From contig NC_016023.1 in NCBI RefSeq assembly GCF_000169195.2, forward strand, positions 3,038,001 through 3,102,000: a stretch of 64,000 nucleotides of DNA, read 5' to 3'. Made by a program: the position numbers and the translations under genes. The DNA comes from Heyndrickxia coagulans 36D1 (lineage in GTDB: Bacteria > Bacillota > Bacilli > Bacillales > Bacillaceae_C). Positions 1 through 64,000 of the stretch are shown here, in pieces. The notes beneath the pieces are model-generated. The model did no database searches and was not told the origin of the DNA. It saw only the letters and a list, made by a program, of their open reading frames with translations. Numbering within the stretch: the stretch's first letter is position 1; each line of letters starts with the position of its first letter.

Positions 1-9
1 TTTTAAGCA

Positions 10-183
10 TTAAGTAAAGGTCGGGTAGCCCGAATGGATGACGGTCATGATGGCAAACCAGCCGAAAAGGGCAAAAGAAATGATACCGAAAATAAATCCG
101 AGGATATTTTTGTTTTTGGCCGCAGTAATGAAACCAATCAGTGACAGAATGGAGACGAGACTGAAAATAATGACTGTACCCAT
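10..183 (-). CDS. yqgW: YqgW-like small membrane protein (DUF2759)
   Basis: A 57-residue protein of unknown function. It is almost entirely hydrophobic: two membrane segments (about residues 2-21 and 27-48) around a short Lys/Asn turn, ending in the HSGYPTFT tail that I recognise from Bacillus YqgW. I chose the ATG at 183 rather than the upstream in-frame ATG at 210 because AAGGGGGAT lies just before it and the family begins MGTVIIF. It is divergent from the metallo-hydrolase gene at 313, the same neighbourhood as in B. subtilis. Family assignment is fairly sure; function is not known. Confidence 0.8.
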   Translation of the reverse strand: MGTVIIFSLVSILSLIGFITAAKNKNILGFIFGIISFALFGWFAIMTVIHSGYPTFT

Positions 184-312
184 GACATCCCCCTTATAAT
201 GAAAAGGCATTCAATTATCTTTATTTTACAACCAGTCTGGTGATTTGTCGAGTAAATGAACAGGCATTTTTTGCGGATGAAAACATGATACAATAGGACA
301 GGAGGGATACGA

Positions 313-942
313 ATGAAATGGAAACAATTGCCGGTCGGGCCCATTCAGACGAATTGCTATATCCTGTGGAATGACGAAAAAGACTGTTTGATTTTTGACC
401 CCGGCGCTGAATTTCACAGACTTCATGCTTTTATCGGGGAAAATGGGTTGAAACCGCACGCGGTGCTTTTAACGCATGCCCATTTTGACCATATTGGTGC
501 TCTTGATGCAGTGCGGGATGCGTACAAGATCCCGGCCTATGTCCATCAAAAGGAAGAGATGTGGCTTGGGGATCCCGGGCAAAACGGGTCCTATTTTTTC
601 GGGATGGGAGAAATCAGCGCGCGCGGGGCGGAAAAGCTGATCACCGGGGAAGACATATTGAAAATCGGCGCTTTTTCGCTTCACGTGCTGGAAACACCGG
701 GCCATTCACCGGGCAGTGTTTCGTACTGGCTGCCTGAACACAACATTGTTTTTTCAGGGGACGCCCTTTTTTCCGGCAGCATCGGACGGACTGATCTACC
801 GGGTGGGAATCACGGCGTTTTGCTGGAAAGCATTCATACAAAATTATTGGTTTTGCATCCGGACACGATCGTGCTCCCGGGACACGGGCCGCAGACAACG
901 ATCGGGGCGGAAAAAGACTCCAACCCGTTTTTGGAGGGATAA
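313..942 (+). CDS. yqgX: MBL-fold metallo-hydrolase (glyoxalase II-like, YqgX)
   Basis: A 209-residue cytoplasmic metallo-beta-lactamase-fold hydrolase of the glyoxalase II-like group. The binuclear zinc motif HAHFDH is at residues 55-60, followed by ETPGHSPGS (third ligand His), a GDALFSGSIGR segment carrying the bridging Asp, and LPGHGPQTT near the C-terminus. The fold is complete, but the separate C-terminal substrate-binding domain of true glyoxalase II is absent, so the substrate may be another thioester. GGAGGG precedes the ATG. A strong hairpin terminator follows at once. Orthologous by context to B. subtilis yqgX; the exact substrate is unknown. Confidence 0.88.
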   Translation: MKWKQLPVGPIQTNCYILWNDEKDCLIFDPGAEFHRLHAFIGENGLKPHAVLLTHAHFDHIGALDAVRDAYKIPAYVHQKEEMWLGDPGQNGSYFFGMGEISARGAEKLITGEDILKIGAFSLHVLETPGHSPGSVSYWLPEHNIVFSGDALFSGSIGRTDLPGGNHGVLLESIHTKLLVLHPDTIVLPGHGPQTTIGAEKDSNPFLEG

Positions 943-972
943 AAAAACCGGCATGCGCTGCCGGTTTTTTTA
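941..972 (+). terminator. Rho-independent terminator of yqgX
   Basis: Stem AACCGGCA / TGCCGGTT with a 5-nt loop, flanked by A7 and followed by T7. It overlaps the stop codon of yqgX. The A and T runs on both sides would let it also serve the convergent yqgY gene. Confidence 0.9.
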
Positions 973-1010
973 GTGCAAGAAAAAAGCAAGCAGATTTTAA
1001 GAGGAACAGG

Positions 1011-1253
1011 TTATTCGCCGAAGCCGGGTGTGAGTATAAACGTGGTGTAGTACGTAAAGCCGGCGAAGAAAATCGTTAAATATGCCCCAAAGATGTACAT
1101 ATACATGCGTTCGGACAGTTTCAAGTAGCTGACAAGCACAAAGAAACCGGTCTGGGCCAGAAACAATAAAGCGGTTTCTTTCATGCCGCCGAGAAAAAAC
1201 ATGACGGCCATTACACCAGTCCAGAAACCCAGTACGCGGTACATACGATCCAA
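1011..1253 (-). CDS. yqgY: YqgY-like membrane protein (DUF2626)
   Basis: An 80-residue hydrophobic protein with about three membrane segments and the conserved core RMYRVLGFWTG, ERMYMYIFGAYL and TYYTTFILTPG typical of the DUF2626 family. I placed the start at TTG 1253, giving MDRMYRV, because AAGGGGTGG lies 5-8 nt upstream and homologs start two or three residues before RMYRV. The GTG at 1262 sits inside that ribosome-binding site and is less likely. It lies tail to tail with yqgX. No function is known. Confidence 0.85.
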   Translation of the reverse strand: MDRMYRVLGFWTGVMAVMFFLGGMKETALLFLAQTGFFVLVSYLKLSERMYMYIFGAYLTIFFAGFTYYTTFILTPGFGE

Positions 1254-1330
1254 ATGAACCACCCCTTCTTTTTATGTCCATCAAGTTTTATTATAAAGGA
1301 ATAAAGAAGGGGTGTAAACACAACCGGTGC

Positions 1331-2038
1331 TTAATTCGCAACTTTAGCAACTTTCACATGATAAATGCATTCGCTGCAATCATGGAGCATCGTTTCCTGC
1401 TGGTTGATGTCGAAATCGTCAAACAGTGCCTCAAACAACCCGTGAATATAGGCGACATGCATCTCGCAAACATCCGCCGAGTGATGGATTAATTCCCGGA
1501 ACGGACAGTTGTATACATGGTAATCGAGTTCGTTCTTGTCTGTTGTTTCCAGCGTTTCGATGCAATATCCGTCCACGGTGGACACGCTTGCGAGCACAGA
1601 TAATTTTTCGTTAAATGTCAGCTGGTCTTTTGTTTTATTCATGTTTTTTAAGATGTTTTCGATGATCCGTTTTCCGTACTCCCGGCCGATATCTTTCAAA
1701 AGGCCTGCATCTGCCAGTTTCATTTTGTTGATTGCTTCAAGCAAAATGTTGGACAGCAATTTGTATTCACGGTGCGGGAAGGAGAGTTCTACCACTTGTT
1801 CAGAGCTTTTATACAGCCTTGCCGGGCGCCCGCCTTTCCCGGTTTTGTTCAGTTCAGATGAAATCACCTTAACATCTTCGAGCTTGGACAAATGGAGCCT
1901 TGCCACATTCGGATGAATATGAAATTCATTGGCCACTTCCTGGACGGATACTTCGCTCCGTTTCTTCAGTACAAATTGGTAAATCGAGTAGCGGGTCGGG
2001 TCAGAAAGGGCATTGATCACTTTTAATGTTGGTTCCAT
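1331..2038 (-). CDS. Winged-helix regulator with SufR-like cysteine cluster
   Basis: A 235-residue predicted transcription factor. Residues 1-85 form an ArsR/DeoR-like winged helix (SDPTRYSIYQFV, VSVQEVANEF, HPNVARLHLSKLE) with a wing at KGGRPARLYKSS. The C-terminal third carries Cys in the spacing C-x12-C-x29-C-x2-C (NCPF, VCEMH, HDCSEC) plus several His, resembling Fe-S or metal-binding regulators such as SufR and other DUF-type metalloregulators. The ATG at 2038 follows GAGGTG; the longer frame reaching 2113 lacks a ribosome-binding site. It is divergent from comGA. Its regulon and ligand cannot be told from sequence; metal or Fe-S binding is inference from the Cys pattern. Confidence 0.75.
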   Translation of the reverse strand: MEPTLKVINALSDPTRYSIYQFVLKKRSEVSVQEVANEFHIHPNVARLHLSKLEDVKVISSELNKTGKGGRPARLYKSSEQVVELSFPHREYKLLSNILLEAINKMKLADAGLLKDIGREYGKRIIENILKNMNKTKDQLTFNEKLSVLASVSTVDGYCIETLETTDKNELDYHVYNCPFRELIHHSADVCEMHVAYIHGLFEALFDDFDINQQETMLHDCSECIYHVKVAKVAN

Positions 2039-2066
2039 ATGAAACACCTCTATATTTTTTATCCTA

Positions 2067-2114
2067 TTTATATTATAAATGATAACAACGCCAAAATTTG
2101 TGACAAAAATCACA
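2067..2114 (-). promoter_or_regulatory. Candidate promoter with Crp/Fnr-type palindrome
   Basis: On the minus strand, TTGGCG (2094-2089) and TATAAA (2072-2067) are 16 nt apart, a plausible sigma-A promoter for the Cys-rich regulator. Just upstream, 2099-2114 reads TGTGA-CAAAAA-TCACA, an exact match to the TGTGA-N6-TCACA consensus of Crp/Fnr-family proteins. Its centre lies about 45 nt before the inferred transcription start, close to the usual activator position. The site could alternatively act on comGA. Confidence 0.4.
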
Positions 2115-2232
2115 CACTTTTTTGTCGCTAAGAGAAAAAATAGCGAAAAAATTTTTGTTTTAAAGCAGGAATTTTGAAAGCCGTGTCGAAATGAGAGAAT
2201 ATCCCAAAAAGAAAGGTGGTATGTGATGGATT

Positions 2233-3357
2233 ATGTCAGTTGAAAAAATTGCGGAACTTTTGATCGGACAGGCGGTAAAAAACAATGTGACCGATGTCCA
2301 TATCGTTCCGAAAGAAAAGCATTACCATGTCCAGTTCCGGCAGTACGGAAGGCTGTACCCCCACCGCAACCTTTCCGCGAAAGCCGGGGAAAGGCTGATA
2401 TCCCATTTGAAATTTATGTCTTCCATGGATATCAGTGAAAAACGGAAACCCCAAAGCGGGTCGTTCGCCATGAATGTTTTGCAGCAGACGATCTCCTTAA
2501 GAATTTCGACGCTGCCAACCTCTCTTTCCAAAGAGAGCCTCGTTATTCGGATCTTGCCCCATGAAGAAAAATTCCAGCTCAGCCAAATTTCACTTTTTCC
2601 ATCGAGCACAAAAAAATTAATGGCGCTGCTCAACCATTCGCATGGGATGCTGATTTTCAGCGGCCCGACTGGAAGCGGCAAGTCTACGACGATGTATACG
2701 CTTGTTGAGCACTGCGCAAAACGGTTTTTACGGAATGTGATTACACTGGAAGACCCTGTTGAAAAACAAAGCGACTCGTTTTTGCAGGTACAGGTGAATG
2801 AAAAAGCAGGTATTACTTACAGCACAGGGCTGAAAGCGATTTTGCGCCATGATCCGGATATTATCCTGGTGGGGGAAATCCGTGATGCCGAAACAGCAAG
2901 AATTGCGATCCGCGCATCACTCACCGGCCATCTCGTGCTGACGACATTGCATACGCGTGACGCAAAGGGCGCGATTTACAGGCTGATGGAATTTGGGGTG
3001 AGCATCCACGAAATGGAGCAGACTTTGCTCGCAGTCAGCGCACAGCGGCTGATTACATTGCGATGCCCGGTATGCGGTGGGATCCGCTGTCCGCATGATT
3101 CGCAAGATTGCCCACGCAGCCGAGAAAAGCGGCAAACCGCGGTATATGAGCTGCTGTACGGGAAAAATTTGCAGCGAGTGCTGAAAGAAGCAAAGGGGGA
3201 ACAGGTCTACTATCATTATCCGACACTGAAAGAATGGCTCAGAAAGGGGATTGTGCTTGGATACATTTCTGAAGAAGAGTATCACCGCTGGATTGCCGAA
3301 GAGGAAGAAGCGGATAAGCCTCAAACTGCAGGGGCGCTTTCTTACCCGGGTCGGTGA
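2233..3357 (+). CDS. comGA: Competence pilus assembly ATPase ComGA
   Basis: A 374-residue GspE/PilB-type traffic ATPase that powers assembly of the competence pseudopilus at the inner face of the membrane, needed for transforming-DNA binding and uptake. Walker A GPTGSGKS is at residues 144-151; an Asp box (ITLEDPVE), Walker B (DPDIILVGEIRD) and a His box (TGHLVLTTLHT) follow in order. A CxxC pair (RCPVCGG) lies after the core, as in the secretion ATPases. GGTGGT precedes the ATG. It is the first gene of a tight seven-gene comG operon; comGB overlaps its 3' end. I could not define a clean ComK box (AAAA-N5-TTTT pair) upstream, although that region is AT-rich. Confidence 0.95.
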   Translation: MSVEKIAELLIGQAVKNNVTDVHIVPKEKHYHVQFRQYGRLYPHRNLSAKAGERLISHLKFMSSMDISEKRKPQSGSFAMNVLQQTISLRISTLPTSLSKESLVIRILPHEEKFQLSQISLFPSSTKKLMALLNHSHGMLIFSGPTGSGKSTTMYTLVEHCAKRFLRNVITLEDPVEKQSDSFLQVQVNEKAGITYSTGLKAILRHDPDIILVGEIRDAETARIAIRASLTGHLVLTTLHTRDAKGAIYRLMEFGVSIHEMEQTLLAVSAQRLITLRCPVCGGIRCPHDSQDCPRSREKRQTAVYELLYGKNLQRVLKEAKGEQVYYHYPTLKEWLRKGIVLGYISEEEYHRWIAEEEEADKPQTAGALSYPGR

Positions 3358-4321
3358 AATGCTCGAAAACGGATTTCCAATTGCAGATGCTATCGATTTT
3401 CTCGGGCATGTGGACGGCGAACTGGATGCGCGTTCCATGAACAAACAGCTGCAAAACGGAACACCGCTCCATGACGTGCTGCTGAAACACCGGTTTGATG
3501 CCAATGCATGCATGCAAATTTATTTTGCCGGACGGCACGGGGAGATGGTTGCTGCCCTTAAAGAGGCGGGCGCTTACTTATTGAAAAAGCATGAGGATGC
3601 CCTTGCCTTTTGGAAACTGATCCGTTATCCGCTCCTATTGGCAGCCGCGCTTTTTATCGCCACGGCTTTTGTGAGAAACGTGTTGCTGCCGCAATTTGAA
3701 CATATGTATGTCGCAATGGACTACAAACCTTCGCGAAATCTCCGGCTGTTCCTTACTATCATGGAACAGGCCCCGCATGTTATCCTGGTTTCAAGTATTT
3801 TTCTCTTCCTATTTTTCACACTCTTTTTTCTCTATTTTAAACGAAAAAAACCGCTGAGGCAGGCGGCGTGGCTTTCGCGGCTGCCGGTATCCCGCTTTTA
3901 CTATACCAGCTATTACAGCCAGTTTTTGGCAAGAGAATGGAGCTTTATGCTGAAAAGCGGTTTTTCCGTCTATGAAATTTTGCATGTCATGGAATCGCAA
4001 AATTTTAAGCCGCTTTGGCGCGATACTGCAAAATATTTGCGCGAAAAACTGCTTGCTGGTGAGACGTTCTCCCGGGCCCTGGCTTCTGTCCCGTTTATCG
4101 AGCCACAGCTGGTCATTTTGGTCCGCCACGGGGAGAAAAACGGGCGCCTTGATCAGGAGCTCTATTATTACAGCCAAATTAGCTTGAAAAGAATGGAAGA
4201 GAAAATCCAAAGCCTGTTCGGGCTGATTCAACCGGTTGTGTTTATTTTCATCGGTTTCTTTTTGGTCGCCATTTATTTGTCGATCATGCTGCCGATGTTC
4301 CAGATGATTGACGCGGTTTAA
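3257..4321 (+). CDS. comGB: Competence pilus assembly membrane protein ComGB
   Basis: A GspF/PilC-type polytopic membrane protein forming the platform of the competence pseudopilus. Two T2SSF repeats are visible (about residues 25-150 and 225-350, each with VGEMLENGFPIADAI- or MLKSGFSVYEIL-like starts), with membrane segments near 130-155, 180-200 and 325-350. There is no ATG start. TTG 3257 has AAAGGGG 7 nt upstream and overlaps comGA by about 100 nt. TTG 3293 would give a length nearer to B. subtilis ComGB (323 residues) but has a weaker ribosome-binding site; TTG 3251 is too close to one. The start is therefore uncertain, the identity is not. Confidence 0.9.
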   Translation: MDTFLKKSITAGLPKRKKRISLKLQGRFLTRVGEMLENGFPIADAIDFLGHVDGELDARSMNKQLQNGTPLHDVLLKHRFDANACMQIYFAGRHGEMVAALKEAGAYLLKKHEDALAFWKLIRYPLLLAAALFIATAFVRNVLLPQFEHMYVAMDYKPSRNLRLFLTIMEQAPHVILVSSIFLFLFFTLFFLYFKRKKPLRQAAWLSRLPVSRFYYTSYYSQFLAREWSFMLKSGFSVYEILHVMESQNFKPLWRDTAKYLREKLLAGETFSRALASVPFIEPQLVILVRHGEKNGRLDQELYYYSQISLKRMEEKIQSLFGLIQPVVFIFIGFFLVAIYLSIMLPMFQMIDAV

Positions 4322-4389
4322 CCGGGGAAGGCGTGCCGGATGGCGGGGCTTCAAGCCTTCCCCCTAAAAAAAGAAAGGAGAAATTGCCC

Positions 4390-4701
4390 ATGTCTTTTAT
4401 CAAAAATGAAAAAGGGTTTACGCTGATCGAAATGCTGATTGTTTTGCTCGTCATTACGGTTCTCTTGTTTTTGATGATTCCGAACATTTCCAAGCATACC
4501 GATGCGATCAATAATAAAGGCTGCGATGCGTTCATTGCGATGGTGCAGGGACAGGTGCAGGCGTATGAAATGGACCACAATGAATATCCGTCATCTATCA
4601 ACCAGTTAAAAGACGGCGGCTATGTATCGAAAACGAGCTGCCCGAATGGAAACGGAGTGAACATCGGGGCGGACGGGAAAGTAACGGAGGTTGCAAAGTG
4701 A
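4390..4701 (+). CDS. comGC: Major competence pseudopilin ComGC
   Basis: A 103-residue class III-signal pseudopilin, the main subunit of the competence pilus. The prepilin peptidase (ComC) site is NEKG|FTLIEM at residues 7-15, followed by one long hydrophobic helix. Two Cys (KGCDAF and TSCPNG) match the pair that forms the intramolecular disulfide in ComGC. The soluble part ends in a compact NQLKDGGYV fold typical of the family. AAAGGAG lies 9 nt before the ATG at 4390; the longer frame starting at 4333 lacks this. The stop overlaps the GTG start of comGD (GTGA). Confidence 0.95.
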   Translation: MSFIKNEKGFTLIEMLIVLLVITVLLFLMIPNISKHTDAINNKGCDAFIAMVQGQVQAYEMDHNEYPSSINQLKDGGYVSKTSCPNGNGVNIGADGKVTEVAK

Positions 4702-5141
4702 AACGGCCAAAAAATGAAGCCGGTTTTACCTTTCCGGAAATGCTCGTTGTTTTGTTGATTGTATCCGTGATCACCGCCCTTGCGTTTGCCGGTTTTAAGC
4801 CGGTGAAACATACGATCGTCAAAAAAATGTTCATTAACCAGCTTGAAAATGATTTGTATCTGGCGCAAACGGACGCGATTTCCCGCCAGACGAATGTATA
4901 CGTCCAATTTTTCCGCCAGAACAATATGTACTCCATTTTCGAAGCGAGGAAAAATGCGACGATTATAAAAAGAAGGCTTCCGGAAGGCATCAAAATGTTC
5001 GAAAACGGCAGCTTTCATTCCTATGCAATTGGGCCGGACGGGAATGTCACCCAGTTCGGCACGCTCTATTTCCAGTCCGGCCAAGAACAAATCAAGCTGG
5101 TTACGCATATTGGAAGCGGGCGGTTTTATGTCGAAGAATGA
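4698..5141 (+). CDS. comGD: Minor competence pseudopilin ComGD
   Basis: A 147-residue minor pseudopilin. It has a prepilin cleavage site EAG|FTFPEMLVVLL, a hydrophobic N-terminal helix, and a beta-rich C-terminal part. Translation starts at GTG 4698, overlapping the comGC stop by 4 nt, with CGGAGG upstream, which implies translational coupling. Sequence conservation among ComGD proteins is low, so the assignment rests on the N-terminal signature, length and operon position. Confidence 0.9.
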   Translation: MKRPKNEAGFTFPEMLVVLLIVSVITALAFAGFKPVKHTIVKKMFINQLENDLYLAQTDAISRQTNVYVQFFRQNNMYSIFEARKNATIIKRRLPEGIKMFENGSFHSYAIGPDGNVTQFGTLYFQSGQEQIKLVTHIGSGRFYVEE

Positions 5142-5436
5142 ACGGGGCTTTACTTTTCCGGAAGTCATCGCTGCGTTTGCCGTATTTTGCCTGATGGCGG
5201 CCTGCTTATTCCCGCCGTTTCTCCATATGCTTGGTCAAATCAAAGAGACAAAGCAGGAGATGGAGGCATCCCGTTTTTTATACGAAAAAACGGAGGAATG
5301 GATTTTTACCGGAAAAGTCGTTGAAAAAGAAAAAAAGGCGGGCGGGGCCACATGGACATTTCAAATCAAAGACAATGGCAGAAAGGCATGTGTCAAACAT
5401 GAACAAAACACGACTTGCGTTTCGCTCCAGCAATGA
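5128..5436 (+). CDS. comGE: Minor competence pseudopilin ComGE
   Basis: A 102-residue minor pseudopilin. The prepilin signature NERG|FTFPEVIAAFAVF is at residues 4-18 and is followed by a single membrane helix. The remainder has Cys near the C-terminus (KACVKHEQNTTC). The ATG at 5128 lies 14 nt inside the end of comGD; frames extending upstream to 5023 are read-through of comGD sequence. Identified by signature and by position between comGD and comGF. Confidence 0.85.
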   Translation: MSKNERGFTFPEVIAAFAVFCLMAACLFPPFLHMLGQIKETKQEMEASRFLYEKTEEWIFTGKVVEKEKKAGGATWTFQIKDNGRKACVKHEQNTTCVSLQQ

Positions 5437-5884
5437 AAAAGGCTTTACGCTGCTTGAAAGCGTGTGCGTACTGCTTCTCGTCACTTCCTTGTTCTCACTT
5501 TTTCCCCTGGCAGTGAAAACATTCGGGACAGCCGGGGAAGCATTCCGGCCGGAAGAAGATGAAGAGTGGAATCTTTTTCTCATGCAGTTGCGTAAAGAAA
5601 TCCGGATAAGCACCTCGTGCCAGGCAGCCCAAAATACTTTGAAACTGAACGAGGCAGGAAGGACGATTACGTATGAACCATACCAGAACAGTCTGCGGCG
5701 GAGAGTGGACGGTGAAGGGCATCAAATTGTGCTTCAAAATGTGCAGTCCATCCAATTTGCGGCAACAGGAAACGGGGTCAAAGTGGCCGCCGTTTATCCG
5801 AATGGCGCGGAAAGAACAGCGGAAATGACCTTTCTTTCCCGCCATGCGGTTGATCCCGGCCAATCGGAAGGCGTTGCCCGATGA
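5399..5884 (+). CDS. comGF: Minor competence pseudopilin ComGF
   Basis: About 161 residues. After a short basic leader comes NEKG|FTLLESVCVLLLV, the prepilin peptidase site and membrane helix, then a beta-rich domain with DEEWNLFLMQLRKEI as seen in ComGF. The start lies inside comGE. ATG 5399 is used here with AGAAAGG 12 nt upstream; GTG 5390 is a possible alternative with tighter spacing. The stop overlaps the comGG ATG (ATGA), so the two are probably coupled. Confidence 0.88.
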   Translation: MNKTRLAFRSSNEKGFTLLESVCVLLLVTSLFSLFPLAVKTFGTAGEAFRPEEDEEWNLFLMQLRKEIRISTSCQAAQNTLKLNEAGRTITYEPYQNSLRRRVDGEGHQIVLQNVQSIQFAATGNGVKVAAVYPNGAERTAEMTFLSRHAVDPGQSEGVAR

Positions 5885-6249
5885 ACAGGCAAAAAGGGTT
5901 TATTTTGCCAGTGGTGCTGTTTTTGGCGCTTGCCGCATGCAGTATGGTCATTTCGGGAACGGACATTTATCTCGGCGAAAAGAAATATGCCGTGCTGGTG
6001 AAGGAATATTATTTGCGGAATACCATGTCGCTTTTCGCCATCAGGGAGGCGGCGCAAAAATTGGAAAAAGGCGACAAAAGCCCGGGGGAACTCCGTTTTT
6101 CAGACGGAAAGGTGTCTTACAGTATCAAACAGGACGGAGATACTGCAGTGATTTCTTTAACTGCGGAAAATGAGAGTGGTGAACCGTTTAAAAGTACGAT
6201 ACGATATAATCAGACAGAAAAAAAGGTGTTTCAATGGGAGGAACGATGA
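5881..6249 (+). CDS. comGG: Competence protein ComGG
   Basis: A 122-residue last member of the comG pilin set. It has a short leader (NRQKG|FILPVVLF) and a hydrophobic helix but, as is usual for ComGG, lacks the Glu5 of the other pilins. The rest is variable; assignment relies on position and the leader. It overlaps comGF by 4 nt, and its stop overlaps the aroK start by 4 nt, so aroK may be translated from the same message. Confidence 0.85.
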   Translation: MNRQKGFILPVVLFLALAACSMVISGTDIYLGEKKYAVLVKEYYLRNTMSLFAIREAAQKLEKGDKSPGELRFSDGKVSYSIKQDGDTAVISLTAENESGEPFKSTIRYNQTEKKVFQWEER

Positions 6250-6803
6250 ACAAAAGGATCTATTTGACCGGGTTTATGGGTGCCGGAAAAACGACTGTCG
6301 GCCATGCGCTCGCCTCGCTCTTGGGAAGTAGGGCGACGGACTTGGACCGCTGGATTGAAGAAGAGGAAGGAATGCCGCCCGCTGCCATTTTCGCTGTAAA
6401 AGGAGAAGCCTATTTTCGCCGGAAAGAAACAGAGATGCTGAAACGGGCCACATCGCTTGCAGGGGTGATCATGACAGGCGGGGGAATTGTCATGCGGGAA
6501 GAAAACGTCTGTCTATTAAAACGAGACGGCGTGACGGTTTTTCTGGATTGCGATCCGGAAATATTGGTTTCACGCATTCAAAATGACCCCTCAAGACCTG
6601 TTGCAGCAGGAAGGACAAAGGAGGAGATCATCTCCCTTTATAAAAAAAGGCGGCCGTTTTACCTTTCTTGTGCCGATTTGGTTATTGATACGACGGGAAA
6701 ATCGGTGGCGGAAATTGTTGCGGAAATTTCCGGCCGCATAAAAACGGAAGCTTTCGGGTATACTGGCGCCTGTAAGGACGGTGGCGCCAATGTCGACAAA
6801 TGA
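6246..6803 (+). CDS. aroK: Shikimate kinase
   Basis: A 185-residue cytoplasmic enzyme that phosphorylates shikimate to shikimate 3-phosphate in the chorismate pathway. Walker A is GFMGAGKTT near the N-terminus; TDLDRWIEEEEG carries the shikimate-binding Asp, TGGGIVMRE the glycine-rich segment, and SRPVAAGR the lid region. ATG 6246 has GGGAGG just upstream and overlaps comGG by 4 nt. In B. subtilis the shikimate kinase gene is not in the comG operon; here it sits between comGG and yqzE. Confidence 0.93.
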   Translation: MNKRIYLTGFMGAGKTTVGHALASLLGSRATDLDRWIEEEEGMPPAAIFAVKGEAYFRRKETEMLKRATSLAGVIMTGGGIVMREENVCLLKRDGVTVFLDCDPEILVSRIQNDPSRPVAAGRTKEEIISLYKKRRPFYLSCADLVIDTTGKSVAEIVAEISGRIKTEAFGYTGACKDGGANVDK

Positions 6804-6966
6804 TTATGTCAAATTGCTGACACAAACATGGATGCAGCATGTGAGCACGCCAAAAAGCGAGCGGCAGAAAAAGCGGAACGAGAAAAAGGAAGAGATGCCG
6901 CCTTTTGCCGAAAGATGGTTCGGTATCCTCCCTTATTTTTTCCTCTTTTTCAAAAGAAAACAGTAG
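6790..6966 (+). CDS. yqzE: YqzE family small protein
   Basis: A 58-residue, very basic protein that keeps the YqzE pattern: STNDYVKLLTQTW at the start, a highly charged middle (SERQKKRNEKKEE) and an aromatic hydrophobic end (ERWFGILPYFFLF). The family sits at the end of comG operons in Bacillus and has no assigned biochemical role. It overlaps the end of aroK by 14 nt. ATG 6790 is preferred over GTG 6781, since homologs start 2-3 residues before NDYVK. A hairpin follows directly. Confidence 0.85.
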   Translation: MSTNDYVKLLTQTWMQHVSTPKSERQKKRNEKKEEMPPFAERWFGILPYFFLFFKRKQ

Positions 6967-6967
6967 A

Positions 6968-7000
6968 AAGCAGGCAGCCTTTTTTGAGGGCTGCCTGCTT
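6968..7000. terminator. Shared hairpin between yqzE and yqhG
   Basis: Perfect 12-bp inverted repeat AAGCAGGCAGCC / GGCTGCCTGCTT around a 9-nt T-rich loop, between convergent genes. The downstream T-run is weak on both strands, so efficiency is uncertain. Confidence 0.65.
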
Positions 7001-7790
7001 ATATAAACGCATCTTTTAAATAAAAGAGGCCACCGTTTAGGACATGAACGGTAATTTTCGGCTCATACTGTTCCTTTAGCGCCTGTTTTTCAATTTCATA
7101 CGATTCCGGGCACTCTTCCATATCTTCGTAAAAATGGTCCAACAGCGCGAGATCCTGGTGCCACCGTTTTACCGCTTCTTCCGCCCAATGATGCGGCTCT
7201 TTCGCCAGGCCCTGCCGGATATAATGTTCAATCCTTTTGACGGCGCTTTTTAGCATGATGATCGGCGTCAGGGTAAAACAATAATCCGGAATTTTCGGCG
7301 CCAGCGTCCGCTGCTCCAACAAGTCCTGAAAATTTTCAGCCATTGTGCCGTGGATCAAATTCAACCCGATCGAACGGAACACATCTTTTTTTAAATCACA
7401 GCGGTACGAAATTTTAACATTCATCCCAAGCCAAGGGTAAAGCGGCACCTGTTTCTGCCCGGGATGGACGTCTTCAAACAGGCGGATATAGCGGGAAAAC
7501 TGCTTTGCCGTCTCGAAAATCTGGTTCAGGCGGGGGCTTCCAAAATGGACCGGCTCTCCTTTCACCGTATCCGGTGCTTTTTCCCGGTCCGTAATGAACG
7601 TGACGGTCATCGGATTCGGGATGCCGCCTGTTTTTTCAAGATAGGACCAGTAAAACGGCCGGTTCATTAACGCTTTATCGAGTTCAATGGTTAATTGCAC
7701 CGTCATCCAGCCGGGGCGGTTTTCAACCAATACAGCGCCGTTTGCTTCAAAAAAGCGTTCAAGATATTGATGTATTTCTTCCTGCAGCAT
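6999..7790 (-). CDS. yqhG: YqhG family protein
   Basis: A 263-residue protein of unknown function matching Bacillus YqhG: MLQEEIHQYLERFF at the start, MTVQLTIELDKALMNRPFYW and EKTGGIPNPMTVTFIT in the first third. No enzymatic motif, signal peptide or membrane segment is seen. I chose ATG 7790, about 9 nt after GAGGAGG; two codons upstream another ATG is too close to that site. Its 5' end overlaps the last 32 nt of the helicase gene yqhH, so the two form a coupled operon, and YqhG may assist the helicase (inference). Confidence 0.85.
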   Translation of the reverse strand: MLQEEIHQYLERFFEANGAVLVENRPGWMTVQLTIELDKALMNRPFYWSYLEKTGGIPNPMTVTFITDREKAPDTVKGEPVHFGSPRLNQIFETAKQFSRYIRLFEDVHPGQKQVPLYPWLGMNVKISYRCDLKKDVFRSIGLNLIHGTMAENFQDLLEQRTLAPKIPDYCFTLTPIIMLKSAVKRIEHYIRQGLAKEPHHWAEEAVKRWHQDLALLDHFYEDMEECPESYEIEKQALKEQYEPKITVHVLNGGLFYLKDAFI

Positions 7791-9462
7791 CCGCATGCCC
7801 CTCCTCTTTCCGTATCGCTTCCGCAAATTCGATCATTTGGGTGAGATTTTCCATTTTGATGTTCATTTCGCCTTCTGATTGCGAGTTTTGGAAGACATCC
7901 AGCAGATGGTCTTCCAGTTTTCCGAATTCGAGCCGGGTCAGAATTTCATCGAGTTCCCCGATCACCCGCTCAAACAAATGGATTTTTTCGTACAACAGTT
8001 TCAGAATATGTTCTTCAACCGTATTTTTGGTCGCAAAGTTGTAAATATGCACGTCCTTTTCCTGGCCGAGGCGGTGGACGCGCCCGATCCTTTGCTCGAG
8101 CCGCATCGGGTTCCACGGCAGGTCAAAATTGATCATATGGTGGCAAAATTGCAGGTTGATCCCTTCACCGCCCGCTTCTGTCGCAATGAGCACCTGGGCG
8201 TGGTTTTCAAACAGCTGCCGCATCCAGTCTTTTTTGCCGCGCTTAAAGCCGCCGCGGAACGGGACGGATGAAATGCCGTGTTGTTTTAAAAACCATTGCA
8301 GGTAAAGCTGTGTTGCCCGGTATTCCGTAAAAATAATCACTTTATCATCAATGTTTTGGATCAGCTCGAGCGCTTTTTCCGCTTTTGAATTGGTTTTTAC
8401 CGCTTCAATTTTCTGGATCAGCGCAGCAACGGTTTCTTCTAAAACGGGCGAGGGCTGCTCCGTTTTTTTCAGCAGGTTTTTTAAGGTTACAAAAACGGCT
8501 TCCCGGCTCGAACACGCCTCGCGCTGCAGCGTCAACAGCGAAAAGCCGGCGCGGCTGTACGATTCGCTGCCTTGCCGGATCGTTTGCAGCGCGTCATACA
8601 GTTCGCGCTCTTCTTTACTGAAGTCAATCAGCACCGTTTCAACGCGCCGTTTTGTCCATTCCACCCCGGTGTTTGTGCGCCGGTTCCGGATCATCACTTT
8701 GCTGACCAGCTCCCGCAAATGTTCGTCTTCCTTCACCTGCCTGTCCCCTTTTTTATATTTTTTGCTGAAATTCGATTCGCTGCCTAAATGGCCTGGCTTT
8801 AAAAGGGAGACAAGGTGGAAGATTTCATCGATCCGGTTTTGAATCGGTGTTGCCGTCAAAAGCAGGCAGAATTTCTTCTTTAAGCCTTGAACAAAGGCGT
8901 AATTTTTTGTATTCGGATTTTTTAACTTATGCGCCTCGTCAATAATAATCATGTCATACTGCTGCTTGTAAATGATGTCACGGTGCGGGCTTCTTTTTGC
9001 GGTGTCAATGGAAGAGACAACACAGTCATACTGCTCCCACATATAACTTTTCTTTTGCCCGACAGCGGGGATATGGAATTTGCTGTTCAGTTCCGCGACC
9101 CATTGCGATACGAGCGACGCCGGAACTAAAATGAGCACTTTTTTTGCTAGCCCGCGAATCATATATTCTTTTAAAATAAGGCCGGCTTCAATCGTTTTTC
9201 CAAGCCCGACTTCATCCGCCAAAATGGCTTTGCCGTTCATTTTTTCAACGACCTGGCGGGCAACCTCCAGCTGGTGCGCAAGCGGTTTGACATTGGCCAG
9301 ATGCTTTGGCGCCTGCAATCCTTCAAATTCAGGAATGACCAGCCGTTTTTCCATTTCCACTGCAAGCTTATAAAGTTCCCATTTTCCCCACGGCCCGTCG
9401 TCCTGATAGCGTTCCATCAATCCCGTTTCCCATGAGCGGTCAAATTCAATGTTGACTTCCAT
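7759..9462 (-). CDS. yqhH: SNF2-family DEAD/DEAH helicase YqhH
   Basis: A 567-residue SWI2/SNF2-type ATPase. Motif I is DEVGLGKTIEAG, motif II DEAH (IIIDEAHKLKN), motif III LLLTATPIQN; the second RecA domain shows IIFTEYRATQ, ATEAGGEGINLQFCHHMINFDLPWNP and QRIGRVHRLGQ (motif VI with arginine finger). No extra DNA-binding or nuclease domain is visible. Such stand-alone bacterial SNF2 proteins of the RapA type remodel nucleic acid-protein complexes; the role of YqhH is unknown. Start ATG 9462 follows AAGGAG at 10 nt; an upstream ATG at 9498 lacks one. Divergent from the gcv operon. Confidence 0.9.
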   Translation of the reverse strand: MEVNIEFDRSWETGLMERYQDDGPWGKWELYKLAVEMEKRLVIPEFEGLQAPKHLANVKPLAHQLEVARQVVEKMNGKAILADEVGLGKTIEAGLILKEYMIRGLAKKVLILVPASLVSQWVAELNSKFHIPAVGQKKSYMWEQYDCVVSSIDTAKRSPHRDIIYKQQYDMIIIDEAHKLKNPNTKNYAFVQGLKKKFCLLLTATPIQNRIDEIFHLVSLLKPGHLGSESNFSKKYKKGDRQVKEDEHLRELVSKVMIRNRRTNTGVEWTKRRVETVLIDFSKEERELYDALQTIRQGSESYSRAGFSLLTLQREACSSREAVFVTLKNLLKKTEQPSPVLEETVAALIQKIEAVKTNSKAEKALELIQNIDDKVIIFTEYRATQLYLQWFLKQHGISSVPFRGGFKRGKKDWMRQLFENHAQVLIATEAGGEGINLQFCHHMINFDLPWNPMRLEQRIGRVHRLGQEKDVHIYNFATKNTVEEHILKLLYEKIHLFERVIGELDEILTRLEFGKLEDHLLDVFQNSQSEGEMNIKMENLTQMIEFAEAIRKEEGHADAAGRNTSIS

Positions 9463-9542
9463 GCTGCCTGCACTCCTTTTCCAATCGTCCCCGATCATCG
9501 TTTTCGATTTCTTACAGCCGCTTTTTATTTTAAAAAATTCAA

Positions 9543-9572
9543 TTGATTTTCAGAATGGTGTCATGATACGAT
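9543..9572 (+). promoter_or_regulatory. Candidate sigma-A promoter of the gcv operon
   Basis: TTGATT (9543-9548) and TACGAT (9567-9572) separated by 18 nt, about 110 nt before the glycine aptamers. Only moderately close to consensus; other positions in this AT-rich stretch are possible. Confidence 0.35.
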
Positions 9573-9674
9573 GAAACTGATCAAGAGTTTTTACAGGTTA
9601 TACAGGGAAAAATCGTATCGAACAGCCTGCATCAGGCATTTTAACTTTAGTATGCCCGATTTTGAACTGAATAT

Positions 9675-9853
9675 TGGCGGATGAGAATAAGAGGAGAGAC
9701 TGCATTTTTTGCAGCGCCGACGGAGCAAGCGGAAACGTGAATCTCTCAGGCAAAAAGACTCTTAATTTGACGCATCTCTGGAGAGCGCTTCTTTTCGGGA
9801 AGCCACCAAAGGGGAAAACCGTCTTTCGGTAAACTTTCAGGTGCAAGGACAGG
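9675..9853 (+). promoter_or_regulatory. Tandem glycine riboswitch (two aptamers)
   Basis: The leader of gcvT contains two consecutive glycine aptamers. The first (about 9681-9762) shows GGAGAGACTGC, GCGCCGACGGAGCAA and AATCTCTCAGGCAAAAAGAC; the second (about 9772-9853) shows CTCTGGAGAGCGC, GCCACCAAAGGGG and ACTTTCAGGTGCAAGGACAG. These are the conserved core segments of the gcvT RNA motif. A terminator hairpin overlaps the end of the second aptamer, so the switch is expected to read through when glycine is bound, turning on the glycine cleavage genes when glycine is in excess. Confidence 0.95.
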
Positions 9854-9893
9854 GAATATTTCGTGAAGCAGGCGGAATATTCCCTGTTTTTTT
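9850..9893 (+). terminator. Riboswitch-controlled terminator
   Basis: Stem CAGGGAATATT (9850-9860) / AATATTCCCTG (9876-9886) followed by T7. The left arm begins in the 3' end of aptamer 2 (GGACAG), which lets glycine binding compete with terminator formation. Confidence 0.9.
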
Positions 9894-9939
9894 GCCCCCG
9901 GATCCACGTCCGGATAAAAAACAAAATGGAGGGGTACGA

Positions 9940-11061
9940 ATGCCGGAATTAAAACGGACGCCATTATATGATGTATACCGGAAATACGGTGCAAAAACGA
10001 CCGATTTCGGCGGCTGGGAACTGCCGGTGCAATTTTCGGGCATTAAAGCCGAACACGAAGCCGTCCGTACGCGGGCAGGCCTGTTTGATGTTTCGCATAT
10101 GGGCGAAATCCTGGTGGAGGGGCCTCAAAGCCTTGGCTTTCTTCAAAAAATGATGACGAACGATGTGTCCAAATTGAAGCCGGGTGCTGCCCAATATACC
10201 GCCATGTGCAATGAAGCCGGCGGCACAGTCGATGATTTGCTGGTTTACCAATTGGGCGAAAACCGGTATTGGCTCGTGGTGAATGCCGCCAATACGGAAA
10301 AAGATTATAAGTGGCTTGTTTCACACCGGACGGAGGATGTTTCCATAACGGACATCAGCGCATCGGTTGCCCAGCTCGCGCTCCAGGGGCCGCTTGCTAC
10401 GGAAGTGATGCAAAAACTTGCGCCAGAAGCGGATGTTTTCTCCATTCCAACGTTTTCATTTATTGAAAACGCAAAGGTTGCCGGTTGTAAAGTATTGCTT
10501 TCAAGAACCGGTTACACGGGCGAAGACGGCTTTGAAATTTACTGCCGCAGTGAAGATGCGCTGAAGCTGTGGGATGAGATATTGGCGAAAGGCCGGGAAA
10601 AAGGCGTTTTGCCGTGCGGGCTCGGAGCAAGGGATACGCTCCGCTTTGAAGCCGGGCTCTGTCTTTACGGCCAGGAGCTGGCGGAAGACATTTCCCCGCT
10701 TGAAGCCGGCATCGGTTTTGCTGTAAAGCTTAAGAAGGAAGCGGATTTTATCGGGAAGCAGGCGCTCCTTGCACAGAAAGCAGAAGGCCTGAAACGGCGC
10801 CTTGCTGGGATTGAAATGATCGGTCGCGGCATTCCGCGCCACGGATACAGCGTTTATGCAGGGGATGAGCGGATTGGCACGGTGACAACCGGGACACAGT
10901 CGCCGACTTTAAAGAAAAATATCGGTCTTGCCCTTTTGCGTGTACCGTGGGACGCACCCGGCACCGAAGTAGAAGTGGACGTCCGTTCCAAAAAGATTAA
11001 AGCCGTCGTTGTCCAAACACCGTTCTATAAAAAGCCAAAAAACGGAGGAGGGGAAAAGTGA
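9940..11061 (+). CDS. gcvT: Glycine cleavage system T-protein (aminomethyltransferase)
   Basis: A 373-residue tetrahydrofolate-dependent aminomethyltransferase: releases ammonia from the aminomethyl group on lipoyl H-protein and makes 5,10-methylene-THF. N-terminal [26 protein letters not shown], the folate-binding TNDVSKL and the catalytic Asp region [10 protein letters not shown] are all present; the C-terminal barrel ends with [24 protein letters not shown] 9940 has ATGGAGGGG before it. First gene of gcvT-gcvPA-gcvPB under the glycine riboswitch; gcvH is not in the window, as usual for Bacillus. Confidence 0.96.
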
Positions 11062-12410
11062 TGCATCGCTACCTGCCGATGACGGAAGAAGATAAACGTG
11101 AGATGCTGGATGCGATCGGAGTCCGAAGCGTCGGGGAACTGTTTTCCGACATTCCCGAAAAAGTGCGGTTTAAAGGGGATTACCGGATCAAAAAAGCAAA
11201 ATCGGAAACGGCGCTGTTAAAAGAACTGTCAGAACTTGCGGGGAAAAATGCCAATTTAAAAGAATATGCCTCTTTTTTGGGGGCGGGGGTTTACGACCAC
11301 TATATTCCAACGGTCGTGGACCATGTGATCTCAAGATCCGAATTTTATACGGCCTATACACCTTACCAGCCGGAAATCTCGCAAGGTGAACTGCAGGCTA
11401 TCTTTGAATTCCAGACGATGATATGCGAGCTGACCGGCATGGATGTGGCCAACTCCTCGATGTATGACGGCGGCACGTCCATGGCTGAAGCGGCCATGCT
11501 GGCGGCCGGGCAGATGAAGAGAAAGAAAGTATTGGTTTCAAAAGCTGTCCATCCGGAGTACCGGGCCGTTTTACATACTTATGCCAAGGGAAAAGGCATC
11601 ACCGTGGAAGAAATACCGCTCGCAGACGGCTGCACCGATCTGGAAGCAGCTAAAAAACAAATAGACGGCGGGACAGCTGCTGTCATCGTCCAGTACCCGA
11701 ACTTTTTCGGTTCGCTTGAACGGTTAAAAGAAATCGGCGAACTGGCCCATGCCGAAAAAGCTTTGTTTGTTGTATCCGCCAATCTGCTTGCCCTTGGGGT
11801 GCTTGCGCCGCCGGGGGATTTCGGCGCCGATATTACAACCGGCGATTGCCAGGTTTTCGGCATTCCAACTGCATTCGGCGGCCCGCATTGCGGCTACTTT
11901 GCTACAACGTCAAAACTAATGCGGAAAATGCCGGGGCGGCTCGTCGGCGAAACGGTCGACGAGAACGGGAAAAGGGGGTATGTGCTTACGCTCCAGGCGC
12001 GCGAACAGCATATCCGCCGCAATAAAGCGACGTCCAATATTTGCTCTAACCAGGCGCTCAATGCCCTTGCCGCATCGGTGGCCATGAGCGCCCTCGGCAA
12101 AAAAGGCGTAAAAGAAATGGCACTGGCCAATATGGCAAAAGCACAGTACGCAAAAAAGAAATTGGCGGAAAAAGGGTTTGAAATTCCGTTTTCGTCTCCT
12201 TTTTTCAATGAGTTTCCCGTGAAATTGCCAAAAAGTGTTCAAGAAGTAAATGAACATTTATTGCAGAAAAAAATCATCGGCGGTTATGATGTGAGCAAGG
12301 ATTACCCGGAATTTGCCGGTTGCATGCTCATTGCCGTGACGGAATTGCGGTCAAAAGAAGAAATTGACCAATTGGCTGAAGAAATGGGGGTCGTGTGTGA
12401 TGGCGAATGA
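11061..12410 (+). CDS. gcvPA: Glycine dehydrogenase (decarboxylating) subunit 1
   Basis: A 449-residue alpha subunit of the two-chain P-protein that decarboxylates glycine with PLP and passes the aminomethyl group to lipoyl-H. The start [16 protein letters not shown] and the segments [18 protein letters not shown] and GGPHCGYFA match the subunit 1 family; the PLP lysine is on subunit 2. ATG 11061 shares one base with the gcvT stop codon and follows GGAGGAGGGG. The next gene begins inside its 3' end. Length and motifs are normal. Confidence 0.96.
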
Positions 12411-13860
12411 AGGAATGCCGCTCATTTTTGAACGGTCCAAATCGGGCCGGATCGCGTACAGCTTGCCGGAAATGGACGTGCCGGAAGTGGACGCTTTTGA
12501 CATTTTTCCGCCTGAATACGTCCGCAAACAGGATGCGGAACTGCCGGAAGTGTCGGAACTGGATTTAATGCGGCACTACACAAAGCTGTCAGAAAACAAC
12601 CACGGCGTCGATTCCGGCTTTTACCCGCTCGGATCCTGCACGATGAAATACAATCCGAAAATCAATGAAACGGTTGCGCGCTTTCCGGGATTTGCCCATA
12701 TCCACCCGCTTCAAGATGAAAGCACCGTCCAGGGGGCGCTCGGGCTGATGTATGACTTGCAGGAACATTTAAAAGAGATTACCGGCATGGATGAGGTGAC
12801 CTTGCAGCCTGCTGCCGGCGCCCACGGGGAATGGACCGGGCTGATGCTGATCCGTGCTTTCCATGAAGCAAACGGGGATACAAAGCGGACAAAAGTGATC
12901 ATTCCCGACTCCGCCCACGGCACCAACCCGGCTTCCGCGTCCGTTGCCGGCTTCGAAACGGTCACTGTGAAGTCGAATGAAGAAGGGCTTGTCGATCTCG
13001 ACGACTTAAGAAAAATTGCCGGGGAAGATACCGCGGCGCTCATGCTTACCAATCCGAATACGCTCGGGCTGTTTGAAGCGCATATCCTTGAAATGGCGGA
13101 GATCATCCATGACGCGGGCGGCAAACTGTATTATGACGGTGCCAACTTGAATGCCGTGCTTGCGAAGGCGCGCCCGGGCGATATGGGATTCGATGTTGTC
13201 CACCTGAATCTTCATAAAACGTTCACAGGCCCCCACGGCGGCGGTGGCCCGGGTTCGGGTCCGGTCGGCGTCAAAAAAGAGCTGATCCCGTTTTTGCCGG
13301 TGCCGGTTGTTGCGAAAAAAGGCGACCGCTATGTGCTGGATGAAGACCGGCCGCAATCGATCGGCAGGGTAAAGCCGTTTTACGGCAATTTCGGCATCAA
13401 TGTCCGGGCCTATACGTATATCCGTTCAATGGGGCCGGATGGCTTGCGGGAAGTGACCGAGAATGCGGTGATCAATGCCAATTATATGATGAGGAAACTG
13501 GCGCCGTATTACGACCTGCCGTATGACCGCCATTGTAAACATGAATTTGTGTTAAGCGGCAGGCGCCAGAAAAAACTCGGGGTGCGGACGTTTGATATTG
13601 CCAAGCGGCTGCTTGATTTCGGCTTCCATCCGCCAACTGTGTATTTCCCGCTCAATGTGGAAGAGTGCATGATGATTGAGCCGACGGAAACAGAGTCGAA
13701 GGAAACGCTGGATGCCTTTATTGACGCGATGATCCAAATCGCAAAAGAAGCGGAGGAAAATCCGGAAATCGTCCAGGAAGCCCCGCATACAACCATTGTC
13801 AAACGCCTGGATGAAACGCGGGCGGCACGAAAACCGGTTTTGCGTTATGTGAAAAAATAA
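12400..13860 (+). CDS. gcvPB: Glycine dehydrogenase (decarboxylating) subunit 2
   Basis: A 486-residue beta subunit of P-protein. It carries the PLP-binding lysine in [19 protein letters not shown] and the conserved [10 protein letters not shown] and [10 protein letters not shown] segments. ATG 12400 lies 11 nt inside the end of gcvPA. Last gene of the operon, followed by a strong hairpin that also serves the convergent yqhL. Confidence 0.96.
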
Positions 13861-13864
13861 AAAG

Positions 13865-13896
13865 AAAAATGCCGCAGCATTGCCGCGGCATTTTTT
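13865..13896. terminator. Bidirectional terminator gcvPB / yqhL
   Basis: Stem AATGCCGC (13868-13875) / GCGGCATT (13885-13892) with A5 before and T6 after, between convergent genes. Confidence 0.88.
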
Positions 13897-14281
13897 ATTT
13901 CCCTGATTTGATTTTGCCTGTCCAGTTTTTAAAGCCGCCTTTCAACTGGTAAAGGTCGCGGCAGCCGTTTTTATAAAGCATTTCAGCGGCGCGCCCGGTG
14001 CGCGTCCCGTTCTGGCAATATAAATAAACCGGTTTATCGGTCCGGATCTCTTTTAATCTCATTTTCAGCTGAGACAGCGGAATATTGCGTGCGCCTAAAA
14101 TATGTCCGTTTGCAAATTCATTCGGTTCGCGCACATCAATGAGCTGCGCTTTGCGGTAACCCGCCTTGAATTCTTCTTCCGTCAAGCTTTTCAGGATTTT
14201 TTTCTGCCGGTAGTATCTGGCGAGAGTATATGCTACTACCGCAACAATAACAATGATGAGTGTGTACCACGATTGTGACAT
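13895..14281 (-). CDS. yqhL: Membrane-anchored rhodanese-like protein YqhL
   Basis: A 128-residue protein with one N-terminal membrane helix (residues 5-23) and a single rhodanese domain. The active-site loop is CQNGTRTGRA with the catalytic Cys, preceded by the LIDVREPNEFANGHI segment. Such proteins move sulfane sulfur, but the substrate is unknown. GGGGGC-type ribosome-binding sequence precedes the ATG at 14281. The same neighbour order gcvPB-yqhL-lipM occurs in B. subtilis. A link with lipoate assembly next door is only suggested by context. Confidence 0.9.
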   Translation of the reverse strand: MSQSWYTLIIVIVAVVAYTLARYYRQKKILKSLTEEEFKAGYRKAQLIDVREPNEFANGHILGARNIPLSQLKMRLKEIRTDKPVYLYCQNGTRTGRAAEMLYKNGCRDLYQLKGGFKNWTGKIKSGK

Positions 14282-14527
14282 CTTTCGTGCCCCCTTTCTT
14301 ACCTGATGCGCTATCTACTATTATATTCGTGTTGCGCTTCTGAATCAAAATCTTTTTTTAAGAAACATGTCACCGCTATTTTTTCCGTTTTTTCCGTCTG
14401 AAAAGCCCGTAACCGTTCTGTTTTAAGCACCAGCGGAAAAATCGGCACAAACTTGAGCGGGGCTTTGCCGTTTTTCGTCGTTTTTTGGTAAACTGGTAAA
14501 GTGATATTTTAAAGAAGAGGGGTACAT

Positions 14528-15364
14528 ATGGGAAAAGAAACCTGGTTGTTTGTAGATTCAGGCCACTGTCCGCCGTTTTTTAACATGGCGCTGGATGAGG
14601 CCCTGCTTGACTGGCACAGCAAAGGGGAGATCCCGCCAGCCATCCGCTTTTACGGCTGGGATCCGGCCACCCTTTCAATCGGGTATTTCCAGCGGGCAAA
14701 ACAGGAAATCGATCTCGAAGCGGTAAAACGATACGGGCTCGGTTTTGTCCGGCGACCGACAGGGGGAAGGGCTGTTTTGCACGAGCACGAGCTGACCTAC
14801 AGCGTGATCGTGTCGGAAGCGCATCCGGATATGCCGAAAACGGTCACGAAAGCCTACCGTGTCATTTCAGAGGGGCTTGTCAGGGGATTTCGTGCGCTCG
14901 GCCTGGAGGCGTATTTTGCAGTGCCGCGAACGGAAGCAGAACGGGAGGCACTAAGGTCTCCGCATTCTTCGGTTTGTTTTGATACGCCGAGCTGGTACGA
15001 ACTGGTCGTGGAAGGGCGAAAAGTCGCCGGCAGCGCACAGACGCGGCAGAAAGGCGTCATTTTGCAGCACGGCTCGATTTTGCTCGATATGGATGAGGAC
15101 AAGCTGTTCAGCCTGTTTAAATATCCGAATGACAGAGTGAGAGAAAGGATGCAGCGGAGTTTTAAGAAAAAGGCGGTTGCAATCAATGAGCTGCGCAACG
15201 TTCCCGTCACATACGAGGAGGCAAAAGAGGCTTTCCATAAGGGGTTTGAAGAAGGGCTCGGCATCCGGCTGGAACCGTACACGCTGACGCCGGCGCAACA
15301 GGCGTATGTCGAAGAACTGGCAGACAGAAGGTACCGGTCGGATGAATGGAATTTTAAGAGATAA
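14528..15364 (+). CDS. lipM: Octanoyl-[GcvH] protein N-octanoyltransferase LipM
   Basis: A 278-residue biotin/lipoate-protein-ligase-fold transferase that moves octanoate from acyl carrier protein to H-protein (GcvH), the first step of lipoate synthesis in Bacillus. The catalytic Cys is at residue 150 in [14 protein letters not shown], and the lysine motif KVAGSAQTR follows, matching LipM rather than LipL. The [18 protein letters not shown] segment is the acyl-binding loop. GAAGAGG precedes ATG 14528. Fits functionally with the glycine cleavage operon next door and the lipoyl enzyme bkdB at 58 kb. Confidence 0.95.
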
Positions 15365-15709
15365 ATGAACATTTGTTTTTTTAGCGGCCAGAGGTATGAT
15401 TTTTCGCTTTTTCCTTTAGTGCCGCGCTTTTTATGGCTGCTTTTTTGATGCAAGCGGCAAATTTTTTCGTTATGCCCGGGTTTGCCTGCTTTTTCGGGGT
15501 ATTTCTCAGATTTTCGGCATGGTTTATTCTTTTTTTCATTTGACAAAAAGAAAGAGGTTTGACCTAAACACAATATATGGTATATAAAAACAAAATGTCA
15601 ATACAATATCTAGTATTTTTGCTTGCAATTTTTCCCTGCGGTGTGCTATTTTAAAGGAGGCAGAACCACCAGAGAATTTGCATGGAGAAATAGAGAAGGA
15701 GTTGTCGTT
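15365..15709. other. Intergenic region upstream of nrdJ
   Basis: A 345-nt stretch without a convincing gene. The first 190 nt are T-rich on the plus strand and show no clear signal. The last 150 nt hold a promoter, two NrdR-like boxes and two ribosome-binding sequences, listed separately. A good AAAGGAGG at 15653-15660 has no start codon at a useful distance; the next ATG (15682) opens only Met-Glu-Lys-stop. Confidence 0.6.
15559..15616 (+). promoter_or_regulatory. nrdJ promoter with two NrdR-box-like sites
   Basis: TTGACC (15559-15564) and TATATA (15581-15586) form a good sigma-A promoter. Two 16-mers resembling the NrdR box (ACACWATATATWGTGT) lie here: ACACAATATATGGTAT at 15568-15583, inside the promoter spacer and -10, and ATACAATATCTAGTAT at 15601-15616. 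Their starts are 33 bp apart, about three helical turns, the arrangement known for the ATP/dATP-sensing repressor NrdR at ribonucleotide reductase promoters. Binding is inferred, not shown. Confidence 0.7.
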
Positions 15710-18268
15710 ATGTCTGTTGCTTCGACAGAAAAATTATGGAATGTGGAGAAGCTGAACGAAGATATCCGCTTATTTCCGCAGGTCCATCCGATTACACCGG
15801 ATATGAACATTACGTACAAAGGCGTTTCAAGGCTTGTCATGATTGACAGATACGCGTTTAAAGACACGGAAAAAGTCACATTGGGCAAGGGCGATTTTGT
15901 TGTCCTCACGATTAAAGAAGACCCGAAATTTCCGGCCAGGGGGCTCGGCGTCATTAAAGGGATCGACTGGGAAAAAAATGAAGCGGAAGTCTTAATTGAA
16001 GAAGATTACCGCCAGGCGCTGGAACACCCGGATGAAAGAGAAACGGGGGTCATCAAAAGGTCGCTTGATATCATTGAAAAGCCTCTTGAAGTCTATTACG
16101 AACAAATCGCAAAACGGAATGCAACCGGCTTAGCGGCAGTGGAAAAAACAGAAGAGAAACGAAATGAATGGTTTGAGAAGTTTTACAATGAACTGGTAAA
16201 CTTAAACTTTATCCCGGCAGGCCGCGTCCTCTACGGCGCCGGCTCGGAAACGGAAGTGACTTATTTTAATTGTTATGTGATGCCGTTTGTACCGGATTCA
16301 AGGGAAGGCATTTCCGAACACCGTAAACAGGTGATGGAAATTATGAGCCGCGGCGGCGGAGTTGGGACAAACGGTTCGACGCTGCGCCCGCGCAATACGC
16401 TGGCTAGAGGGGTCAACGGCAAATCAAGCGGCTCTGTCTCATGGCTCGATGACATCGCCAAACTTACGCACCTGGTCGAACAGGGTGGCAGTCGCAGGGG
16501 AGCGCAAATGATCATGCTGGCTGTCTGGCATCCGGACATTGTTGAATTTATCATTTCGAAAATGCAGAATCCGCGGATTTTGCGTTTCCTGATCGAAAAT
16601 ACGAACGATGAATGGATCCGCAAACTTGCCCACGACAAATTGAAATTCACGCCGCTCTCTGAAATGGAAAGGCAAATGTACCATGGGATTGTGAACTACA
16701 AACATATTCCGGGCCAAGGCGGCTTTACGGAAGAAGTCATGAAAGAGGCGGAAGAAAAACTGGAAACAGGCGGCCATTACACCGTTCATAATCCGGAATT
16801 TTTAACCGGCGCCAATATTTCCGTCTGCCTCACAAAAGAATTTATGGAAGCAGTTGAGCAAGACGCAGAATTCGAGCTGAAATTTCCGGATGTGGAAAAT
16901 TACAGCGAAGAAGAAATGCGCATATATAATGAAGAATGGCATAAGATCGGCGATGTGCGCGAATGGGAAAAACTTGGCCGCAAAGTGCGCGTCTATCGCA
17001 AAATCAAAGCAAAAGAACTTTGGAATTTGATTAACATCTGCGCGACTTACTCGGCGGAACCGGGCGTCTTCTTTATCGACAACGCCAACGACATGACAAA
17101 CGCAAAAGCATACGGCCAGAAAGTCGTCGCAACAAACCCTTGCGGAGAGCAACCCCTTGCGCCCTATTCCGTCTGCAACCTGGCAGCAGTCAATCTTGCA
17201 AAAATGGTCGACAAAGAAACGAAAGAAGTGCGCTGGGACCAATTGAAACAAACCGTCCGTACCGGCGTCCGCATGCAGGACAATGTCATTGACGCGACCC
17301 CGTACTTCCTGAAAGAAAACAAAAAACAGGCGCTCGGGGAACGGCGTGTCGGCCTTGGCGTTATGGGCTTAGCCGACCTTCTCATTTATATGGAAAAAGA
17401 ATACGGATCTGAAGAAGGCAATAAACTTGTCGACAAAGTGTTTGAAACAATCGCGACCGAAGCATACCGCGCATCCATTGAGATCGCAAAAGAAAAGGGG
17501 AGTTTCCCGTTTTTAACGGGTGAAACCGAAGAAGAGACAAACCGCCTGCGCCATGCATTCACGGAAACCGGCTATATGAAAAACATGCCGGAAGACATCC
17601 GCAAGGCGATTTTAAAACACGGCATCCGGAACTCCCATTTGCTAACCGTTGCACCAACCGGATCGACCGGCACCATGGTTGGCGTTTCCACTGGGCTGGA
17701 ACCGTATTTTTCCTTTTCCTATTTCCGCAGCGGGCGCCTCGGCAAATTTATCGAGGTCAATGCGGATATCGTCCAGGAGTATCTGGATAAGCACCCGGAA
17801 ACGGACAAAGACCATCTGCCAAACTGGTTTGTAACCGCGATGGATCTTGCACCGGAAGCCCATGCCGATGTCCAATGCGTTATCCAGCGCTGGGTGGACA
17901 GCTCGATTTCGAAAACGGTCAACGCCCCGCGCGGCTACACGGTTGAACAGGTGGAAAAAGTGTACGAACGCCTGTATAAGGGCGGCGCGAAAGGCGGAAC
18001 CGTTTATGTGGACGGGAGCCGGGATTCGCAAGTCCTGACATTGAAAGCAGAAGAACCACAGGAAGAAAAACGGGAAAAAGCGGAAGTGAAACACGCGAAA
18101 CAGCATGTCGTCCTGGTTGATACCATCCCGGATATCCGGTCAACAAACGTCACATACGGCAACGAAATTGGCGATACCTGCCCGATCTGCCGGAAAGGGA
18201 AAGTTAAGGAAATCGGCGGCTGCAATACATGCGATAACTGCGGCGCGCAATTAAAATGCGGCTTGTAA
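15710..18268 (+). CDS. nrdJ: Class II (adenosylcobalamin-dependent) ribonucleotide reductase
   Basis: An 852-residue oxygen-independent ribonucleotide reductase that reduces ribonucleotides using a B12-derived thiyl radical. The catalytic loop NPCGEQP gives Asn476, Cys478 and Glu480; APTGSTGTMVGVSTGLEPYF is a typical class II segment. The C-terminus has four Cys (CPIC...CNTCDNC, from residue 824), the redox/zinc tail of NrdJ. ATG 15710 follows GAGAAGGAG by 8 nt; an upstream TTG at 15623 has no site. It needs no partner subunit, consistent with its single-gene transcript (terminator follows). B. subtilis lacks this gene; it sits in the block inserted between lipM and yqhO. Confidence 0.95.
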   Translation: MSVASTEKLWNVEKLNEDIRLFPQVHPITPDMNITYKGVSRLVMIDRYAFKDTEKVTLGKGDFVVLTIKEDPKFPARGLGVIKGIDWEKNEAEVLIEEDYRQALEHPDERETGVIKRSLDIIEKPLEVYYEQIAKRNATGLAAVEKTEEKRNEWFEKFYNELVNLNFIPAGRVLYGAGSETEVTYFNCYVMPFVPDSREGISEHRKQVMEIMSRGGGVGTNGSTLRPRNTLARGVNGKSSGSVSWLDDIAKLTHLVEQGGSRRGAQMIMLAVWHPDIVEFIISKMQNPRILRFLIENTNDEWIRKLAHDKLKFTPLSEMERQMYHGIVNYKHIPGQGGFTEEVMKEAEEKLETGGHYTVHNPEFLTGANISVCLTKEFMEAVEQDAEFELKFPDVENYSEEEMRIYNEEWHKIGDVREWEKLGRKVRVYRKIKAKELWNLINICATYSAEPGVFFIDNANDMTNAKAYGQKVVATNPCGEQPLAPYSVCNLAAVNLAKMVDKETKEVRWDQLKQTVRTGVRMQDNVIDATPYFLKENKKQALGERRVGLGVMGLADLLIYMEKEYGSEEGNKLVDKVFETIATEAYRASIEIAKEKGSFPFLTGETEEETNRLRHAFTETGYMKNMPEDIRKAILKHGIRNSHLLTVAPTGSTGTMVGVSTGLEPYFSFSYFRSGRLGKFIEVNADIVQEYLDKHPETDKDHLPNWFVTAMDLAPEAHADVQCVIQRWVDSSISKTVNAPRGYTVEQVEKVYERLYKGGAKGGTVYVDGSRDSQVLTLKAEEPQEEKREKAEVKHAKQHVVLVDTIPDIRSTNVTYGNEIGDTCPICRKGKVKEIGGCNTCDNCGAQLKCGL

Positions 18269-18282
18269 ATGGAATAATGGAG

Positions 18283-18318
18283 AAAAAAACGGAGCAAAGT
18301 GATGCTCCGTTTTTTTTC
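18283..18318 (+). terminator. Terminator of nrdJ
   Basis: AAAAAACGGAGCA / TGCTCCGTTTTTTTT hairpin with a short loop, 15 nt after the nrdJ stop. Confidence 0.92.
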
Positions 18319-18380
18319 GCTTATAAAACACTGTTTAAAAGAATCATCAGAAAAATGGTTAAAAAATTTTAATTCGAATA

Positions 18381-18453
18381 TTGACAGCAAAAATGTCCGA
18401 TGCTACTATTTATATATCAAAAACAATATATAACGTGTTAAAAACGTTATATA
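18381..18453 (+). promoter_or_regulatory. Strong promoter plus perfect inverted-repeat operator (paa remnant)
   Basis: TTGACA (18381-18386), 17 nt, TACTAT (18404-18409): close to the sigma-A consensus. Beginning about 10 nt after the expected start site is a perfect inverted repeat, TATATAACGT (18427-18436) and ACGTTATATA (18444-18453) with a 7-nt spacer. Its position suits a repressor that blocks initiation or early elongation. PaaX, encoded 4.6 kb downstream, is the natural candidate, or a TetR-type PaaR; neither can be proven here. Confidence 0.65.
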
Positions 18454-18482
18454 AATTAAAATGATAAAAAGGAGAGCGGTTG

Positions 18483-18944
18483 ATGGACGAAACCGTTTAT
18501 GATGTGACGATTATCGGCGGCGGGCCTGTTGGTTTATTTGCGGCTTTTTACGGCGGCTTGCGGCAAATGAAAGTTAAAATCATTGAAAGCATGCCGCAAC
18601 TTGGCGGGCAGCTTGCCGCGCTTTACCCCGAAAAATACATTTATGATGTTGCGGGCATGCCAAAAGTGAAAGCGCAATCATTGGCCGACCGGTTAATTGA
18701 ACAAGCCATGCAATTTCATCCAACGATTGTGCTGAACGAGACGGTGCAGGATGTGAAGAAAACCGGCCGCGGCACTTTTCGCATCGAAACCGGATCAGGC
18801 CTCCATTTTTCAAAAACGGTCTTGATCACAGCCGGTATCGGGGCATGCCAGCCACGCCGGATCGAACACGAACAGGCATCGCAATACGAAAACAAAAACC
18901 TCCATTATTTTGTGAATGATATGCGCAAATTTAAGGGAGAAAAT
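18483..18944 (+). pseudogene. Ferredoxin-NADP reductase-like gene, 5' fragment
   Basis: The first 154 codons of a thioredoxin-reductase-like ferredoxin-NADP(+) reductase (YumC/YcgT type). The FAD motif GGGPVGLFAAFYGG, the segment IESMPQLGGQLAALYPEKYIYDVAG and TAGIGACQPRRIE are well kept. Homology stops after NLHYFVNDMRKFKGEN; the NADPH-binding half (roughly 180 residues) is missing. At about 18936-18945 the sequence passes into an enoyl-CoA hydratase gene in another frame, and translation continues 28 nonsense residues to a stop at 19031. In paa clusters such a reductase could supply electrons to the phenylacetyl-CoA epoxidase (inference). ATG 18483 has AAGGAG upstream. Confidence 0.85.
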
Positions 18945-19224
18945 CAGTGCACCAGAAGCGATGGCGTCCGGGCTATTAACGAAAGTGGTTCCAGCCTGCC
19001 ACTTGGAACAGGAAACGCAGCATTTTGCTGAAAGGCTTGCCGCGATGCCGACAAAAGCAATCGGCCTCGTGAAGCGGTATATGCAAAAAAGCTTTGAAAG
19101 CACATTGGATGAAATGCTCGAAAATGAAGCATACGCCCAGCAGATTGCAGGGCAAACAGCCGACCACAAGGAAGGGGTCCGGGCATTTTTTGAAAAAAGA
19201 AAACCGGAATACAAAGGCCATTAA
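18940..19224 (+). pseudogene. Enoyl-CoA hydratase (PaaG/PaaF-like), 3' fragment
   Basis: The last 94 codons of a crotonase-family enoyl-CoA hydratase: KISAPEAMASGLLTKVVP, then an HFAERLAAMPTKAIGLVKRYM helix and the C-terminal EGVRAFFEKRKPEYKGH typical of paa-type hydratases. The N-terminal 160-170 residues, including the oxyanion-hole and catalytic Glu segments, are gone. It is joined directly, out of frame, to the reductase fragment before it, with no start codon or ribosome-binding site of its own at the junction. This is the scar of a deletion that removed everything between the two genes. Confidence 0.88.
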
Positions 19225-19243
19225 ACAGAAAGGATGAACATGC

Positions 19244-20761
19244 ATGCCGATAACAAAAGAAGTAGCAGTATTTCCTGCTGAAATGAAACGGAGCGCGTAT
19301 AAAATGGTCATCAACGGAGAACCGGTGGATGCTGCAGGCGGCGAAACGTTTCACGTCTATAATCCTGCAACCGGCGAAGCCATCGCCACGGTGCCGAAAG
19401 CGGATGACGCGGATGTCTACCGGGCCGTTGAGGCGGCGCGCCATGCTTTTGAACACGGAAAATGGAGGCGCTATCCGGTTGGAAAACGGGCGCGCGTCCT
19501 GAACAAAATTGCCTCCATTATGCGCAGCCGTTTTGATGCGCTTGTTGAGATGGAAATTTTAAATACCGGAAAGACGATTGAAACGGCAAAGGGGCAGGTG
19601 ATGCAGGCCATTGAAGATTTCGAGTTTTTCGCGGGGGTGATTGTCGGACATCGCGGCGCTGTGAACCATGTTCCCGGCCAGTTCTTTAACTATACCCAAA
19701 AAGAACCGGTTGGGGTCGCTGCCCAGATCATTCCATGGAATTACCCGCTCATGATGGCTGCATGGAAAATTGCCCCGGCGATCGCAGCAGGATGTTCTGT
19801 TGTGGTAAAGCCGGCAAGCCTTACGCCGATTACAGCCATTTTACTGGCTGAAATCTGCCATGAGGCCGGTGTTCCGGCAGGCGTTGTGAACGTGATTACC
19901 GGGCCGGGGGCGAAAATCGGGTCTTATTTGGCGAAGCATGAAGGGGTCGATAAAATCGCCTTTACCGGAGAAACTTCCACCGGAAAAGAGATCATGGCAA
20001 ACGCTTCGGAAACATTGAAAAGAGTCACGCTGGAACTTGGCGGAAAATCTCCGAATCTCGTATTTCAGGATGCGGATCTCGATGCCGCCGTCAATGGTGC
20101 CCTGTACGGCATCTTCTATAATACCGGGCAATCGTGCGAAGCGAGATCCCGTATTTTCCTGCACGAAGACATTTACGATGCGTTTATGGAAAAATTTGTG
20201 GCCAAAACGAAAAAACTGGTGCTCGGTGATCCGTTTTCGCCTGCCTCGCATATCGGGGCGATCATCAGCAAAGGGCAGCTGGAAACCATCCACCGCTATG
20301 TCGAAGAAGCAAAGCAGGCCGGCGCAACCATCGTGACAGGCGGAAAACCGGCTAAAGTGGAAGGGTTTGAAAATGGTTACTGGTATGAACCGACCATTAT
20401 CACAAACGTCACCAATGACAGCAAAATTGCCCAGGAAGAAATTTTTGGGCCGGTCGTGGTGGTGATGCCTTTTAAAGAGGAGAAGGAAGCCGTAAAACTT
20501 GCAAATGCGACGAAGTACGGCCTGGCTTCAAGCATTTGGGCAAAGGACCAGGGCCTAATTAAGCGGGTCACAGACGGCATCCAGGCAGGCATTGTCATGG
20601 TCAACAGCCCGTTCTCCGCATTCCCGGGGACACCGTTCGGCGGATATAAACAATCCGGCTTCGGGCGCGAATTAAGCTTCGAATGCCTCGATTTATACAG
20701 TGAAACCAAGAGTGTACTCACTTATGCAGGGGCAAAACCTTTAAACCCGTTTCAGTTATAA
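19244..20761 (+). CDS. Aldehyde dehydrogenase (NAD(P)+-dependent)
   Basis: A 505-residue class I/II aldehyde dehydrogenase oxidising an aldehyde to the acid. Catalytic Cys298 (GQSCEAR), general-base Glu264 (LELGGKSPN), the PWNYP loop and cofactor residues are intact. Similarity is to phenylacetaldehyde- and betaine-aldehyde-type enzymes; the paa context makes phenylacetaldehyde to phenylacetate a reasonable guess but not proof. It lacks the hydratase domain of PaaZ, so it is not the ring-opening enzyme. The ATG lies 19 nt after the hydratase remnant, so it is probably read from the promoter at 18.38 kb. A hairpin follows it. Confidence 0.9.
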   Translation: MPITKEVAVFPAEMKRSAYKMVINGEPVDAAGGETFHVYNPATGEAIATVPKADDADVYRAVEAARHAFEHGKWRRYPVGKRARVLNKIASIMRSRFDALVEMEILNTGKTIETAKGQVMQAIEDFEFFAGVIVGHRGAVNHVPGQFFNYTQKEPVGVAAQIIPWNYPLMMAAWKIAPAIAAGCSVVVKPASLTPITAILLAEICHEAGVPAGVVNVITGPGAKIGSYLAKHEGVDKIAFTGETSTGKEIMANASETLKRVTLELGGKSPNLVFQDADLDAAVNGALYGIFYNTGQSCEARSRIFLHEDIYDAFMEKFVAKTKKLVLGDPFSPASHIGAIISKGQLETIHRYVEEAKQAGATIVTGGKPAKVEGFENGYWYEPTIITNVTNDSKIAQEEIFGPVVVVMPFKEEKEAVKLANATKYGLASSIWAKDQGLIKRVTDGIQAGIVMVNSPFSAFPGTPFGGYKQSGFGRELSFECLDLYSETKSVLTYAGAKPLNPFQL

Positions 20762-20835
20762 GCTTCCGGTCAAACAAAGGCACTCATTGCAGCACGGGCA
20801 GTGAAACGGGTATCCGGCAGGGCAGGATGGACAAA

Positions 20836-20880
20836 TAAGAAGCGAACGCATTCTTTCGGGATGGGTTCGCTTCTTTTAAA
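20836..20880 (+). terminator. Hairpin after the aldehyde dehydrogenase gene
   Basis: AAGAAGCGAAC / GTTCGCTTCTT stem with a 17-nt loop and T-run, ending 40 nt before the next gene. It suggests the genes from 20.9 kb on have their own promoter or are read through partially. Confidence 0.75.
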
Positions 20881-20919
20881 AATCGTCTAAAAAGATAGAA
20901 AATATAAAGAGGAAGTGGT

Positions 20920-21774
20920 ATGATGGCGGAAACATTGGTTGTCATTGGTTCAGGGGTAATGGGGCGCGGCATCGCTTATGCGGGCGCACTCGGCGGTTTC
21001 AAAGTCAGACTGGTAGATGTCCGGCCTGACATCTTGCATCAAGCGGAAAACAGGATTGAATCCGTCATGGAAAAAGGGCTTTCGAGGGGGAAAATCAACG
21101 GGGCAGACGCTGAAAGGATAAAGGCAAATATCGAATATACCGTTGATTTGCCGGTTGCAGCCGGTTGTGCAGATGTGATCATCGAGGCAGTGCCGGAAAA
21201 AACGGAAATAAAAAAAGAAGTGTTTGAAAAAATGGACAGGTTTGCGCCTGCCGGTTGCATCCTTGCGACCAATACATCAACGATGAGCCCGACTGAAATC
21301 GGTTCTTTTACTACCCGTCCCGCATCTGTCATTGCCATGCATTTTTTCAATCCGGTGCATAAAATGCCGCTTGTCGAGATCATCAGGGGGCTTGAAACAA
21401 GCGATGAAACGGTTCAACGGGCTGAAAAAATGGGGAAAGAAACGGTGATCGTGAATGAATTTCCCGGCTTTGTTACAAGCAGAATCAGCTGTTTAGTTGG
21501 AAACGAAGCATTCTACATGCTGCAGGAAGGGGTAGGGACACCAGAAGAAATCGATAAAGCCGTCAAGCTCGGCTTGAATTTTCCGATGGGGCCGTTTGAA
21601 CTGGCGGATTTGGTCGGTTTGGATGCAAGGCTAAACAATTTGCGCTACTTGCATGAAAAGCTTGGCGAAAAGTACCGGCCGGCGCCTTTACTGGAAAAGT
21701 ACGTGAAAGCGGGCAGGCTTGGGCGGAAAACAGGCAAGGGCGTATATGATTACACAACGGTTGAAGGAGAATGA
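20920..21774 (+). CDS. 3-hydroxyacyl-CoA dehydrogenase (PaaH/HbdA-like)
   Basis: A 284-residue NAD+-dependent 3-hydroxyacyl-CoA dehydrogenase. Rossmann motif VIGSGVMGRG is at the N-terminus; the catalytic His lies in MHFFNPVHKMPLVEII, with the NEFPGFVTSR segment and C-terminal helical domain (NFPMGPFELADLVGLD). In phenylacetate catabolism PaaH oxidises 3-hydroxyadipyl-CoA to 3-oxoadipyl-CoA; a butyryl- or fatty-acid-type role is equally possible from sequence alone. GAGGAAG precedes the double ATG at 20920. It is coupled to the thiolase gene downstream. Confidence 0.9.
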   Translation: MMAETLVVIGSGVMGRGIAYAGALGGFKVRLVDVRPDILHQAENRIESVMEKGLSRGKINGADAERIKANIEYTVDLPVAAGCADVIIEAVPEKTEIKKEVFEKMDRFAPAGCILATNTSTMSPTEIGSFTTRPASVIAMHFFNPVHKMPLVEIIRGLETSDETVQRAEKMGKETVIVNEFPGFVTSRISCLVGNEAFYMLQEGVGTPEEIDKAVKLGLNFPMGPFELADLVGLDARLNNLRYLHEKLGEKYRPAPLLEKYVKAGRLGRKTGKGVYDYTTVEGE

Positions 21775-21776
21775 AG

Positions 21777-22976
21777 ATGAGAGACGTCGTCATCGTTGAT
21801 GCGGTCAGAACACCGATGGGGCGATATAAAGGAGCGTTAAAATCAGTAAGGCCGGACGATCTGGCGGCAACCGCCATCAAGGCGTTGCTCGGCCGCCATC
21901 CCGAAGTTCCCTGGAACGAAATCGAAGAGGTCATTCTCGGAAATGCGAACGGCGCGGGCGAAGAAAACCGGAATGTCGCAAGAATGGCTGCACTGCTCGC
22001 CGGGCTTCCGGTCGAAACCGCCGGCACAACCGTTAACCGCTTATGCGGATCGGGCCTCGATGCTGTCAATATCGCAGTCAAAGCGATCATGGTTGGTGAC
22101 GGGGATATTTATATTGCCGGCGGAACGGAGAGCATGACAAGGGCGCCGTTTGTCATGGCAAAGCCGGAAAACGGCTACCCGAGGGGCAATTTGGAAATGT
22201 TTGATACAACGATCGGATGGAGATTTGTCAATGAAAAATTAAAGAAAATGTACGGGACAGACAGCATGCCGGAAACGGCGGAAAATGTCGCAAAGCAATT
22301 TCATATCAGCCGGAAAGCGCAGGATGCCTTTGCTTTTACGAGGCAAATGAGGGCGAAAGCGGCCATGGAAGCAAATCGCTTCCAAGATGAAATCGTGCCT
22401 GTCGTGTATACGAATCAAAAGGGGGAATCCGTGTCTGTCACCCAGGATGAACATCCCCGCCCCGATACTACGCCGGAAAAACTGGCAAGGCTAAAACCGC
22501 TTTTTACAGGAGGCACGGTGACGGCCGGAAATTCATCGGGCATCAATGACGGGGCGTCTGTCGTGCTATTGATGAGCGCTGAAAAAGCCGGCCAATTGGG
22601 CATCAAACCGATGGCCCGGTTTGTCGCCAGCGCAACGGCAGGATTGGAACCAAGGGTCATGGGGCTGGGACCGGTGTACGCAACGAGAAAAGCATTAAAG
22701 CGCGCCGGATTCAATATTTCGGATATTGATCTTGTCGAGTTAAACGAAGCCTTTGCTTCTCAGTCTATTGCATGCATCCGGCAGCTGGAACTGGACAGTG
22801 AGATTGTCAATGTAAACGGAGGGGCGATTGCTTTCGGACATCCATTGGGAGCAAGCGGCGCGAGAATTTTAACAACGCTCGTCCACGAGATGCAAAAGCG
22901 AAAGGCAAAACGGGGGCTCGCTACGATGTGCATCGGGGTGGGCCAGGGGATTGCAACCGTTATCGAAAAAATTTAA
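21777..22976 (+). CDS. Thiolase / 3-oxoadipyl-CoA thiolase-like acyltransferase
   Basis: A 399-residue thiolase. The acylated Cys90 (NRLCGSGLDAV), the GGAIAFGHPLGASGAR His motif and the C-terminal MCIGVGQG with the second catalytic Cys are present. Length and the ESMTRAPFVMAKP segment resemble PaaJ/PcaF, which cleave 3-oxoadipyl-CoA to succinyl-CoA and acetyl-CoA. AAGGAG is 7 nt before ATG 21777; the in-frame ATG 21771 overlaps the preceding stop but is only 1 nt from that site. Together with the dehydrogenase upstream it represents the lower part of the phenylacetate pathway. Confidence 0.9.
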   Translation: MRDVVIVDAVRTPMGRYKGALKSVRPDDLAATAIKALLGRHPEVPWNEIEEVILGNANGAGEENRNVARMAALLAGLPVETAGTTVNRLCGSGLDAVNIAVKAIMVGDGDIYIAGGTESMTRAPFVMAKPENGYPRGNLEMFDTTIGWRFVNEKLKKMYGTDSMPETAENVAKQFHISRKAQDAFAFTRQMRAKAAMEANRFQDEIVPVVYTNQKGESVSVTQDEHPRPDTTPEKLARLKPLFTGGTVTAGNSSGINDGASVVLLMSAEKAGQLGIKPMARFVASATAGLEPRVMGLGPVYATRKALKRAGFNISDIDLVELNEAFASQSIACIRQLELDSEIVNVNGGAIAFGHPLGASGARILTTLVHEMQKRKAKRGLATMCIGVGQGIATVIEKI

Positions 22977-23018
22977 AATGGGGGAAAGAGATCTTTGGCA
23001 GAGACAAGGAGTTTATAA

Positions 23019-23912
23019 ATGGAAAAAACGTTAAATACGCGTTCGATGATTTTTACGCTTTATGGCGATTACATCCGCCATTACGGAAGCGAAATTTGGA
23101 TTGGCAGTTTAATCAAATTGCTGGAAGCGTTCGGCCACCATGAACAATCTGTCCGTGCTGCCATTTCCCGCATGAGCAAACAAGGCTGGGTGGAAAGCCG
23201 CAAAGAAGGAAACAACAGTTACTATTCTTTGACTGAACGCGGTGTAAAACGGATGAATGAGGCTGCCGGGCGGATTTTTAAACTGAACCCGGGCAAATGG
23301 GACGGCAAATGGCGGTTTTTTCTGTATACGATACCCGAAAAAAAGCGGAACATCAGGGATGAACTGAGAAAAGAACTGATGTGGAGCGGCTTCGGCCTCC
23401 TGTTAAACAGTGTCTGGCTTACGCCGAATGATTTGCTGGATGAAATGAAAGGGATTATCGACAAGTACGGGATCAATGAATATGTCAAAATCTTCACTGC
23501 CGAAAATGTATGGGGCAAATCCGATAAAGAACTTGTACAGGAATTATGGGATATTGATTATATGAACGACCGGTATGAAGATTTTATGGCCCATTACCGG
23601 GAAAAATATGAAAGCGTCAAAGAAAAGATGAAAAGAGGGGAAATGACGAATCAGGACTGCTTTGTCGAACGGACGATGCTTGTCCATAATTACCGGAAAC
23701 TATTGTTTGTGGATCCCGGTTTGCCGGAAGAACTGCTGCCGGAAAAATGGAAAGGGGAGGAAGCAGCCGCGCTTTTCCGGGACTATTACCGAATCCTTGC
23801 CAAACCGGCAAATGATTTTTTTGAAGATATTTTTTCTGAAGGATACGACACTTTTCAGAAAAGCAAGCATTATGATGTGTTTGAGCATCCGCTTATAACT
23901 GAAAAAGCATGA
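23019..23912 (+). CDS. paaX: PaaX family transcriptional repressor
   Basis: A 297-residue PaaX regulator. PaaX represses phenylacetate catabolic genes and releases DNA on binding phenylacetyl-CoA. The N-terminal winged helix shows RSMIFTLYGDYIRHYG, SVRAAISRMSKQGWVESRKEGNNSYYSLTERG; the central domain has KWRFFLYTIPEKKR and a LNSVWLTPND segment; the C-terminal part includes FVERTMLVHNYRKLLFVDPGLP, all family features. ATG 23019 follows AAGGAG. It lies downstream of the thiolase in the same direction. With its epoxidase targets gone from here, it may be a left-over or may still control the remaining genes. Confidence 0.95.
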   Translation: MEKTLNTRSMIFTLYGDYIRHYGSEIWIGSLIKLLEAFGHHEQSVRAAISRMSKQGWVESRKEGNNSYYSLTERGVKRMNEAAGRIFKLNPGKWDGKWRFFLYTIPEKKRNIRDELRKELMWSGFGLLLNSVWLTPNDLLDEMKGIIDKYGINEYVKIFTAENVWGKSDKELVQELWDIDYMNDRYEDFMAHYREKYESVKEKMKRGEMTNQDCFVERTMLVHNYRKLLFVDPGLPEELLPEKWKGEEAAALFRDYYRILAKPANDFFEDIFSEGYDTFQKSKHYDVFEHPLITEKA

Positions 23913-23942
23913 CGAGATCCGAGCGCAGAAAGGAGCGATCAA

Positions 23943-24893
23943 GTGGCAAATCCGGTAACTGAAATGTTGGGCATCAAATTTCCGGTTTTTCAAGGCGGGA
24001 TGGGAAATATCAGTGATCCTGCCCTTGCTGCAAGTGTTTCCAACGCCGGCGGGCTGGGAACGATTGGCGCCGGGACGCTGCCCGTAGCGGAAATCGAAAA
24101 AAGAATGGATAAAATGCGCAGCCTGGCCGCTTCCCCCTGCTGCGTCAATATTGCCATTTCGGTTCATCCAAACGCGGACGAAGTCATCCGGTTAGCCATT
24201 GAAAAAAAGATTCCAGTTGTTTCCCTATCTGCCGGCAACCCTTCGAAATATATCCCGGTTTTGCATCAAAACGGCATAAAAGTGATTTGTGTCTCCTCCA
24301 CTGTCCGCCAGGCGAAAAAAGCGGAAATAGCGGGGGCTGATATCCTTGTATGCGAAGGATACGAAGCAGCAGGAATCAATGCTGCCAATGAAAGCACGAC
24401 AATGGTGCTCGTTCCGCAGATTGTAAAAGCGGTCAACATTCCGGTTGTCGCAGCGGGAGGGATTGCGGACGGCAAAGGTTTGGCGGCGGCACTTTCGCTC
24501 GGGGCATACGGCGTGCAAATGGGGACGAGATTCATCGCAACAAAAGAAGCGCAGTTTCACCCTGTATATAAGAAGGCTGTAATGGAAGCAACAGATGAAG
24601 CGACGATGATCATCGGCAGACGATACCAAATGATGCGCAGAGTGTTCAAAAATGCGTACGCAGACTATCTCCGCGAACTGGAAGAAAGCGGCGCGGATCC
24701 GGACCGCTTTAAAGCGCTGACAAGCGAAGCCCATCATGAAAGGGGAGCGCTTCAAGGCGATATGGAGCACGGTTTTATAAACGGGGGCCAAATTTCCGGC
24801 CTTATTGAGGACTGCCCGTCTGTTGCCCAATTATTAGAAAAAATGGTAAAGGAAGCGCAGGCTGTGCTAACCAGGAGCATGGCACGGTTATAG
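23943..24893 (+). CDS. Nitronate monooxygenase / FabK-like FMN enzyme (YrpB type)
   Basis: A 316-residue TIM-barrel flavoprotein of the 2-nitropropane dioxygenase family. Visible landmarks: PVFQGGMGNISDPALAASVSNAGGLG at the start, the EGYEAAGIN segment, and VVAAGGIADGKGLAAALSLGAYGVQMGTRF, which holds the FMN phosphate. Members oxidise alkyl nitronates; the FabK-like relatives reduce enoyl-ACP, and the two are hard to separate by eye. GTG 23943 follows AAAGGAG. It ends the accessory block and lies 30 nt after paaX, so may be co-transcribed. No direct role in phenylacetate breakdown is established. Confidence 0.85.
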   Translation: MANPVTEMLGIKFPVFQGGMGNISDPALAASVSNAGGLGTIGAGTLPVAEIEKRMDKMRSLAASPCCVNIAISVHPNADEVIRLAIEKKIPVVSLSAGNPSKYIPVLHQNGIKVICVSSTVRQAKKAEIAGADILVCEGYEAAGINAANESTTMVLVPQIVKAVNIPVVAAGGIADGKGLAAALSLGAYGVQMGTRFIATKEAQFHPVYKKAVMEATDEATMIIGRRYQMMRRVFKNAYADYLRELEESGADPDRFKALTSEAHHERGALQGDMEHGFINGGQISGLIEDCPSVAQLLEKMVKEAQAVLTRSMARL

Positions 24894-25051
24894 TCCCGTA
24901 TGAACGCTTTGTTCTAATTCCTCTCCTTGTGCGCTAAAATAATAAAAAAGCATTTTTCATCTTTCGCTTAAGCAGGGCATCCTGCCAACATTCCGTATCT
25001 TTTCTGACCAACAAACCGAAACGCCCGATGCGAATCCAAGGGTGGGTTTCC

Positions 25052-25936
25052 ATGGAAATTGATGCGGTTTTTTCCGGTGGAGGCATAAAAGGCCTTGCGC
25101 TCATCGGGGCATTGGAAGTATTGGAAAAAAGGGGATTTACGTTTAAACGGCTGGCCGGCACAAGCGTCGGTTCCGTTTTTGCAGGGCTGTTGGCTGCAGG
25201 CTATACAAGCGGCGAAATGAAGCAAATGCTTGCGGAAACAGACGCGGCCGCGTTCCTTGACGAGCGGAAAACGCTGCTGCCGGTGCCGTTTGCGAAATGG
25301 CTGCTGCTGTATTGGCGGCTCGGGCTGTACAGGGGCGCCGCGTTTGAGGAATGGATCGGGGAAAAACTCGCCTCTAAAGGGGTGTACACGTTCAAAGATG
25401 TTCCAAAAGGCTCCCTTTATTTCACGGCATCCGATCTTACCCATAACCGGCTTGTTGTATTGCCTGATGACCTGGAGCGTTACGGGGTGCCATGGCAAAC
25501 CTTTCCGGTAGCAAAGGCCATCCGGATGAGCGCGAGCATCCCGTATTTTTTCGAACCGGTACGGCTGCGCTCGCTGGAAGGCACGAGCCTTATTGCAGAC
25601 GGTGGCGTTTTAAGCAATTTTCCGATGTGGCTGTTTGTCAAACCGGAAGAAAAAAAGGCGCGGCCGGTGCTTGGCATTACGCTAAGCTCGAAACAATCGG
25701 AAGAGCCAAATGCGGAGATAAAAAATGCGATCCAGCTGTTCGATGCCTTGTTCAAGACGATGAAAGACGCCCATGATGCCCGCTATATTTCAAGAAAACT
25801 GGAAAAGGACATTATTTTTATCGCTGCAGATGGCGTACCTGCCACAGATTTTCAGCTTTCCGCCGAACAAAAAGCAGCCTTAATCGAGGCGGGCCGGAAA
25901 AAAACAGAAACGTTTCTGAAAACGTGGTCCTATTAA
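25052..25936 (+). CDS. yqhO: Patatin-like phospholipase YqhO
   Basis: A 294-residue patatin-fold serine hydrolase. The oxyanion-hole GGGIKG, nucleophile elbow GTSVGS and catalytic Asp in DGG (LIADGGVLSNFP) are all present, giving a Ser-Asp dyad for acyl-ester hydrolysis, probably of phospholipids. No signal peptide; a hydrophobic patch around KWLLLYWRLGLY may touch membrane. ATG 25052 follows GGGTGGG; an upstream ATG at 25028 lacks a site. Position before yqhP-yqhQ matches B. subtilis yqhO. Confidence 0.9.
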   Translation: MEIDAVFSGGGIKGLALIGALEVLEKRGFTFKRLAGTSVGSVFAGLLAAGYTSGEMKQMLAETDAAAFLDERKTLLPVPFAKWLLLYWRLGLYRGAAFEEWIGEKLASKGVYTFKDVPKGSLYFTASDLTHNRLVVLPDDLERYGVPWQTFPVAKAIRMSASIPYFFEPVRLRSLEGTSLIADGGVLSNFPMWLFVKPEEKKARPVLGITLSSKQSEEPNAEIKNAIQLFDALFKTMKDAHDARYISRKLEKDIIFIAADGVPATDFQLSAEQKAALIEAGRKKTETFLKTWSY

Positions 25937-25942
25937 TTAAAA

Positions 25943-25978
25943 AAGAATCGAGCTTAGTAGACAGCTCGATTTTTCTTT
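25943..25978. terminator. Bidirectional terminator yqhO / yqhP
   Basis: AATCGAGC / GCTCGATT stem with a TTAGTAGACA loop and T-run; A-run upstream for the other strand. The stop codon of yqhP is inside this hairpin loop. Confidence 0.85.
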
Positions 25979-26319
25979 TTGCCCTTTTTGCCTTCAATCA
26001 CGGTTAACTGGACATTGGATTTTTTGCGCAGCGGCCGTTTTGAAAATTTAACCGTGTGGACAGTATGGACCTTCATATTCCGTTTTTTCATTCTTTTTCT
26101 GGATTTGCGGGCGGCTTTTAAAAATGCTTTTTGCTCCTGGTTGGAAACATTCGTGCTTCTCTTGAGCAAGAAACGCATGCCAGCCAAAAGCACTGCCGCA
26201 AAAATGAAGGCTATCAAAACCCTTTTTAAGAATACAACCGGCTCATGAAACAAAGAGGAACCCAGGCCAAGCAGGGCCAAAAGAAAAATGCCGGCGATGA
26301 TCCATTGACGCGTCTTCAA
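25954..26319 (-). CDS. yqhP: YqhP-like membrane protein (SA1362 family)
   Basis: A 121-residue protein with two membrane helices (about residues 3-20 and 28-48) and a very basic C-terminal tail (KAARKSRKRMKKR, GKKGKKKNRA). Unknown function. The open frame begins at ATG 26337, but its first codons read ATG AGG AGG TGG, which is itself a consensus ribosome-binding sequence; the natural start is therefore the TTG at 26319 (or 26322), 5-8 nt after AGGAGGTG. Family assignment follows the position between yqhO and yqhQ and the membrane/basic layout. Confidence 0.75.
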   Translation of the reverse strand: MKTRQWIIAGIFLLALLGLGSSLFHEPVVFLKRVLIAFIFAAVLLAGMRFLLKRSTNVSNQEQKAFLKAARKSRKRMKKRNMKVHTVHTVKFSKRPLRKKSNVQLTVIEGKKGKKKNRAVY

Positions 26320-26477
26320 CAAAAGCCACCTCCTCATGTTTTCCTAACCATTTTTTCCATCATTCTATCAGTTTATACGGTTCCGGCCGTTTTTATTTTG
26401 AGGTTGGTTCCCCGTCGCACAAACAAGCTTGTGATAGTAAATGTATTCCCATGCACTGGAAACTTCAAACGCCGTTT

Positions 26478-27401
26478 TTAACGGGCGGCAGAAGCTGGAT
26501 CACCCGATTCCAGTTCAAGCAGCGCCTGAAAGGAGGAAATCGCAACTTCAATTTGCTTGTCATCCGGCTCTTTTGTCGTTAACAGCTGCAGCCACAGGCC
26601 CGGATAGCCAAGATATTTCAAAACCGGAATATGGCGGACTTTATTGGTCAGCTGAAGGACTTCAAACGACGTGCCGAGCACAACTGGAATCAGCAAAATC
26701 CGGTCGGTGAGGCGAAGCCAGAGCGGATCTGTCGGGACAAGCGTATAAATCAGGACGCTCACAATCACGGTAAACAGAATAAAACTGCTGCCGCACCGGT
26801 AATGCAGCCTCGATTGTGAGCGGACGTTTTCAACGGTCAGGGCAAGCCCGTTTTCAAACGTATTGATGACTTTATGTTCAGCCCCGTGGTATTGGAATAC
26901 CCGCTTGATAAACGGCGTTAAAGAAATCAAATAAATATACGAAAGCACGAGCAGCAGCTTAAACGCGCCTTCAATGAGAATTTGCGCGGTATCCCCGGGA
27001 AAAAACGGCCTTGTCAGTTCTGCCAGAAAAACGGGAATCAGCGTCATGAAAAATTTGGCAAACAAAAAGGACAAGACGCCGGCAGCAGCCACGCCGAGCA
27101 CCACCGTTGTTTTTGCCGGGGCTGCTTCCTTCCGTTTTTCGTCTTCTTCCGGGTCAACATCATACCGCTCGCTTGCAAAATTCAAATGCTTTGCCCCGTT
27201 TGCGGATGATTCAATGATGGCAATGATCCCGCGCAAAAACGGGATTTTTTTTAATTTTTGAATGGACGGGCGCGTCTTTTTCGGCAGATAAAAGAAGTCG
27301 ATCCGGTTGTTTTTGCGGCGGATGGCAGTGACCGAATGCCGCTTTCCGCCGAACATGACCCCTTCCACGACTGCCTGGCCGCCATAAGCTGGTTTTGTCA
27401 A
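26478..27401 (-). CDS. yqhQ: YqhQ-like membrane protein (DUF1385)
   Basis: A 307-residue polytopic protein of the DUF1385 family. Conserved landmarks: AYGGQAVVEGVMFGGKRHS at the N-terminus, FQYHGAEHKVINTFE (probable metal-type His/Glu motif) and SRLHYRCGSSFIL. About four membrane segments. The frame opens at TTG 27416, but TTG GGG GAG AAG there is a ribosome-binding sequence; the TTG at 27401 (giving MTKPAYGGQ) is 6 nt after GGGGAG and fits homologs. Function unknown. Confidence 0.85.
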   Translation of the reverse strand: MTKPAYGGQAVVEGVMFGGKRHSVTAIRRKNNRIDFFYLPKKTRPSIQKLKKIPFLRGIIAIIESSANGAKHLNFASERYDVDPEEDEKRKEAAPAKTTVVLGVAAAGVLSFLFAKFFMTLIPVFLAELTRPFFPGDTAQILIEGAFKLLLVLSYIYLISLTPFIKRVFQYHGAEHKVINTFENGLALTVENVRSQSRLHYRCGSSFILFTVIVSVLIYTLVPTDPLWLRLTDRILLIPVVLGTSFEVLQLTNKVRHIPVLKYLGYPGLWLQLLTTKEPDDKQIEVAISSFQALLELESGDPASAAR

Positions 27402-27579
27402 TTTCTTCTCCCCCAAACCTAAACTTCGAATGTTTCTTTCCCGTTTAAAACGGAATGGATTTCCGAAACGTTACTTACGCTTATTTTACTAAATCATTTT
27501 AAATACGACTAGGGGAAAGACTTATGGGAAAGATAAGAAAGAAAAGATGCGCGCCGTCACATGTGAAGGGGTGGAAAAT

Positions 27580-28098
27580 ATGGAAAATAACAGTAAAGCA
27601 TTGAAAAACCAGGAGCATTCCATGACCTTTTTTCAAATGGTGCTTATGACCGGATTTGCGGGCGGGATCATTTGGAGCCTGGTTGCCTATTTATGCTTTT
27701 CTTTTCATTTTACGGCGATTGAACCGAATGTCCTGCTTGAACCATTTACGGTCGGATCCTGGCGCAAAATGTGGATCGGAAAAACCATTTCCATATTGGT
27801 ATACGGATTGTTTTCTACCGGCTGTGCCCTTGTCTATTATCTTTTCTTTAAAAAATTGAAATCGATGTGGGTGGGCGCGATCTACGGGCTTTGCCTGTGC
27901 GCGGTCGTCCTGATTGTGCTGAATCCGATTTTTCCCGGCATGAAGCCTTTTTTAAAACTCGATGCCAATACGATTATCACTTGCTGTTGCATTTACATTC
28001 TCTACGGTGTGTTTATCGGTTACTCGATTTCGTTTGAGTATGAAAGAAGCCGGGTTTTTAAGAGAAAACTGGAGAGGCAGTCGAACCCGCTCCCGTAA
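27580..28098 (+). CDS. yqhR: YqhR-like membrane protein
   Basis: A 172-residue integral membrane protein of unknown function with four predicted helices (about 22-42, 66-88, 96-117, 130-152). The motifs FTVGSWRKMWIGK and LNPIFPGMKPFLKLDANTIIT are conserved in Bacillus YqhR. ATG 27580 is preferred, with AAGGGGTGG 6 nt before it. Next to aroQ as in B. subtilis. No enzymatic motif is visible. Confidence 0.85.
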   Translation: MENNSKALKNQEHSMTFFQMVLMTGFAGGIIWSLVAYLCFSFHFTAIEPNVLLEPFTVGSWRKMWIGKTISILVYGLFSTGCALVYYLFFKKLKSMWVGAIYGLCLCAVVLIVLNPIFPGMKPFLKLDANTIITCCCIYILYGVFIGYSISFEYERSRVFKRKLERQSNPLP

Positions 28099-28229
28099 AT
28101 CGATCCGGGCGGGAAGAAGCGCGAGACCCGGATTCAGGGAGATGCATGCGACCGGAAAGTTAAAAAATAGAAATTTTCTTCAATTTGTGGTAAAATGGGC
28201 ACGTTAAATATGGGAAAAAGGTGCTTGAA

Positions 28230-28685
28230 ATGAAAAAATACCTCGTATTAAACGGCCCAAATCTGAATTTGCTCGGGCAAAGGGAACCCGGCATTTACGG
28301 GAAAGATTCGCTAAAAACCTTGATGGCGCACATGGAAGCGGCGGCCCGAAAGTACGGCGTTGCCATCGGTTTTTTCCAATCCAACCATGAAGGCGCCCTG
28401 ATTGACAAGCTCCATGCTGCCGGGGATGAAGGCTTTGCCGGGATTATTTTCAATCCAGGCGCGTTCACGCATTACAGCTATGCTTTGCGGGACGCGATCA
28501 GTGCCATCCGTCTACCGGTGATTGAAGTACATATTTCGAATATCCATGCTCGCGAGGAATTCCGCCACCATTCTGTAACGGCGGCTGTTGCGCGCGGGCA
28601 AATTGCGGGCCTTGGGCTGTACGGCTATGAGCTTGCCCTCATGGCTTTGCTTGAGGCAGAAAAGGGAGAGGAAGAAAGATGTTAA
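28230..28685 (+). CDS. aroQ: 3-dehydroquinate dehydratase, type II
   Basis: A 151-residue type II dehydroquinase (dodecameric in the family) making 3-dehydroshikimate in the chorismate pathway. NGPNLNLLGQREPGIYG at the N-terminus, FQSNHEGALID, NPGAFTHYSYALRDA, and HISNIHAREEFRHHS include the catalytic Tyr, Arg and His residues. ATG 28230 follows AAAAAGG by 9 nt. Overlaps the peptidase gene by 7 nt. With aroK at 6.2 kb this is the second shikimate-pathway gene in the window. Confidence 0.95.
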   Translation: MKKYLVLNGPNLNLLGQREPGIYGKDSLKTLMAHMEAAARKYGVAIGFFQSNHEGALIDKLHAAGDEGFAGIIFNPGAFTHYSYALRDAISAIRLPVIEVHISNIHAREEFRHHSVTAAVARGQIAGLGLYGYELALMALLEAEKGEEERC

Positions 28686-29740
28686 AACTGGAGAAATTAA
28701 GAGAAACATTTCCGCAGGCCGCTATTGACGGCTTGCTCATTACAAGTCCGTATAACCGCCGCTATATGTCCAATTTTACGGGAACGACCGGGATTGTCCT
28801 TATATCCGGGGAAGCGGCAAAATTTATTACGGATTTCCGTTATGTCGAGCAGGCATCAAAAGAGTGCGAAGGCTACGAGATCGTCCAGCATCAGGGACCG
28901 GTGGAACAGGAAGTGGCCAAACAGGTAGAAGCAATGGGAATCAAACGGCTTGGGTTTGAGCAGGACCATATGAGCTATGCGCTTTTTAAAACGTATGAAG
29001 GGCTACTCGATGCAGAACTGGTCCCGGTTTCCGGACTTGTTGAAAATTTGCGCTTGATCAAAACAGATGCGGAAATTAAGATATTAAAAGAAGCTGCGGA
29101 TATTGCAGATGCTGCTTTTAAACATATCCTTGACTTCTTAAAACCGGGCGTCACGGAATTGGAAGTTTCCAATGAACTCGAATTTTTCATGAGGAAATGC
29201 GGCGCGACCGCTTCTTCATTTGATACCATCGTCGCATCCGGCCTCCGCTCTGCCATGCCGCACGGGGTGGCGACGGACAAAGTGATCGAAAAAGGCGATT
29301 TGGTCACGATGGATTACGGTGCGCTCTATAAAGGCTATTGTTCGGATATAACAAGGACGGTTGCCGTCGGGGAGCCTTCCGAGCAATTGAAGGAAATTTA
29401 CAATATTGTGCTGGAATCGCAGCTGCTTGCCGTCGAAAACATTAAACCGGGCATGTCCGGTGTTGAAGCAGACGCCATTTCCCGCGATTATATTGCCCAG
29501 AAAGGTTATGGTGAAGCGTTCGGCCACTCCCTCGGGCACGGGATCGGCCTTGAAATCCACGAAGGCCCGAATCTTTCCATGCGCTCGGCTTATACTTTGG
29601 AACCGGGCATGGTTGTCACCATCGAACCGGGTATTTATGTGCCGGGTGTCGGCGGCGTCCGGATTGAAGACGATACGGTGATGACCGAAAATTCGAATGA
29701 ATTGCTGACGCATTCCGCAAAAGAACTGATTATATTATAA
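28679..29740 (+). CDS. yqhT: Xaa-Pro aminopeptidase-like M24 peptidase (YqhT)
   Basis: A 353-residue creatinase/prolidase-fold metallopeptidase that removes or cleaves residues linked to proline. The N-terminal non-catalytic domain (residues 1-130) precedes the pita-bread domain, whose five metal ligands are visible: Asp in MDYGALYKG, Asp in YCSDITRT, His in GHSLGHGIGLEIHE, Glu in TIEPGIYV and Glu in GVRIEDDT. ATG 28679 overlaps aroQ. efp, the translation factor that relieves stalling at polyproline, follows 50 nt later, a conserved and functionally suggestive pairing. Confidence 0.92.
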   Translation: MLKLEKLRETFPQAAIDGLLITSPYNRRYMSNFTGTTGIVLISGEAAKFITDFRYVEQASKECEGYEIVQHQGPVEQEVAKQVEAMGIKRLGFEQDHMSYALFKTYEGLLDAELVPVSGLVENLRLIKTDAEIKILKEAADIADAAFKHILDFLKPGVTELEVSNELEFFMRKCGATASSFDTIVASGLRSAMPHGVATDKVIEKGDLVTMDYGALYKGYCSDITRTVAVGEPSEQLKEIYNIVLESQLLAVENIKPGMSGVEADAISRDYIAQKGYGEAFGHSLGHGIGLEIHEGPNLSMRSAYTLEPGMVVTIEPGIYVPGVGGVRIEDDTVMTENSNELLTHSAKELIIL

Positions 29741-29789
29741 TAGTTACAGCCCTTAACAGGGGATCGAATGAACATGTAGGAGGAAAAAT

Positions 29790-30347
29790 ATGATTTCAGT
29801 AAACGATTTTCGCACCGGCTTAACGATTGAAGTGGACAACGGCATCTGGCGCGTCCTCGATTTCCAGCATGTTAAACCGGGAAAGGGCGCCGCTTTTGTG
29901 CGCTCGAAGCTTCGCAATTTGCGTACCGGCGCCATCCAGGAAAAAACGTTCCGTGCCGGCGAAAAAGTCGAAAGGGCACAGATCGACAACCGGAGAATGC
30001 AGTATTTATATGCAAACGGCGACCAGCACGTATTTATGGATACGGAAACGTATGAACAAATCGAGCTGAGCAGCGCCCAAATTAAAGACGAGCTGCAATA
30101 CTTGCTGGAAAACATGGAAGTGCAAATGATCATGTACCAAGGAGAAACGCTCGGCATTGAACTCCCGAATACGGTCACGCTGACAGTTACCCATACGGAA
30201 CCGGGGGTAAAGGGCGATACGGCAACAGGCGGGTCCAAACCGGCCACGCTTGAAACCGGCCTGACGGTACAAGTGCCTTTCTTTGTAAATGAAGGCGATA
30301 AATTGATCATCAATACAACGGACGGTTCATACGTGTCCCGTGCCTGA
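29790..30347 (+). CDS. efp: Translation elongation factor P
   Basis: A 185-residue EF-P, which binds between the P and E sites of the ribosome and speeds peptide bonds at polyproline runs. Three beta-barrel domains are recognisable, with the modification loop [16 protein letters not shown]; the lysine at the tip (PGKG) is the residue modified in other EF-Ps. TAGGAGG precedes the ATG. A strong terminator follows, closing the aroQ-yqhT-efp unit. B. subtilis has yqhV after efp; no such gene is present here. Confidence 0.97.
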
Positions 30348-30354
30348 TTGCTTT

Positions 30355-30393
30355 GAAAAAAGCTTGGCGTCCCAAACGGCGTCAAGCTTTTTT
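30355..30393 (+). terminator. Terminator of efp
   Basis: AAAAAAGCTTG / CAAGCTTTTTT extended stem with a CCAAAC loop, then T-rich sequence. Confidence 0.9.
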
Positions 30394-30480
30394 GCTTTTC
30401 CGGCAAGATAGGAAAAAAATAAGTTTACATAATCATATTATAAACAACTTAAACTTTCAGAGCCTGCCACTGCTTCCTTG

Positions 30481-30509
30481 TCATAGTTTTCAAACCCGGC
30501 GAATAGATT
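30481..30509 (+). promoter_or_regulatory. Possible sigma-E promoter of spoIIIA operon
   Basis: TCATAGTT (30481-30488) and GAATAGATT (30501-30509) are spaced about 12 nt and loosely resemble the sigma-E elements (ATATT and CATACAHT). The spoIIIA operon is sigma-E controlled in B. subtilis, so a mother-cell promoter is expected in this 70-nt region; the match itself is weak. Confidence 0.35.
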
Positions 30510-30556
30510 GTACTATCCATGAACCAAACTGTATGTTTTGAAAGCAGGGATGAAGA

Positions 30557-31483
30557 ATGGAAGATTTGCTGGGCATTTTGCCGAAATCCTTATCCAACCA
30601 GCTGGAAAAGTTGGGGGATATACTCGAAGATGTGGAAGAAATCCGCATCCGCGTAAACCGCCCGCTTGAAATTACTTCAAAAGGAATCCCGTATTTTTTG
30701 CGCTACATGCCAACGGAGAGCGATGCCGAGCAGCTGATCAGCCGGCTTGCGAATTTCTCCTTTTACGCCCTTGAAGAAGAGCTGAAAAAGGGATATGTCA
30801 CGATCAGCGGCGGGCACCGTGTCGGATTCGCGGGGAAAGTCATTCTTGAAAATGGACAAGTAAAGGCGATCCGCTATTTTTCATCTTTTAATATCCGGAT
30901 TGCCCGGGAAAAAATCGGGACTGCAGATCCTTATCTTTCTGCCCTTCACAACGGGCACTGGTTGTCCGCGATGATCATCGGGGCGCCCCAGACCGGGAAA
31001 ACGACATTTTTAAGGGATATCGCACGGCTGATTTCAACCGGCATCCCGGAACGCGGCATTTCGCCCGCCAAAGTGGGAATTGTCGACGAACGGTCTGAAA
31101 TTGCCGGCTGCGTCCACGGCATCCCGCAACTCCATTTCGGGCCAAGGGTCGATGTGCTGGATGCCTGCCCGAAAGCGGAAGGGATGATGATGCTGATCCG
31201 GTCGATGAGCCCGGATGTCATCATCGTGGATGAGATCGGCCGCGAAGAAGATGCGGCGGCAATTATGGAGGCGGTAAATGCGGGCATTTCGCTCGTCATG
31301 ACAACGCACGGGGAAAACTTCCGGGATATAAATAAGCGCCCGATTTTAAAGAAAATCCTCGAATCGTATGCGTTTGACCGTTTTCTCGAACTGTCGCGGG
31401 GGAGCCGGCCGGGAAGGGTAACAGCAGTCCGGGATGCGGAAGGGAACATCATTCGTACCGGTGAAGGTGTTTCCCGTGCTTAA
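30557..31483 (+). CDS. spoIIIAA: Stage III sporulation ATPase SpoIIIAA
   Basis: A 308-residue secretion-type ATPase of the mother cell, energising the SpoIIIA-SpoIIQ channel across the engulfed forespore membranes. Walker A is GAPQTGKTTFLRD, Walker B DVIIVDEIGRE, with SLVMTTHGE and a C-terminal FDRFLELSRGSRPGRV. Related to GspE/VirB11-type ATPases. First of eight genes; the next start lies inside its 3' end. Confidence 0.96.
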   Translation: MEDLLGILPKSLSNQLEKLGDILEDVEEIRIRVNRPLEITSKGIPYFLRYMPTESDAEQLISRLANFSFYALEEELKKGYVTISGGHRVGFAGKVILENGQVKAIRYFSSFNIRIAREKIGTADPYLSALHNGHWLSAMIIGAPQTGKTTFLRDIARLISTGIPERGISPAKVGIVDERSEIAGCVHGIPQLHFGPRVDVLDACPKAEGMMMLIRSMSPDVIIVDEIGREEDAAAIMEAVNAGISLVMTTHGENFRDINKRPILKKILESYAFDRFLELSRGSRPGRVTAVRDAEGNIIRTGEGVSRA

Positions 31484-31991
31484 ACTTTTTGGAGCAGCAC
31501 TGATTGTGTTCGCCACCAGTTTCATCGGCTTTGAGGCAGCGAAACGGTTAAGCGAACGCCCCCGCCAGCTAAGAATTTTTCAAAGCGCGCTTCAAGCACT
31601 GGAGGTGGAAATCATGTACGGGCATACCCCGCTGCATGAAGCGGCAAGAAAACTGTCAGACCAGCTTCCGGATCCGGCTGCCGCCTTCTTCCGTTCCTTT
31701 GCCGGCCAGTTGACAACATTGGAAACAACGGTAAAAGAAGCATGGGAAAAAAGCCTTGACGGGATTTGGGAACTGACGGCCCTGAAAGAAAATGAGTATG
31801 AAGTATTGCGGCAACTCGGGGAAAACCTGGGCAAACATGACCGCTATACCGAGCAAAAGCAGCTGCTCCTGGCCCTTTCGCATTTGGAACGGGAAGAAAA
31901 AGAAGCGCACGAAAGGCAGCTCCGCTATGAAAAAATGGCAAAAAGCCTTGGCGTCCTCACGGGTTTACTGATCGCTATTTTACTGATCTGA
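31476..31991 (+). CDS. spoIIIAB: Stage III sporulation protein SpoIIIAB
   Basis: A 171-residue membrane-anchored protein with N- and C-terminal hydrophobic helices (3-20 and 154-171) around a helical domain related to GspF-type proteins. ERPRQLRIFQSALQALEVEIMYGHTPLHEAA is strongly conserved. GTG 31476, 6 nt after AAGGTG and 8 nt inside spoIIIAA, gives the family start MLKLFGA; the longer frame to 31434 is rejected. Confidence 0.94.
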   Translation: MLKLFGAALIVFATSFIGFEAAKRLSERPRQLRIFQSALQALEVEIMYGHTPLHEAARKLSDQLPDPAAAFFRSFAGQLTTLETTVKEAWEKSLDGIWELTALKENEYEVLRQLGENLGKHDRYTEQKQLLLALSHLEREEKEAHERQLRYEKMAKSLGVLTGLLIAILLI

Positions 31992-32022
31992 GAGATGCAC
32001 GGATCATATTGGGGGAAAAGCA

Positions 32023-32226
32023 ATGGGCATTGATGTGGATATCATTTTTAAAATTGCCGGGGTCGGGATTGTCGTCGCATTTCTCCACACGATTCTTGAC
32101 CAGGTTGGCAAAAAAGAATATGCGCAATGGGTTACGCTTCTCGGTTTTCTTTACATTTTGTTTTTAGTGGCATCCATCGTAGGGGATTTGTTTTCCAAAA
32201 TCAAAACGGTCTTTCTTTTTCAGTAA
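32023..32226 (+). CDS. spoIIIAC: Stage III sporulation protein SpoIIIAC
   Basis: A 67-residue protein with two membrane helices (10-27 and 38-60), matching SpoIIIAC: IFKIAGVGIVVAFLHTILDQVGKKEYAQWVTL. It and SpoIIIAD are short membrane parts of the SpoIIIA channel. GGGGGAAAAGC precedes the ATG. Confidence 0.95.
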   Translation: MGIDVDIIFKIAGVGIVVAFLHTILDQVGKKEYAQWVTLLGFLYILFLVASIVGDLFSKIKTVFLFQ

Positions 32227-32251
32227 GCCGGGAAAAAAGGGGGGATTTCCC

Positions 32252-32650
32252 ATTGAAATTTTGCAAATTGCGGGTGTGGCGCTCATCACGACTTTCCTTG
32301 CGCTCATATTAAAAGAGCAGAAACCGAATTTTGCCTTTTTGCTGACGCTTTTTGCCGGCTGTTTTATCTTTCTATTTCTGGTGGACAAGATATATGAGAT
32401 CATCCGCCTGCTGCAAAAAATTGCCCAAAAAGGGAATGTCGACACGATGTATATCGAAACGATCCTGAAAATTATCGGCGTCGCTTATATCGCCGATTTT
32501 GCATCCAATATTACAAAAGATGCCGGGCAGGGGGCACTTGCGGCAAAGGTGGAGCTGGCCGGCAAAATCATAATTTTAACAATGGCCATCCCCATTCTTA
32601 CCGTGCTGATTGAAACGATTGTCAATCTCGTTCCGCGTGCAGGGAGTTGA
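32252..32650 (+). CDS. spoIIIAD: Stage III sporulation protein SpoIIIAD (probable ATT start)
   Basis: About 132 residues, three to four membrane helices, with KEQKPNFAFLLTLFAGCFIFLFLVD and ETILKIIGVAYIADFASNITKDAGQGALA as in all SpoIIIAD proteins. The first standard start codon is TTG 32261, but it is 16 nt from the only G-run (32239-32244). ATT 32252, 7 nt from that run, would add Met-Glu-Ile and restore the N-terminus seen in B. subtilis (which has extra residues before VQIVG). An ATT start is rare, so the exact start is uncertain; the gene is not. Confidence 0.9.
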   Translation: MEILQIAGVALITTFLALILKEQKPNFAFLLTLFAGCFIFLFLVDKIYEIIRLLQKIAQKGNVDTMYIETILKIIGVAYIADFASNITKDAGQGALAAKVELAGKIIILTMAIPILTVLIETIVNLVPRAGS

Positions 32651-32654
32651 GAAT

Positions 32655-33851
32655 ATGGGGCGCAAAAAAATGTGCATCGCGCTTTTCATTCTGTTTGCCT
32701 TCTGTTTCTTCGCACAGCCGGCATCCGCCGCTTCGGAAAATACGGACAAACAGGAGAACATTCCGGAAAAAATGGTCGATGAACAACTGAATCAATTGGA
32801 CTTATCAGAACTGAAAAACTACTGGGATGAAATTGTCAGCAAATACGGCGGATACTTGCCGGAAAGCCAGAAAGGGAGCCTTATGGATTTTATGAAAGGC
32901 GAAAAGCATTTTTCTTTGCAAGCCTGGCTGAAAGGGCTGCTTTCGTATATTTTTCAGGAGCTGCTGATCAATGCAAAACTATTAGGCTCCCTCATCATTC
33001 TTACGATTCTGAGCATCCTGCTGGAAAACCTGCATCATTCGTTCCAGCAAGGGACGATCAGCAAAATTGCGTATGCGGTTGTTTTCATGGTGCTCGTCAT
33101 TATTGCCCTGAACAGTTTTCATGTCGCCCTTCAATATGCGCTTGAGGCGATCCGGACAATGAAAGGTTTTATCCTGGCGCTGATGCCGCTCTTGCTGGCG
33201 CTGCTTTCCACATCGGGCGGCGCCGGATCGGCAGCCTTTTTTCACCCGGTCATTATTTTTCTCTCCGGCACAAGCGGCATGCTGGTCGAGATCATCGTGC
33301 TGCCGCTTCTGCTGCTTTCAACGCTCTTAGGCGTCGTCAGCACCCTCTCGGAACAGCACAAAGCAACACAGCTGGCCGGTCTGTTGCGCAATCTCGGGAT
33401 CGGCATACTCGGCGCTTTTATGGCTGTGTTTTTAGGCGTCTTGTCCGTTCAGGGGACGGCAACGGCGGTGATGGATGGGCTTGCGGTCAGGACCGCAAAA
33501 TTTGTGACCGGCAATTTTGTCCCGGTTGTCGGGCGGATGCTGACGGATGCCGCCGATACGGTGATCAGCGCTTCCGTCCTTTTGAAAAATACGCTCGGCA
33601 TTGCAGGTGTCGCCATTGTGCTGCTCATTGCGGCGTTTCCGGCTATCAAAATTTTCGCCATGTCGTTCATGTTCAAGCTCGCTTCCGCCCTTTTGCAGCC
33701 GCTCGGCGGGGGGCCGGTCATCAGCTGTCTTGATATCATCAGCAAAAACATGCTGTACGTATTTGCCGCCCTCGCGATTGTGACCATCATGTTTTTTCTC
33801 AGCATTACGATCATCGTTACGGCGGGCAATCTTACGATGATGATGCGTTAA
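32655..33851 (+). CDS. spoIIIAE: Stage III sporulation protein SpoIIIAE
   Basis: A 398-residue multi-pass membrane protein of the mother-cell channel. A cleavable signal peptide is visible (hydrophobic 7-20, then QPASAA), followed by an extracytoplasmic helical part (DLSELKNYWDEIVSKYGGYLPES) and about seven membrane helices. ATG 32655 has AGGGAG 8 nt upstream; the frame extending to 32610 overlaps spoIIIAD without a site. Confidence 0.95.
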   Translation: MGRKKMCIALFILFAFCFFAQPASAASENTDKQENIPEKMVDEQLNQLDLSELKNYWDEIVSKYGGYLPESQKGSLMDFMKGEKHFSLQAWLKGLLSYIFQELLINAKLLGSLIILTILSILLENLHHSFQQGTISKIAYAVVFMVLVIIALNSFHVALQYALEAIRTMKGFILALMPLLLALLSTSGGAGSAAFFHPVIIFLSGTSGMLVEIIVLPLLLLSTLLGVVSTLSEQHKATQLAGLLRNLGIGILGAFMAVFLGVLSVQGTATAVMDGLAVRTAKFVTGNFVPVVGRMLTDAADTVISASVLLKNTLGIAGVAIVLLIAAFPAIKIFAMSFMFKLASALLQPLGGGPVISCLDIISKNMLYVFAALAIVTIMFFLSITIIVTAGNLTMMMR

Positions 33852-33863
33852 GGGGGGAGACCT

Positions 33864-34505
33864 GTGGACGTTTTGACAAAATGGGTGCTGAATATCATCA
33901 TTTTTATCCTTTTGGCGACCATAACGGACATGCTTCTGCCTGACTCCGGGATGCGGAAATATACAAAGCTTGTGACCGGGCTTTTGCTCATTGCCATCAT
34001 CGTCACACCCGTATTCCGGCTCTTTTCCACAGATCCTGCCATATGGATAGAAAAATTCGGGGATTCCAGTACTTCAAGCCCGTCTGCGGAAGAAAATGCG
34101 CTTGAAACGAAGAAAAAAGAAATAAATGACATGCAGCAGGAATATACATTACAACAAATGGCTGTCCAACTGAAGCAGGATGTGGAAGGGGAGGTAGAGG
34201 AAGCGTTTGGAAAATCGATTTCAAAAATCACGGTCGAGTGGAAAGACGGGGCCAAAAGCGGGGATCTTACCGCTTTAAAAGCGTCAAACGTAAAAAAAAT
34301 CCACGTCTATCTGGAAGCGCAAAACGAAAAAGAGACTGTTGCTGCCATTAAACCGGTTGAAATCGGGACGGATAAACAAACAGAAAAACAAAGCACACGG
34401 GAGCAGCAATCGATCATTGCCATGTTGTCAAATCGCTGGAAAATCAATAAAGAAAAAATTGATCTCCGTTTCGAAGGGGGGCTTGAAAACGAAAATGGAT
34501 CGTAA
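33864..34505 (+). CDS. spoIIIAF: Stage III sporulation protein SpoIIIAF
   Basis: A 213-residue protein: two N-terminal membrane helices (7-25 and 34-54, sharing the LPDSGMRKYTKLVTGLLLIAII segment of SpoIIIAF) and a ring-building-motif domain in the intermembrane space. Start is GTG 33864 after GGGGGGAGA. The 3' end overlaps spoIIIAG by 11 nt. Confidence 0.93.
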   Translation: MDVLTKWVLNIIIFILLATITDMLLPDSGMRKYTKLVTGLLLIAIIVTPVFRLFSTDPAIWIEKFGDSSTSSPSAEENALETKKKEINDMQQEYTLQQMAVQLKQDVEGEVEEAFGKSISKITVEWKDGAKSGDLTALKASNVKKIHVYLEAQNEKETVAAIKPVEIGTDKQTEKQSTREQQSIIAMLSNRWKINKEKIDLRFEGGLENENGS

Positions 34506-35148
34506 CCAGGGACCGTTCAAAAAACTGAAAGAAAAATGGCTGCCATCCGGCCCGCCGGATAAAAAGAAAAAGCTTGTGTTGTTAACCGTACTATTGATCT
34601 CCGGTCTCGGGATGATGTTTATCAACGACCTTTTCGGGACTTCAAGCGAAAAAAACGAAGCGCTGACTGCATCTTCACCCGTAAAAACGGCAGGCGGAAA
34701 AGGGACAGCCGCATTCGGTGCAGGCACTTCCAAAAAATCAAAATCGATCTCCACGTACGAAAACCAATATGAGAAAGAACTGAAAAGCATTCTGGAACAA
34801 ATCAAGGGCGTCGGTTCCGTAAACGTCCAAGTGAATGTGGCCACATCAGAAAGCAAAGTGTACGAAAAAAACGCCACCATCCGGAATGAAACGACAACCG
34901 AAACAGATAAAAACGGCGGGGAACGGAAAATTGACAGCATTTCAAAAGATGATAAAGTCGTCATCGTCCAAAACGGGGACAAGGAAGTGCCGCTTGTAAC
35001 GGAAACCAGGAAGCCGGAGATCACAGGGGTGTTAGTCGTTTGCGAGGGTGGCGGCGACGTCTCCATCCAAAAATCGGTAAAAGAAGCTGTTGCAAGCGCC
35101 CTTGATATCGCAAGTTACCGTGTTTCCGTCATGCCAAAAAAAGAATGA
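34495..35148 (+). CDS. spoIIIAG: Stage III sporulation protein SpoIIIAG
   Basis: A 217-residue protein with one membrane helix (about 28-44) and a periplasmic-side ring-building domain; in B. subtilis it forms a large ring in the channel. The conserved ELKSILEQIKGVGSVNVQVNV and ITGVLVVCEGGGDVSI are clear. ATG 34495 lies inside the end of spoIIIAF. The ribosome-binding run GGGGGG is about 13 nt away, longer than usual. Confidence 0.93.
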   Translation: MDRNQGPFKKLKEKWLPSGPPDKKKKLVLLTVLLISGLGMMFINDLFGTSSEKNEALTASSPVKTAGGKGTAAFGAGTSKKSKSISTYENQYEKELKSILEQIKGVGSVNVQVNVATSESKVYEKNATIRNETTTETDKNGGERKIDSISKDDKVVIVQNGDKEVPLVTETRKPEITGVLVVCEGGGDVSIQKSVKEAVASALDIASYRVSVMPKKE

Positions 35149-35160
35149 GGAGGAATGGGT

Positions 35161-35703
35161 ATGCTTTTGAAAAAACAAACGGTCTGGCTGTTGACCATGT
35201 TAAGCCTTGTTGTGGTTTTGTCCGTGTACTATGTGACGGCGGAACCAAAAACGACGAATCAGGTTACCCGGCAAGAAAAAGAAAAGGAATCTGCGGCAAC
35301 GAAGGAAAAGGCTTCCGGTTCGCAAAAAATCAAATTGACAACAAAGTCTGCCAGTGATGAAGTGTTTGAGACGCTCCGCCTTGAGCGGCAGGATGAAATG
35401 AGCAAAAAGCAGGAAGAACTGACCAATAAACTCGCATCGACCGACCTGACGCCGGATGAAAAAAGCAAGGCAATGGATGAAATGAAAAAATTAACGGAGA
35501 CGGCGAATAAAGAACAGGTTTTAGAAAGCCTGATCAAAGCAAAAGGATATGAGGATGCGCTCGTTCAGGCAGACGGCGATGAAGTGGTCGTGACCGTCAA
35601 ATCGAAAAAGCACGATAAAGCGGCTGCAAATGAAATCGTCAAGCTTGTGAACCAGGAATTGGGCAATACGCCAAAACTGGCCGTGGAATTCCAGACAAAT
35701 TAA
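35161..35703 (+). CDS. spoIIIAH: Stage III sporulation protein SpoIIIAH
   Basis: A 180-residue single-pass protein (helix 7-25) whose C-terminal domain binds forespore SpoIIQ and forms the mother-cell half of the channel. The segment DEVFETLRLERQDEMSKKQEEL and the C-terminal YscJ/FliF-like fold (residues 95-178) are typical. A basic and Glu-rich linker lies between. ATG 35161 is 7 nt after GAGGAGG; the ATG at 35155 is too close. Last gene of the operon. Confidence 0.95.
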   Translation: MLLKKQTVWLLTMLSLVVVLSVYYVTAEPKTTNQVTRQEKEKESAATKEKASGSQKIKLTTKSASDEVFETLRLERQDEMSKKQEELTNKLASTDLTPDEKSKAMDEMKKLTETANKEQVLESLIKAKGYEDALVQADGDEVVVTVKSKKHDKAAANEIVKLVNQELGNTPKLAVEFQTN

Positions 35704-35718
35704 GGAAAGCCAGAATAG

Positions 35719-35740
35719 GGGGCGGTTACAGCCCTTTTTT
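35719..35740 (+). terminator. Terminator of the spoIIIA operon
   Basis: Short stem GGGC (35720-35723) / GCCC (35731-35734) with a 7-nt loop and T6. Modest stability. Confidence 0.6.
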
Positions 35741-36026
35741 CTGTGCGGAAAACAAGGGAGATTGCTTTTTTGCCGGGCTTTTTTTCTATATTTAAAAAAT
35801 GATTGAAAAATGATTGAAAAATAGATTTGCGCGTGATTTTAAATTTCCGTAAAACGCTTCCTCCTTTTTGCGCCAAGCGGGGAAGGGCATTTTTGCAATG
35901 TGCCGGGAATCCGTTTTTTATACAAATGATTGAATTTTCGCCTCCGGTTATCGTATGATATGGATAGTTATTTATTCATAAATTGTTAACAATTTTAGAA
36001 GCTGAAAAAACGAAGGAGTGTCATAT
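35741..36026 (+). promoter_or_regulatory. accB upstream region with promoter
   Basis: Within this stretch (part of a 323-nt gap) TTGAAT (35930-35935) and TATGAT (35954-35959), 18 nt apart, make a good sigma-A promoter for accB-accC, leaving a leader of about 60 nt. Upstream there is an 11-nt direct repeat (AATGATTGAAA twice, about 35798-35820). No riboswitch or gene is seen. Confidence 0.55.
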
Positions 36027-36509
36027 ATGCTGAAAGTAGAGGAAATCCAGGCTTTGATCGAGCTTGTGGACCGTTCAAACCTCGATGAATTTGAATTTGA
36101 AAACGACGGGACCGTCATCAAAATGAAGAAAAACACCGGCGTCCAAGTCATTGAACGCCCGGTGCGTGAAGTGGCTCAGGTTTCCGCACCCCCGCAAATG
36201 CCTGCGCAGCCCCGCCAGCTTGCAGAAAACCCGCAGCCTGAAGCTCCGGCGCAAGCAGCCGACGAAAATCTGCATAAAATCGTGTCGCCGATGGTTGGCA
36301 CCTTTTACCAGGCGGGTTCCCCGGAAGAAGAACCGTATGTGCAAATCGGCTCCAAAGTCAGCCCGAATACGGTTGTATGCATGATTGAAGCGATGAAGCT
36401 GTTTAACGAAATCGAAGCGGAAGTGGAAGGGGAAATTGTAGATATCCTCGTCAAAGACGGCCAGCTTGTTGAATTCGGCCAGCCATTATTTTTGGTAAAG
36501 ACAAAGTAA
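36027..36509 (+). CDS. accB: Biotin carboxyl carrier protein of acetyl-CoA carboxylase
   Basis: A 160-residue BCCP. The N-terminal half ([14 protein letters not shown]...) binds biotin carboxylase; a Pro/Ala/Gln-rich linker (residues 50-80) follows; the biotinyl domain has the acceptor Lys124 in EAMKL and the VSPMVGTFY start. It carries carboxybiotin for malonyl-CoA synthesis. AAGGAG is 8 nt before ATG 36027. accC follows 13 nt later. Confidence 0.96.
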
Positions 36510-36522
36510 GGAGCGGACTTTC

Positions 36523-37872
36523 ATGATTAAAAAAGTTTTGATTGCAAACCGCGGCGAAATTGCGGTTCGGATTATCCGTGCCTGCCGCGACCTCGGGATT
36601 GAAGCCGTGGCCGTTTATTCGGAAGCGGACAAAGATGCACTGCATGTCCAGCTTGCGGATGAAGCGTACTGCATCGGCCCGAAAGCATCGAAAGACAGTT
36701 ATTTAAATTTTGCCAACATCATCAGCGCAGCAACTTTAACAGGCTGTGACGCGATCCATCCCGGTTACGGATTTCTTGCTGAAAATGCCGATTTTGCCGA
36801 GCTTTGCCGAGAATGCAATATTGAGTTTATCGGGCCAAGCCCGGAAGCCATTGCGAAAATGGGCGCAAAAGATGTGGCGCGCGAAACGATGAAAAAAGCG
36901 GGCGTGCCGATTGTCCCGGGTTCGGACGGGCTTGTAAAAGACGCAGAAGAAGCAAAAGTCGTCGCAAAAAAAATCGGCTATCCGGTGATTATTAAGGCAA
37001 CGGCCGGCGGCGGTGGCAAAGGGATCCGCGTAGCTTTGAATGAAGAAGAGCTTGTAAAAGGCATCCACATCACCCAGCAGGAAGCCGCGACTGCTTTCGG
37101 CAACCCGGGTGTTTATCTTGAAAAATACATTGAAGACTTCCGCCATGTTGAAATCCAGGTCATGGCTGATAAATTCGGCAATGTGATCCACCTGGGCGAA
37201 CGGGATTGCACCATCCAGCGGCGGCTGCAAAAACTGCTTGAAGAATCCCCGTCCCCGGCACTATCGAGCGAAATGCGCGAAGAAATGGGGCAGGCTGCCG
37301 TGAAAGCGGCAAAAGCGGTTGACTATACGGGGGCCGGCACCATCGAGTTTATTTTTGACCACCGCAACCAGAAGTTTTACTTTATGGAAATGAATACCCG
37401 CATCCAGGTGGAACACCCGGTTACAGAAATGGTCACTGGCGTGGATCTTGTCAAAGAACAGATCCTTGTGGCATCCGGGGAACCGTTATCCTTAAAGCAG
37501 GATGAAGTCACATGGAACGGCTGGGCAATTGAATGCCGGATCAATGCCGAAAATCCGGAAAAGAATTTTATGCCGTCTGCGGGCAAAATTAACTTTTACC
37601 TGCCGCCGGGCGGGATCGGCATCCGCGTGGAATCGGCCGTATATCCGGGTTACAGCATTCCGCCGTATTATGATTCCATGATTGCCAAGCTCATTGCCTA
37701 CGGAGCGACGCGCGATGAGGCGATTGCTCGCATGAGACGCGCGCTCAGCGAATATGCCGTGGAAGGCGTCCACACGACGATTCCGTTCCATCAGCGCCTC
37801 CTCGAACATGAAGTTTTTGTCGAAGGGGATTTCAACACGAAATTCCTTGAAAAATATGATGTAATGAAATAA
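36523..37872 (+). CDS. accC: Biotin carboxylase subunit of acetyl-CoA carboxylase
   Basis: A 449-residue ATP-grasp enzyme that carboxylates biotin on Acc[21 protein letters not shown] at the N-terminus, the ATP-binding [12 protein letters not shown] loop, HIEIQ-like [29 protein letters not shown] and [15 protein letters not shown] with catalytic Glu and Arg are all intact. Full length. GGAG before the ATG. Forms the accBC operon; the carboxyltransferase genes are elsewhere, as in Bacillus generally. Confidence 0.97.
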
Positions 37873-37897
37873 CGTGTAATTATAGGAGGTGTTGAAG

Positions 37898-38308
37898 ATG
37901 GCAGAAGACAACCAAATGTTGGAAATGCATCATGATGAAGACGGCTTGGGAAAAGTGGAAATTGCTCCTGAAGTGATTGAAGTGATTGCGGGCATTGCCG
38001 CTTCCGAAGTCGAAGGGGTTGCCCAAATGCGTGGCAATTTCGCAAGCGGCGTCGTGGAGCGCCTTGGCAGGAAAAACCACGGGAAAGGCGTAAAAGTGGA
38101 ACTGAGTGATGATGGCATTAAAGTCGATGTCTATTGCACCATGAATTTTGGCGTTTCCATTCCGGCAGTTGCCCAGGAAGTCCAGGATAATATCCGCCAG
38201 GCTTTGCTCAATATGACTGCCCTGGAAGCGTCGGAAGTGAATATTCATATTGTCGGCATTCAATTTGATACGCAGAAAGCGGAGCCTGAATTTCAGGCGG
38301 AAGAGTAA
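37898..38308 (+). CDS. yqhY: Asp23/Gls24 family envelope stress protein YqhY
   Basis: A 136-residue Asp23 (alkaline shock) family protein: KVEIAPEVIEVIAGIAASEVEGVAQM, then GKGVKVELSDDGIKVDVYCTM and IPAVAQEVQDNIRQALLNMTALEASEVNIHI. B. subtilis YqhY is linked to control of acetyl-CoA carboxylase activity, and its position right after accC is conserved in Firmicutes. ATG 37898 follows AGGAGGTG. Acidic C-terminal tail. Confidence 0.92.
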   Translation: MAEDNQMLEMHHDEDGLGKVEIAPEVIEVIAGIAASEVEGVAQMRGNFASGVVERLGRKNHGKGVKVELSDDGIKVDVYCTMNFGVSIPAVAQEVQDNIRQALLNMTALEASEVNIHIVGIQFDTQKAEPEFQAEE

Positions 38309-38311
38309 GAG

Positions 38312-38348
38312 AAAAAGGGTCCGGGCAAAGCGTCCTGGCCTTTTTTTG
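38312..38348 (+). terminator. Terminator after yqhY
   Basis: AAAAAGG plus CCGGG pair with CCTGG plus CCTTTTT, with a 2-nt bulge, then T-rich sequence. It separates accBC-yqhY from nusB. Confidence 0.65.
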
Positions 38349-38411
38349 GTCCCACCTTTCTGTTACAATAAAAGCATGCGAATTTGAGCTTTTTAAAGGA
38401 GTTACTGCCGA

Positions 38412-38810
38412 ATGATGAAAAGAAGAACCGCCCGCGAAAAAGCGCTTCAGGCTTTATTCCAGATGGATATGAATGAAGCGAGCCCGGAAGATGCGATCCG
38501 GAATGCGCTGGACGGGCAGGAAAGTGATGATTATCTTGAGAAATTGGTAAACGGAACGGCAACACATCTCGCGGAAATCGACGCCATGATCAGCCAGCAT
38601 CTTGAAAATTGGACGCTTGACAGGCTTGCAAAAGTGGAACTCAATATTTTGCGCCTTGCCGCTTACGAACTGATGTACGCAGAGGATGTGCCCGCCAATG
38701 TGGCGATCAACGAAGCACTCGAGATTGCCAAACGGTTTGCAGATGAAAAATCTGCCAAATTTATTAATGGCGTTTTGAATCAAATGAAAGACTCGATTGA
38801 ATCTAAATAA
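38412..38810 (+). CDS. nusB: Transcription antitermination factor NusB
   Basis: A 132-residue all-helical protein that with NusE (S10) binds boxA RNA, chiefly in rRNA antitermination. [16 protein letters not shown] at the N-terminus and [31 protein letters not shown] at the C-terminus are diagnostic. AAAGGAG is 12 nt before the first ATG at 38412; ATG 38415 is an equal alternative. Confidence 0.96.
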
Positions 38811-38823
38811 CGGGGGATGGATA

Positions 38824-39675
38824 ATGGGAGCGGAAATCATTGACGGAAAACAACTGGCCGAAGCACTCAGAAAAGAGATAAAGGCGGAAGCGGAGCAGTT
38901 AACGCAACAGGGGATTATCCCGGGGCTTGCTGTCATATTAGTCGGAAACGATCCGGCTTCACGTACATACGTCAAAAACAAAGAAAAAGCGTGCCGCGCG
39001 CTCGGAATGAAATCCGTTTTAATCGAGCTTCCCGAAGACGTGTCGGAACAGGCACTGCTCGGACATATCGCAACCTTAAATGAAGATCCTGACATTCACG
39101 GGATTCTCGTCCAGCTTCCTTTGCCGCCGCATATCAATGCGCAAAAAATCGTGGAAGCGATCAGCCCGGAGAAAGATGTGGACGGTTTCCATCCGATAAA
39201 TATCGGGAGGATGATGACGGGCCAGGATACCTTTTTACCCTGCACCCCCCACGGAATTTTAAAAATGGTGAAGTCAAAGGGCATCCGGATCGAAGGGAAG
39301 CATGTTGTCGTAATCGGCCGCAGCAATATTGTCGGCAAACCATGCGGCCAGCTGTTCCTCAATGAAAATGCGACCGTCACATACTGCCATTCGAAAACGG
39401 CCGATTTAAAATCTTTCACCCGCCAGGCGGATATTTTGGTCAGTGCTGTCGGCAAAGCAAAATTCATCAAAGCGGATTTTGTCAAAGCGGGTGCTGCCGT
39501 CATTGATGTCGGGATGAACCGTGACGCGTCCGGGAAGCTGTGCGGGGATGTTGACTTTGATGAAGTAAAGGAGAAAGCTTCCTATATTACCCCTGTCCCG
39601 GGCGGCGTAGGGCCAATGACGATTACCATGCTGCTTTCCAATACAGTAAAAGCCGCAAAACGCTTGTACCGTTAA
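38824..39675 (+). CDS. folD: Methylenetetrahydrofolate dehydrogenase / cyclohydrolase
   Basis: A 283-residue bifunctional enzyme interconverting 5,10-methylene-THF and 10-formyl-THF. [19 protein letters not shown] includes the catalytic Tyr/Lys pair, [13 protein letters not shown] the folate site, [11 protein letters not shown] the NADP loop, and [11 protein letters not shown] the C-terminal signature. ATG 38824 follows GGGGGATGG. Links with the one-carbon units made by gcv. Confidence 0.96.
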
Positions 39676-39770
39676 ACAGGCTGCCCTGCCGTCACGGCAT
39701 TTTTCCGGAAAACCGCTTATCGTCCGGAAGTGTGCCGGGAGACATTTGTGCTGGGAGCGGGCGGCATTAA

Positions 39771-39806
39771 AAGAAAGCTGACTTCCGGCGGGAAGGCAGC
39801 TTTCTT
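39771..39806 (+). terminator. Hairpin between folD and xseA
   Basis: AAGAAAGCTGACTTCC / GGAAGGCAGCTTTCTT, a long near-perfect stem with a GGCG loop; the following T-run is short, so it may attenuate rather than stop transcription. Confidence 0.55.
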
Positions 39807-39833
39807 CATGCATGAGAAAGGTGGTGGAAAGCG

Positions 39834-41174
39834 ATGCAATATTTATCCGTACACACGCTGACAAAATATATCAAACGGAAATTTGACGCGGACCCTTATT
39901 TAAACGATATCCATGTAAAAGGGGAAATTTCCAATTTCAAACGGCATTCAAGCGGCCATATGTACTTTACATTAAAAGATGAAAAAGCGAGACTGCTTTC
40001 GGTCATGTTTGCTTCTGCAAACCGGACGTTGAAGTTTATGCCGGAAAACGGTATGAAAGTGCTCGTTACGGGTTCCGTATCTGTTTATGAAGCAGGCGGC
40101 AGTTACCAGCTGTATGTGAAAAGCATGCAGCCTGACGGAATCGGCGCACTTTATCTTGCTTTTGAACAGCTAAAAGAAAAACTGGAGAAAGAGGGCCTGT
40201 TTCAAAACCGCCGGCCCATCCCGGCTTATCCGAAAGTGATCGGGGTGATCACATCGCCGACAGGGGCTGCTGTCCGCGATATCATCACCACCATCAGGAG
40301 AAGATATCCGGTTGCTGAAATCATTTTACATCCGGCCCTTGTCCAAGGGGAAAATGCAGCCCCTTCGATTGTAAAGGCAATTGAACAGGCAAACCGGATC
40401 GGCAAAGCGGATGTGCTGATCGTCGGAAGGGGCGGCGGTTCCATCGAAGAGCTGTGGGCTTTTAATGAAGAAATAACGGCCCGGGCGATCTTTGCGTCAA
40501 ATATTCCGGTGATTTCTGCTGTCGGCCATGAGACGGATTTTACGATCGCCGATTTTGCGGCAGACTTACGGGCACCGACGCCGACTGCTGCAGCTGAACT
40601 TGCTGTTCCCCATATTGATGACGTACGGGAAAAAATCTTGCATTTAAAGACGCGGCTTATACGAAACATGCGGGAGAAAGTACGCTATGAAAAAAGCCGG
40701 CTTGCTTACCTTGAACGGTCGCCCGTTTTGACAAATCCTTACCGGCTCATCCGCCAGCAAATCGAGCAGGCTGATCGCCTTACAGATCGCCTGCACAGGG
40801 AAGCGGGGCGCTTAATCGGTACAGCGGAGGAACAAACCCGCAATCTGCACGGCCGGCTTTTGCGCAACCGTCCTGAACAGAAACTGCTGCAGGCGCGGCG
40901 GAATTTCACGAGCCTTGAAGCAAACCTCGTGAAGCAAATGCAAGCGGTCTTGCGGGAGAAGCAGCATCGTTTTGCCAAAAATATTTCCGCCCTTGAAGCG
41001 CTGAGCCCGTTGAAAGTAATGGAAAGGGGCTACAGTCTGGCTATGGCGGAAGACGGAACGATCCTGAAAAAAACAAGCCAGGCCAAAACGGGTGAAACGA
41101 TCCGGGTCCGGTTGACGGACGGCGGCCTTTTGTGCACGGTAGATAAAATTGAAAGGGGGAAAAAAGATGGCTGA
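39834..41174 (+). CDS. xseA: Exodeoxyribonuclease VII large subunit
   Basis: A 446-residue catalytic subunit of Exo VII, which degrades single-stranded DNA from either end. An OB-fold domain (residues 1-100, [27 protein letters not shown]) is followed by the nuclease domain ([47 protein letters not shown]) and a long coiled-coil C-terminus (270-390) that binds XseB. GGTGG precedes the ATG; the frame ends 8 nt into xseB. Confidence 0.95.
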
Positions 41175-41394
41175 TTCATTAACTTTTGAAGAAGCGATGG
41201 TGCAACTGGAAGACATTGTGCGGAAACTGGAAGAAGGGGATGTGCCCCTCGAAGAAGCCATTTCCATTTACAAACAGGGAATGGAGCTGTCCAAATTACT
41301 CCACGGAAAACTGAAAAATGTAGAGGAACAGCTGGCAAAAATCATGTCGGAGGATGGCGAAGAGCAGGATTTTGAGATCCGGGAGGAGGAATAA
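41167..41394 (+). CDS. xseB: Exodeoxyribonuclease VII small subunit
   Basis: A 75-residue helical hairpin protein with [37 protein letters not shown], the standard XseB signature. AAAGGGGG before the ATG lies in the end of xseA; translation is coupled. Acidic C-terminus. Confidence 0.96.
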
Positions 41395-41396
41395 CC

Positions 41397-42266
41397 GTGC
41401 AGAAGCCTGCGTATGATGTGAAAGAAATTGAAAAACACCTGGCACAATATATCGCGGATCTTCGTGCGCCTGCTGTATTAAAAGACGCGATGCATTATTC
41501 CCTCCAGGCCGGGGGGAAAAGGATCCGCCCCCTTCTTTTGTTGTCAACCGTATCCGCGCTCGGTAAACCGGCTGGTCGGGGCATGCAGACCGCGTGTGCA
41601 GTCGAGATGCTCCACACTTATTCTCTGATCCATGATGACCTCCCGGCAATGGACGATGATGATTTGCGGAGAGGAAAGCCGACCAACCATAAAGTATTTG
41701 GCGAAGCGGTGGCGATTCTTGCCGGCGACGGCCTTTTGACGCACAGTTTCAGACTGATTGCCGAAGATCCGGGGTTGGATGACGCTTTGAAGGTAAAACT
41801 GATTGCGCTCCTTGCAAAATCTGCGGGTCCGGAAGGCATGGTCGCCGGGCAGGTGGCGGATATGGAAGGCGAAAATAAAACACTGACCCTCGAGGAACTA
41901 CAATATATCCATGCCCACAAAACCGGCAAACTGCTTCGTTTCAGCGTGCTTGCCGGCGCGATGATTGGCGGCGCGTCAACAGAGCAGCTGGAAAAATTCG
42001 GGCAATTTGCCGATCATCTCGGCCTCGCTTTTCAAATCCGGGATGACATATTGGATATCGAGGGGGAACAGGAAAAAATCGGCAAGCGGGTCGGCAGCGA
42101 TGAATCCCGCCATAAAAGTACATATCCGGCTCTTTTAACGCTTGAGGGTGCCAAACAAGAACTCAGGCGCCATACTCGCCTTGCAAAGCAGTGCCTCGCT
42201 GAAACCGGCGCTGAAACCGGCGCCTTAATGGAACTGACGGGGATGATCGAAACGCGGGACCATTAA
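41397..42266 (+). CDS. ispA: Farnesyl diphosphate synthase (geranyltranstransferase)
   Basis: A 289-residue trans-prenyltransferase adding isopentenyl diphosphate to make FPP for quinones and undecaprenyl phosphate. The first Asp-rich motif is DDLPAMDDDD with the following RRGKPT, the second is FQIRDDILD; GGKRIRP binds the substrate. Starts at GTG 41397, 2 nt after xseB, with GGGAGGAGG upstream. It stands next to dxs, the first enzyme of the precursor pathway. Confidence 0.95.
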   Translation: MQKPAYDVKEIEKHLAQYIADLRAPAVLKDAMHYSLQAGGKRIRPLLLLSTVSALGKPAGRGMQTACAVEMLHTYSLIHDDLPAMDDDDLRRGKPTNHKVFGEAVAILAGDGLLTHSFRLIAEDPGLDDALKVKLIALLAKSAGPEGMVAGQVADMEGENKTLTLEELQYIHAHKTGKLLRFSVLAGAMIGGASTEQLEKFGQFADHLGLAFQIRDDILDIEGEQEKIGKRVGSDESRHKSTYPALLTLEGAKQELRRHTRLAKQCLAETGAETGALMELTGMIETRDH

Positions 42267-42414
42267 CGGCCGTTCATTTGGCGCAAACCGAACGGCCGGA
42301 ACAGCAAAACCGGCGGCGTTTGTTTAAATGAGGTATTTCTTGTCTAAACGCGTTGATTGTTTATAATAGATGTAAGTGATGCCGTATATTGATGAGGAAA
42401 GCGAGTGATCCGCA

Positions 42415-44316
42415 TTGGATCTTGAATCGATCAAGGACCCGTCCTTTTTGAAACAAATGGACATCCCCGCTTTGAAACAACTGAGCGCGGAAATCCGCCG
42501 CTTTTTGATTGAAACATTGTCGAAGACCGGCGGGCATATCGGGCCGAATCTTGGTGTCGTGGAATTGACGCTTGCCCTGCATAAATGCTTTGACAGCCCG
42601 AATGATAAAATTCTTTGGGACGTGGGACACCAGTCATATGTGCATAAAATTTTAACCGGCCGGGCTGGAGAGTTCGGCTCACTGCGCCAATACCACGGGC
42701 TTTCAGGGTTTCCGAAACGGAATGAAAGCATTCATGATGTCTGGGAAACCGGGCACAGTTCCACTTCCTTGTCCGCCGCGATGGGCATGGCGGTCGCCCG
42801 CGATTTAAAAGGAGAAAAATCGTATATTGTCCCGGTGATCGGAGACGGCGCGCTGACCGGCGGCATGGCATTTGAAGCGCTCAACCATATCGGCCATGAA
42901 AAACGGGATATCATCGTTGTGCTGAATGACAATGAGATGTCGATTGCCCCGAACGTCGGCGCGCTTCACCAGGTGCTCGGCAAACTGCGAACGGCGAATA
43001 AATACCGGCGCGCAAAAGATGAACTGGAATTCCTGCTGAAAAAAATTCCGGCTGTCGGCGGAAAGCTTGCGGCCACTGCAGAACGGCTGAAAGACTCATT
43101 GAAATATTTGCTTGTCTCCGGGATTTTTTTTGAAGAACTCGGTTTCACTTATTTAGGCCCTGTTGACGGCCATCATTTTGATGCATTGCTCGAAAATATT
43201 CAGTATGCCAAAAAGACGAAAGGCCCTGTTCTTTTGCATGTCGTTACCAAAAAAGGAAAAGGATATGAACCGGCCGAAAACGATACGAAAGGCGCCTGGC
43301 ACGGCACCGGGCAGTATAAAATTGAAACCGGCGATTTTATCAAACCGGCGGATGCCCCTCCTGCCTGGAGCAAACTTGTTAGCGATACCGTCCTCAGCCT
43401 TGCAAAGGAAGATGCGCGCATTGTCGCGATTACGCCGGCAATGACAGTTGGTTCGAAGCTGGAACGGTTCCAGCAGGAGCTTCCGGAAAGGGTATATGAT
43501 GTCGGGATTGCCGAGCAGCATGCCGCCACTTTTGCTGCAGGGCTTGCCACCCAGGGCATGAAACCGTTTTTGGCCATTTATTCGACATTCCTGCAGCGGG
43601 CGTATGACCAGGTTGTCCACGACATTTGCCGGCAAAACTTAAATGTTTTCATCGGGATCGACAGGGCGGGCCTTGTCGGCGCGGACGGCGAAACCCATCA
43701 GGGCGTATTTGATATTGCTTTTTTACGCAGCCTGCCCAATATGGTGTTAATGATGCCAAAAGACGAAAATGAAGGCCAGCATATGGTATACACGGCTTTA
43801 AAATATGACGGCGGGCCGATCGCGATGCGGTTTCCGCGCGGCAATGGCCTCGGCGTAGCGCTTGATGAAGAATTAAAAGAAATCCCGCTTGGCACCTGGG
43901 AAGTCTTGAAAGAAGGAAATGACGTGTGCATCCTTACCTTTGGGACGACGATTCCGATGGCCATGGAAGCAGCGAAATTTTTGCAAAAGCAAGGGATATC
44001 GGTTAAAGTGGTCAATGCGCGCTTTATCAAACCGCTTGATGAAGCAATGCTCGAAGCCGTTTTCCGCACCGGAATGCCGGTATTAACCGTGGAAGAGGCC
44101 GTGCTTGCAGGCGGGTTTGGCAGCGCAGTGTTGGAATTTGCGGGTGATCGTGGCTTCTCTGATCGGATCATTCGCCGTATTGGCATTCCCGACCGCTTTG
44201 TCGAGCACGGCAGCGTAAAAGAATTATGGCAGGAAATCGGGCTGACAAAGGACCGGCTGATCCGGGAAGTCCGGCAGATATTGCCTCAAAAACAGCAAAG
44301 AAAGGCTTCATTTTAA
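42415..44316 (+). CDS. dxs: 1-deoxy-D-xylulose-5-phosphate synthase
   Basis: A 633-residue thiamine-diphosphate enzyme joining pyruvate and glyceraldehyde 3-phosphate, the entry to the MEP isoprenoid pathway. [12 protein letters not shown], the TPP motif [18 protein letters not shown]...NDNEMSI, and the transketolase-type second half ([30 protein letters not shown]) are complete. The only fitting start is TTG 42415 ([12 protein letters not shown], as in B. subtilis); its ribosome-binding site (GAGGAAAGCGAG) is weak. Confidence 0.96.
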
Positions 44317-45141
44317 ATGAAAAAAGAACGGGTGGACGTTCTCCTCGTAGAACGCGGATTAATCGAAACAAGAGAAAAAGCAAAAAGGGCGGTCATGGCG
44401 GGGCTTGTCTTTTCAAATGAGACCCGCCTTGATAAACCGGGTGAAAAAATTGCTGCTGATGCCCCGCTCATCGTAAAAGGGGATCCCCTTCCGTACGTTT
44501 CCCGGGGCGGACTGAAACTGGAAAAAGCGTTGAAAGTATTTGGACTTAATGTAAAAGACAAAATTGTTCTCGATATTGGCGCTTCGACCGGTGGATTTAC
44601 CGACTGTGCCCTCCAGCACGGTGCCAAAATGTCTTATGCCCTCGATGTCGGTTATAACCAGCTTGCATGGAAGCTGCGCCAGGACGAGCGGGTTGTTGTT
44701 ATGGAAAGGACAAATTTCCGCTATGTTACCCCGCAGGATTTCACAAAGGGCATTCCGGAATTTGCCTCGATTGACGTGTCCTTTATTTCCCTGTCCTTGA
44801 TCCTCCCGGTATTAAAAACGCTCCTTGCACCTTTAAGCGATGTGGTCGCCCTGATTAAGCCGCAGTTTGAAGCGGGGCGCGAGCAGGTGGGCAAAAAGGG
44901 GATTGTAAAAGATAAAAATGTCCATCGCGAAGTGATCGAAAAAATCATCCAGCTTGCCTTGCGTGAAAACTTTTCGGTGGAAAACCTCTCCTTCTCGCCG
45001 ATTACAGGCGGGGAAGGAAATATTGAATTTTTAATCCACCTCGTAAAGCCCGCCAGCGAAACAGAAGGCGGCGCCAACCGGTTGCGCGTAACCGTAAATG
45101 ACGTGGTGGAAGAAGCCCATGCCACGCTCAGGAAGGGATAG
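44317..45141 (+). CDS. yqxC: TlyA-family rRNA 2'-O-methyltransferase (YqxC)
   Basis: A 274-residue protein with an N-terminal S4 RNA-binding domain (residues 1-60, RVDVLLVERGLIETREKAKRAVMAG) and an FtsJ-like methyltransferase domain (SAM motif DIGASTGGFTDCALQHGA, KPQFEAGR). TlyA proteins methylate ribose in 16S and 23S rRNA; the old hemolysin label is historical. The ATG comes directly after the dxs stop with no gap, its ribosome-binding site lying in the dxs end. Confidence 0.92.
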   Translation: MKKERVDVLLVERGLIETREKAKRAVMAGLVFSNETRLDKPGEKIAADAPLIVKGDPLPYVSRGGLKLEKALKVFGLNVKDKIVLDIGASTGGFTDCALQHGAKMSYALDVGYNQLAWKLRQDERVVVMERTNFRYVTPQDFTKGIPEFASIDVSFISLSLILPVLKTLLAPLSDVVALIKPQFEAGREQVGKKGIVKDKNVHREVIEKIIQLALRENFSVENLSFSPITGGEGNIEFLIHLVKPASETEGGANRLRVTVNDVVEEAHATLRKG

Positions 45142-45150
45142 ACAAAGATT

Positions 45151-45184
45151 TGGCAGCCTATTGGATAACCGGTAGGCTGCTTTG
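45151..45184 (+). terminator. Hairpin after yqxC
   Basis: GCAGCCTA (45153-45160) / TAGGCTGC (45173-45180) then TTT. Separates the isoprenoid operon from argR. Confidence 0.65.
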
Positions 45185-45310
45185 TATAAGGGCGTTTCGC
45201 ACCCGAAAAAAAGCCCGTTTACGGAAAAAAGCTGCTTGTACATTTGCCCGTAAATGCGCTAACATACAAGTAGATGCATATTTACAAAAGAGCATCCTTG
45301 AGGTGAGGAT

Positions 45311-45760
45311 ATGAATAAAGGACAGCGCTTGATCAAAATCAGGGAAATGATTACCAATTATGATATCGAAACACAGGACGAGCTTGTCGAGCATTTGCGC
45401 AATGCCGGCTTTAATGTGACGCAGGCCACCATTTCAAGGGATATAAAAGAACTTCATCTTGTCAAAGTGCCGCTCAATAACGGCAGGTACAAATACAGCT
45501 TGCCTGCCGACCAGCGCTTCAACCCGATGCAGAAACTGAAACGGGCGCTGACAGATGCATTTGTCAGCATTGATACAGCCGGGCACCTGATCGTATTGAA
45601 AACATTGCCCGGTAACGCGCATGCAATCGGCGCTTTGATTGATATTTTGGATTGGGAAGAAATTATCGGCTCCTTGTGCGGAGATGATACATGCCTGATC
45701 ATTTGCAAAAACCAGGATGAGACCGAAACGGTTTCGCAACGGTTTTTGGACTTGCTGTAG
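45311..45760 (+). CDS. argR: Arginine repressor ArgR/AhrC
   Basis: A 149-residue hexameric repressor/activator of arginine metabolism. The N-terminal winged helix ([43 protein letters not shown]) is complete, and the C-terminal oligomerisation domain has the arginine-binding [21 protein letters not shown] precedes the ATG. recN follows 17 nt later, as in B. subtilis. Confidence 0.96.
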
Positions 45761-45777
45761 AAAGTGGTGATGTTTGA

Positions 45778-47481
45778 TTGCTGCAGGAATTATCGATTAA
45801 AAATTTTGCCATTATTGATGCATTAACGCTTTCATTTGAAGCCGGGCTGACCGTCCTGACAGGGGAGACCGGTGCCGGCAAATCGATTATTATCGATGCC
45901 ATCCAGCTTCTAACAGGCGGGAGAGGGTCATCGGAGTTCGTCCGGCACGGGGAAAACCGTGCTGAGATTGAGGGCTTATTTCTGGTCGAGGACGGTCATC
46001 CGTGCATGGATCGCGCCCGCGAATTCGGCATTGAGATTGAGGAAGGCATGGTCATTTTGCGGCGCGATATATCGAAAACAGGGAAAAGCGTTTGCCGCAT
46101 CAACGGAAAACTTGTGACGATTTCGGTGCTGCGCGAAATCGGGTCGACTTTAATTGATATCCACAGCCAGCACGAAACGCAGGAACTGCTGAACGAAACG
46201 TACCATCTGCCACTGCTTGACCAGTACGGGCAAAGTGAGATTGAAACGGCTCTCCTTGATTACGAAAAATTGTATAAAAAATACGAAGCCGTTTACGGGC
46301 GGTTAAAAAGAATGAATGAAAACGACCAGCAGCTCGCCCAGCGCCTTGACCTCATCCAATTCCAGCATGAGGAAATCCAAAACGCCGGACTGAGGCTGCA
46401 TGAAGACGAGGAATTAGCGGAAGAAAAACGAAAACTCGTCAATTTTGAACGGCTGTTTGAATCATTGAATACGGGGTATGAAGCGCTTGCCGGGGAACAG
46501 CATGGCCTCGACTGGCTCAGCCTTGCCATGAGCCATCTTGAAACCGCGGCTGAAGTGGATGGCGAGCTCTCTGACATTTTGGAATCCGTCCAAAGTTGTT
46601 TTTATACGCTCGAAGACATGTCCCGCTCAATCCGTTCCCGGCTTGACGGACTTGAATTTGACCCGGAACGGCTTAACGTAATTGAAGCGCGGCTGAATGA
46701 GATCAACCAGTTAAAACGAAAATATGGTAGCTCGATCGAAGAAATTCTGGAATACGGGTCCAAAATTGAAGAAGAAATCGAATCGATCGTAAACCGTGAC
46801 CATCATGTGGAGCTTCTAGAAAAAGAACTGCAAACGGTAAAACGCGATCTGTATTTGGAAGCCAAGCAGCTCAGCGATTTACGCAAAAAATGGGCGGAAA
46901 AGCTGACTAAAAATATCCATTCCGAATTAAAGCAGCTGTATATGGATAAAACAAAGTTTGAAGTCCGTTTTCTTGCCGCTGCTGATGATTATTATGAGGC
47001 GGATGACATTCCGTTCCGGCGCGACGGGCTCGACCAGGTTGAATTTTACATTTCCACCAATCCGGGCGAACCGCTAAAACCGCTCGCAAAAACCGCTTCG
47101 GGCGGAGAATTGTCGCGGATTATGCTGGCATTAAAAACGATATTTTCCCGGCACCAGGGGATCACTTCCGTCATTTTCGACGAAGTGGATACCGGCGTAA
47201 GCGGCCGCGTTGCGCAGGCGATTGCGGAGAAAATTTACCGCATTTCGGTCCATTCGCAAGTCCTCTGCATTACCCATCTGCCGCAGGTTGCCGCCATGGC
47301 GGATACACATCTGTTGATCATGAAAGAGACTGAAAAGGAGAGAACGCGGACAAAAGTCAAGCCTTTAGGTCAGGAAGAAAAAATTAAAGAAATCGGCCGT
47401 ATGATTTCAGGCGTTGAAATGACAGAGTTGACAAGACAGCATGCGAAAGAGCTGCTCGAACTGGCCGAAGCGATAAAATAA
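45778..47481 (+). CDS. recN: DNA repair ATPase RecN
   Basis: A 567-residue SMC-like protein that gathers DNA ends early in double-strand-break repair. Walker A GETGAGKSIIIDA, a long central coiled coil (about 160-360), the ABC signature ASGGELSRIMLALK and Walker B VIFDEVDTGVSGRVAQAI are intact. The start is TTG 45778 (MLQELSIKNFAII), agreeing with the family N-terminus; GGTGATG lies upstream. A strong terminator follows. Confidence 0.95.
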   Translation: MLQELSIKNFAIIDALTLSFEAGLTVLTGETGAGKSIIIDAIQLLTGGRGSSEFVRHGENRAEIEGLFLVEDGHPCMDRAREFGIEIEEGMVILRRDISKTGKSVCRINGKLVTISVLREIGSTLIDIHSQHETQELLNETYHLPLLDQYGQSEIETALLDYEKLYKKYEAVYGRLKRMNENDQQLAQRLDLIQFQHEEIQNAGLRLHEDEELAEEKRKLVNFERLFESLNTGYEALAGEQHGLDWLSLAMSHLETAAEVDGELSDILESVQSCFYTLEDMSRSIRSRLDGLEFDPERLNVIEARLNEINQLKRKYGSSIEEILEYGSKIEEEIESIVNRDHHVELLEKELQTVKRDLYLEAKQLSDLRKKWAEKLTKNIHSELKQLYMDKTKFEVRFLAAADDYYEADDIPFRRDGLDQVEFYISTNPGEPLKPLAKTASGGELSRIMLALKTIFSRHQGITSVIFDEVDTGVSGRVAQAIAEKIYRISVHSQVLCITHLPQVAAMADTHLLIMKETEKERTRTKVKPLGQEEKIKEIGRMISGVEMTELTRQHAKELLELAEAIK

Positions 47482-47527
47482 GGGTCCGGTCCGCCTATTT
47501 GGAAAAATGGTGGAGCCGGACCCTTTC
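47481..47527 (+). terminator. Terminator of recN
   Basis: GGGTCCGG (47482-47489) / CCGGACCC (47516-47523) with an extended imperfect inner stem and TTTCT after; overlaps the recN stop codon. Confidence 0.85.
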
Positions 47528-47659
47528 TATCCAGATTGGGCAGCATTTTTCCCGCAGGCGCTGTTATATTTAAAACGCTTCAAGGCTAAATTAAAATCAT
47601 AGCCAAAACAAACAAAGGCTAAACAACAGGGTGAACCGGAAGCGAGGAGAGTGGAATGT

Positions 47660-48943
47660 TTGAACTTTGAAAAAATAAGGAAGCTGACAGGCGGATTTCT
47701 CCTTGTTTCACTTTTATTATGCGTTTTTTCGCAGCCTTTTCAACAATATCTTCACTTTCCGAAGCAAGTTCGCTTACTGGAAGGCCAGCAAATCGAATTT
47801 CATAAAACTTCTGCTGCCGCTGTAATGGCAAGCGGAAACAGTGCGGAAATTCATGCGCATCAACATACGGTTTCCATAAAAGGGAAGTCAGCCGGCAAGG
47901 AAGAAATGTTTCTTAAACTGGCGGGCATCCCGGTCAAAAAAACGGAAGTAGAAGTGCATCCAAATATTAAGATGATCCCCGGCGGGCAGTCGATCGGCGT
48001 CAAGCTGAATACGCTCGGCGTCCTTATCGTCGGCCATCATCTTGTGCAGACGGACAAAGGGAAGTTTTCTCCCGGTGAACAGGCCGGAATTGAAGTTGGG
48101 GACATGATCCTTGAAATGAACGGGAAAAAAATCGAAAATATGTCCGATATTGCCCCAATTGTCCAGCAGGCAGGGGAAGAAGGAAAACCGCTGGATGCCG
48201 TCATTAAAAGGGATGGACAAACCATCCGGAAAACGATAAAGCCGTTAAAAGATAAAAGCGGGCAGTCGTATAAACTCGGGCTTTATATACGAGATTCGGC
48301 CGCTGGAATCGGCACGATGACGTTTATTGATCCGAAAACGAAAAAATATGGCGCCCTCGGGCATGTCATATCCGATATGGACACAAAAAAACCGATCGTC
48401 GTCGAAAAGGGCAGGATTGTCAATTCGGTCGTGACGTCGATTGAAAAAGGCAAAAACGGGAGCCCAGGGGAAAAATTGGCGCGTTTTACCGAAGAAGGCC
48501 GGATCGGGAATATAACGAAAAACAGCCCATTCGGCATTTTTGGACAGCTGGATCCGGGTGCAAAAGACAGCACATATGCAAAACCGATGCCGATTGCACT
48601 GTCAGACCAGGTAAAGACAGGGCCGGCAAAAATTTTAACGGTTGTCGACGGGAAAAAAGTGGAAGCCTATTCGATTAAAATTGTCAGCACCATTCCGCAA
48701 AAATTTCCGGCAACAAAAGGAATGGTCATCAAAATTACCGACCCGGAATTGCTGAAAAAAACGGGCGGCATTGTTCAGGGAATGAGCGGGAGCCCGATCA
48801 TTCAAAACGGGCGGCTTGTCGGTGCCGTGACACATGTGTTTGTCAACGACCCGACATCCGGCTATGGCGTCCATATCGAATGGATGCTCCATGAAGCAGG
48901 CATTTACGGAGGGGGCAAGTCCCCTTCCGCTTTTAAAGAATGA
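47660..48943 (+). CDS. spoIVB: Stage IV sporulation serine peptidase SpoIVB
   Basis: About 427 residues. Secreted from the forespore, SpoIVB cleaves SpoIVFA and so triggers pro-sigma-K processing. N-terminal membrane/signal helix (residues 7-25), a PDZ domain ([11 protein letters not shown]...[16 protein letters not shown], about 110-195), and the SA-clan catalytic domain with His in GALGHVISD and Ser in [13 protein letters not shown] 47660 is 10 nt after GAGGAGA; GTG 47651 is too near to it. The C-terminus [17 protein letters not shown] is conserved. Confidence 0.94.
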
Positions 48944-49032
48944 TGCACTTATCTATTATTAATGCGTGCGGACGTTTTGTCCGGGCGATTTTCCAGCGTC
49001 CCGGTTTTCAACAAAAAATAATGAATAAAAAA

Positions 49033-49061
49033 GCAGGAAATTTTCCGCCATTGTCGAAACA
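49033..49061 (+). promoter_or_regulatory. Candidate sigma-H promoter and 0A box of spo0A
   Basis: GCAGGAAAT (49033-49041) resembles the sigma-H -35 element, with GTCGAAAC (49053-49060) 11 nt later as a -10-like element. The latter overlaps TGTCGAA (49052-49058), an exact Spo0A-box core. This mirrors the autoregulated sporulation promoter of B. subtilis spo0A, but has not been tested here. Confidence 0.5.
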
Positions 49062-49108
49062 TATTCTTGTACAGAGATACGGCTATTTTTTTGAGGAGGA
49101 CAGTGGCA

Positions 49109-49894
49109 GTGAAAAAAATCAGAGTGTTTATTGTTGATGACAACCGTGAACTTGTTCGTTTATTAGAAGATTATATATCCCAGCAGGAAGACATGGAAAT
49201 TTGCGGAACGGCATACAGCGGGACGGAATGCCTTGAACAGTTAAAAGAGGCGGACCCGGACATTTTGCTGCTGGATATTATTATGCCGCATCTGGACGGT
49301 CTCGGCGTGCTCGAGAAACTAAAAGAATCGGCTTATTCCCGGATGCCGAACGTCATCATGCTGACGGCTTTCGGCCAGGAAGATGTAACGAAAAAAGCGG
49401 TGGAACTGGGCGCATCCTATTTTGTGCTGAAACCGTTTGATATGGACATGCTTGTTTCACAAATCCGACAGACAAGCAAAAAAGGCTCCGTCCTGAAATC
49501 ATCACCCGGCATGGCAGCTTCCAAACCGGAATCGAAGCCTGTCAATCTCGATGCAAGCATTACGAGCATTATCCATGAAATCGGCGTGCCGGCCCATATT
49601 AAAGGCTATATGTATTTACGCGAAGCGATTGCAATGGTGTACAATGATATTGAATTGCTTGGCTCGATTACAAAAGTGTTATACCCCGAAATTGCAAAGA
49701 AATACAATACCACTGCCAGCCGTGTTGAGCGCGCCATCCGCCATGCGATAGAAGTGGCATGGAGCAGGGGAAATATCGAATCCATTTCCACCCTATTCGG
49801 TTATACGGTTTCCATGACCAAAGCAAAGCCGACAAACTCCGAGTTCATTGCCATGGTCGCTGATAAACTCCGCCTCGAACACAAAGCTTCCTGA
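49109..49894 (+). CDS. spo0A: Sporulation master regulator Spo0A
   Basis: A 261-residue response regulator. Receiver domain with acidic pocket VDDN (Asp10/11), phospho-acceptor Asp56 in [12 protein letters not shown] and Lys in LKPFDM; the C-terminal sigma-A-interacting DNA-binding domain ([46 protein letters not shown]) is almost invariant. GTG 49109 is 9 nt after GAGGAGG and gives [12 protein letters not shown]. Phosphorylated by the phosphorelay, it starts sporulation, including the spoIIIA and spoIVB programmes in this window. Confidence 0.97.
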
Positions 49895-49905
49895 AAGGGA
49901 AAGGG

Positions 49906-49931
49906 GCCGGTGCAGTGAGTTGTACCGGCCG
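49906..49931 (+). terminator. Hairpin after spo0A
   Basis: GGCCGGT / ACCGGCC stem with a 12-nt loop, without a clear T-run; possible weak terminator. Confidence 0.4.
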
Positions 49932-50012
49932 GATTCCGTGCGTAAAAGGTTACGCTTTTCTTGTTCGGGGAATATATAATGATGAACGAAATAAATAAAG
50001 GGTGTGTATCAA

Positions 50013-50756
50013 GTGACGCTTATTTTTGCCCACCGGGGATCGGCAGGCACACGTCCGGAAAACACAATGGAAGCTTTTTTCGAAGCGGAAAAGGCCGGAG
50101 CGGACGGGATTGAACTGGATATTCAGTTGTCAAAAGACGGCGAACTGGTCGTCATTCATGATGAAACGGTCAACCGTACGACAGAAGGCAAAGGGTATGT
50201 GAAAGATTTAACATTTGCTCAATTACGGTCGCTTGATGTGATTGACCGGTTCGAAACCGGCAAACCGCTAAGCATCCCGGCACTTGAAGAAGTCTTTGAA
50301 TGGCTCGCCCAAAACCAGCTTCTCTGCAATATTGAACTGAAGACGGCAAAAGTGGATTATCCGCTGATCGAGGAAAAAGCCGTTTCGTTAATCCGGGCAT
50401 ACCATTTGGAAGAAAGGGTCATTTTTTCTTCCTTTAACCACTATTCCATCATTCAATGCTACCGTCTGGCACCCGAAGTGGAGATTGCCCCGCTGTATTC
50501 GGAAGTGATGTTTATGCCGTGGGTCTACGCGAAATCGATCCGAGCAAAAGCGATCCATCCGCGCCTTTTGACAACGGCCGAATGGATCATCCGTGCCGCC
50601 ATGAACCACGGTGTTGCAGTCAGGCCGTACACAGTGAATAAAGCGAAAGATATGAGAAGGCTGTTTAAAATCGGTTGCACGGCAATCATCACGGATTTCC
50701 CGGAAATGGCGGTACAGGAAAGAAAAGCAGAACGGGAAAAAGCATCCGGGCAATAG
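50013..50756 (+). CDS. yqiK: Glycerophosphodiester phosphodiesterase (YqiK)
   Basis: A 247-residue cytoplasmic GDPD TIM-barrel enzyme hydrolysing glycerophosphodiesters to glycerol 3-phosphate and an alcohol. HRGSAGTRPENT and DGIELDIQLSKDGELVVIHDETVNRTT hold the metal-binding Glu/Asp and catalytic His residues; the C-terminus has RPYTVNKAKDMRRLFKIGCTAIITDFPE. I prefer GTG 50013 (MTLIFAHRG), about 9 nt after AAAGGG, to GTG 50004. Confidence 0.92.
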   Translation: MTLIFAHRGSAGTRPENTMEAFFEAEKAGADGIELDIQLSKDGELVVIHDETVNRTTEGKGYVKDLTFAQLRSLDVIDRFETGKPLSIPALEEVFEWLAQNQLLCNIELKTAKVDYPLIEEKAVSLIRAYHLEERVIFSSFNHYSIIQCYRLAPEVEIAPLYSEVMFMPWVYAKSIRAKAIHPRLLTTAEWIIRAAMNHGVAVRPYTVNKAKDMRRLFKIGCTAIITDFPEMAVQERKAEREKASGQ

Positions 50757-50771
50757 CCGGATGCTTTATTT
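50740..50771. terminator. Shared terminator yqiK / yqzF
   Basis: AGCATCCGG / CCGGATGCT stem with a short loop, A-run before and TTATTTT after, between convergent genes. Confidence 0.82.
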
Positions 50772-51008
50772 TGATGGTTTGCTGAAACGTTTCTGTACCT
50801 TTTGGTGCTTTCTGTCCCGGTGCAGGATAAATCCGGCGGTAAAGGCAATGCCGCCGGCAGAGAGCAAAAGCCCGGTCAGAAACTGGAGCGTCAGCGAAGA
50901 AAACGGGCGGTCCGGAATCCCGAAAACCATATCCCGCATCCATTTGATCCCATAAGCAGCGGCGATGACCGGCACCGCCAATACAAAAAGTGCCACCAAC
51001 CTGCCCAT
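50766..51008 (-). CDS. yqzF: YqzF-like membrane protein (DUF2627)
   Basis: An 80-residue protein with two membrane helices (4-24 and 40-63), an inner segment KWMRDMVFGIPDRPFSSLTLQF and a basic tail. It matches the DUF2627 family, found beside bkdR in Bacillus. GGGGGCCGGG upstream of the ATG at 51008. Function unknown. Confidence 0.85.
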   Translation of the reverse strand: MGRLVALFVLAVPVIAAAYGIKWMRDMVFGIPDRPFSSLTLQFLTGLLLSAGGIAFTAGFILHRDRKHQKVQKRFSKPSK

Positions 51009-51141
51009 CCCGGCCCCCCTTTAAACCGTTTCCATCATTATAACACCCGGGATTGGACGCAGGCAATGCAGCCCATTGTAAATGTAAGCCCTTTCAAATA
51101 AAATAGAATAGCGGAGACCAGCACGAAAAGGGGGAGCAGCG

Positions 51142-53206
51142 ATGCAAAATGTTTTAATCGTTGGCGGGGGGAAAGGCGGAAAAGCGATTTTAAAAATATT
51201 GTCCGAGAGCGCACGGTTCCGTGTGGCCGGCATCGTTGATATCAATCCGCAGGCGGAGGGGATCCGGCTTGCCAAAAACATGGGCGTAAAGACCGGAAAC
51301 AACTGGCGCGTTTTTTCAGGTCCCGATGTCGATATTATCATTGAGGTAACCGGGGATGAGCAAGTTTTTCGTGAAATCGCTGCCGATTGCACGGGCCGGA
51401 TTGTCATCCCCGGCAGTGTCGCCTATTTGATTGCGAAATTGCTGGAGGAAAAAGAAGCCTTAATCCGGAAGTTGGAAAGCGAAACAAAAAAACATGCGCT
51501 CATCCTTCAGTCGACGGCAGAAGGCATGACGGTGATTGACAAAAACGGCCGGATCATTTTTATGAACAGGGCCGCGGAAAAGATCAACGGCGTTTCGGCC
51601 CGGGAAGTGCTTGGCAAGCCGATCTCAAGCGTGATCCCGAAAAGCCGGCTTGCCCATGTCCTTGAAACAAAGAAAAGGGAAACAAACGTGGAAATTGAAC
51701 TGCAAAACGGGGTCAAAATACTCGCCTCCCACATTCCGATGTTTGATGGCGGGAAAGTCGCCGGGGCCATTTCCGTTTTCCGGGATATTACGGAAGCTGT
51801 GAAACAGGCTGAGGAGATTACGAATTTAAAAGAAATCAAGATGATGCTGCAGGCCATTATCCACTCAAGCGATGATGCGATTTCCGTTGTCGATGAAAAA
51901 GGGCGCGGCATCCTCATCAATCCGGCTTATACAAGAATCACCGGGTTAAGCGAAGAGGAAGTCATCGGCAAACCGGCAACAGCGGATATTTCCGAAGGCG
52001 AAAGCATGCATTTTAAAGTGCTGCAAACGAAAAAACCGGTACGCGGCGTGAAAATGCGGGTCGGTCCGTTAAAAAAAGAAGTGATTGTCAATGTTGCGCC
52101 GGTCATCGTCAACGGCATGCTAAAGGGAAGCGTCGGCGTGATTCATGACGTCTCTGAAATCGAGACATTAACAACGGAATTGCGCCGGGCGAGAAGGCAA
52201 ATGATGCAGGCTGCCACGGCAAAATATACATTTGAGGACATTATCCATGCTTCCGATGAAATGGATATCGCCGTGGAACAGGCCAAACTGGCGGCACAGA
52301 CACCTGTGACGATTTTGCTGCGCGGCGAATCCGGCACCGGTAAAGAGCTGTTTGCGCATGCCATCCACCAGGCATCCAGCCGGAAAAACCATAAATTTGT
52401 CCGTGTCAACTGTGCGGCCATTGCCGAGTCGCTGCTTGAAAGCGAGCTGTTCGGCTATGAGGAAGGCGCTTTTTCAGGCGCGAAAAAAGGCGGCAAAAAG
52501 GGGTTGTTTGAAGAAGCCGACCATGGCAGCCTGTTTTTGGACGAAATCGGTGAACTGAGCGCCCATATGCAGGCAAAACTTTTGCGCGTCCTGCAGGAAA
52601 AAGAGATTGTGAAAGTCGGCGGCACAAAGCCGGTACCGGTGGATGTCCGGATTATTTGTGCCACGCATGCCGACCTTGAAAAAGCTGTTGCAGAAGGAAA
52701 TTTCCGGGAAGACTTATATTACCGGCTCGACCGCATGCCAATCGGATTCCGCCGCTCAGGGCGAGAAAACAGGAGATTCCGTTACTGGCCAGGCGTCTCA
52801 TCCAAAAATCAATCAGGATTACGGCCGGAATGTAGAAGGCATCACAAGCAGAGCGCTTTCCATTCTGTACCGCTACGACTGGCCGGGAAACGTCCGTGAA
52901 TTGGAAAATGTGCTCGGGCGGGCCATCATTTTTATGGGTTTCCATGAAAAATCGATTGATGCGGACCATCTTGACGGGCTTGGTTTATCCCCGGGGAAAC
53001 GCGCGGAAAAGCAAGAAGCGGACGGGGTACCCGAAAAAGGCAACCTCGATGAAATGCTGTCCGCTTTTGAAAAGCAGCTGATCCAAAAAGCGCTCGAAGA
53101 AAATGCCGGGAACAAAACGAATACGGCCAAACAGCTTGGCATTTCACTAAGAAGCCTGTACTATAAATTGGAAAAATACCGGCTTGCAAAAATCAGCATG
53201 CAATAA
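51142..53206 (+). pseudogene. bkdR: bkdR, sigma-54-dependent activator, two frameshifts
   Basis: About 688 codons of a BkdR-type activator of branched-chain amino acid catabolism: N-terminal NAD-binding-like domain (1-110), two PAS domains (about 118-230 and 235-345), sigma-54 AAA+ domain ([25 protein letters not shown] in place of [16 protein letters not shown]), and a Fis-type HTH (NTAKQLGISLRSLYYKL). The first frame runs to RMPI (52742). A C seems missing at about 52743, so 52743-52808 reads on as [22 protein letters not shown] in another frame; then an A is missing from the A5 run at 52804-52808, and [12 protein letters not shown] continues in the third frame to 53206. As written, translation stops at 52899. 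Real decay or sequencing/assembly error cannot be separated here. Confidence 0.88.
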
Positions 53207-53224
53207 TTTGCATATTCGTGCAAA
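53207..53224 (+). promoter_or_regulatory. Candidate BkdR upstream activating site
   Basis: Perfect palindrome TTTGCA-TATTCG-TGCAAA at 53207-53224, just past the bkdR stop and about 100 nt upstream of the sigma-54 promoter, the usual distance for enhancer sites of this activator class. Extra TGCA-type half sites lie on both sides (for example GCATGCAA near 53197). Confidence 0.55.
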
Positions 53225-53319
53225 AAGTAGCAAACTGGTAAACGGAAGTTTATTTTTTTAAGCCCCGCTCTTTTCGCCATTTCTGCATGAAAAGCGGAAA
53301 CAGGAAAACAATGCGAAAG

Positions 53320-53335
53320 TGGCATTCTTTTTGCA
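53320..53335 (+). promoter_or_regulatory. Sigma-54 (SigL) promoter of the bkd operon
   Basis: TGGCATTCTTTTTGCA: the -24 TGGCA and -12 TTGCA elements with exact standard spacing (16 nt in all). It lies 142 nt before bcd and requires an activator such as BkdR. Confidence 0.85.
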
Positions 53336-53476
53336 TTTTCAACAGTGAAGGCTGGCCCGGGGTTTCGGAAAAAGCGGTGTGCCGTTTTCAAAAGAGGCAT
53401 CGGGCTGTCCGTTACAGCCGCAAAAATGCCTGTACAGCTTTCTGACAGCTTTGCTTGCGGAAAAGGAGGAAGTCCA

Positions 53477-54580
53477 ATGGAAATTTTTGATTATATGCGA
53501 AAATACGATTATGAACAACTGTTGTTTTGCCATGATGACGCATCTGGATTAAAAGCGGTGATCGCCATACATGATACAACACTCGGGCCAGCGCTCGGGG
53601 GCACGAGAATGTGGACTTACGCAACGGAAGAAGCCGCCATTGAAGATGCGTTGCGGCTTGCGCGGGGGATGACGTATAAAAACGCTGCCGCCGGTCTCAA
53701 TCTTGGCGGAGGGAAAACCGTCATCATCGGCGACCCGCGCAAAGACAAAAATGAAGAAATGTTCCGGGCGTTCGGCCGGTTCATCCAGGGGCTCGGGGGC
53801 CGCTATATTACAGCTGAAGATGTCGGCACCACTGTTGAAGATATGGACATCATCCACGAGGAAACCGATTTTGTGACAGGCGTTTCGCAAACGTACGGTT
53901 CATCCGGAAATCCTTCACCTGTCACGGCGTATGGCTGCTATGTCGGCATGAAAGCAGCGGCAAAAGAGGCGTTCGGAAGTGATTCGCTTGAGGGGAAAAC
54001 CGTCGCCGTCCAGGGCGTCGGCCATGTTGCATTTGAACTGTGCCGCTATTTGCACGAAGAAGGCGCCCGCCTTATTGTGACCGATATTTCAACGGAGGCG
54101 GTAAAACGGGCTGTTGAGGCTTTCGGGGCAAAAGCAGTGGGCCCGGATGACATTTACGCCCAGGACTGTGATATTTTTGCCCCATGCGCGCTCGGGGCCA
54201 TTTTGAATGATGAAACGCTTCCGCAGCTGAAAGCAAAAGTGATTGCGGGGTCTGCAAATAACCAGTTGAAAGAACCGAAGCACGGCGACCGGCTGCATGA
54301 AATGGGCATTCTTTATGCACCCGATTATGTCATCAATGCCGGCGGGGTTATCAATGTGGCTGACGAACTGCACGGTTACAACCGGGAAAGAGCGATGAAA
54401 AAAGTCGAGCAAGTCTACTATAATGTACAGAAAGTGATCGACATTTCAAAACGCGACGGGATTCCGTCCTATTTGGCGGCAGACCGGATGGCGGAAGAAC
54501 GGATTGCAAAAGTTTCCCGTGCGCGTTCACAATTTTTGCCGCACAATAAACACGTGCTCGAAAAACGGCTTCCGCGGTAA
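53477..54580 (+). CDS. bcd: Leucine/branched-chain amino acid dehydrogenase
   Basis: A 367-residue NAD+-dependent enzyme deaminating leucine, valine and isoleucine to keto acids. [10 protein letters not shown], the catalytic lysine segment [17 protein letters not shown], and the Rossmann motif [12 protein letters not shown] are intact. ATG 53477 has AAAAGGAGG upstream; the longer frame to 53345 is only the promoter region. First gene of the operon here: in B. subtilis ptb comes before bcd and buk after it, but both are absent. Confidence 0.95.
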
Positions 54581-54602
54581 CGCAAGTGAAGGAGGAACAA
54601 CA

Positions 54603-56015
54603 TTGGCAAAAGAATACGATGTCGTTGTTTTGGGCGGCGGAACAGGCGGCTATGTGGCCGCCATCCGCGCAGCAAAAAACGGGTTAAAAACAGCAATTGT
54701 TGAAAAATCAAAACTTGGCGGCACCTGCCTCCATAAAGGCTGCATTCCGACAAAAGCCCTGTTAAGAAGCGCGGAAGTATACCGGCTGGTCCGAAAAAGC
54801 GCCGATTTCGGCGTGGATGTCCGTGATGCCGCCTTGAATTTTGCAAAAATCCGGGAACGGAAAAACGCAGTTGTGGCGCAATTGCACCGCGGCGTTCAAT
54901 CCTTGATGAAAAAAGGGAAAATTGATGTGTATGAAGGCACCGGCAGAATCCTCGGCCCCTCCATTTTTTCGCCCGTAGCAGGAACGGTTTCAATCGAGGG
55001 TGCGGGTACAGACAATGAGATGCTCCTCCCGAAAAATTTAATCATTGCGACCGGCTCGCGCCCGCGTGTGCTTCCCGGGTTTGCAGTCGACGGGGAATAT
55101 GTGATGACATCTGACGAAGCGCTTGAAATGGAAGAACTCCCTGCATCCATCCTGATTGCAGGCGGCGGGGCGATCGGTGTGGAATGGGCCTCGATGCTTG
55201 CCGACTTTGGCGTAAAGGTGACGATCATTGAGGCTTCCCCGCGCCTTTTGCCGGGAGAAGACAGCGACATTTCAAAAGAAATTACGCGCCTTATGAAGAA
55301 AAAAGGGGTTGCCATCTTCACCGGTACCGCATTCAATGCAGCTTCCCTCCAGACAGGGGACGGCAAGGTGCGGATCGGCACGGAAAACGGAAAAACGTTT
55401 GAGGCAGATAAGCTTTTATTATCGGTCGGCCGGCTGGCCAACACGGAAAACATCGGCCTCGAAAATACGGATATTGAAATCGAAAACGGCGTTATTCAGG
55501 TCAATGAAGTTTACCAGACAAAAGAATCCCATATTTATGCGATCGGGGACTGCATCGGCGGGTTGCAGCTTGCCCATGTAGCAGCAAGGGAAGGCATCAT
55601 TGCGGCTGACCGCATCGCCGGGAAAAGCGTGGACCCGCTCGATGACACCATGGTGCCGAAATGTGTGTATTCCAATCCTGAAATTGCCAGTGTCGGCCTG
55701 ACGGAAGAGAAAGCAAAAGAAAAAGGATATGATGTAAAAATTGGCCGGTTTTCGTTCCAGGCAGTCGGCAAAGCGCTTGTCTACGGGGAAACGGACGGCT
55801 TTGTTAAAATCGTGGCAGACGCAAAAACCGACGATCTGTTAGGCGTACATATCATCGGGCCGCATGCAACAGATATGATTTCAGAAGCCGGGCTTGCACG
55901 CGTTTTGGATGCGGCGCCGTGGGAGGTGGCCATGAATATCCATCCGCACCCGACGCTAAGCGAAGCGATTGGGGAGGCGGCACTCGCAGTAGATGGGCTT
56001 GAAATCCATGCGTAG
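54603..56015 (+). CDS. lpdV: Dihydrolipoamide dehydrogenase (E3) of the bkd complex
   Basis: A 470-residue FAD flavoprotein reoxidising dihydrolipoyl groups with NAD+. FAD motif GGGTGGYVAAI, redox disulfide Cys42-Cys47 in GGTCLHKGC, NAD motif GGGAIGVEWASML, and C-terminal HPHPTLSEAIGEA with the catalytic His-Glu. Start TTG 54603 follows GAAGGAGG; the longer frame upstream overlaps bcd. Confidence 0.95.
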   Translation: MAKEYDVVVLGGGTGGYVAAIRAAKNGLKTAIVEKSKLGGTCLHKGCIPTKALLRSAEVYRLVRKSADFGVDVRDAALNFAKIRERKNAVVAQLHRGVQSLMKKGKIDVYEGTGRILGPSIFSPVAGTVSIEGAGTDNEMLLPKNLIIATGSRPRVLPGFAVDGEYVMTSDEALEMEELPASILIAGGGAIGVEWASMLADFGVKVTIIEASPRLLPGEDSDISKEITRLMKKKGVAIFTGTAFNAASLQTGDGKVRIGTENGKTFEADKLLLSVGRLANTENIGLENTDIEIENGVIQVNEVYQTKESHIYAIGDCIGGLQLAHVAAREGIIAADRIAGKSVDPLDDTMVPKCVYSNPEIASVGLTEEKAKEKGYDVKIGRFSFQAVGKALVYGETDGFVKIVADAKTDDLLGVHIIGPHATDMISEAGLARVLDAAPWEVAMNIHPHPTLSEAIGEAALAVDGLEIHA

Positions 56016-56038
56016 CTTTTGGATAAGGAGTGATAACA

Positions 56039-57028
56039 ATGAATAAAAATCGGCATAAAGACTTAGGTTTAAGCGACCGGGAAGTATTGGAAATGTACGA
56101 AATGATGCTGCTTGCGCGCAAGGTGGATGAACGGATGTGGCTTTTAAACCGGTCCGGCAAAATTCCGTTTGTTGTCTCCTGCCAGGGCCAGGAAGCTGCC
56201 CAGGTTGGCGCCGCTTTTGCGCTCGACAGGACAAAAGATTATGTATTGCCGTATTACCGCGATCTCGGGATTGTGCTCGCTTTCGGCATGACCGCACGCG
56301 ACATTATGCTTTCCGGGTTTGCCAAAGCGGAAGACCCGAATTCGGGCGGCCGGCAAATGCCAGGCCACTACGGGCAGAAGAAAAACAGAATCGTCACCCA
56401 GTCTTCCCCTGTAACGACACAGGTACCGCATGCGGCCGGAATTGCGCTCGCAGGCAAAATGGAGAAAAAGGATTTTGTTACCTTTGTCACTTTCGGGGAA
56501 GGATCATCCAACCAGGGCGATTTCCATGAAGGGGCGAATTTTGCCGCGGTCCACAAGCTGCCGGTCATTTTCATGTGCGAAAATAACCAGTATGCCATCA
56601 GTGTCCCGATTGAAAAGCAGCTCGGGAACCCGCGCGTTTCCGACCGTGCGATCGGCTACGGCATGCCGGGTGTGACAGTTGACGGAAACGATCCGCTCGC
56701 TGTCTATGAAGTGGTCAAAGAAGCGGCGGACCGTGCCCGGCGCGGGGAAGGGCCGACTTTAATCGAAACGCTTGTTTACCGCTTTACACCGCATTCTTCC
56801 GATGATGATGACCGCTACCGTGCGCAGGAAGAAGTGAAGACGGCAAAAGAAAAAGATCCGGTTGTTTTATTTAGCCGGTACTTAAAAGAGGCGGGCCTTC
56901 TTGACGGGGAAAAAGAAAAAGAAATCGATGCGCGCGTCATCCAAACCGTCAATGAGGCAACCGATTACGCCGAAAAAGCGCCGTATGCTAAACCGGAAGA
57001 TGCGCTCCGGTTTGTTTACGGGGAGTAA
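56039..57028 (+). CDS. bkdAA: Branched-chain 2-oxoacid dehydrogenase E1 alpha subunit
   Basis: A 329-residue thiamine-diphosphate-binding alpha subunit of the E1 component. FGEGSSNQGDFHEGANFAAVHKLPVIFMCENN is the TPP motif; RYRAQEE... follows the phosphorylation-loop-like HSSDDDDRYR. AAGGAG is 8 nt before ATG 56039. Paired with the beta subunit gene 11 nt downstream. Confidence 0.95.
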   Translation: MNKNRHKDLGLSDREVLEMYEMMLLARKVDERMWLLNRSGKIPFVVSCQGQEAAQVGAAFALDRTKDYVLPYYRDLGIVLAFGMTARDIMLSGFAKAEDPNSGGRQMPGHYGQKKNRIVTQSSPVTTQVPHAAGIALAGKMEKKDFVTFVTFGEGSSNQGDFHEGANFAAVHKLPVIFMCENNQYAISVPIEKQLGNPRVSDRAIGYGMPGVTVDGNDPLAVYEVVKEAADRARRGEGPTLIETLVYRFTPHSSDDDDRYRAQEEVKTAKEKDPVVLFSRYLKEAGLLDGEKEKEIDARVIQTVNEATDYAEKAPYAKPEDALRFVYGE

Positions 57029-57039
57029 GGAGGAGAACG

Positions 57040-58023
57040 ATGGCTGTCATTTCATATATTGACGCAATTACAAAAGCATTGCGGGAAGAAATGGAACGGG
57101 ACGAAAAAGTATTTGTGCTCGGCGAAGATGTTGGAAAAAAAGGCGGGGTATTTAAGGCGACGGCCGGATTATACGAGCAGTTCGGCGCCGAAAGAGTGAT
57201 CGATACGCCGCTCGCTGAATCGGCGATTGCCGGGGTCGGCGTAGGGGCTGCGATGTACGGGATGCGGCCGGTTGCCGAGATCCAGTTTGCCGATTTTATT
57301 CTGCCGGCTGTCAATCAGATTATTTCGGAAGCGGCGAAAATCCGCTACCGCACCAATAATGACTGGCAATGCCCGCTTGTCGTGCGTGCACCGTACGGAG
57401 GTGGTGTCCACGGGGCACTGTATCACTCCCAGTCGCTTGAATCGGTGTTTGCAAACCAGCCGGGGCTGAAAATTGTCATGCCGTCCACGCCTTATGATGT
57501 AAAAGGGTTGCTGAAAGCCGCAATCCGGGACGATGATCCGGTTCTCTTTTTCGAACATAAGCGCGCGTACCGCCTGATTAAGGGTGAAGTGCCGGATGAA
57601 GATTATGTGCTCCCGATCGGCAAGGCCGAAGTAAAAAGGGAAGGAACGGATATTACGGTGATCACGTACGGGCTTTGCGTCCATTTTGCCCTCCAGGCTG
57701 CGGAAAAGCTTAGAGAGGACGGGATCGAAGCACATATTCTCGATTTGCGCACCGTTTATCCGCTCGACAAAGAGGCAATCATCGAGGCAGCTGCAAAAAC
57801 CGGGAAAGTGCTGCTTATCACGGAAGACAATAAAGAAGGAAGCATTATCGGCGAAGTTGCCGCGATCATTGCGGAAAACTGCCTGTTTGACCTGGACGCC
57901 CCGATCATGCGTCTGGCCGGTCCGGATGTTCCGGCAATGCCGTATGCGCCGACGATGGAAAAATATTTTATGGTCAATCCCGAAAAAGTCGAAAAAGCAA
58001 TGCGGGAACTGGCCGAATTTTAG
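57040..58023 (+). CDS. bkdAB: Branched-chain 2-oxoacid dehydrogenase E1 beta subunit
   Basis: A 327-residue beta subunit. FVLGEDVGKKGGVFKATAGLYEQFGAERVIDTPLAESAIAGVGVGAA and VVRAPYGGGVHGALYHSQSLE carry the TPP-pyrimidine Glu and conserved His. With BkdAA it decarboxylates 2-oxo branched acids and acylates the lipoyl domain of BkdB. GGAGGAG precedes the ATG. Confidence 0.95.
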   Translation: MAVISYIDAITKALREEMERDEKVFVLGEDVGKKGGVFKATAGLYEQFGAERVIDTPLAESAIAGVGVGAAMYGMRPVAEIQFADFILPAVNQIISEAAKIRYRTNNDWQCPLVVRAPYGGGVHGALYHSQSLESVFANQPGLKIVMPSTPYDVKGLLKAAIRDDDPVLFFEHKRAYRLIKGEVPDEDYVLPIGKAEVKREGTDITVITYGLCVHFALQAAEKLREDGIEAHILDLRTVYPLDKEAIIEAAAKTGKVLLITEDNKEGSIIGEVAAIIAENCLFDLDAPIMRLAGPDVPAMPYAPTMEKYFMVNPEKVEKAMRELAEF

Positions 58024-58047
58024 AATTGCAGGATAGGAGGGTGCCAA

Positions 58048-59325
58048 TTGGCGATAGAAAATATTACGATGCCGCAGCTCGGAGAAAGTGTGACGGAAGG
58101 AACCATCAGCAAGTGGCTTGTATCCCCGGGTGATCATGTCCATAAATACGATCCGCTTTGTGAAGTATTAACAGACAAAGTCAATGCCGAAGTGCCTTCT
58201 TCGTTTGAAGGGGAAATCGTGGAACTGATCGCTTCGGAAGACGAAACCGTTGCTGTCGGGGAAGTCATTTGCACGGTCAAAACCGCAGCCGAAACAAATG
58301 TCCAGCCTGAAGCAGAACCGGGTCCGGGTTCGGATGCTGCAGCGCCACAGCCGGAAGCGGAAAAAGGGAAAAAAGTCCGCTATTCCCCGGCCGTTTTAAA
58401 ACTGTCCCAGGAATACGGCATTGACTTGAACCAGGTGAAAGGAACGGGAAGGGAAGGCCGGATCACGCGCAAAGACCTGTTAAAAATCATTGAAAGCAGG
58501 GGGAATGAGGCGGAACCGACTCCTTCAAAACCGGCACCTTCAAAACCGGAACCGGCAAAACCGGCACCTGCCCGTGAAACGCCGCCTGCTTCCCGGCCTT
58601 TGCCTGTACGGGAAGCTGGAAAAGAAGATACGGTGATTCCGGTTACCGGCGTGCGTAAAGCGATCGCGAACAATATGGCACGCAGCAAACAGGAAATTCC
58701 GCATGCGTGGATGATGGTCGAAGCGGACGTTACGAACCTTGTCCGCTACCGGGATGCCGTAAAAGAAGAGTTTAAGCGGCGTGAAGGCTTTAACCTCACA
58801 TACTTTGCCTTTTTTGTCAAAGCGGTCGCCCGGGCATTGAAAGAGTTTCCTGCGCTCAATTCAACGTGGGCCGGGGATGCCATTATCCAGAAACATGATG
58901 TCAACATCTCGATCGCGGTTGCCGCCGAAGACAAGCTGTACGTGCCGGTCATAAAGCATGCCGATGAAAAATCGATCAAAGGCATTGCCCGTGAAATTGC
59001 TGTCCTGGCGCAAAAAGCCCGCGCCGGGAAACTCGCCCCGGAAGACATGGAGGGTGGCACCTTTACCGTCAATAATACCGGGTCATTTGGTTCGGTGCAG
59101 TCGATGGGGATTATCAACTATCCGCAGGCTGCCATTCTCCAGGTCGAGTCGATTGTCAAACGCCCTGTCATCATGGAAGAGGGAATGTTTGCGGCGCGCG
59201 ATATCGTGAACCTTTGTCTGTCGATTGACCACCGCATTTTGGACGGACTTGTCTCCGGCCGCTTCTTGAAGCGCGTCAAAGAGATTTTAGAGACGGTGAC
59301 ACCGGAAACGGCACCGCTCTATTAA
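58048..59325 (+). CDS. bkdB: Branched-chain 2-oxoacid dehydrogenase E2 (lipoamide acyltransferase)
   Basis: A 425-residue E2 core. Lipoyl domain (1-77) with Lys44 in LTDKVNAEV; Pro/Glu linker; peripheral-subunit-binding domain at about 110-145 (YSPAVLKLSQEYGIDLNQVKGTGREGRITRKDLL); a Lys/Pro/Ala-rich linker with repeats of KPAPSKPEP type; catalytic domain with DHRILDG. It makes isobutyryl-, isovaleryl- and 2-methylbutyryl-CoA, primers for branched fatty acids. TTG start with TAGGAGGG. Terminator follows. Needs lipoylation, in which LipM acts. Confidence 0.95.
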   Translation: MAIENITMPQLGESVTEGTISKWLVSPGDHVHKYDPLCEVLTDKVNAEVPSSFEGEIVELIASEDETVAVGEVICTVKTAAETNVQPEAEPGPGSDAAAPQPEAEKGKKVRYSPAVLKLSQEYGIDLNQVKGTGREGRITRKDLLKIIESRGNEAEPTPSKPAPSKPEPAKPAPARETPPASRPLPVREAGKEDTVIPVTGVRKAIANNMARSKQEIPHAWMMVEADVTNLVRYRDAVKEEFKRREGFNLTYFAFFVKAVARALKEFPALNSTWAGDAIIQKHDVNISIAVAAEDKLYVPVIKHADEKSIKGIAREIAVLAQKARAGKLAPEDMEGGTFTVNNTGSFGSVQSMGIINYPQAAILQVESIVKRPVIMEEGMFAARDIVNLCLSIDHRILDGLVSGRFLKRVKEILETVTPETAPLY

Positions 59326-59326
59326 T

Positions 59327-59356
59327 GAAAAGCCCGCTGATGAAGCGGGCTTTTCT
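59327..59356 (+). terminator. Terminator of the bkd operon
   Basis: AAAAGCCCGC (59328-59337) / GCGGGCTTTT (59345-59354) with a 7-nt loop. Confidence 0.9.
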
Positions 59357-59508
59357 ATTTTGGAAAATGTGGCGATTTATCAAAACTGATTGTTTTTGAA
59401 CGATTTTAATTGATTTTTACTGTTTTTGAAGGTAAAATAACGACCGGATACACCGCTTGCAATCGCGCAGGCGGGGAACGATTGCCATCAAAAAGGGGAA
59501 TACTAAAA

Positions 59509-59535
59509 ATGATCTCCAAAGCAAAGGTTGTGTAA
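59509..59535 (+). other. Eight-codon leader ORF before the fruK-like gene
   Basis: AAAGGGG at 59492-59498 is followed at a good distance by ATG 59509, opening Met-Ile-Ser-Lys-Ala-Lys-Val-Val-stop, which ends 3 nt before the kinase ATG. It may be a leader peptide that couples translation, or the stub of a lost upstream gene. Small size makes it uncertain. Confidence 0.35.
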
Positions 59536-59538
59536 AAA

Positions 59539-60450
59539 ATGATTTATACGGTAACACTGAATCCGTCTGTTGACTACATCGTCCAGGTGGAACATTTTGA
59601 ACTTGGCGGATTGAACCGTTCCGTGATGGACACCAAATTTCCGGGCGGAAAAGGCATCAACGTCTCGCGCGTCATGAAAAGGCTGGGCGTTGATTCTACG
59701 GCACTCGGCTTTCTCGGCGGTTTCACCGGCAGCTACATTGAAAATTTTCTTAAAGCAGAAGGCATTTTAACGGATTTTGTCCAAGTTTCAGGCGACACGC
59801 GGATCAATATAAAATTAAAATCCGGTGTAGAGACGGAAATCAACGGAACGGGGCCTTCCATTTCGGAAGCTGAGCTGGACCGGCTGCTTGCCAAAATTGA
59901 CAGCCTAGGGAAAGACGATGTCATTTTGTTTTCCGGCAGCATCCCAAGTTCGCTCCCGCCATCCATTTATGCCAGCCTCATTCAAAAATGCCGTGAAAAA
60001 CAAATCCGCGTGATCGCAGATGTTTCCGGCGAATCGCTCGGCCATGTCATCAAAACGGGCCCGTTCTTAATCAAGCCGAACCATCATGAAATCGGCGAAA
60101 TTTTCGGCGTGAAAGTCGAAACGCCTGAAGAAGCGAAACAATATGGCAGCCGCCTGCTTGATATGGGCGTTGAAAATGTGATCGTTTCGATGGCAGAAAA
60201 GGGTGCGCTCTTTTTGAATAAGGAAGTATCTTATTTTGCGCAAGCGCCGAAAGGGAAGGTAAAAAATTCTGCCGGTGCCGGCGATTCGGTCATGGCCGGG
60301 TTTGTAAGCGGGATGGCAAAAGGAAAATCGTACAAAGAATCGTTTGCACTCGGGGTTGCCTGCGGTTCTGCAACGGCATTTTCCATGGAACTGTGCACAA
60401 AGCAAGAAGCAACATCGCTTCTCGAACAGGTCCATGTCCAATCTTTATAA
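59539..60450 (+). CDS. fruK: 1-phosphofructokinase-like PfkB-family kinase
   Basis: A 303-residue ribokinase-fold sugar-phosphate kinase of the FruK/LacC group: MIYTVTLNPSVDYIVQV, FPGGKGINVSRVMKRLGV, SGSIPSSLPPSIYA and the catalytic NSAGAGDSVMAGFVSG with the base Asp. FruK makes fructose 1,6-bisphosphate from fructose 1-phosphate; tagatose-6-phosphate kinase is the close alternative. Unlike the usual fruR-fruK-fruA operon it stands alone, between the bkd terminator and brxB, with its own terminator. The ribosome-binding site (AAAGG about 11 nt away) is weak. Confidence 0.85.
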   Translation: MIYTVTLNPSVDYIVQVEHFELGGLNRSVMDTKFPGGKGINVSRVMKRLGVDSTALGFLGGFTGSYIENFLKAEGILTDFVQVSGDTRINIKLKSGVETEINGTGPSISEAELDRLLAKIDSLGKDDVILFSGSIPSSLPPSIYASLIQKCREKQIRVIADVSGESLGHVIKTGPFLIKPNHHEIGEIFGVKVETPEEAKQYGSRLLDMGVENVIVSMAEKGALFLNKEVSYFAQAPKGKVKNSAGAGDSVMAGFVSGMAKGKSYKESFALGVACGSATAFSMELCTKQEATSLLEQVHVQSL

Positions 60451-60454
60451 AACG

Positions 60455-60480
60455 AAAAACCGGGATGCCCCGGTTTTTTT
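60455..60480 (+). terminator. Terminator of fruK
   Basis: AAAAACCGGG / CCCCGGTTTTTTT hairpin with a tight loop, directly after the gene. Confidence 0.9.
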
Positions 60481-60715
60481 GCATAAAAAAGGGACAGCGC
60501 ATAAGGCGCCATCCAAAGCATCTAGGGAGTTTAGGGGTATGGATCTAGATGTACTGTCATTTTACCCCGTTTTTGGAAAAATAAACGCTTTCCGGCTATT
60601 TTTTCGTTTTTACGCGTAAAATAAAAGAAAAGGGACGGCTGCAAACAGAATATTTGAAAAGCAGCGTGAAAACCTGCTATGATTAGCTTTAAAGCAGAAT
60701 GAAAGGATGAGTGGC

Positions 60716-61153
60716 ATGTCTGTCAATTTTAATCTTTATATGAATGATGTCGTGCGCATGTCCCGTGAAGAGGCAGTAGAAGCCGGCTACCGGGAACTGA
60801 GGACGCCGGAAGAAGTAGACGAAGCGTTTTCCAAAAAAGGGACGACGCTTGTCCTGGTCAACTCTGTGTGCGGCTGCGCAGGGGGCATTGCACGGCCGGC
60901 TGCGGCGCACGCCATCCATTATGATAAGCGTCCGGACCAGCTTGTAACCGTCTTTGCCGGCCAGGATAAAGAAGCAACGGCGAGGGCACGCAGCTATTTT
61001 ACCGGTTATCCGCCGTCCTCCCCGTCTTTCGCTCTTTTAAAAGACGGCAAGATTGTGAAAATGATTGAACGGCACCAGATCGAAGGGCATGACCCGGCGG
61101 CTGTCGTGGCCGAGCTGCAAGCATTGTTTGAAGAATATTGTGAAGAACTGTAA
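60716..61153 (+). CDS. brxB: Bacilliredoxin BrxB (YqiW)
   Basis: A 145-residue thioredoxin-fold protein with the CGC motif (Cys52, Cys54 in [19 protein letters not shown]). It removes bacillithiol from oxidised proteins during thiol stress. The [33 protein letters not shown] segment is near-identical in Bacillus. ATG 60716 is 9 nt after GAAAGG; ATG 60707 is closer than usual. The 235-nt gap before it holds only AT-rich sequence and a 7-bp inverted repeat (CATCTAG/CTAGATG at 60519-60551). Confidence 0.95.
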
Positions 61154-61157
61154 TGCA

Positions 61158-61200
61158 TAAAGCCTGTCCCCTCCGTTTTGGAAAGGGGCAGGCTTTTTTT
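61158..61200 (+). terminator. Terminator of brxB
   Basis: AAAGCCTGTCCCC / GGGGCAGGCTTTTTTT, long stem with T7. Confidence 0.93.
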
Positions 61201-61316
61201 ACAGGGGCGTGACCCGGGTGCAAAGTGTGCCTTCTGCGTAAGCGCATCTTCCGCATGTATGAACCGGCATGCGGGATGCATACTAAAGAAAAATACAACC
61301 AGCAGGTGAATGGCTT

Positions 61317-61820
61317 ATGCATATATGGGTGGCATGGATGCTTGTTTTCGGGTTATCGGTATGGCCGGCGGATGGGCATGTTGCCCCGGGGGACCCGCTC
61401 ATTATTGTCAATAAAACAACAAACCGGCTTGCTTGGATCCGCGGCGGGAAAGTCCGGCTCGAAACACCGGTTGCGACCGGGAAAACAAATGACCTGACGC
61501 CGGAAGGGTTTTTTACGATCAAAGTCAAGGCGAAAAATCCGTATTACCGGAAAAAGAATATTCCTGGCGGTGACCCGCGCAATCCGCTCGGCTCGCGCTG
61601 GATCGGTTTTGATGCGCGCGGCACGGACGGCCGGATTTACGGCCTGCACGGCACAAACAATCCTGCTTCAATCGGCCGGTATATTTCAAACGGCTGCATC
61701 CGCCTGCCGAAAGCGGCACTCGAAAAGCTGTACGATGAAGTGCCGGTCGGAACAAAAATTTACATCACTCGGTCAACCCGGCCGATGACCGAACTGGCAA
61801 AAGCAAAAGGCGCCATTTAA
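61317..61820 (+). CDS. L,D-transpeptidase (YkuD domain, YqjB-like)
   Basis: A 167-residue exported enzyme. An N-terminal signal/anchor helix (1-17) is followed by a compact YkuD domain with His111 (GLHGTNN) and nucleophile Cys127 in ISNGCIRL. Such enzymes make 3-3 cross-links or attach proteins in peptidoglycan, often in spores or stationary cells. There is no LysM domain, unlike B. subtilis YkuD. AGGTGA is 7 nt before the ATG. Position matches that of B. subtilis yqjB. Confidence 0.9.
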   Translation: MHIWVAWMLVFGLSVWPADGHVAPGDPLIIVNKTTNRLAWIRGGKVRLETPVATGKTNDLTPEGFFTIKVKAKNPYYRKKNIPGGDPRNPLGSRWIGFDARGTDGRIYGLHGTNNPASIGRYISNGCIRLPKAALEKLYDEVPVGTKIYITRSTRPMTELAKAKGAI

Positions 61821-61852
61821 AAAAGGAACGCGGACTTTCCCGTTCCTTTTTT
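61819..61852. terminator. Shared terminator L,D-transpeptidase / prli42
   Basis: AAAAAAGGAACG / CGTTCCTTTTTT hairpin, symmetric A and T runs, between convergent genes; overlaps the stop codon of the small minus-strand gene. Confidence 0.88.
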
Positions 61853-61943
61853 AAAACAGCATTGAAAGGCCGGAAAGAACTGTTCCTGCCAGCATGGCAA
61901 TGAGCATTAAGTACACGACAATTTTCTGCGTTTTTTTCGACAA
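61851..61943 (-). CDS. prli42: Prli42-like stressosome-associated miniprotein
   Basis: A 30-residue protein: a short basic N-terminus (SKKTQK) and a single membrane helix (IVVYLMLIAMLAGTVLSGLSMLF). It matches the pattern of Prli42, the membrane miniprotein that anchors the stressosome in Listeria and is conserved in Bacillus. The start is TTG 61943 with GAGGTGA 8 nt upstream. Too short for ordinary ORF calls. Identification is by size, composition and the VVYLMLIAML core, which I recall from homologs; stressosome function here is inferred. Confidence 0.75.
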   Translation of the reverse strand: MSKKTQKIVVYLMLIAMLAGTVLSGLSMLF

Positions 61944-62065
61944 AGCAGACTTCACCTCTTAAACGGACGGTAATCATTTTTATTCTAGCCTGAAGCCGCC
62001 GGTTGTACAAGTAAAATCATTCGCGTTATACTATTAAAGTACATATACATATTGGAGGTTTTTCC

Positions 62066-63187
62066 ATGGTGAATGAAGAACGGTTAGTAAAAGAATTTTT
62101 TGAACTGGTTCAGGTGGATTCGGAAACCGGACATGAAGAAGAAATTGGCAAGGTCTTAAAACAAAAATTTGAAGGCCTTGGCCTTGAAGTATATGAGGAT
62201 GATACAAAAGCAAAAACGGGGCACGGCTTTGGCAATCTGATCTGCACATTGAAAGGCAATGTTCCTGAAGCGACGCCGATTTATTTTACTTCCCATATGG
62301 ATACCGTCGTTCCGGGGAAAGGCATCAAACCGTCCATCAAAGACGGCTGGATCCAATCAGACGGCACGACAATCCTCGGATCTGACGACAAAGCCGGGCT
62401 CTCCGCGATGTTGGAAATGATCCGGGTATTGAAAGAAGACCAGATCCGCCACGGGGATATCCAGTTTGTCATTACTGTCGGCGAAGAGTCCGGTCTGGTC
62501 GGTTCGCGCGCGCTCGATTCGTCGCTGTTAAAAGCAAAATACGGCTTTGCCCTTGACAGCGACGGCCCGGTTGGCACGATTGTGACGGCTGCCCCGACGC
62601 AGGCCAAAATCAAAGCAACCATTTTAGGCAAAACCGCCCATGCCGGTGTGGCGCCGGAAAAAGGGGTCTCCGCGATCACCATTGCCGCAAAAGCGATCGC
62701 AAAAATGCCGCTCGGCCGCATTGACAGTGAAACGACCGCGAATATCGGGCGCTTTGAAGGCGGTCAGGCAACCAATATCGTTTGCGACCGCGTCGATATT
62801 CTGGCGGAAGCCCGTTCACTCGTTCCGGAAAAAATGGAAACACAGGTTGCCAAAATGAAAACCGCTTTTGAACAGACGGCACTGGAAATGGGCGGAAAAG
62901 CGGAAGTCGAAGTGAACGTCGTGTACCCGGGATTTAAATTCTCAGACGGCGACCAAGTGGTGGAAGTGGCCAAAAAAGCAGCAGCAAAAATCGGCTGCGA
63001 GAGCAAGCTGGAGCAAAGCGGGGGCGGAAGCGACGCCAACGTCATTGCAGGATTTAACATCCCGACGGTCAATCTCGGCACAGGGTATGAAGAAATCCAT
63101 ACGACAAAAGAAAGAATTCCGGTTAAAGAACTGGTCAAACTGGCTGAGATGGCGGTTGCCATTGCGGAAGTGGCCGGCGGGGAGTAA
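62066..63187 (+). CDS. yqjE: M20-family peptidase YqjE (tripeptidase T-like)
   Basis: A 373-residue metallopeptidase. Zinc ligands and catalytic residues appear in TSHMDTVVPG, GSDDKAGLSAML, GEESGLVGSRA and the final GYEEIHTTKERI (last His ligand); the dimerisation domain is about residues 180-290. Resembles tripeptidase T and acts in the cytoplasm; its substrate is not known. TTGGAGG before the ATG. CheW-like gene follows. Confidence 0.92.
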   Translation: MVNEERLVKEFFELVQVDSETGHEEEIGKVLKQKFEGLGLEVYEDDTKAKTGHGFGNLICTLKGNVPEATPIYFTSHMDTVVPGKGIKPSIKDGWIQSDGTTILGSDDKAGLSAMLEMIRVLKEDQIRHGDIQFVITVGEESGLVGSRALDSSLLKAKYGFALDSDGPVGTIVTAAPTQAKIKATILGKTAHAGVAPEKGVSAITIAAKAIAKMPLGRIDSETTANIGRFEGGQATNIVCDRVDILAEARSLVPEKMETQVAKMKTAFEQTALEMGGKAEVEVNVVYPGFKFSDGDQVVEVAKKAAAKIGCESKLEQSGGGSDANVIAGFNIPTVNLGTGYEEIHTTKERIPVKELVKLAEMAVAIAEVAGGE

Positions 63188-63244
63188 CAGGATTTGAGGC
63201 GGAAGCGGGATAACCGCTTCCTTTTTAAGAAAGGAAGCGATCAG

Positions 63245-63721
63245 TTGGAAGCGCTCAATAAATATATCATTTTTAAAACGAGGGAAGAGGAGTACGGCAT
63301 TCATATTGGATCGGTCATTTCTGTTGAAAAGGCGCAAGCAGCCAATCCCGTCCCAAAACTGCCTGCATTTGTACGGGGCATCATGAAGGTGAGGGATGAA
63401 CTGATCCCGGTTATTGACGTCGAACATTGTTTTTACCAGACACCGCTTTCTTCCATAGAGGACGCCCGCATTATCGTCGTCCGGACAGAAGCCATTCCGG
63501 TCGGCCTGCTCGTCAAAGAGGCAAACGACATCGTGGAAATACAGGAAGAAGAGAAAAAACAGATCGGCCTTGCCGGCTACGGGCGGACAAATTATTTTAC
63601 GGCTGTTGCCAGTTTGAAGGACAGGCTGATTACCATTGTGGATGCCGATTTGTTTACGGCGTCGCTTGAAGGGATTGCAGACATTGCCGCTTATATGAAA
63701 GAAGCGGCCGGAAATTTGTGA
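63245..63721 (+). CDS. Orphan CheW-like protein
   Basis: A 158-residue single CheW domain (NKYIIFKTREEEYGIHIGSVISVEKAQ, VRGIMKVRDELIPVIDV, ARIIVVRTEAIPVGLLVKEANDIVEI). CheW couples chemoreceptors to the kinase CheA. No other chemotaxis gene is near. TTG 63245 follows AAGGAAG by 8-9 nt; the frame to 63194 lacks a site. It lies 20 nt before the polymerase IV gene and in the same direction, so they may be co-transcribed. Signalling versus a derived role is unknown. Confidence 0.85.
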   Translation: MEALNKYIIFKTREEEYGIHIGSVISVEKAQAANPVPKLPAFVRGIMKVRDELIPVIDVEHCFYQTPLSSIEDARIIVVRTEAIPVGLLVKEANDIVEIQEEEKKQIGLAGYGRTNYFTAVASLKDRLITIVDADLFTASLEGIADIAAYMKEAAGNL

Positions 63722-63740
63722 AGTACCGGAGTGGGTAAAG

Positions 63741-64000
63741 ATGAAAGCATTTTATCCGAAAAACGGCCGTGTCATTTTGCATGTCGATATGAACAGTTTT
63801 TTCGCTTCGGTTGAAATGGCGGAAAACCCTGCGCTTAAAGGGAAGCCGCTGGCCGTTGCCGGGAATCCGAAAGAACGAAAAGGCATCATTGTGACGTGCA
63901 GTTATGAAGCGAGAAAATTCGGTGTAAAAACGACCATGCCGGTGTGGGAAGCAAAAAAACGCTGCCCGGATCTTTTAATCGTGCCACCCCGTTTTGATCT
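63741..64000 (+). CDS. dinB: DNA polymerase IV (Y family), 5' part
   Basis: The first 86 codons of a Y-family translesion polymerase, cut by the window end. VILHVDMNSFFASVEMAENPALKG carries the first catalytic Asp, then KPLAVAGNPKERKGIIVTCSYEARKFGVKTTMPVWEAKKRCPDLLIVPP, the conserved palm/fingers start. Equivalent by place to B. subtilis yqjH (polY1). AAAG-type site before ATG 63741 is weak; translation may depend on the cheW-like gene. Confidence 0.95.
   Translation, partial: MKAFYPKNGRVILHVDMNSFFASVEMAENPALKGKPLAVAGNPKERKGIIVTCSYEARKFGVKTTMPVWEAKKRCPDLLIVPPRFD

Follow-up and report, generated by a model that had tools for sequence, protein, structure and literature searches.

The 42-base element at positions 18412 to 18453 (plus strand) of the window, the whole stretch of 64,000 nucleotides that was analysed, is assigned with high confidence as the predicted operator of the PaaX repressor encoded at 23019 to 23912. 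The assignment was deduced from comparison of PaaX loci across genomes. The element recurs before phenylacetate genes in many Bacillus-like bacteria carrying PaaX, and the 42 bases that stand before such genes here are therefore very probably the DNA sequence recognized by PaaX. The original prediction had proposed an inverted repeat within the element as the DNA target of a Firmicutes PaaX; comparative genomics supports this proposal, with the amendment that the operator is deduced to be 42 bp long and to include an extra half-site at 18412 to 18418.

The inverted repeat itself is present as first described, a perfect 10+10 bp repeat at 18427 to 18453 with exactly complementary arms, TATATAACGT and ACGTTATATA, flanking a 7-nt spacer (GTTAAAA). 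It can also be read as 13+1+13 with 92% pairing. Just 5' of it, as also claimed, is a sigma-A-type promoter, TTGACA-N17-TACTAT, on the plus strand at 18381 to 18409. The promoter was assigned by consensus match only, with TTGACA at 18381 to 18386, TACTAT at 18404 to 18409, a spacer of 17 and a TG ahead of the -10 box. The measured gap between the end of TACTAT and the start of the repeat was 17 nt. An RBS-like AGGAGA, recognized from the sequence, follows at 18470 to 18475 on the plus strand.

Taken alone, the repeat is only mildly unlikely. The intergenic stretch 18269 to 18482 gave a 10+10 repeat with a 3- to 12-nt spacer in 14 of 1000 Markov shuffles, and 22 repeats of the 10+10 kind were counted in the window, several of them overlapping at one place and most others being G+C-rich hairpins by eye. 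The shuffles leave some room for a chance AT-rich inverted repeat, but recurrence at PaaX loci, held-out sets included, contradicts chance and reduces this explanation to a negligible probability. It is because of this recurrence that the repeat is considered significant.

Recurrence of the element and its three half-sites

PaaX relatives (E ≤1e-60, divergent ones included) were detected in 179 of 397 genomes of the order. The 74 loci of the order that were compared comprised 14 from the same family and 60 picked among the PaaX matches listed, mostly one per genus, each taking in up to 20 kb around PaaX, with some shortened by contig ends. The loci were selected for PaaX, which all of them therefore share, and the counts of loci given below are not independent events because the loci share ancestry. 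When all DNA of the 74 loci was tallied, TGAAGC-N9-GCTTCA was the most frequent 6-mer inverted repeat (16/74) and the second was TAACGT-N7-ACGTTA (15/74), which is the core of the 10+10 repeat of the window. With coding DNA masked and spacers of 0 to 15 allowed, TAACGT-N7-ACGTTA ranked first, again at 15 of the 74 loci, and was followed by shifted forms of itself. It was absent from five mononucleotide shuffles, in which the best word reached 4 loci.

A 27-bp position weight matrix was grown from the 74 loci with the window left out. It detected a site at FPR ≤0.02 in 63 of these 74 loci, on which it had been trained, and no site at that rate in the other 11. The score of the window was 26.6, above all 750 null maxima. 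Outside the training set, 19 of 22 loci from other orders (L256 and L257 among them) had a site at FPR ≤0.02, with 17 scoring at least 18, and the corresponding counts for 18 loci with divergent PaaX were 8 and 3. The nulls were first-order Markov sequences for this matrix, the scan of other orders, the spacing counts, the 42-bp model and the 0-35 spacer tally.

When the sites were aligned on the repeat, a conserved ATATAAC(A/G) was found to begin exactly 15 nt 5' of it. Its mean number of matches, out of 8, was 6.69 at paaA (45 sites), 5.83 at the thioesterase (18 sites) and 4.73 at paaK (11 sites), and 6.45 at paaA in other orders (11 sites), against an all-offset mean of 2.6 to 2.9. This left half-site (L) was not seen at 13 ABC-transporter sites or at 5 paaX and 3 EthD sites of other orders, and a mirrored half-site on the right flank, looked for in the aligned sites, was weak or absent. 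Together with the right arm, L forms the pair TATRAC-N27-GTYATA, which was found in 50 of the 74 loci; the next spacing was found in 8, and the best in five shuffles in 2. At ≤1 mismatch, the N27 pair was present in 69 of the 74 loci, 17 of the 22 from other orders and 2 of the 18 divergent ones. The exact pair in the 22 loci of other orders was spaced by N16 in 7, by N0 in 6 and by N27 in only 4, and no spacing of TATRAC and GTYATA reached 3 in the 18 divergent-PaaX loci. An intergenic tally over the 74 loci with spacers of 0 to 35 was topped by TATAAC-N27-GTTATA at 29 loci, compared with 15 for TAACGT-N7-ACGTTA and 5 for the best word in each of three Markov-shuffled sets. Several loci with a low score from the 27-bp matrix were found to retain L and the right half-site (R).

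A 42-bp model was trained on one half of the 74 loci, split at random and not by genus, and at a 1% null rate it found sites in 36/37 and 35/37 held-out loci, giving 71 of 74 with 3 failing. It also detected sites in 19 of the 22 other-order loci and in 1/18 and 2/18 of the divergent-PaaX loci. A similar repeat in other PaaX-containing Firmicutes, its absence having been named beforehand as the refuting outcome, was present in 63/74 loci of the order by the 27-bp matrix, in 71/74 by the 42-bp hold-out and in 19/22 loci of other orders. Within the intergenic part of window positions 8001 to 28000, the best match of both half-trained models was 18412 to 18453, and null maxima as high were obtained in 1/222 and 0/222 cases.

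The predicted operator is therefore wider than the 10+10 repeat, with three half-sites in 42 bp, of which the first reading took in two. In the window, L is ATATATC at 18412 to 18418 (plus strand), one base off the family consensus ATATRAC and beginning 15 nt 5' of the repeat. The middle half-site (M), TATATAACGT at 18427 to 18436 (plus strand), is the left arm of the repeat, and R, ACGTTATATA at 18444 to 18453 (minus strand), is the right arm, whose GTTATA closes the outer pair with L. This pair reads TATATC-N27-GTTATA, so that the 27-nt separation is present and the exact wide pattern is absent from the window owing to the one deviating base in L.

Across whole genomes, the exact pattern ATATRAC-N27-GTYATAT was present in 71 of 179 genomes with PaaX versus 19 of 218 without. 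The reversed control pattern was found in 25/179 and 20/218, respectively, and the 19/218 thus corresponds to about the reversed-control rate. Among 75 matches listed for the wide pattern, 53 lay no farther than 16 kb from paaX or paaA; of the others, 9 were elsewhere in genomes with PaaX and 13 in genomes lacking it. For TAACGT-N7-ACGTTA, among 75 matches listed, 24 were no more than 15 kb from paaX, 21 were elsewhere in genomes with a PaaX position on record, and 30 were in other genomes. All 167 genomes sampled that had PaaA also had PaaX, and a control genome with PaaA and without PaaX was found nowhere among the 397 genomes of the order.

Predicted target genes, promoters and proposed repression

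The 99 sites scoring at least 18, the window included, were neighbored by paaA (45), an FlK-type thioesterase gene (18), paaK (15) and the gene of an ABC substrate-binding protein (13), where one site may count for two divergent genes. Genes of the relatives were named by reading translations and by BLAST to those, and the reference genes were then checked. Reference PaaA, PaaB, PaaC and PaaD exceeded the NCBIfam cut-offs, reference PaaK reached 631 against a cut-off of 646, and the reference thioesterase, dehydrogenase and transporter had Pfam support only. The thioesterase gene at these sites is of the FlK type, has 132 codons and stands ahead of an amino-acid dehydrogenase gene.

In the subset of sites that have a strong promoter match, overlap of the -10 box with the left edge of the repeat was observed at 39/42 paaA, 17/17 thioesterase and 9/12 ABC sites, and at all 11 paaK sites the repeat began 22 to 30 nt past the -10 box, the distance in the window being 17 nt. 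Such a promoter match was found for 132 of 1200 control genes, with scattered offsets. The -10 score gains from the AT-rich edge of the repeat and the -35 score does not. Location at a promoter of paa genes, as expected of a PaaX operator in general, was observed. PaaX would be expected to mask the -10 box at most of its targets and, in the window and at paaK, to cover the start and the early transcribed region.

These positions also bear on a function of the repeat as an RNA hairpin in the 5' leader, acting in stability or attenuation. The repeat of the window does lie 3' of the predicted start, and its 10-bp stem is stable (z −3.39, with 0/200 shuffles as stable). However, for the majority of the paaA, thioesterase and ABC sites that have a strong promoter match, the repeat is overlapped by the -10 box and its left arm would therefore not be transcribed, which argues against a conserved RNA hairpin function. 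Furthermore, the upstream half-site at its fixed distance sits outside the hairpin, no Rfam match reached the gathering score, and no T-run follows the repeat. An RNA hairpin is deemed very improbable on these data. The candidate of an intrinsic terminator or other RNA element was rejected, as the repeat is not a G+C-rich stem with a T-run and matched no Rfam family at the gathering score.

For an operator read by PaaX, the following mode of action is proposed. Without phenylacetyl-CoA, PaaX would bind the half-sites L (ATATATC), M (TATATAACGT) and R (ACGTTATATA) through its winged helices, presumably occupying all three, and from half-sites just 3' of the -10 box it would block initiation or promoter clearance. 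Phenylacetyl-CoA, the ligand suggested by analogy with the E. coli system, would release PaaX. Since paaX appears to share the operon and would be co-transcribed, repression would be autoregulatory. The predicted regulon comprises paaA, paaK, uptake genes and the thioesterase/amino-acid-dehydrogenase operon, and knowledge of the operator would make it possible to annotate regulation across a large bacterial order from sequence.

Downstream of paaX in L131, L141, L183 and other loci, the same predicted operator was observed ahead of the FlK-type thioesterase gene, followed by a dehydrogenase gene of the Glu/Leu/Phe/Val type. The thioesterase and dehydrogenase genes of L131 are at 720 to 1112 and 1 to 675, respectively, on the minus strand, and L141 also has a dehydrogenase E1 gene. 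PaaX may thus control an amino-acid-to-arylacetyl-CoA route too in Bacilli. ABC transporter genes beside the paa genes often carry this predicted operator as well, for example at L131:1335-4213 on the minus strand. The nearest model for the L131 binding protein is a tryptophan-binding one, matched below its cut-off, and uptake of an aromatic substrate by transporters of this type is possible.

PaaX groups and known phenylacetate regulators

Among the computational evidence, recognition of the site by PaaX itself is best supported by the covariation of site and PaaX group. The divergent group, 18 loci (L238 to L255) chosen by lower identity, is mixed, with L253 and L255 carrying sites of the main type. 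Its own tally gave ATTATG-N24-CATAAT at 6/18 loci, against 3 for the best in six shuffles. At ≤1 mismatch this word was present in 12/18 divergent loci, 4/74 loci of the order and 0/22 of other orders, and at ≤2 mismatches in 15/18, 27/74 and 4/22, respectively. One genome, G029, has both PaaX types, and each locus (L063 and L238) shows only its own site type at ≤1 mismatch. L159 shows both site types because it overlaps L239, from the same genome. The divergent PaaX genes adjoin paaA-like genes, and many are accompanied by a site of their own, which reads ATTATG-N24-CRTAAT and contains ACGA in the middle.

The site of E. coli PaaX is given as TGATTC(N27)GAATCA in a review (PMC9493321), which describes the structure of the PaaX-operator complex as not elucidated. 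The literature search gave no paper on PaaX beyond this review for the structure deposited as PDB 8a39. It also gave no described PaaX site in Bacillota, most subscription papers lying outside its coverage. The E. coli operator resembles the present one in its PaaX-family regulator, in its place next to paa promoters and in outer half-sites 27 nt apart. The two differ in the half-site, TGATTC there and TATRAC here, as the original prediction had anticipated in calling the site unlike that of E. coli, and the present site was not filed as the E. coli operator type for this reason (TATRAC, not TGATTC/GAATCA). A middle half-site is conserved at a fixed position here and is not established for the E. 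coli operator. The repressors are distantly related, the 8a39 chain matching the PaaX of the window with E 3e-47. Between paaZ and paaA of E. coli K-12 we found TGATTC-N27-GAATCG, together with an N28 pair that scores equally (11/12 each), and the DNA upstream of K-12 paaX had no clean N27 pair, with 4 mismatches at best. The agreement in N27 is suggestive rather than proof, since the limits of the arms were partly chosen and N27 is not dominant in other orders.

It is tentatively suggested, at somewhat less than even probability, that PaaX repressors from Bacillota to E. coli share a three-half-site operator with outer half-sites about three helical turns apart, in which the half-site sequence (TATRAC, ATTATG or TGATTC) switches with the PaaX group. 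This is weakened by the exact N27 pair being a minority among the loci of other orders. If it is true, PaaX would occupy a long fixed scaffold in more than a single simple dimer, and a readable PaaX-DNA recognition code would be gained along with a predicted phenylacetate and aromatic amino-acid regulon across Bacilli. PaaX-DNA recognition becomes directly testable with an operator that is conserved, has many natural variants and differs in its half-sites between PaaX groups.

The repeat could instead be the operator of another phenylacetate regulator, for example of a TetR-type PaaR whose gene lies in another part of the genome. The site of Thermus thermophilus PaaR (TTHA0973), AACnAACGTTnGTT, has the same AACGTT core (PMC6651687) and likewise serves control of the phenylacetate pathway, and PaaR has been reported in several Bacilli (PMC13186573). 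Thermus PaaR is, however, a TetR-type protein (PMC9493321) whose site is a compact 14-bp palindrome; the site described here is longer and differently spaced, and no TetR gene lies near the loci examined. In none of the 6 genomes examined, that of the window included, did a TetR_N match occur at up to 20 kb from the paa locus or, where the contig was shorter, up to its end (the G256 contig is 13.8 kb); TetR genes unlinked to the sites do exist. Also against PaaR are the different half-site of the divergent PaaX group and the retention of PaaX and operator in the window despite loss of PaaA/PaaC-family genes. Another regulator is thus considered unlikely. PaaR of Burkholderia cenocepacia, again of the TetR type, has a 15-bp site, ACCGACCGGTCGGTT (PMC9493321), which also lies at paa promoters but differs from the present site in sequence and in regulator type.

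The decayed paa operon of the window

Upstream of the operator region is a ribonucleotide reductase gene (15623 to 18268), followed on the plus strand at 18283 to 18316 by a terminator-like hairpin ending in a T-run, which was obtained by inverted-repeat search and was not listed by the terminator scan. The gene after the repeat is broken, as first claimed. An N-terminal remnant resembling pyridine-nucleotide/ferredoxin-NADP reductase (18483 to 18940) is the first gene 3' of the operator and passes out of frame into what remains of an enoyl-CoA hydratase, its C-terminal third (18931 to 19224; PF00378 positions 156-250 of 251), with the junction between about 18931 and 18980. Further downstream, and like the remnants on the plus strand, are genes for an aldehyde dehydrogenase (19244 to 20761; PF00171), a PaaH-like 3-hydroxyacyl-CoA dehydrogenase (20920 to 21774), a PaaJ-like thiolase (21771 to 22976), PaaX (23019 to 23912) and a nitronate monooxygenase-family protein (23943 to 24893).

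The paaX gene is intact and lies 4.6 kb downstream of the repeat. Its product has 297 aa with three PaaX domains (PF07848, PF20803 and PF08223, all far over cut-off) and scored 321.9 bits against NCBIfam equivalog TIGR02277 (cut-off 264.55). Linkage to phenylacetate genes is seen in the hydratase remnant and in the PaaH-like and PaaJ-like genes, and a PaaA relative is contained in 73 of the 74 loci of PaaX relatives in the order.

The missing part was deduced from two relatives. In L170 an intact reductase gene opens the paa operon, and between it and the matching hydratase lie genes for ferredoxin, paaK, paaA-D, an EthD-domain gene and one hydratase gene. In L225, from another order, the operator is followed by the intact reductase gene, which again opens the paa operon, and then by paaA, with paaA-D, an EthD-domain gene and one hydratase gene between reductase and matching hydratase. 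All of these intervening genes are missing from the window. The simplest reading would be that one deletion of several kb of the paa operon made the reductase/hydratase junction.

No PaaA/PaaC-family gene was found in the strain's own genome by a search that matched in 4 of 14 control genomes, and the operator therefore survives on a decayed pathway. A 60-aa PaaK probe, one without positive control, gave no match in this genome, and four other members of the genus that were searched gave no PaaX match. The possibility that the element is a relic, a former PaaX operator that this strain has ceased to bind or to need, gains from the absence of these pathway genes, from the broken first gene and from the L half-site being one base off; it is the likeliest of the alternatives but is judged improbable. 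Against it, the M and R arms are perfect complements, and PaaX is full length with a DNA-binding region near the consensus of its relatives. The predicted operator has outlived the loss of much of the pathway, and present-day control of the remaining genes, the ongoing regulation suggested by the original prediction, is likely but not certain in this strain.

In the genome of the strain (3.55 Mb), the complete repeat pattern occurs once, and allowing ≤3 mismatches adds one place, L002 (G000:C1:2112375-2115401). This was dropped as an operator, being coding DNA at a cas4/cas1 junction. L002 holds Cas3-like and Cas4 genes followed by a 63-residue N-terminal piece of Cas1 that covers positions 1-61 of 283 of the Cas1 model, and the CRISPR locus of the genome seems to be interrupted there.
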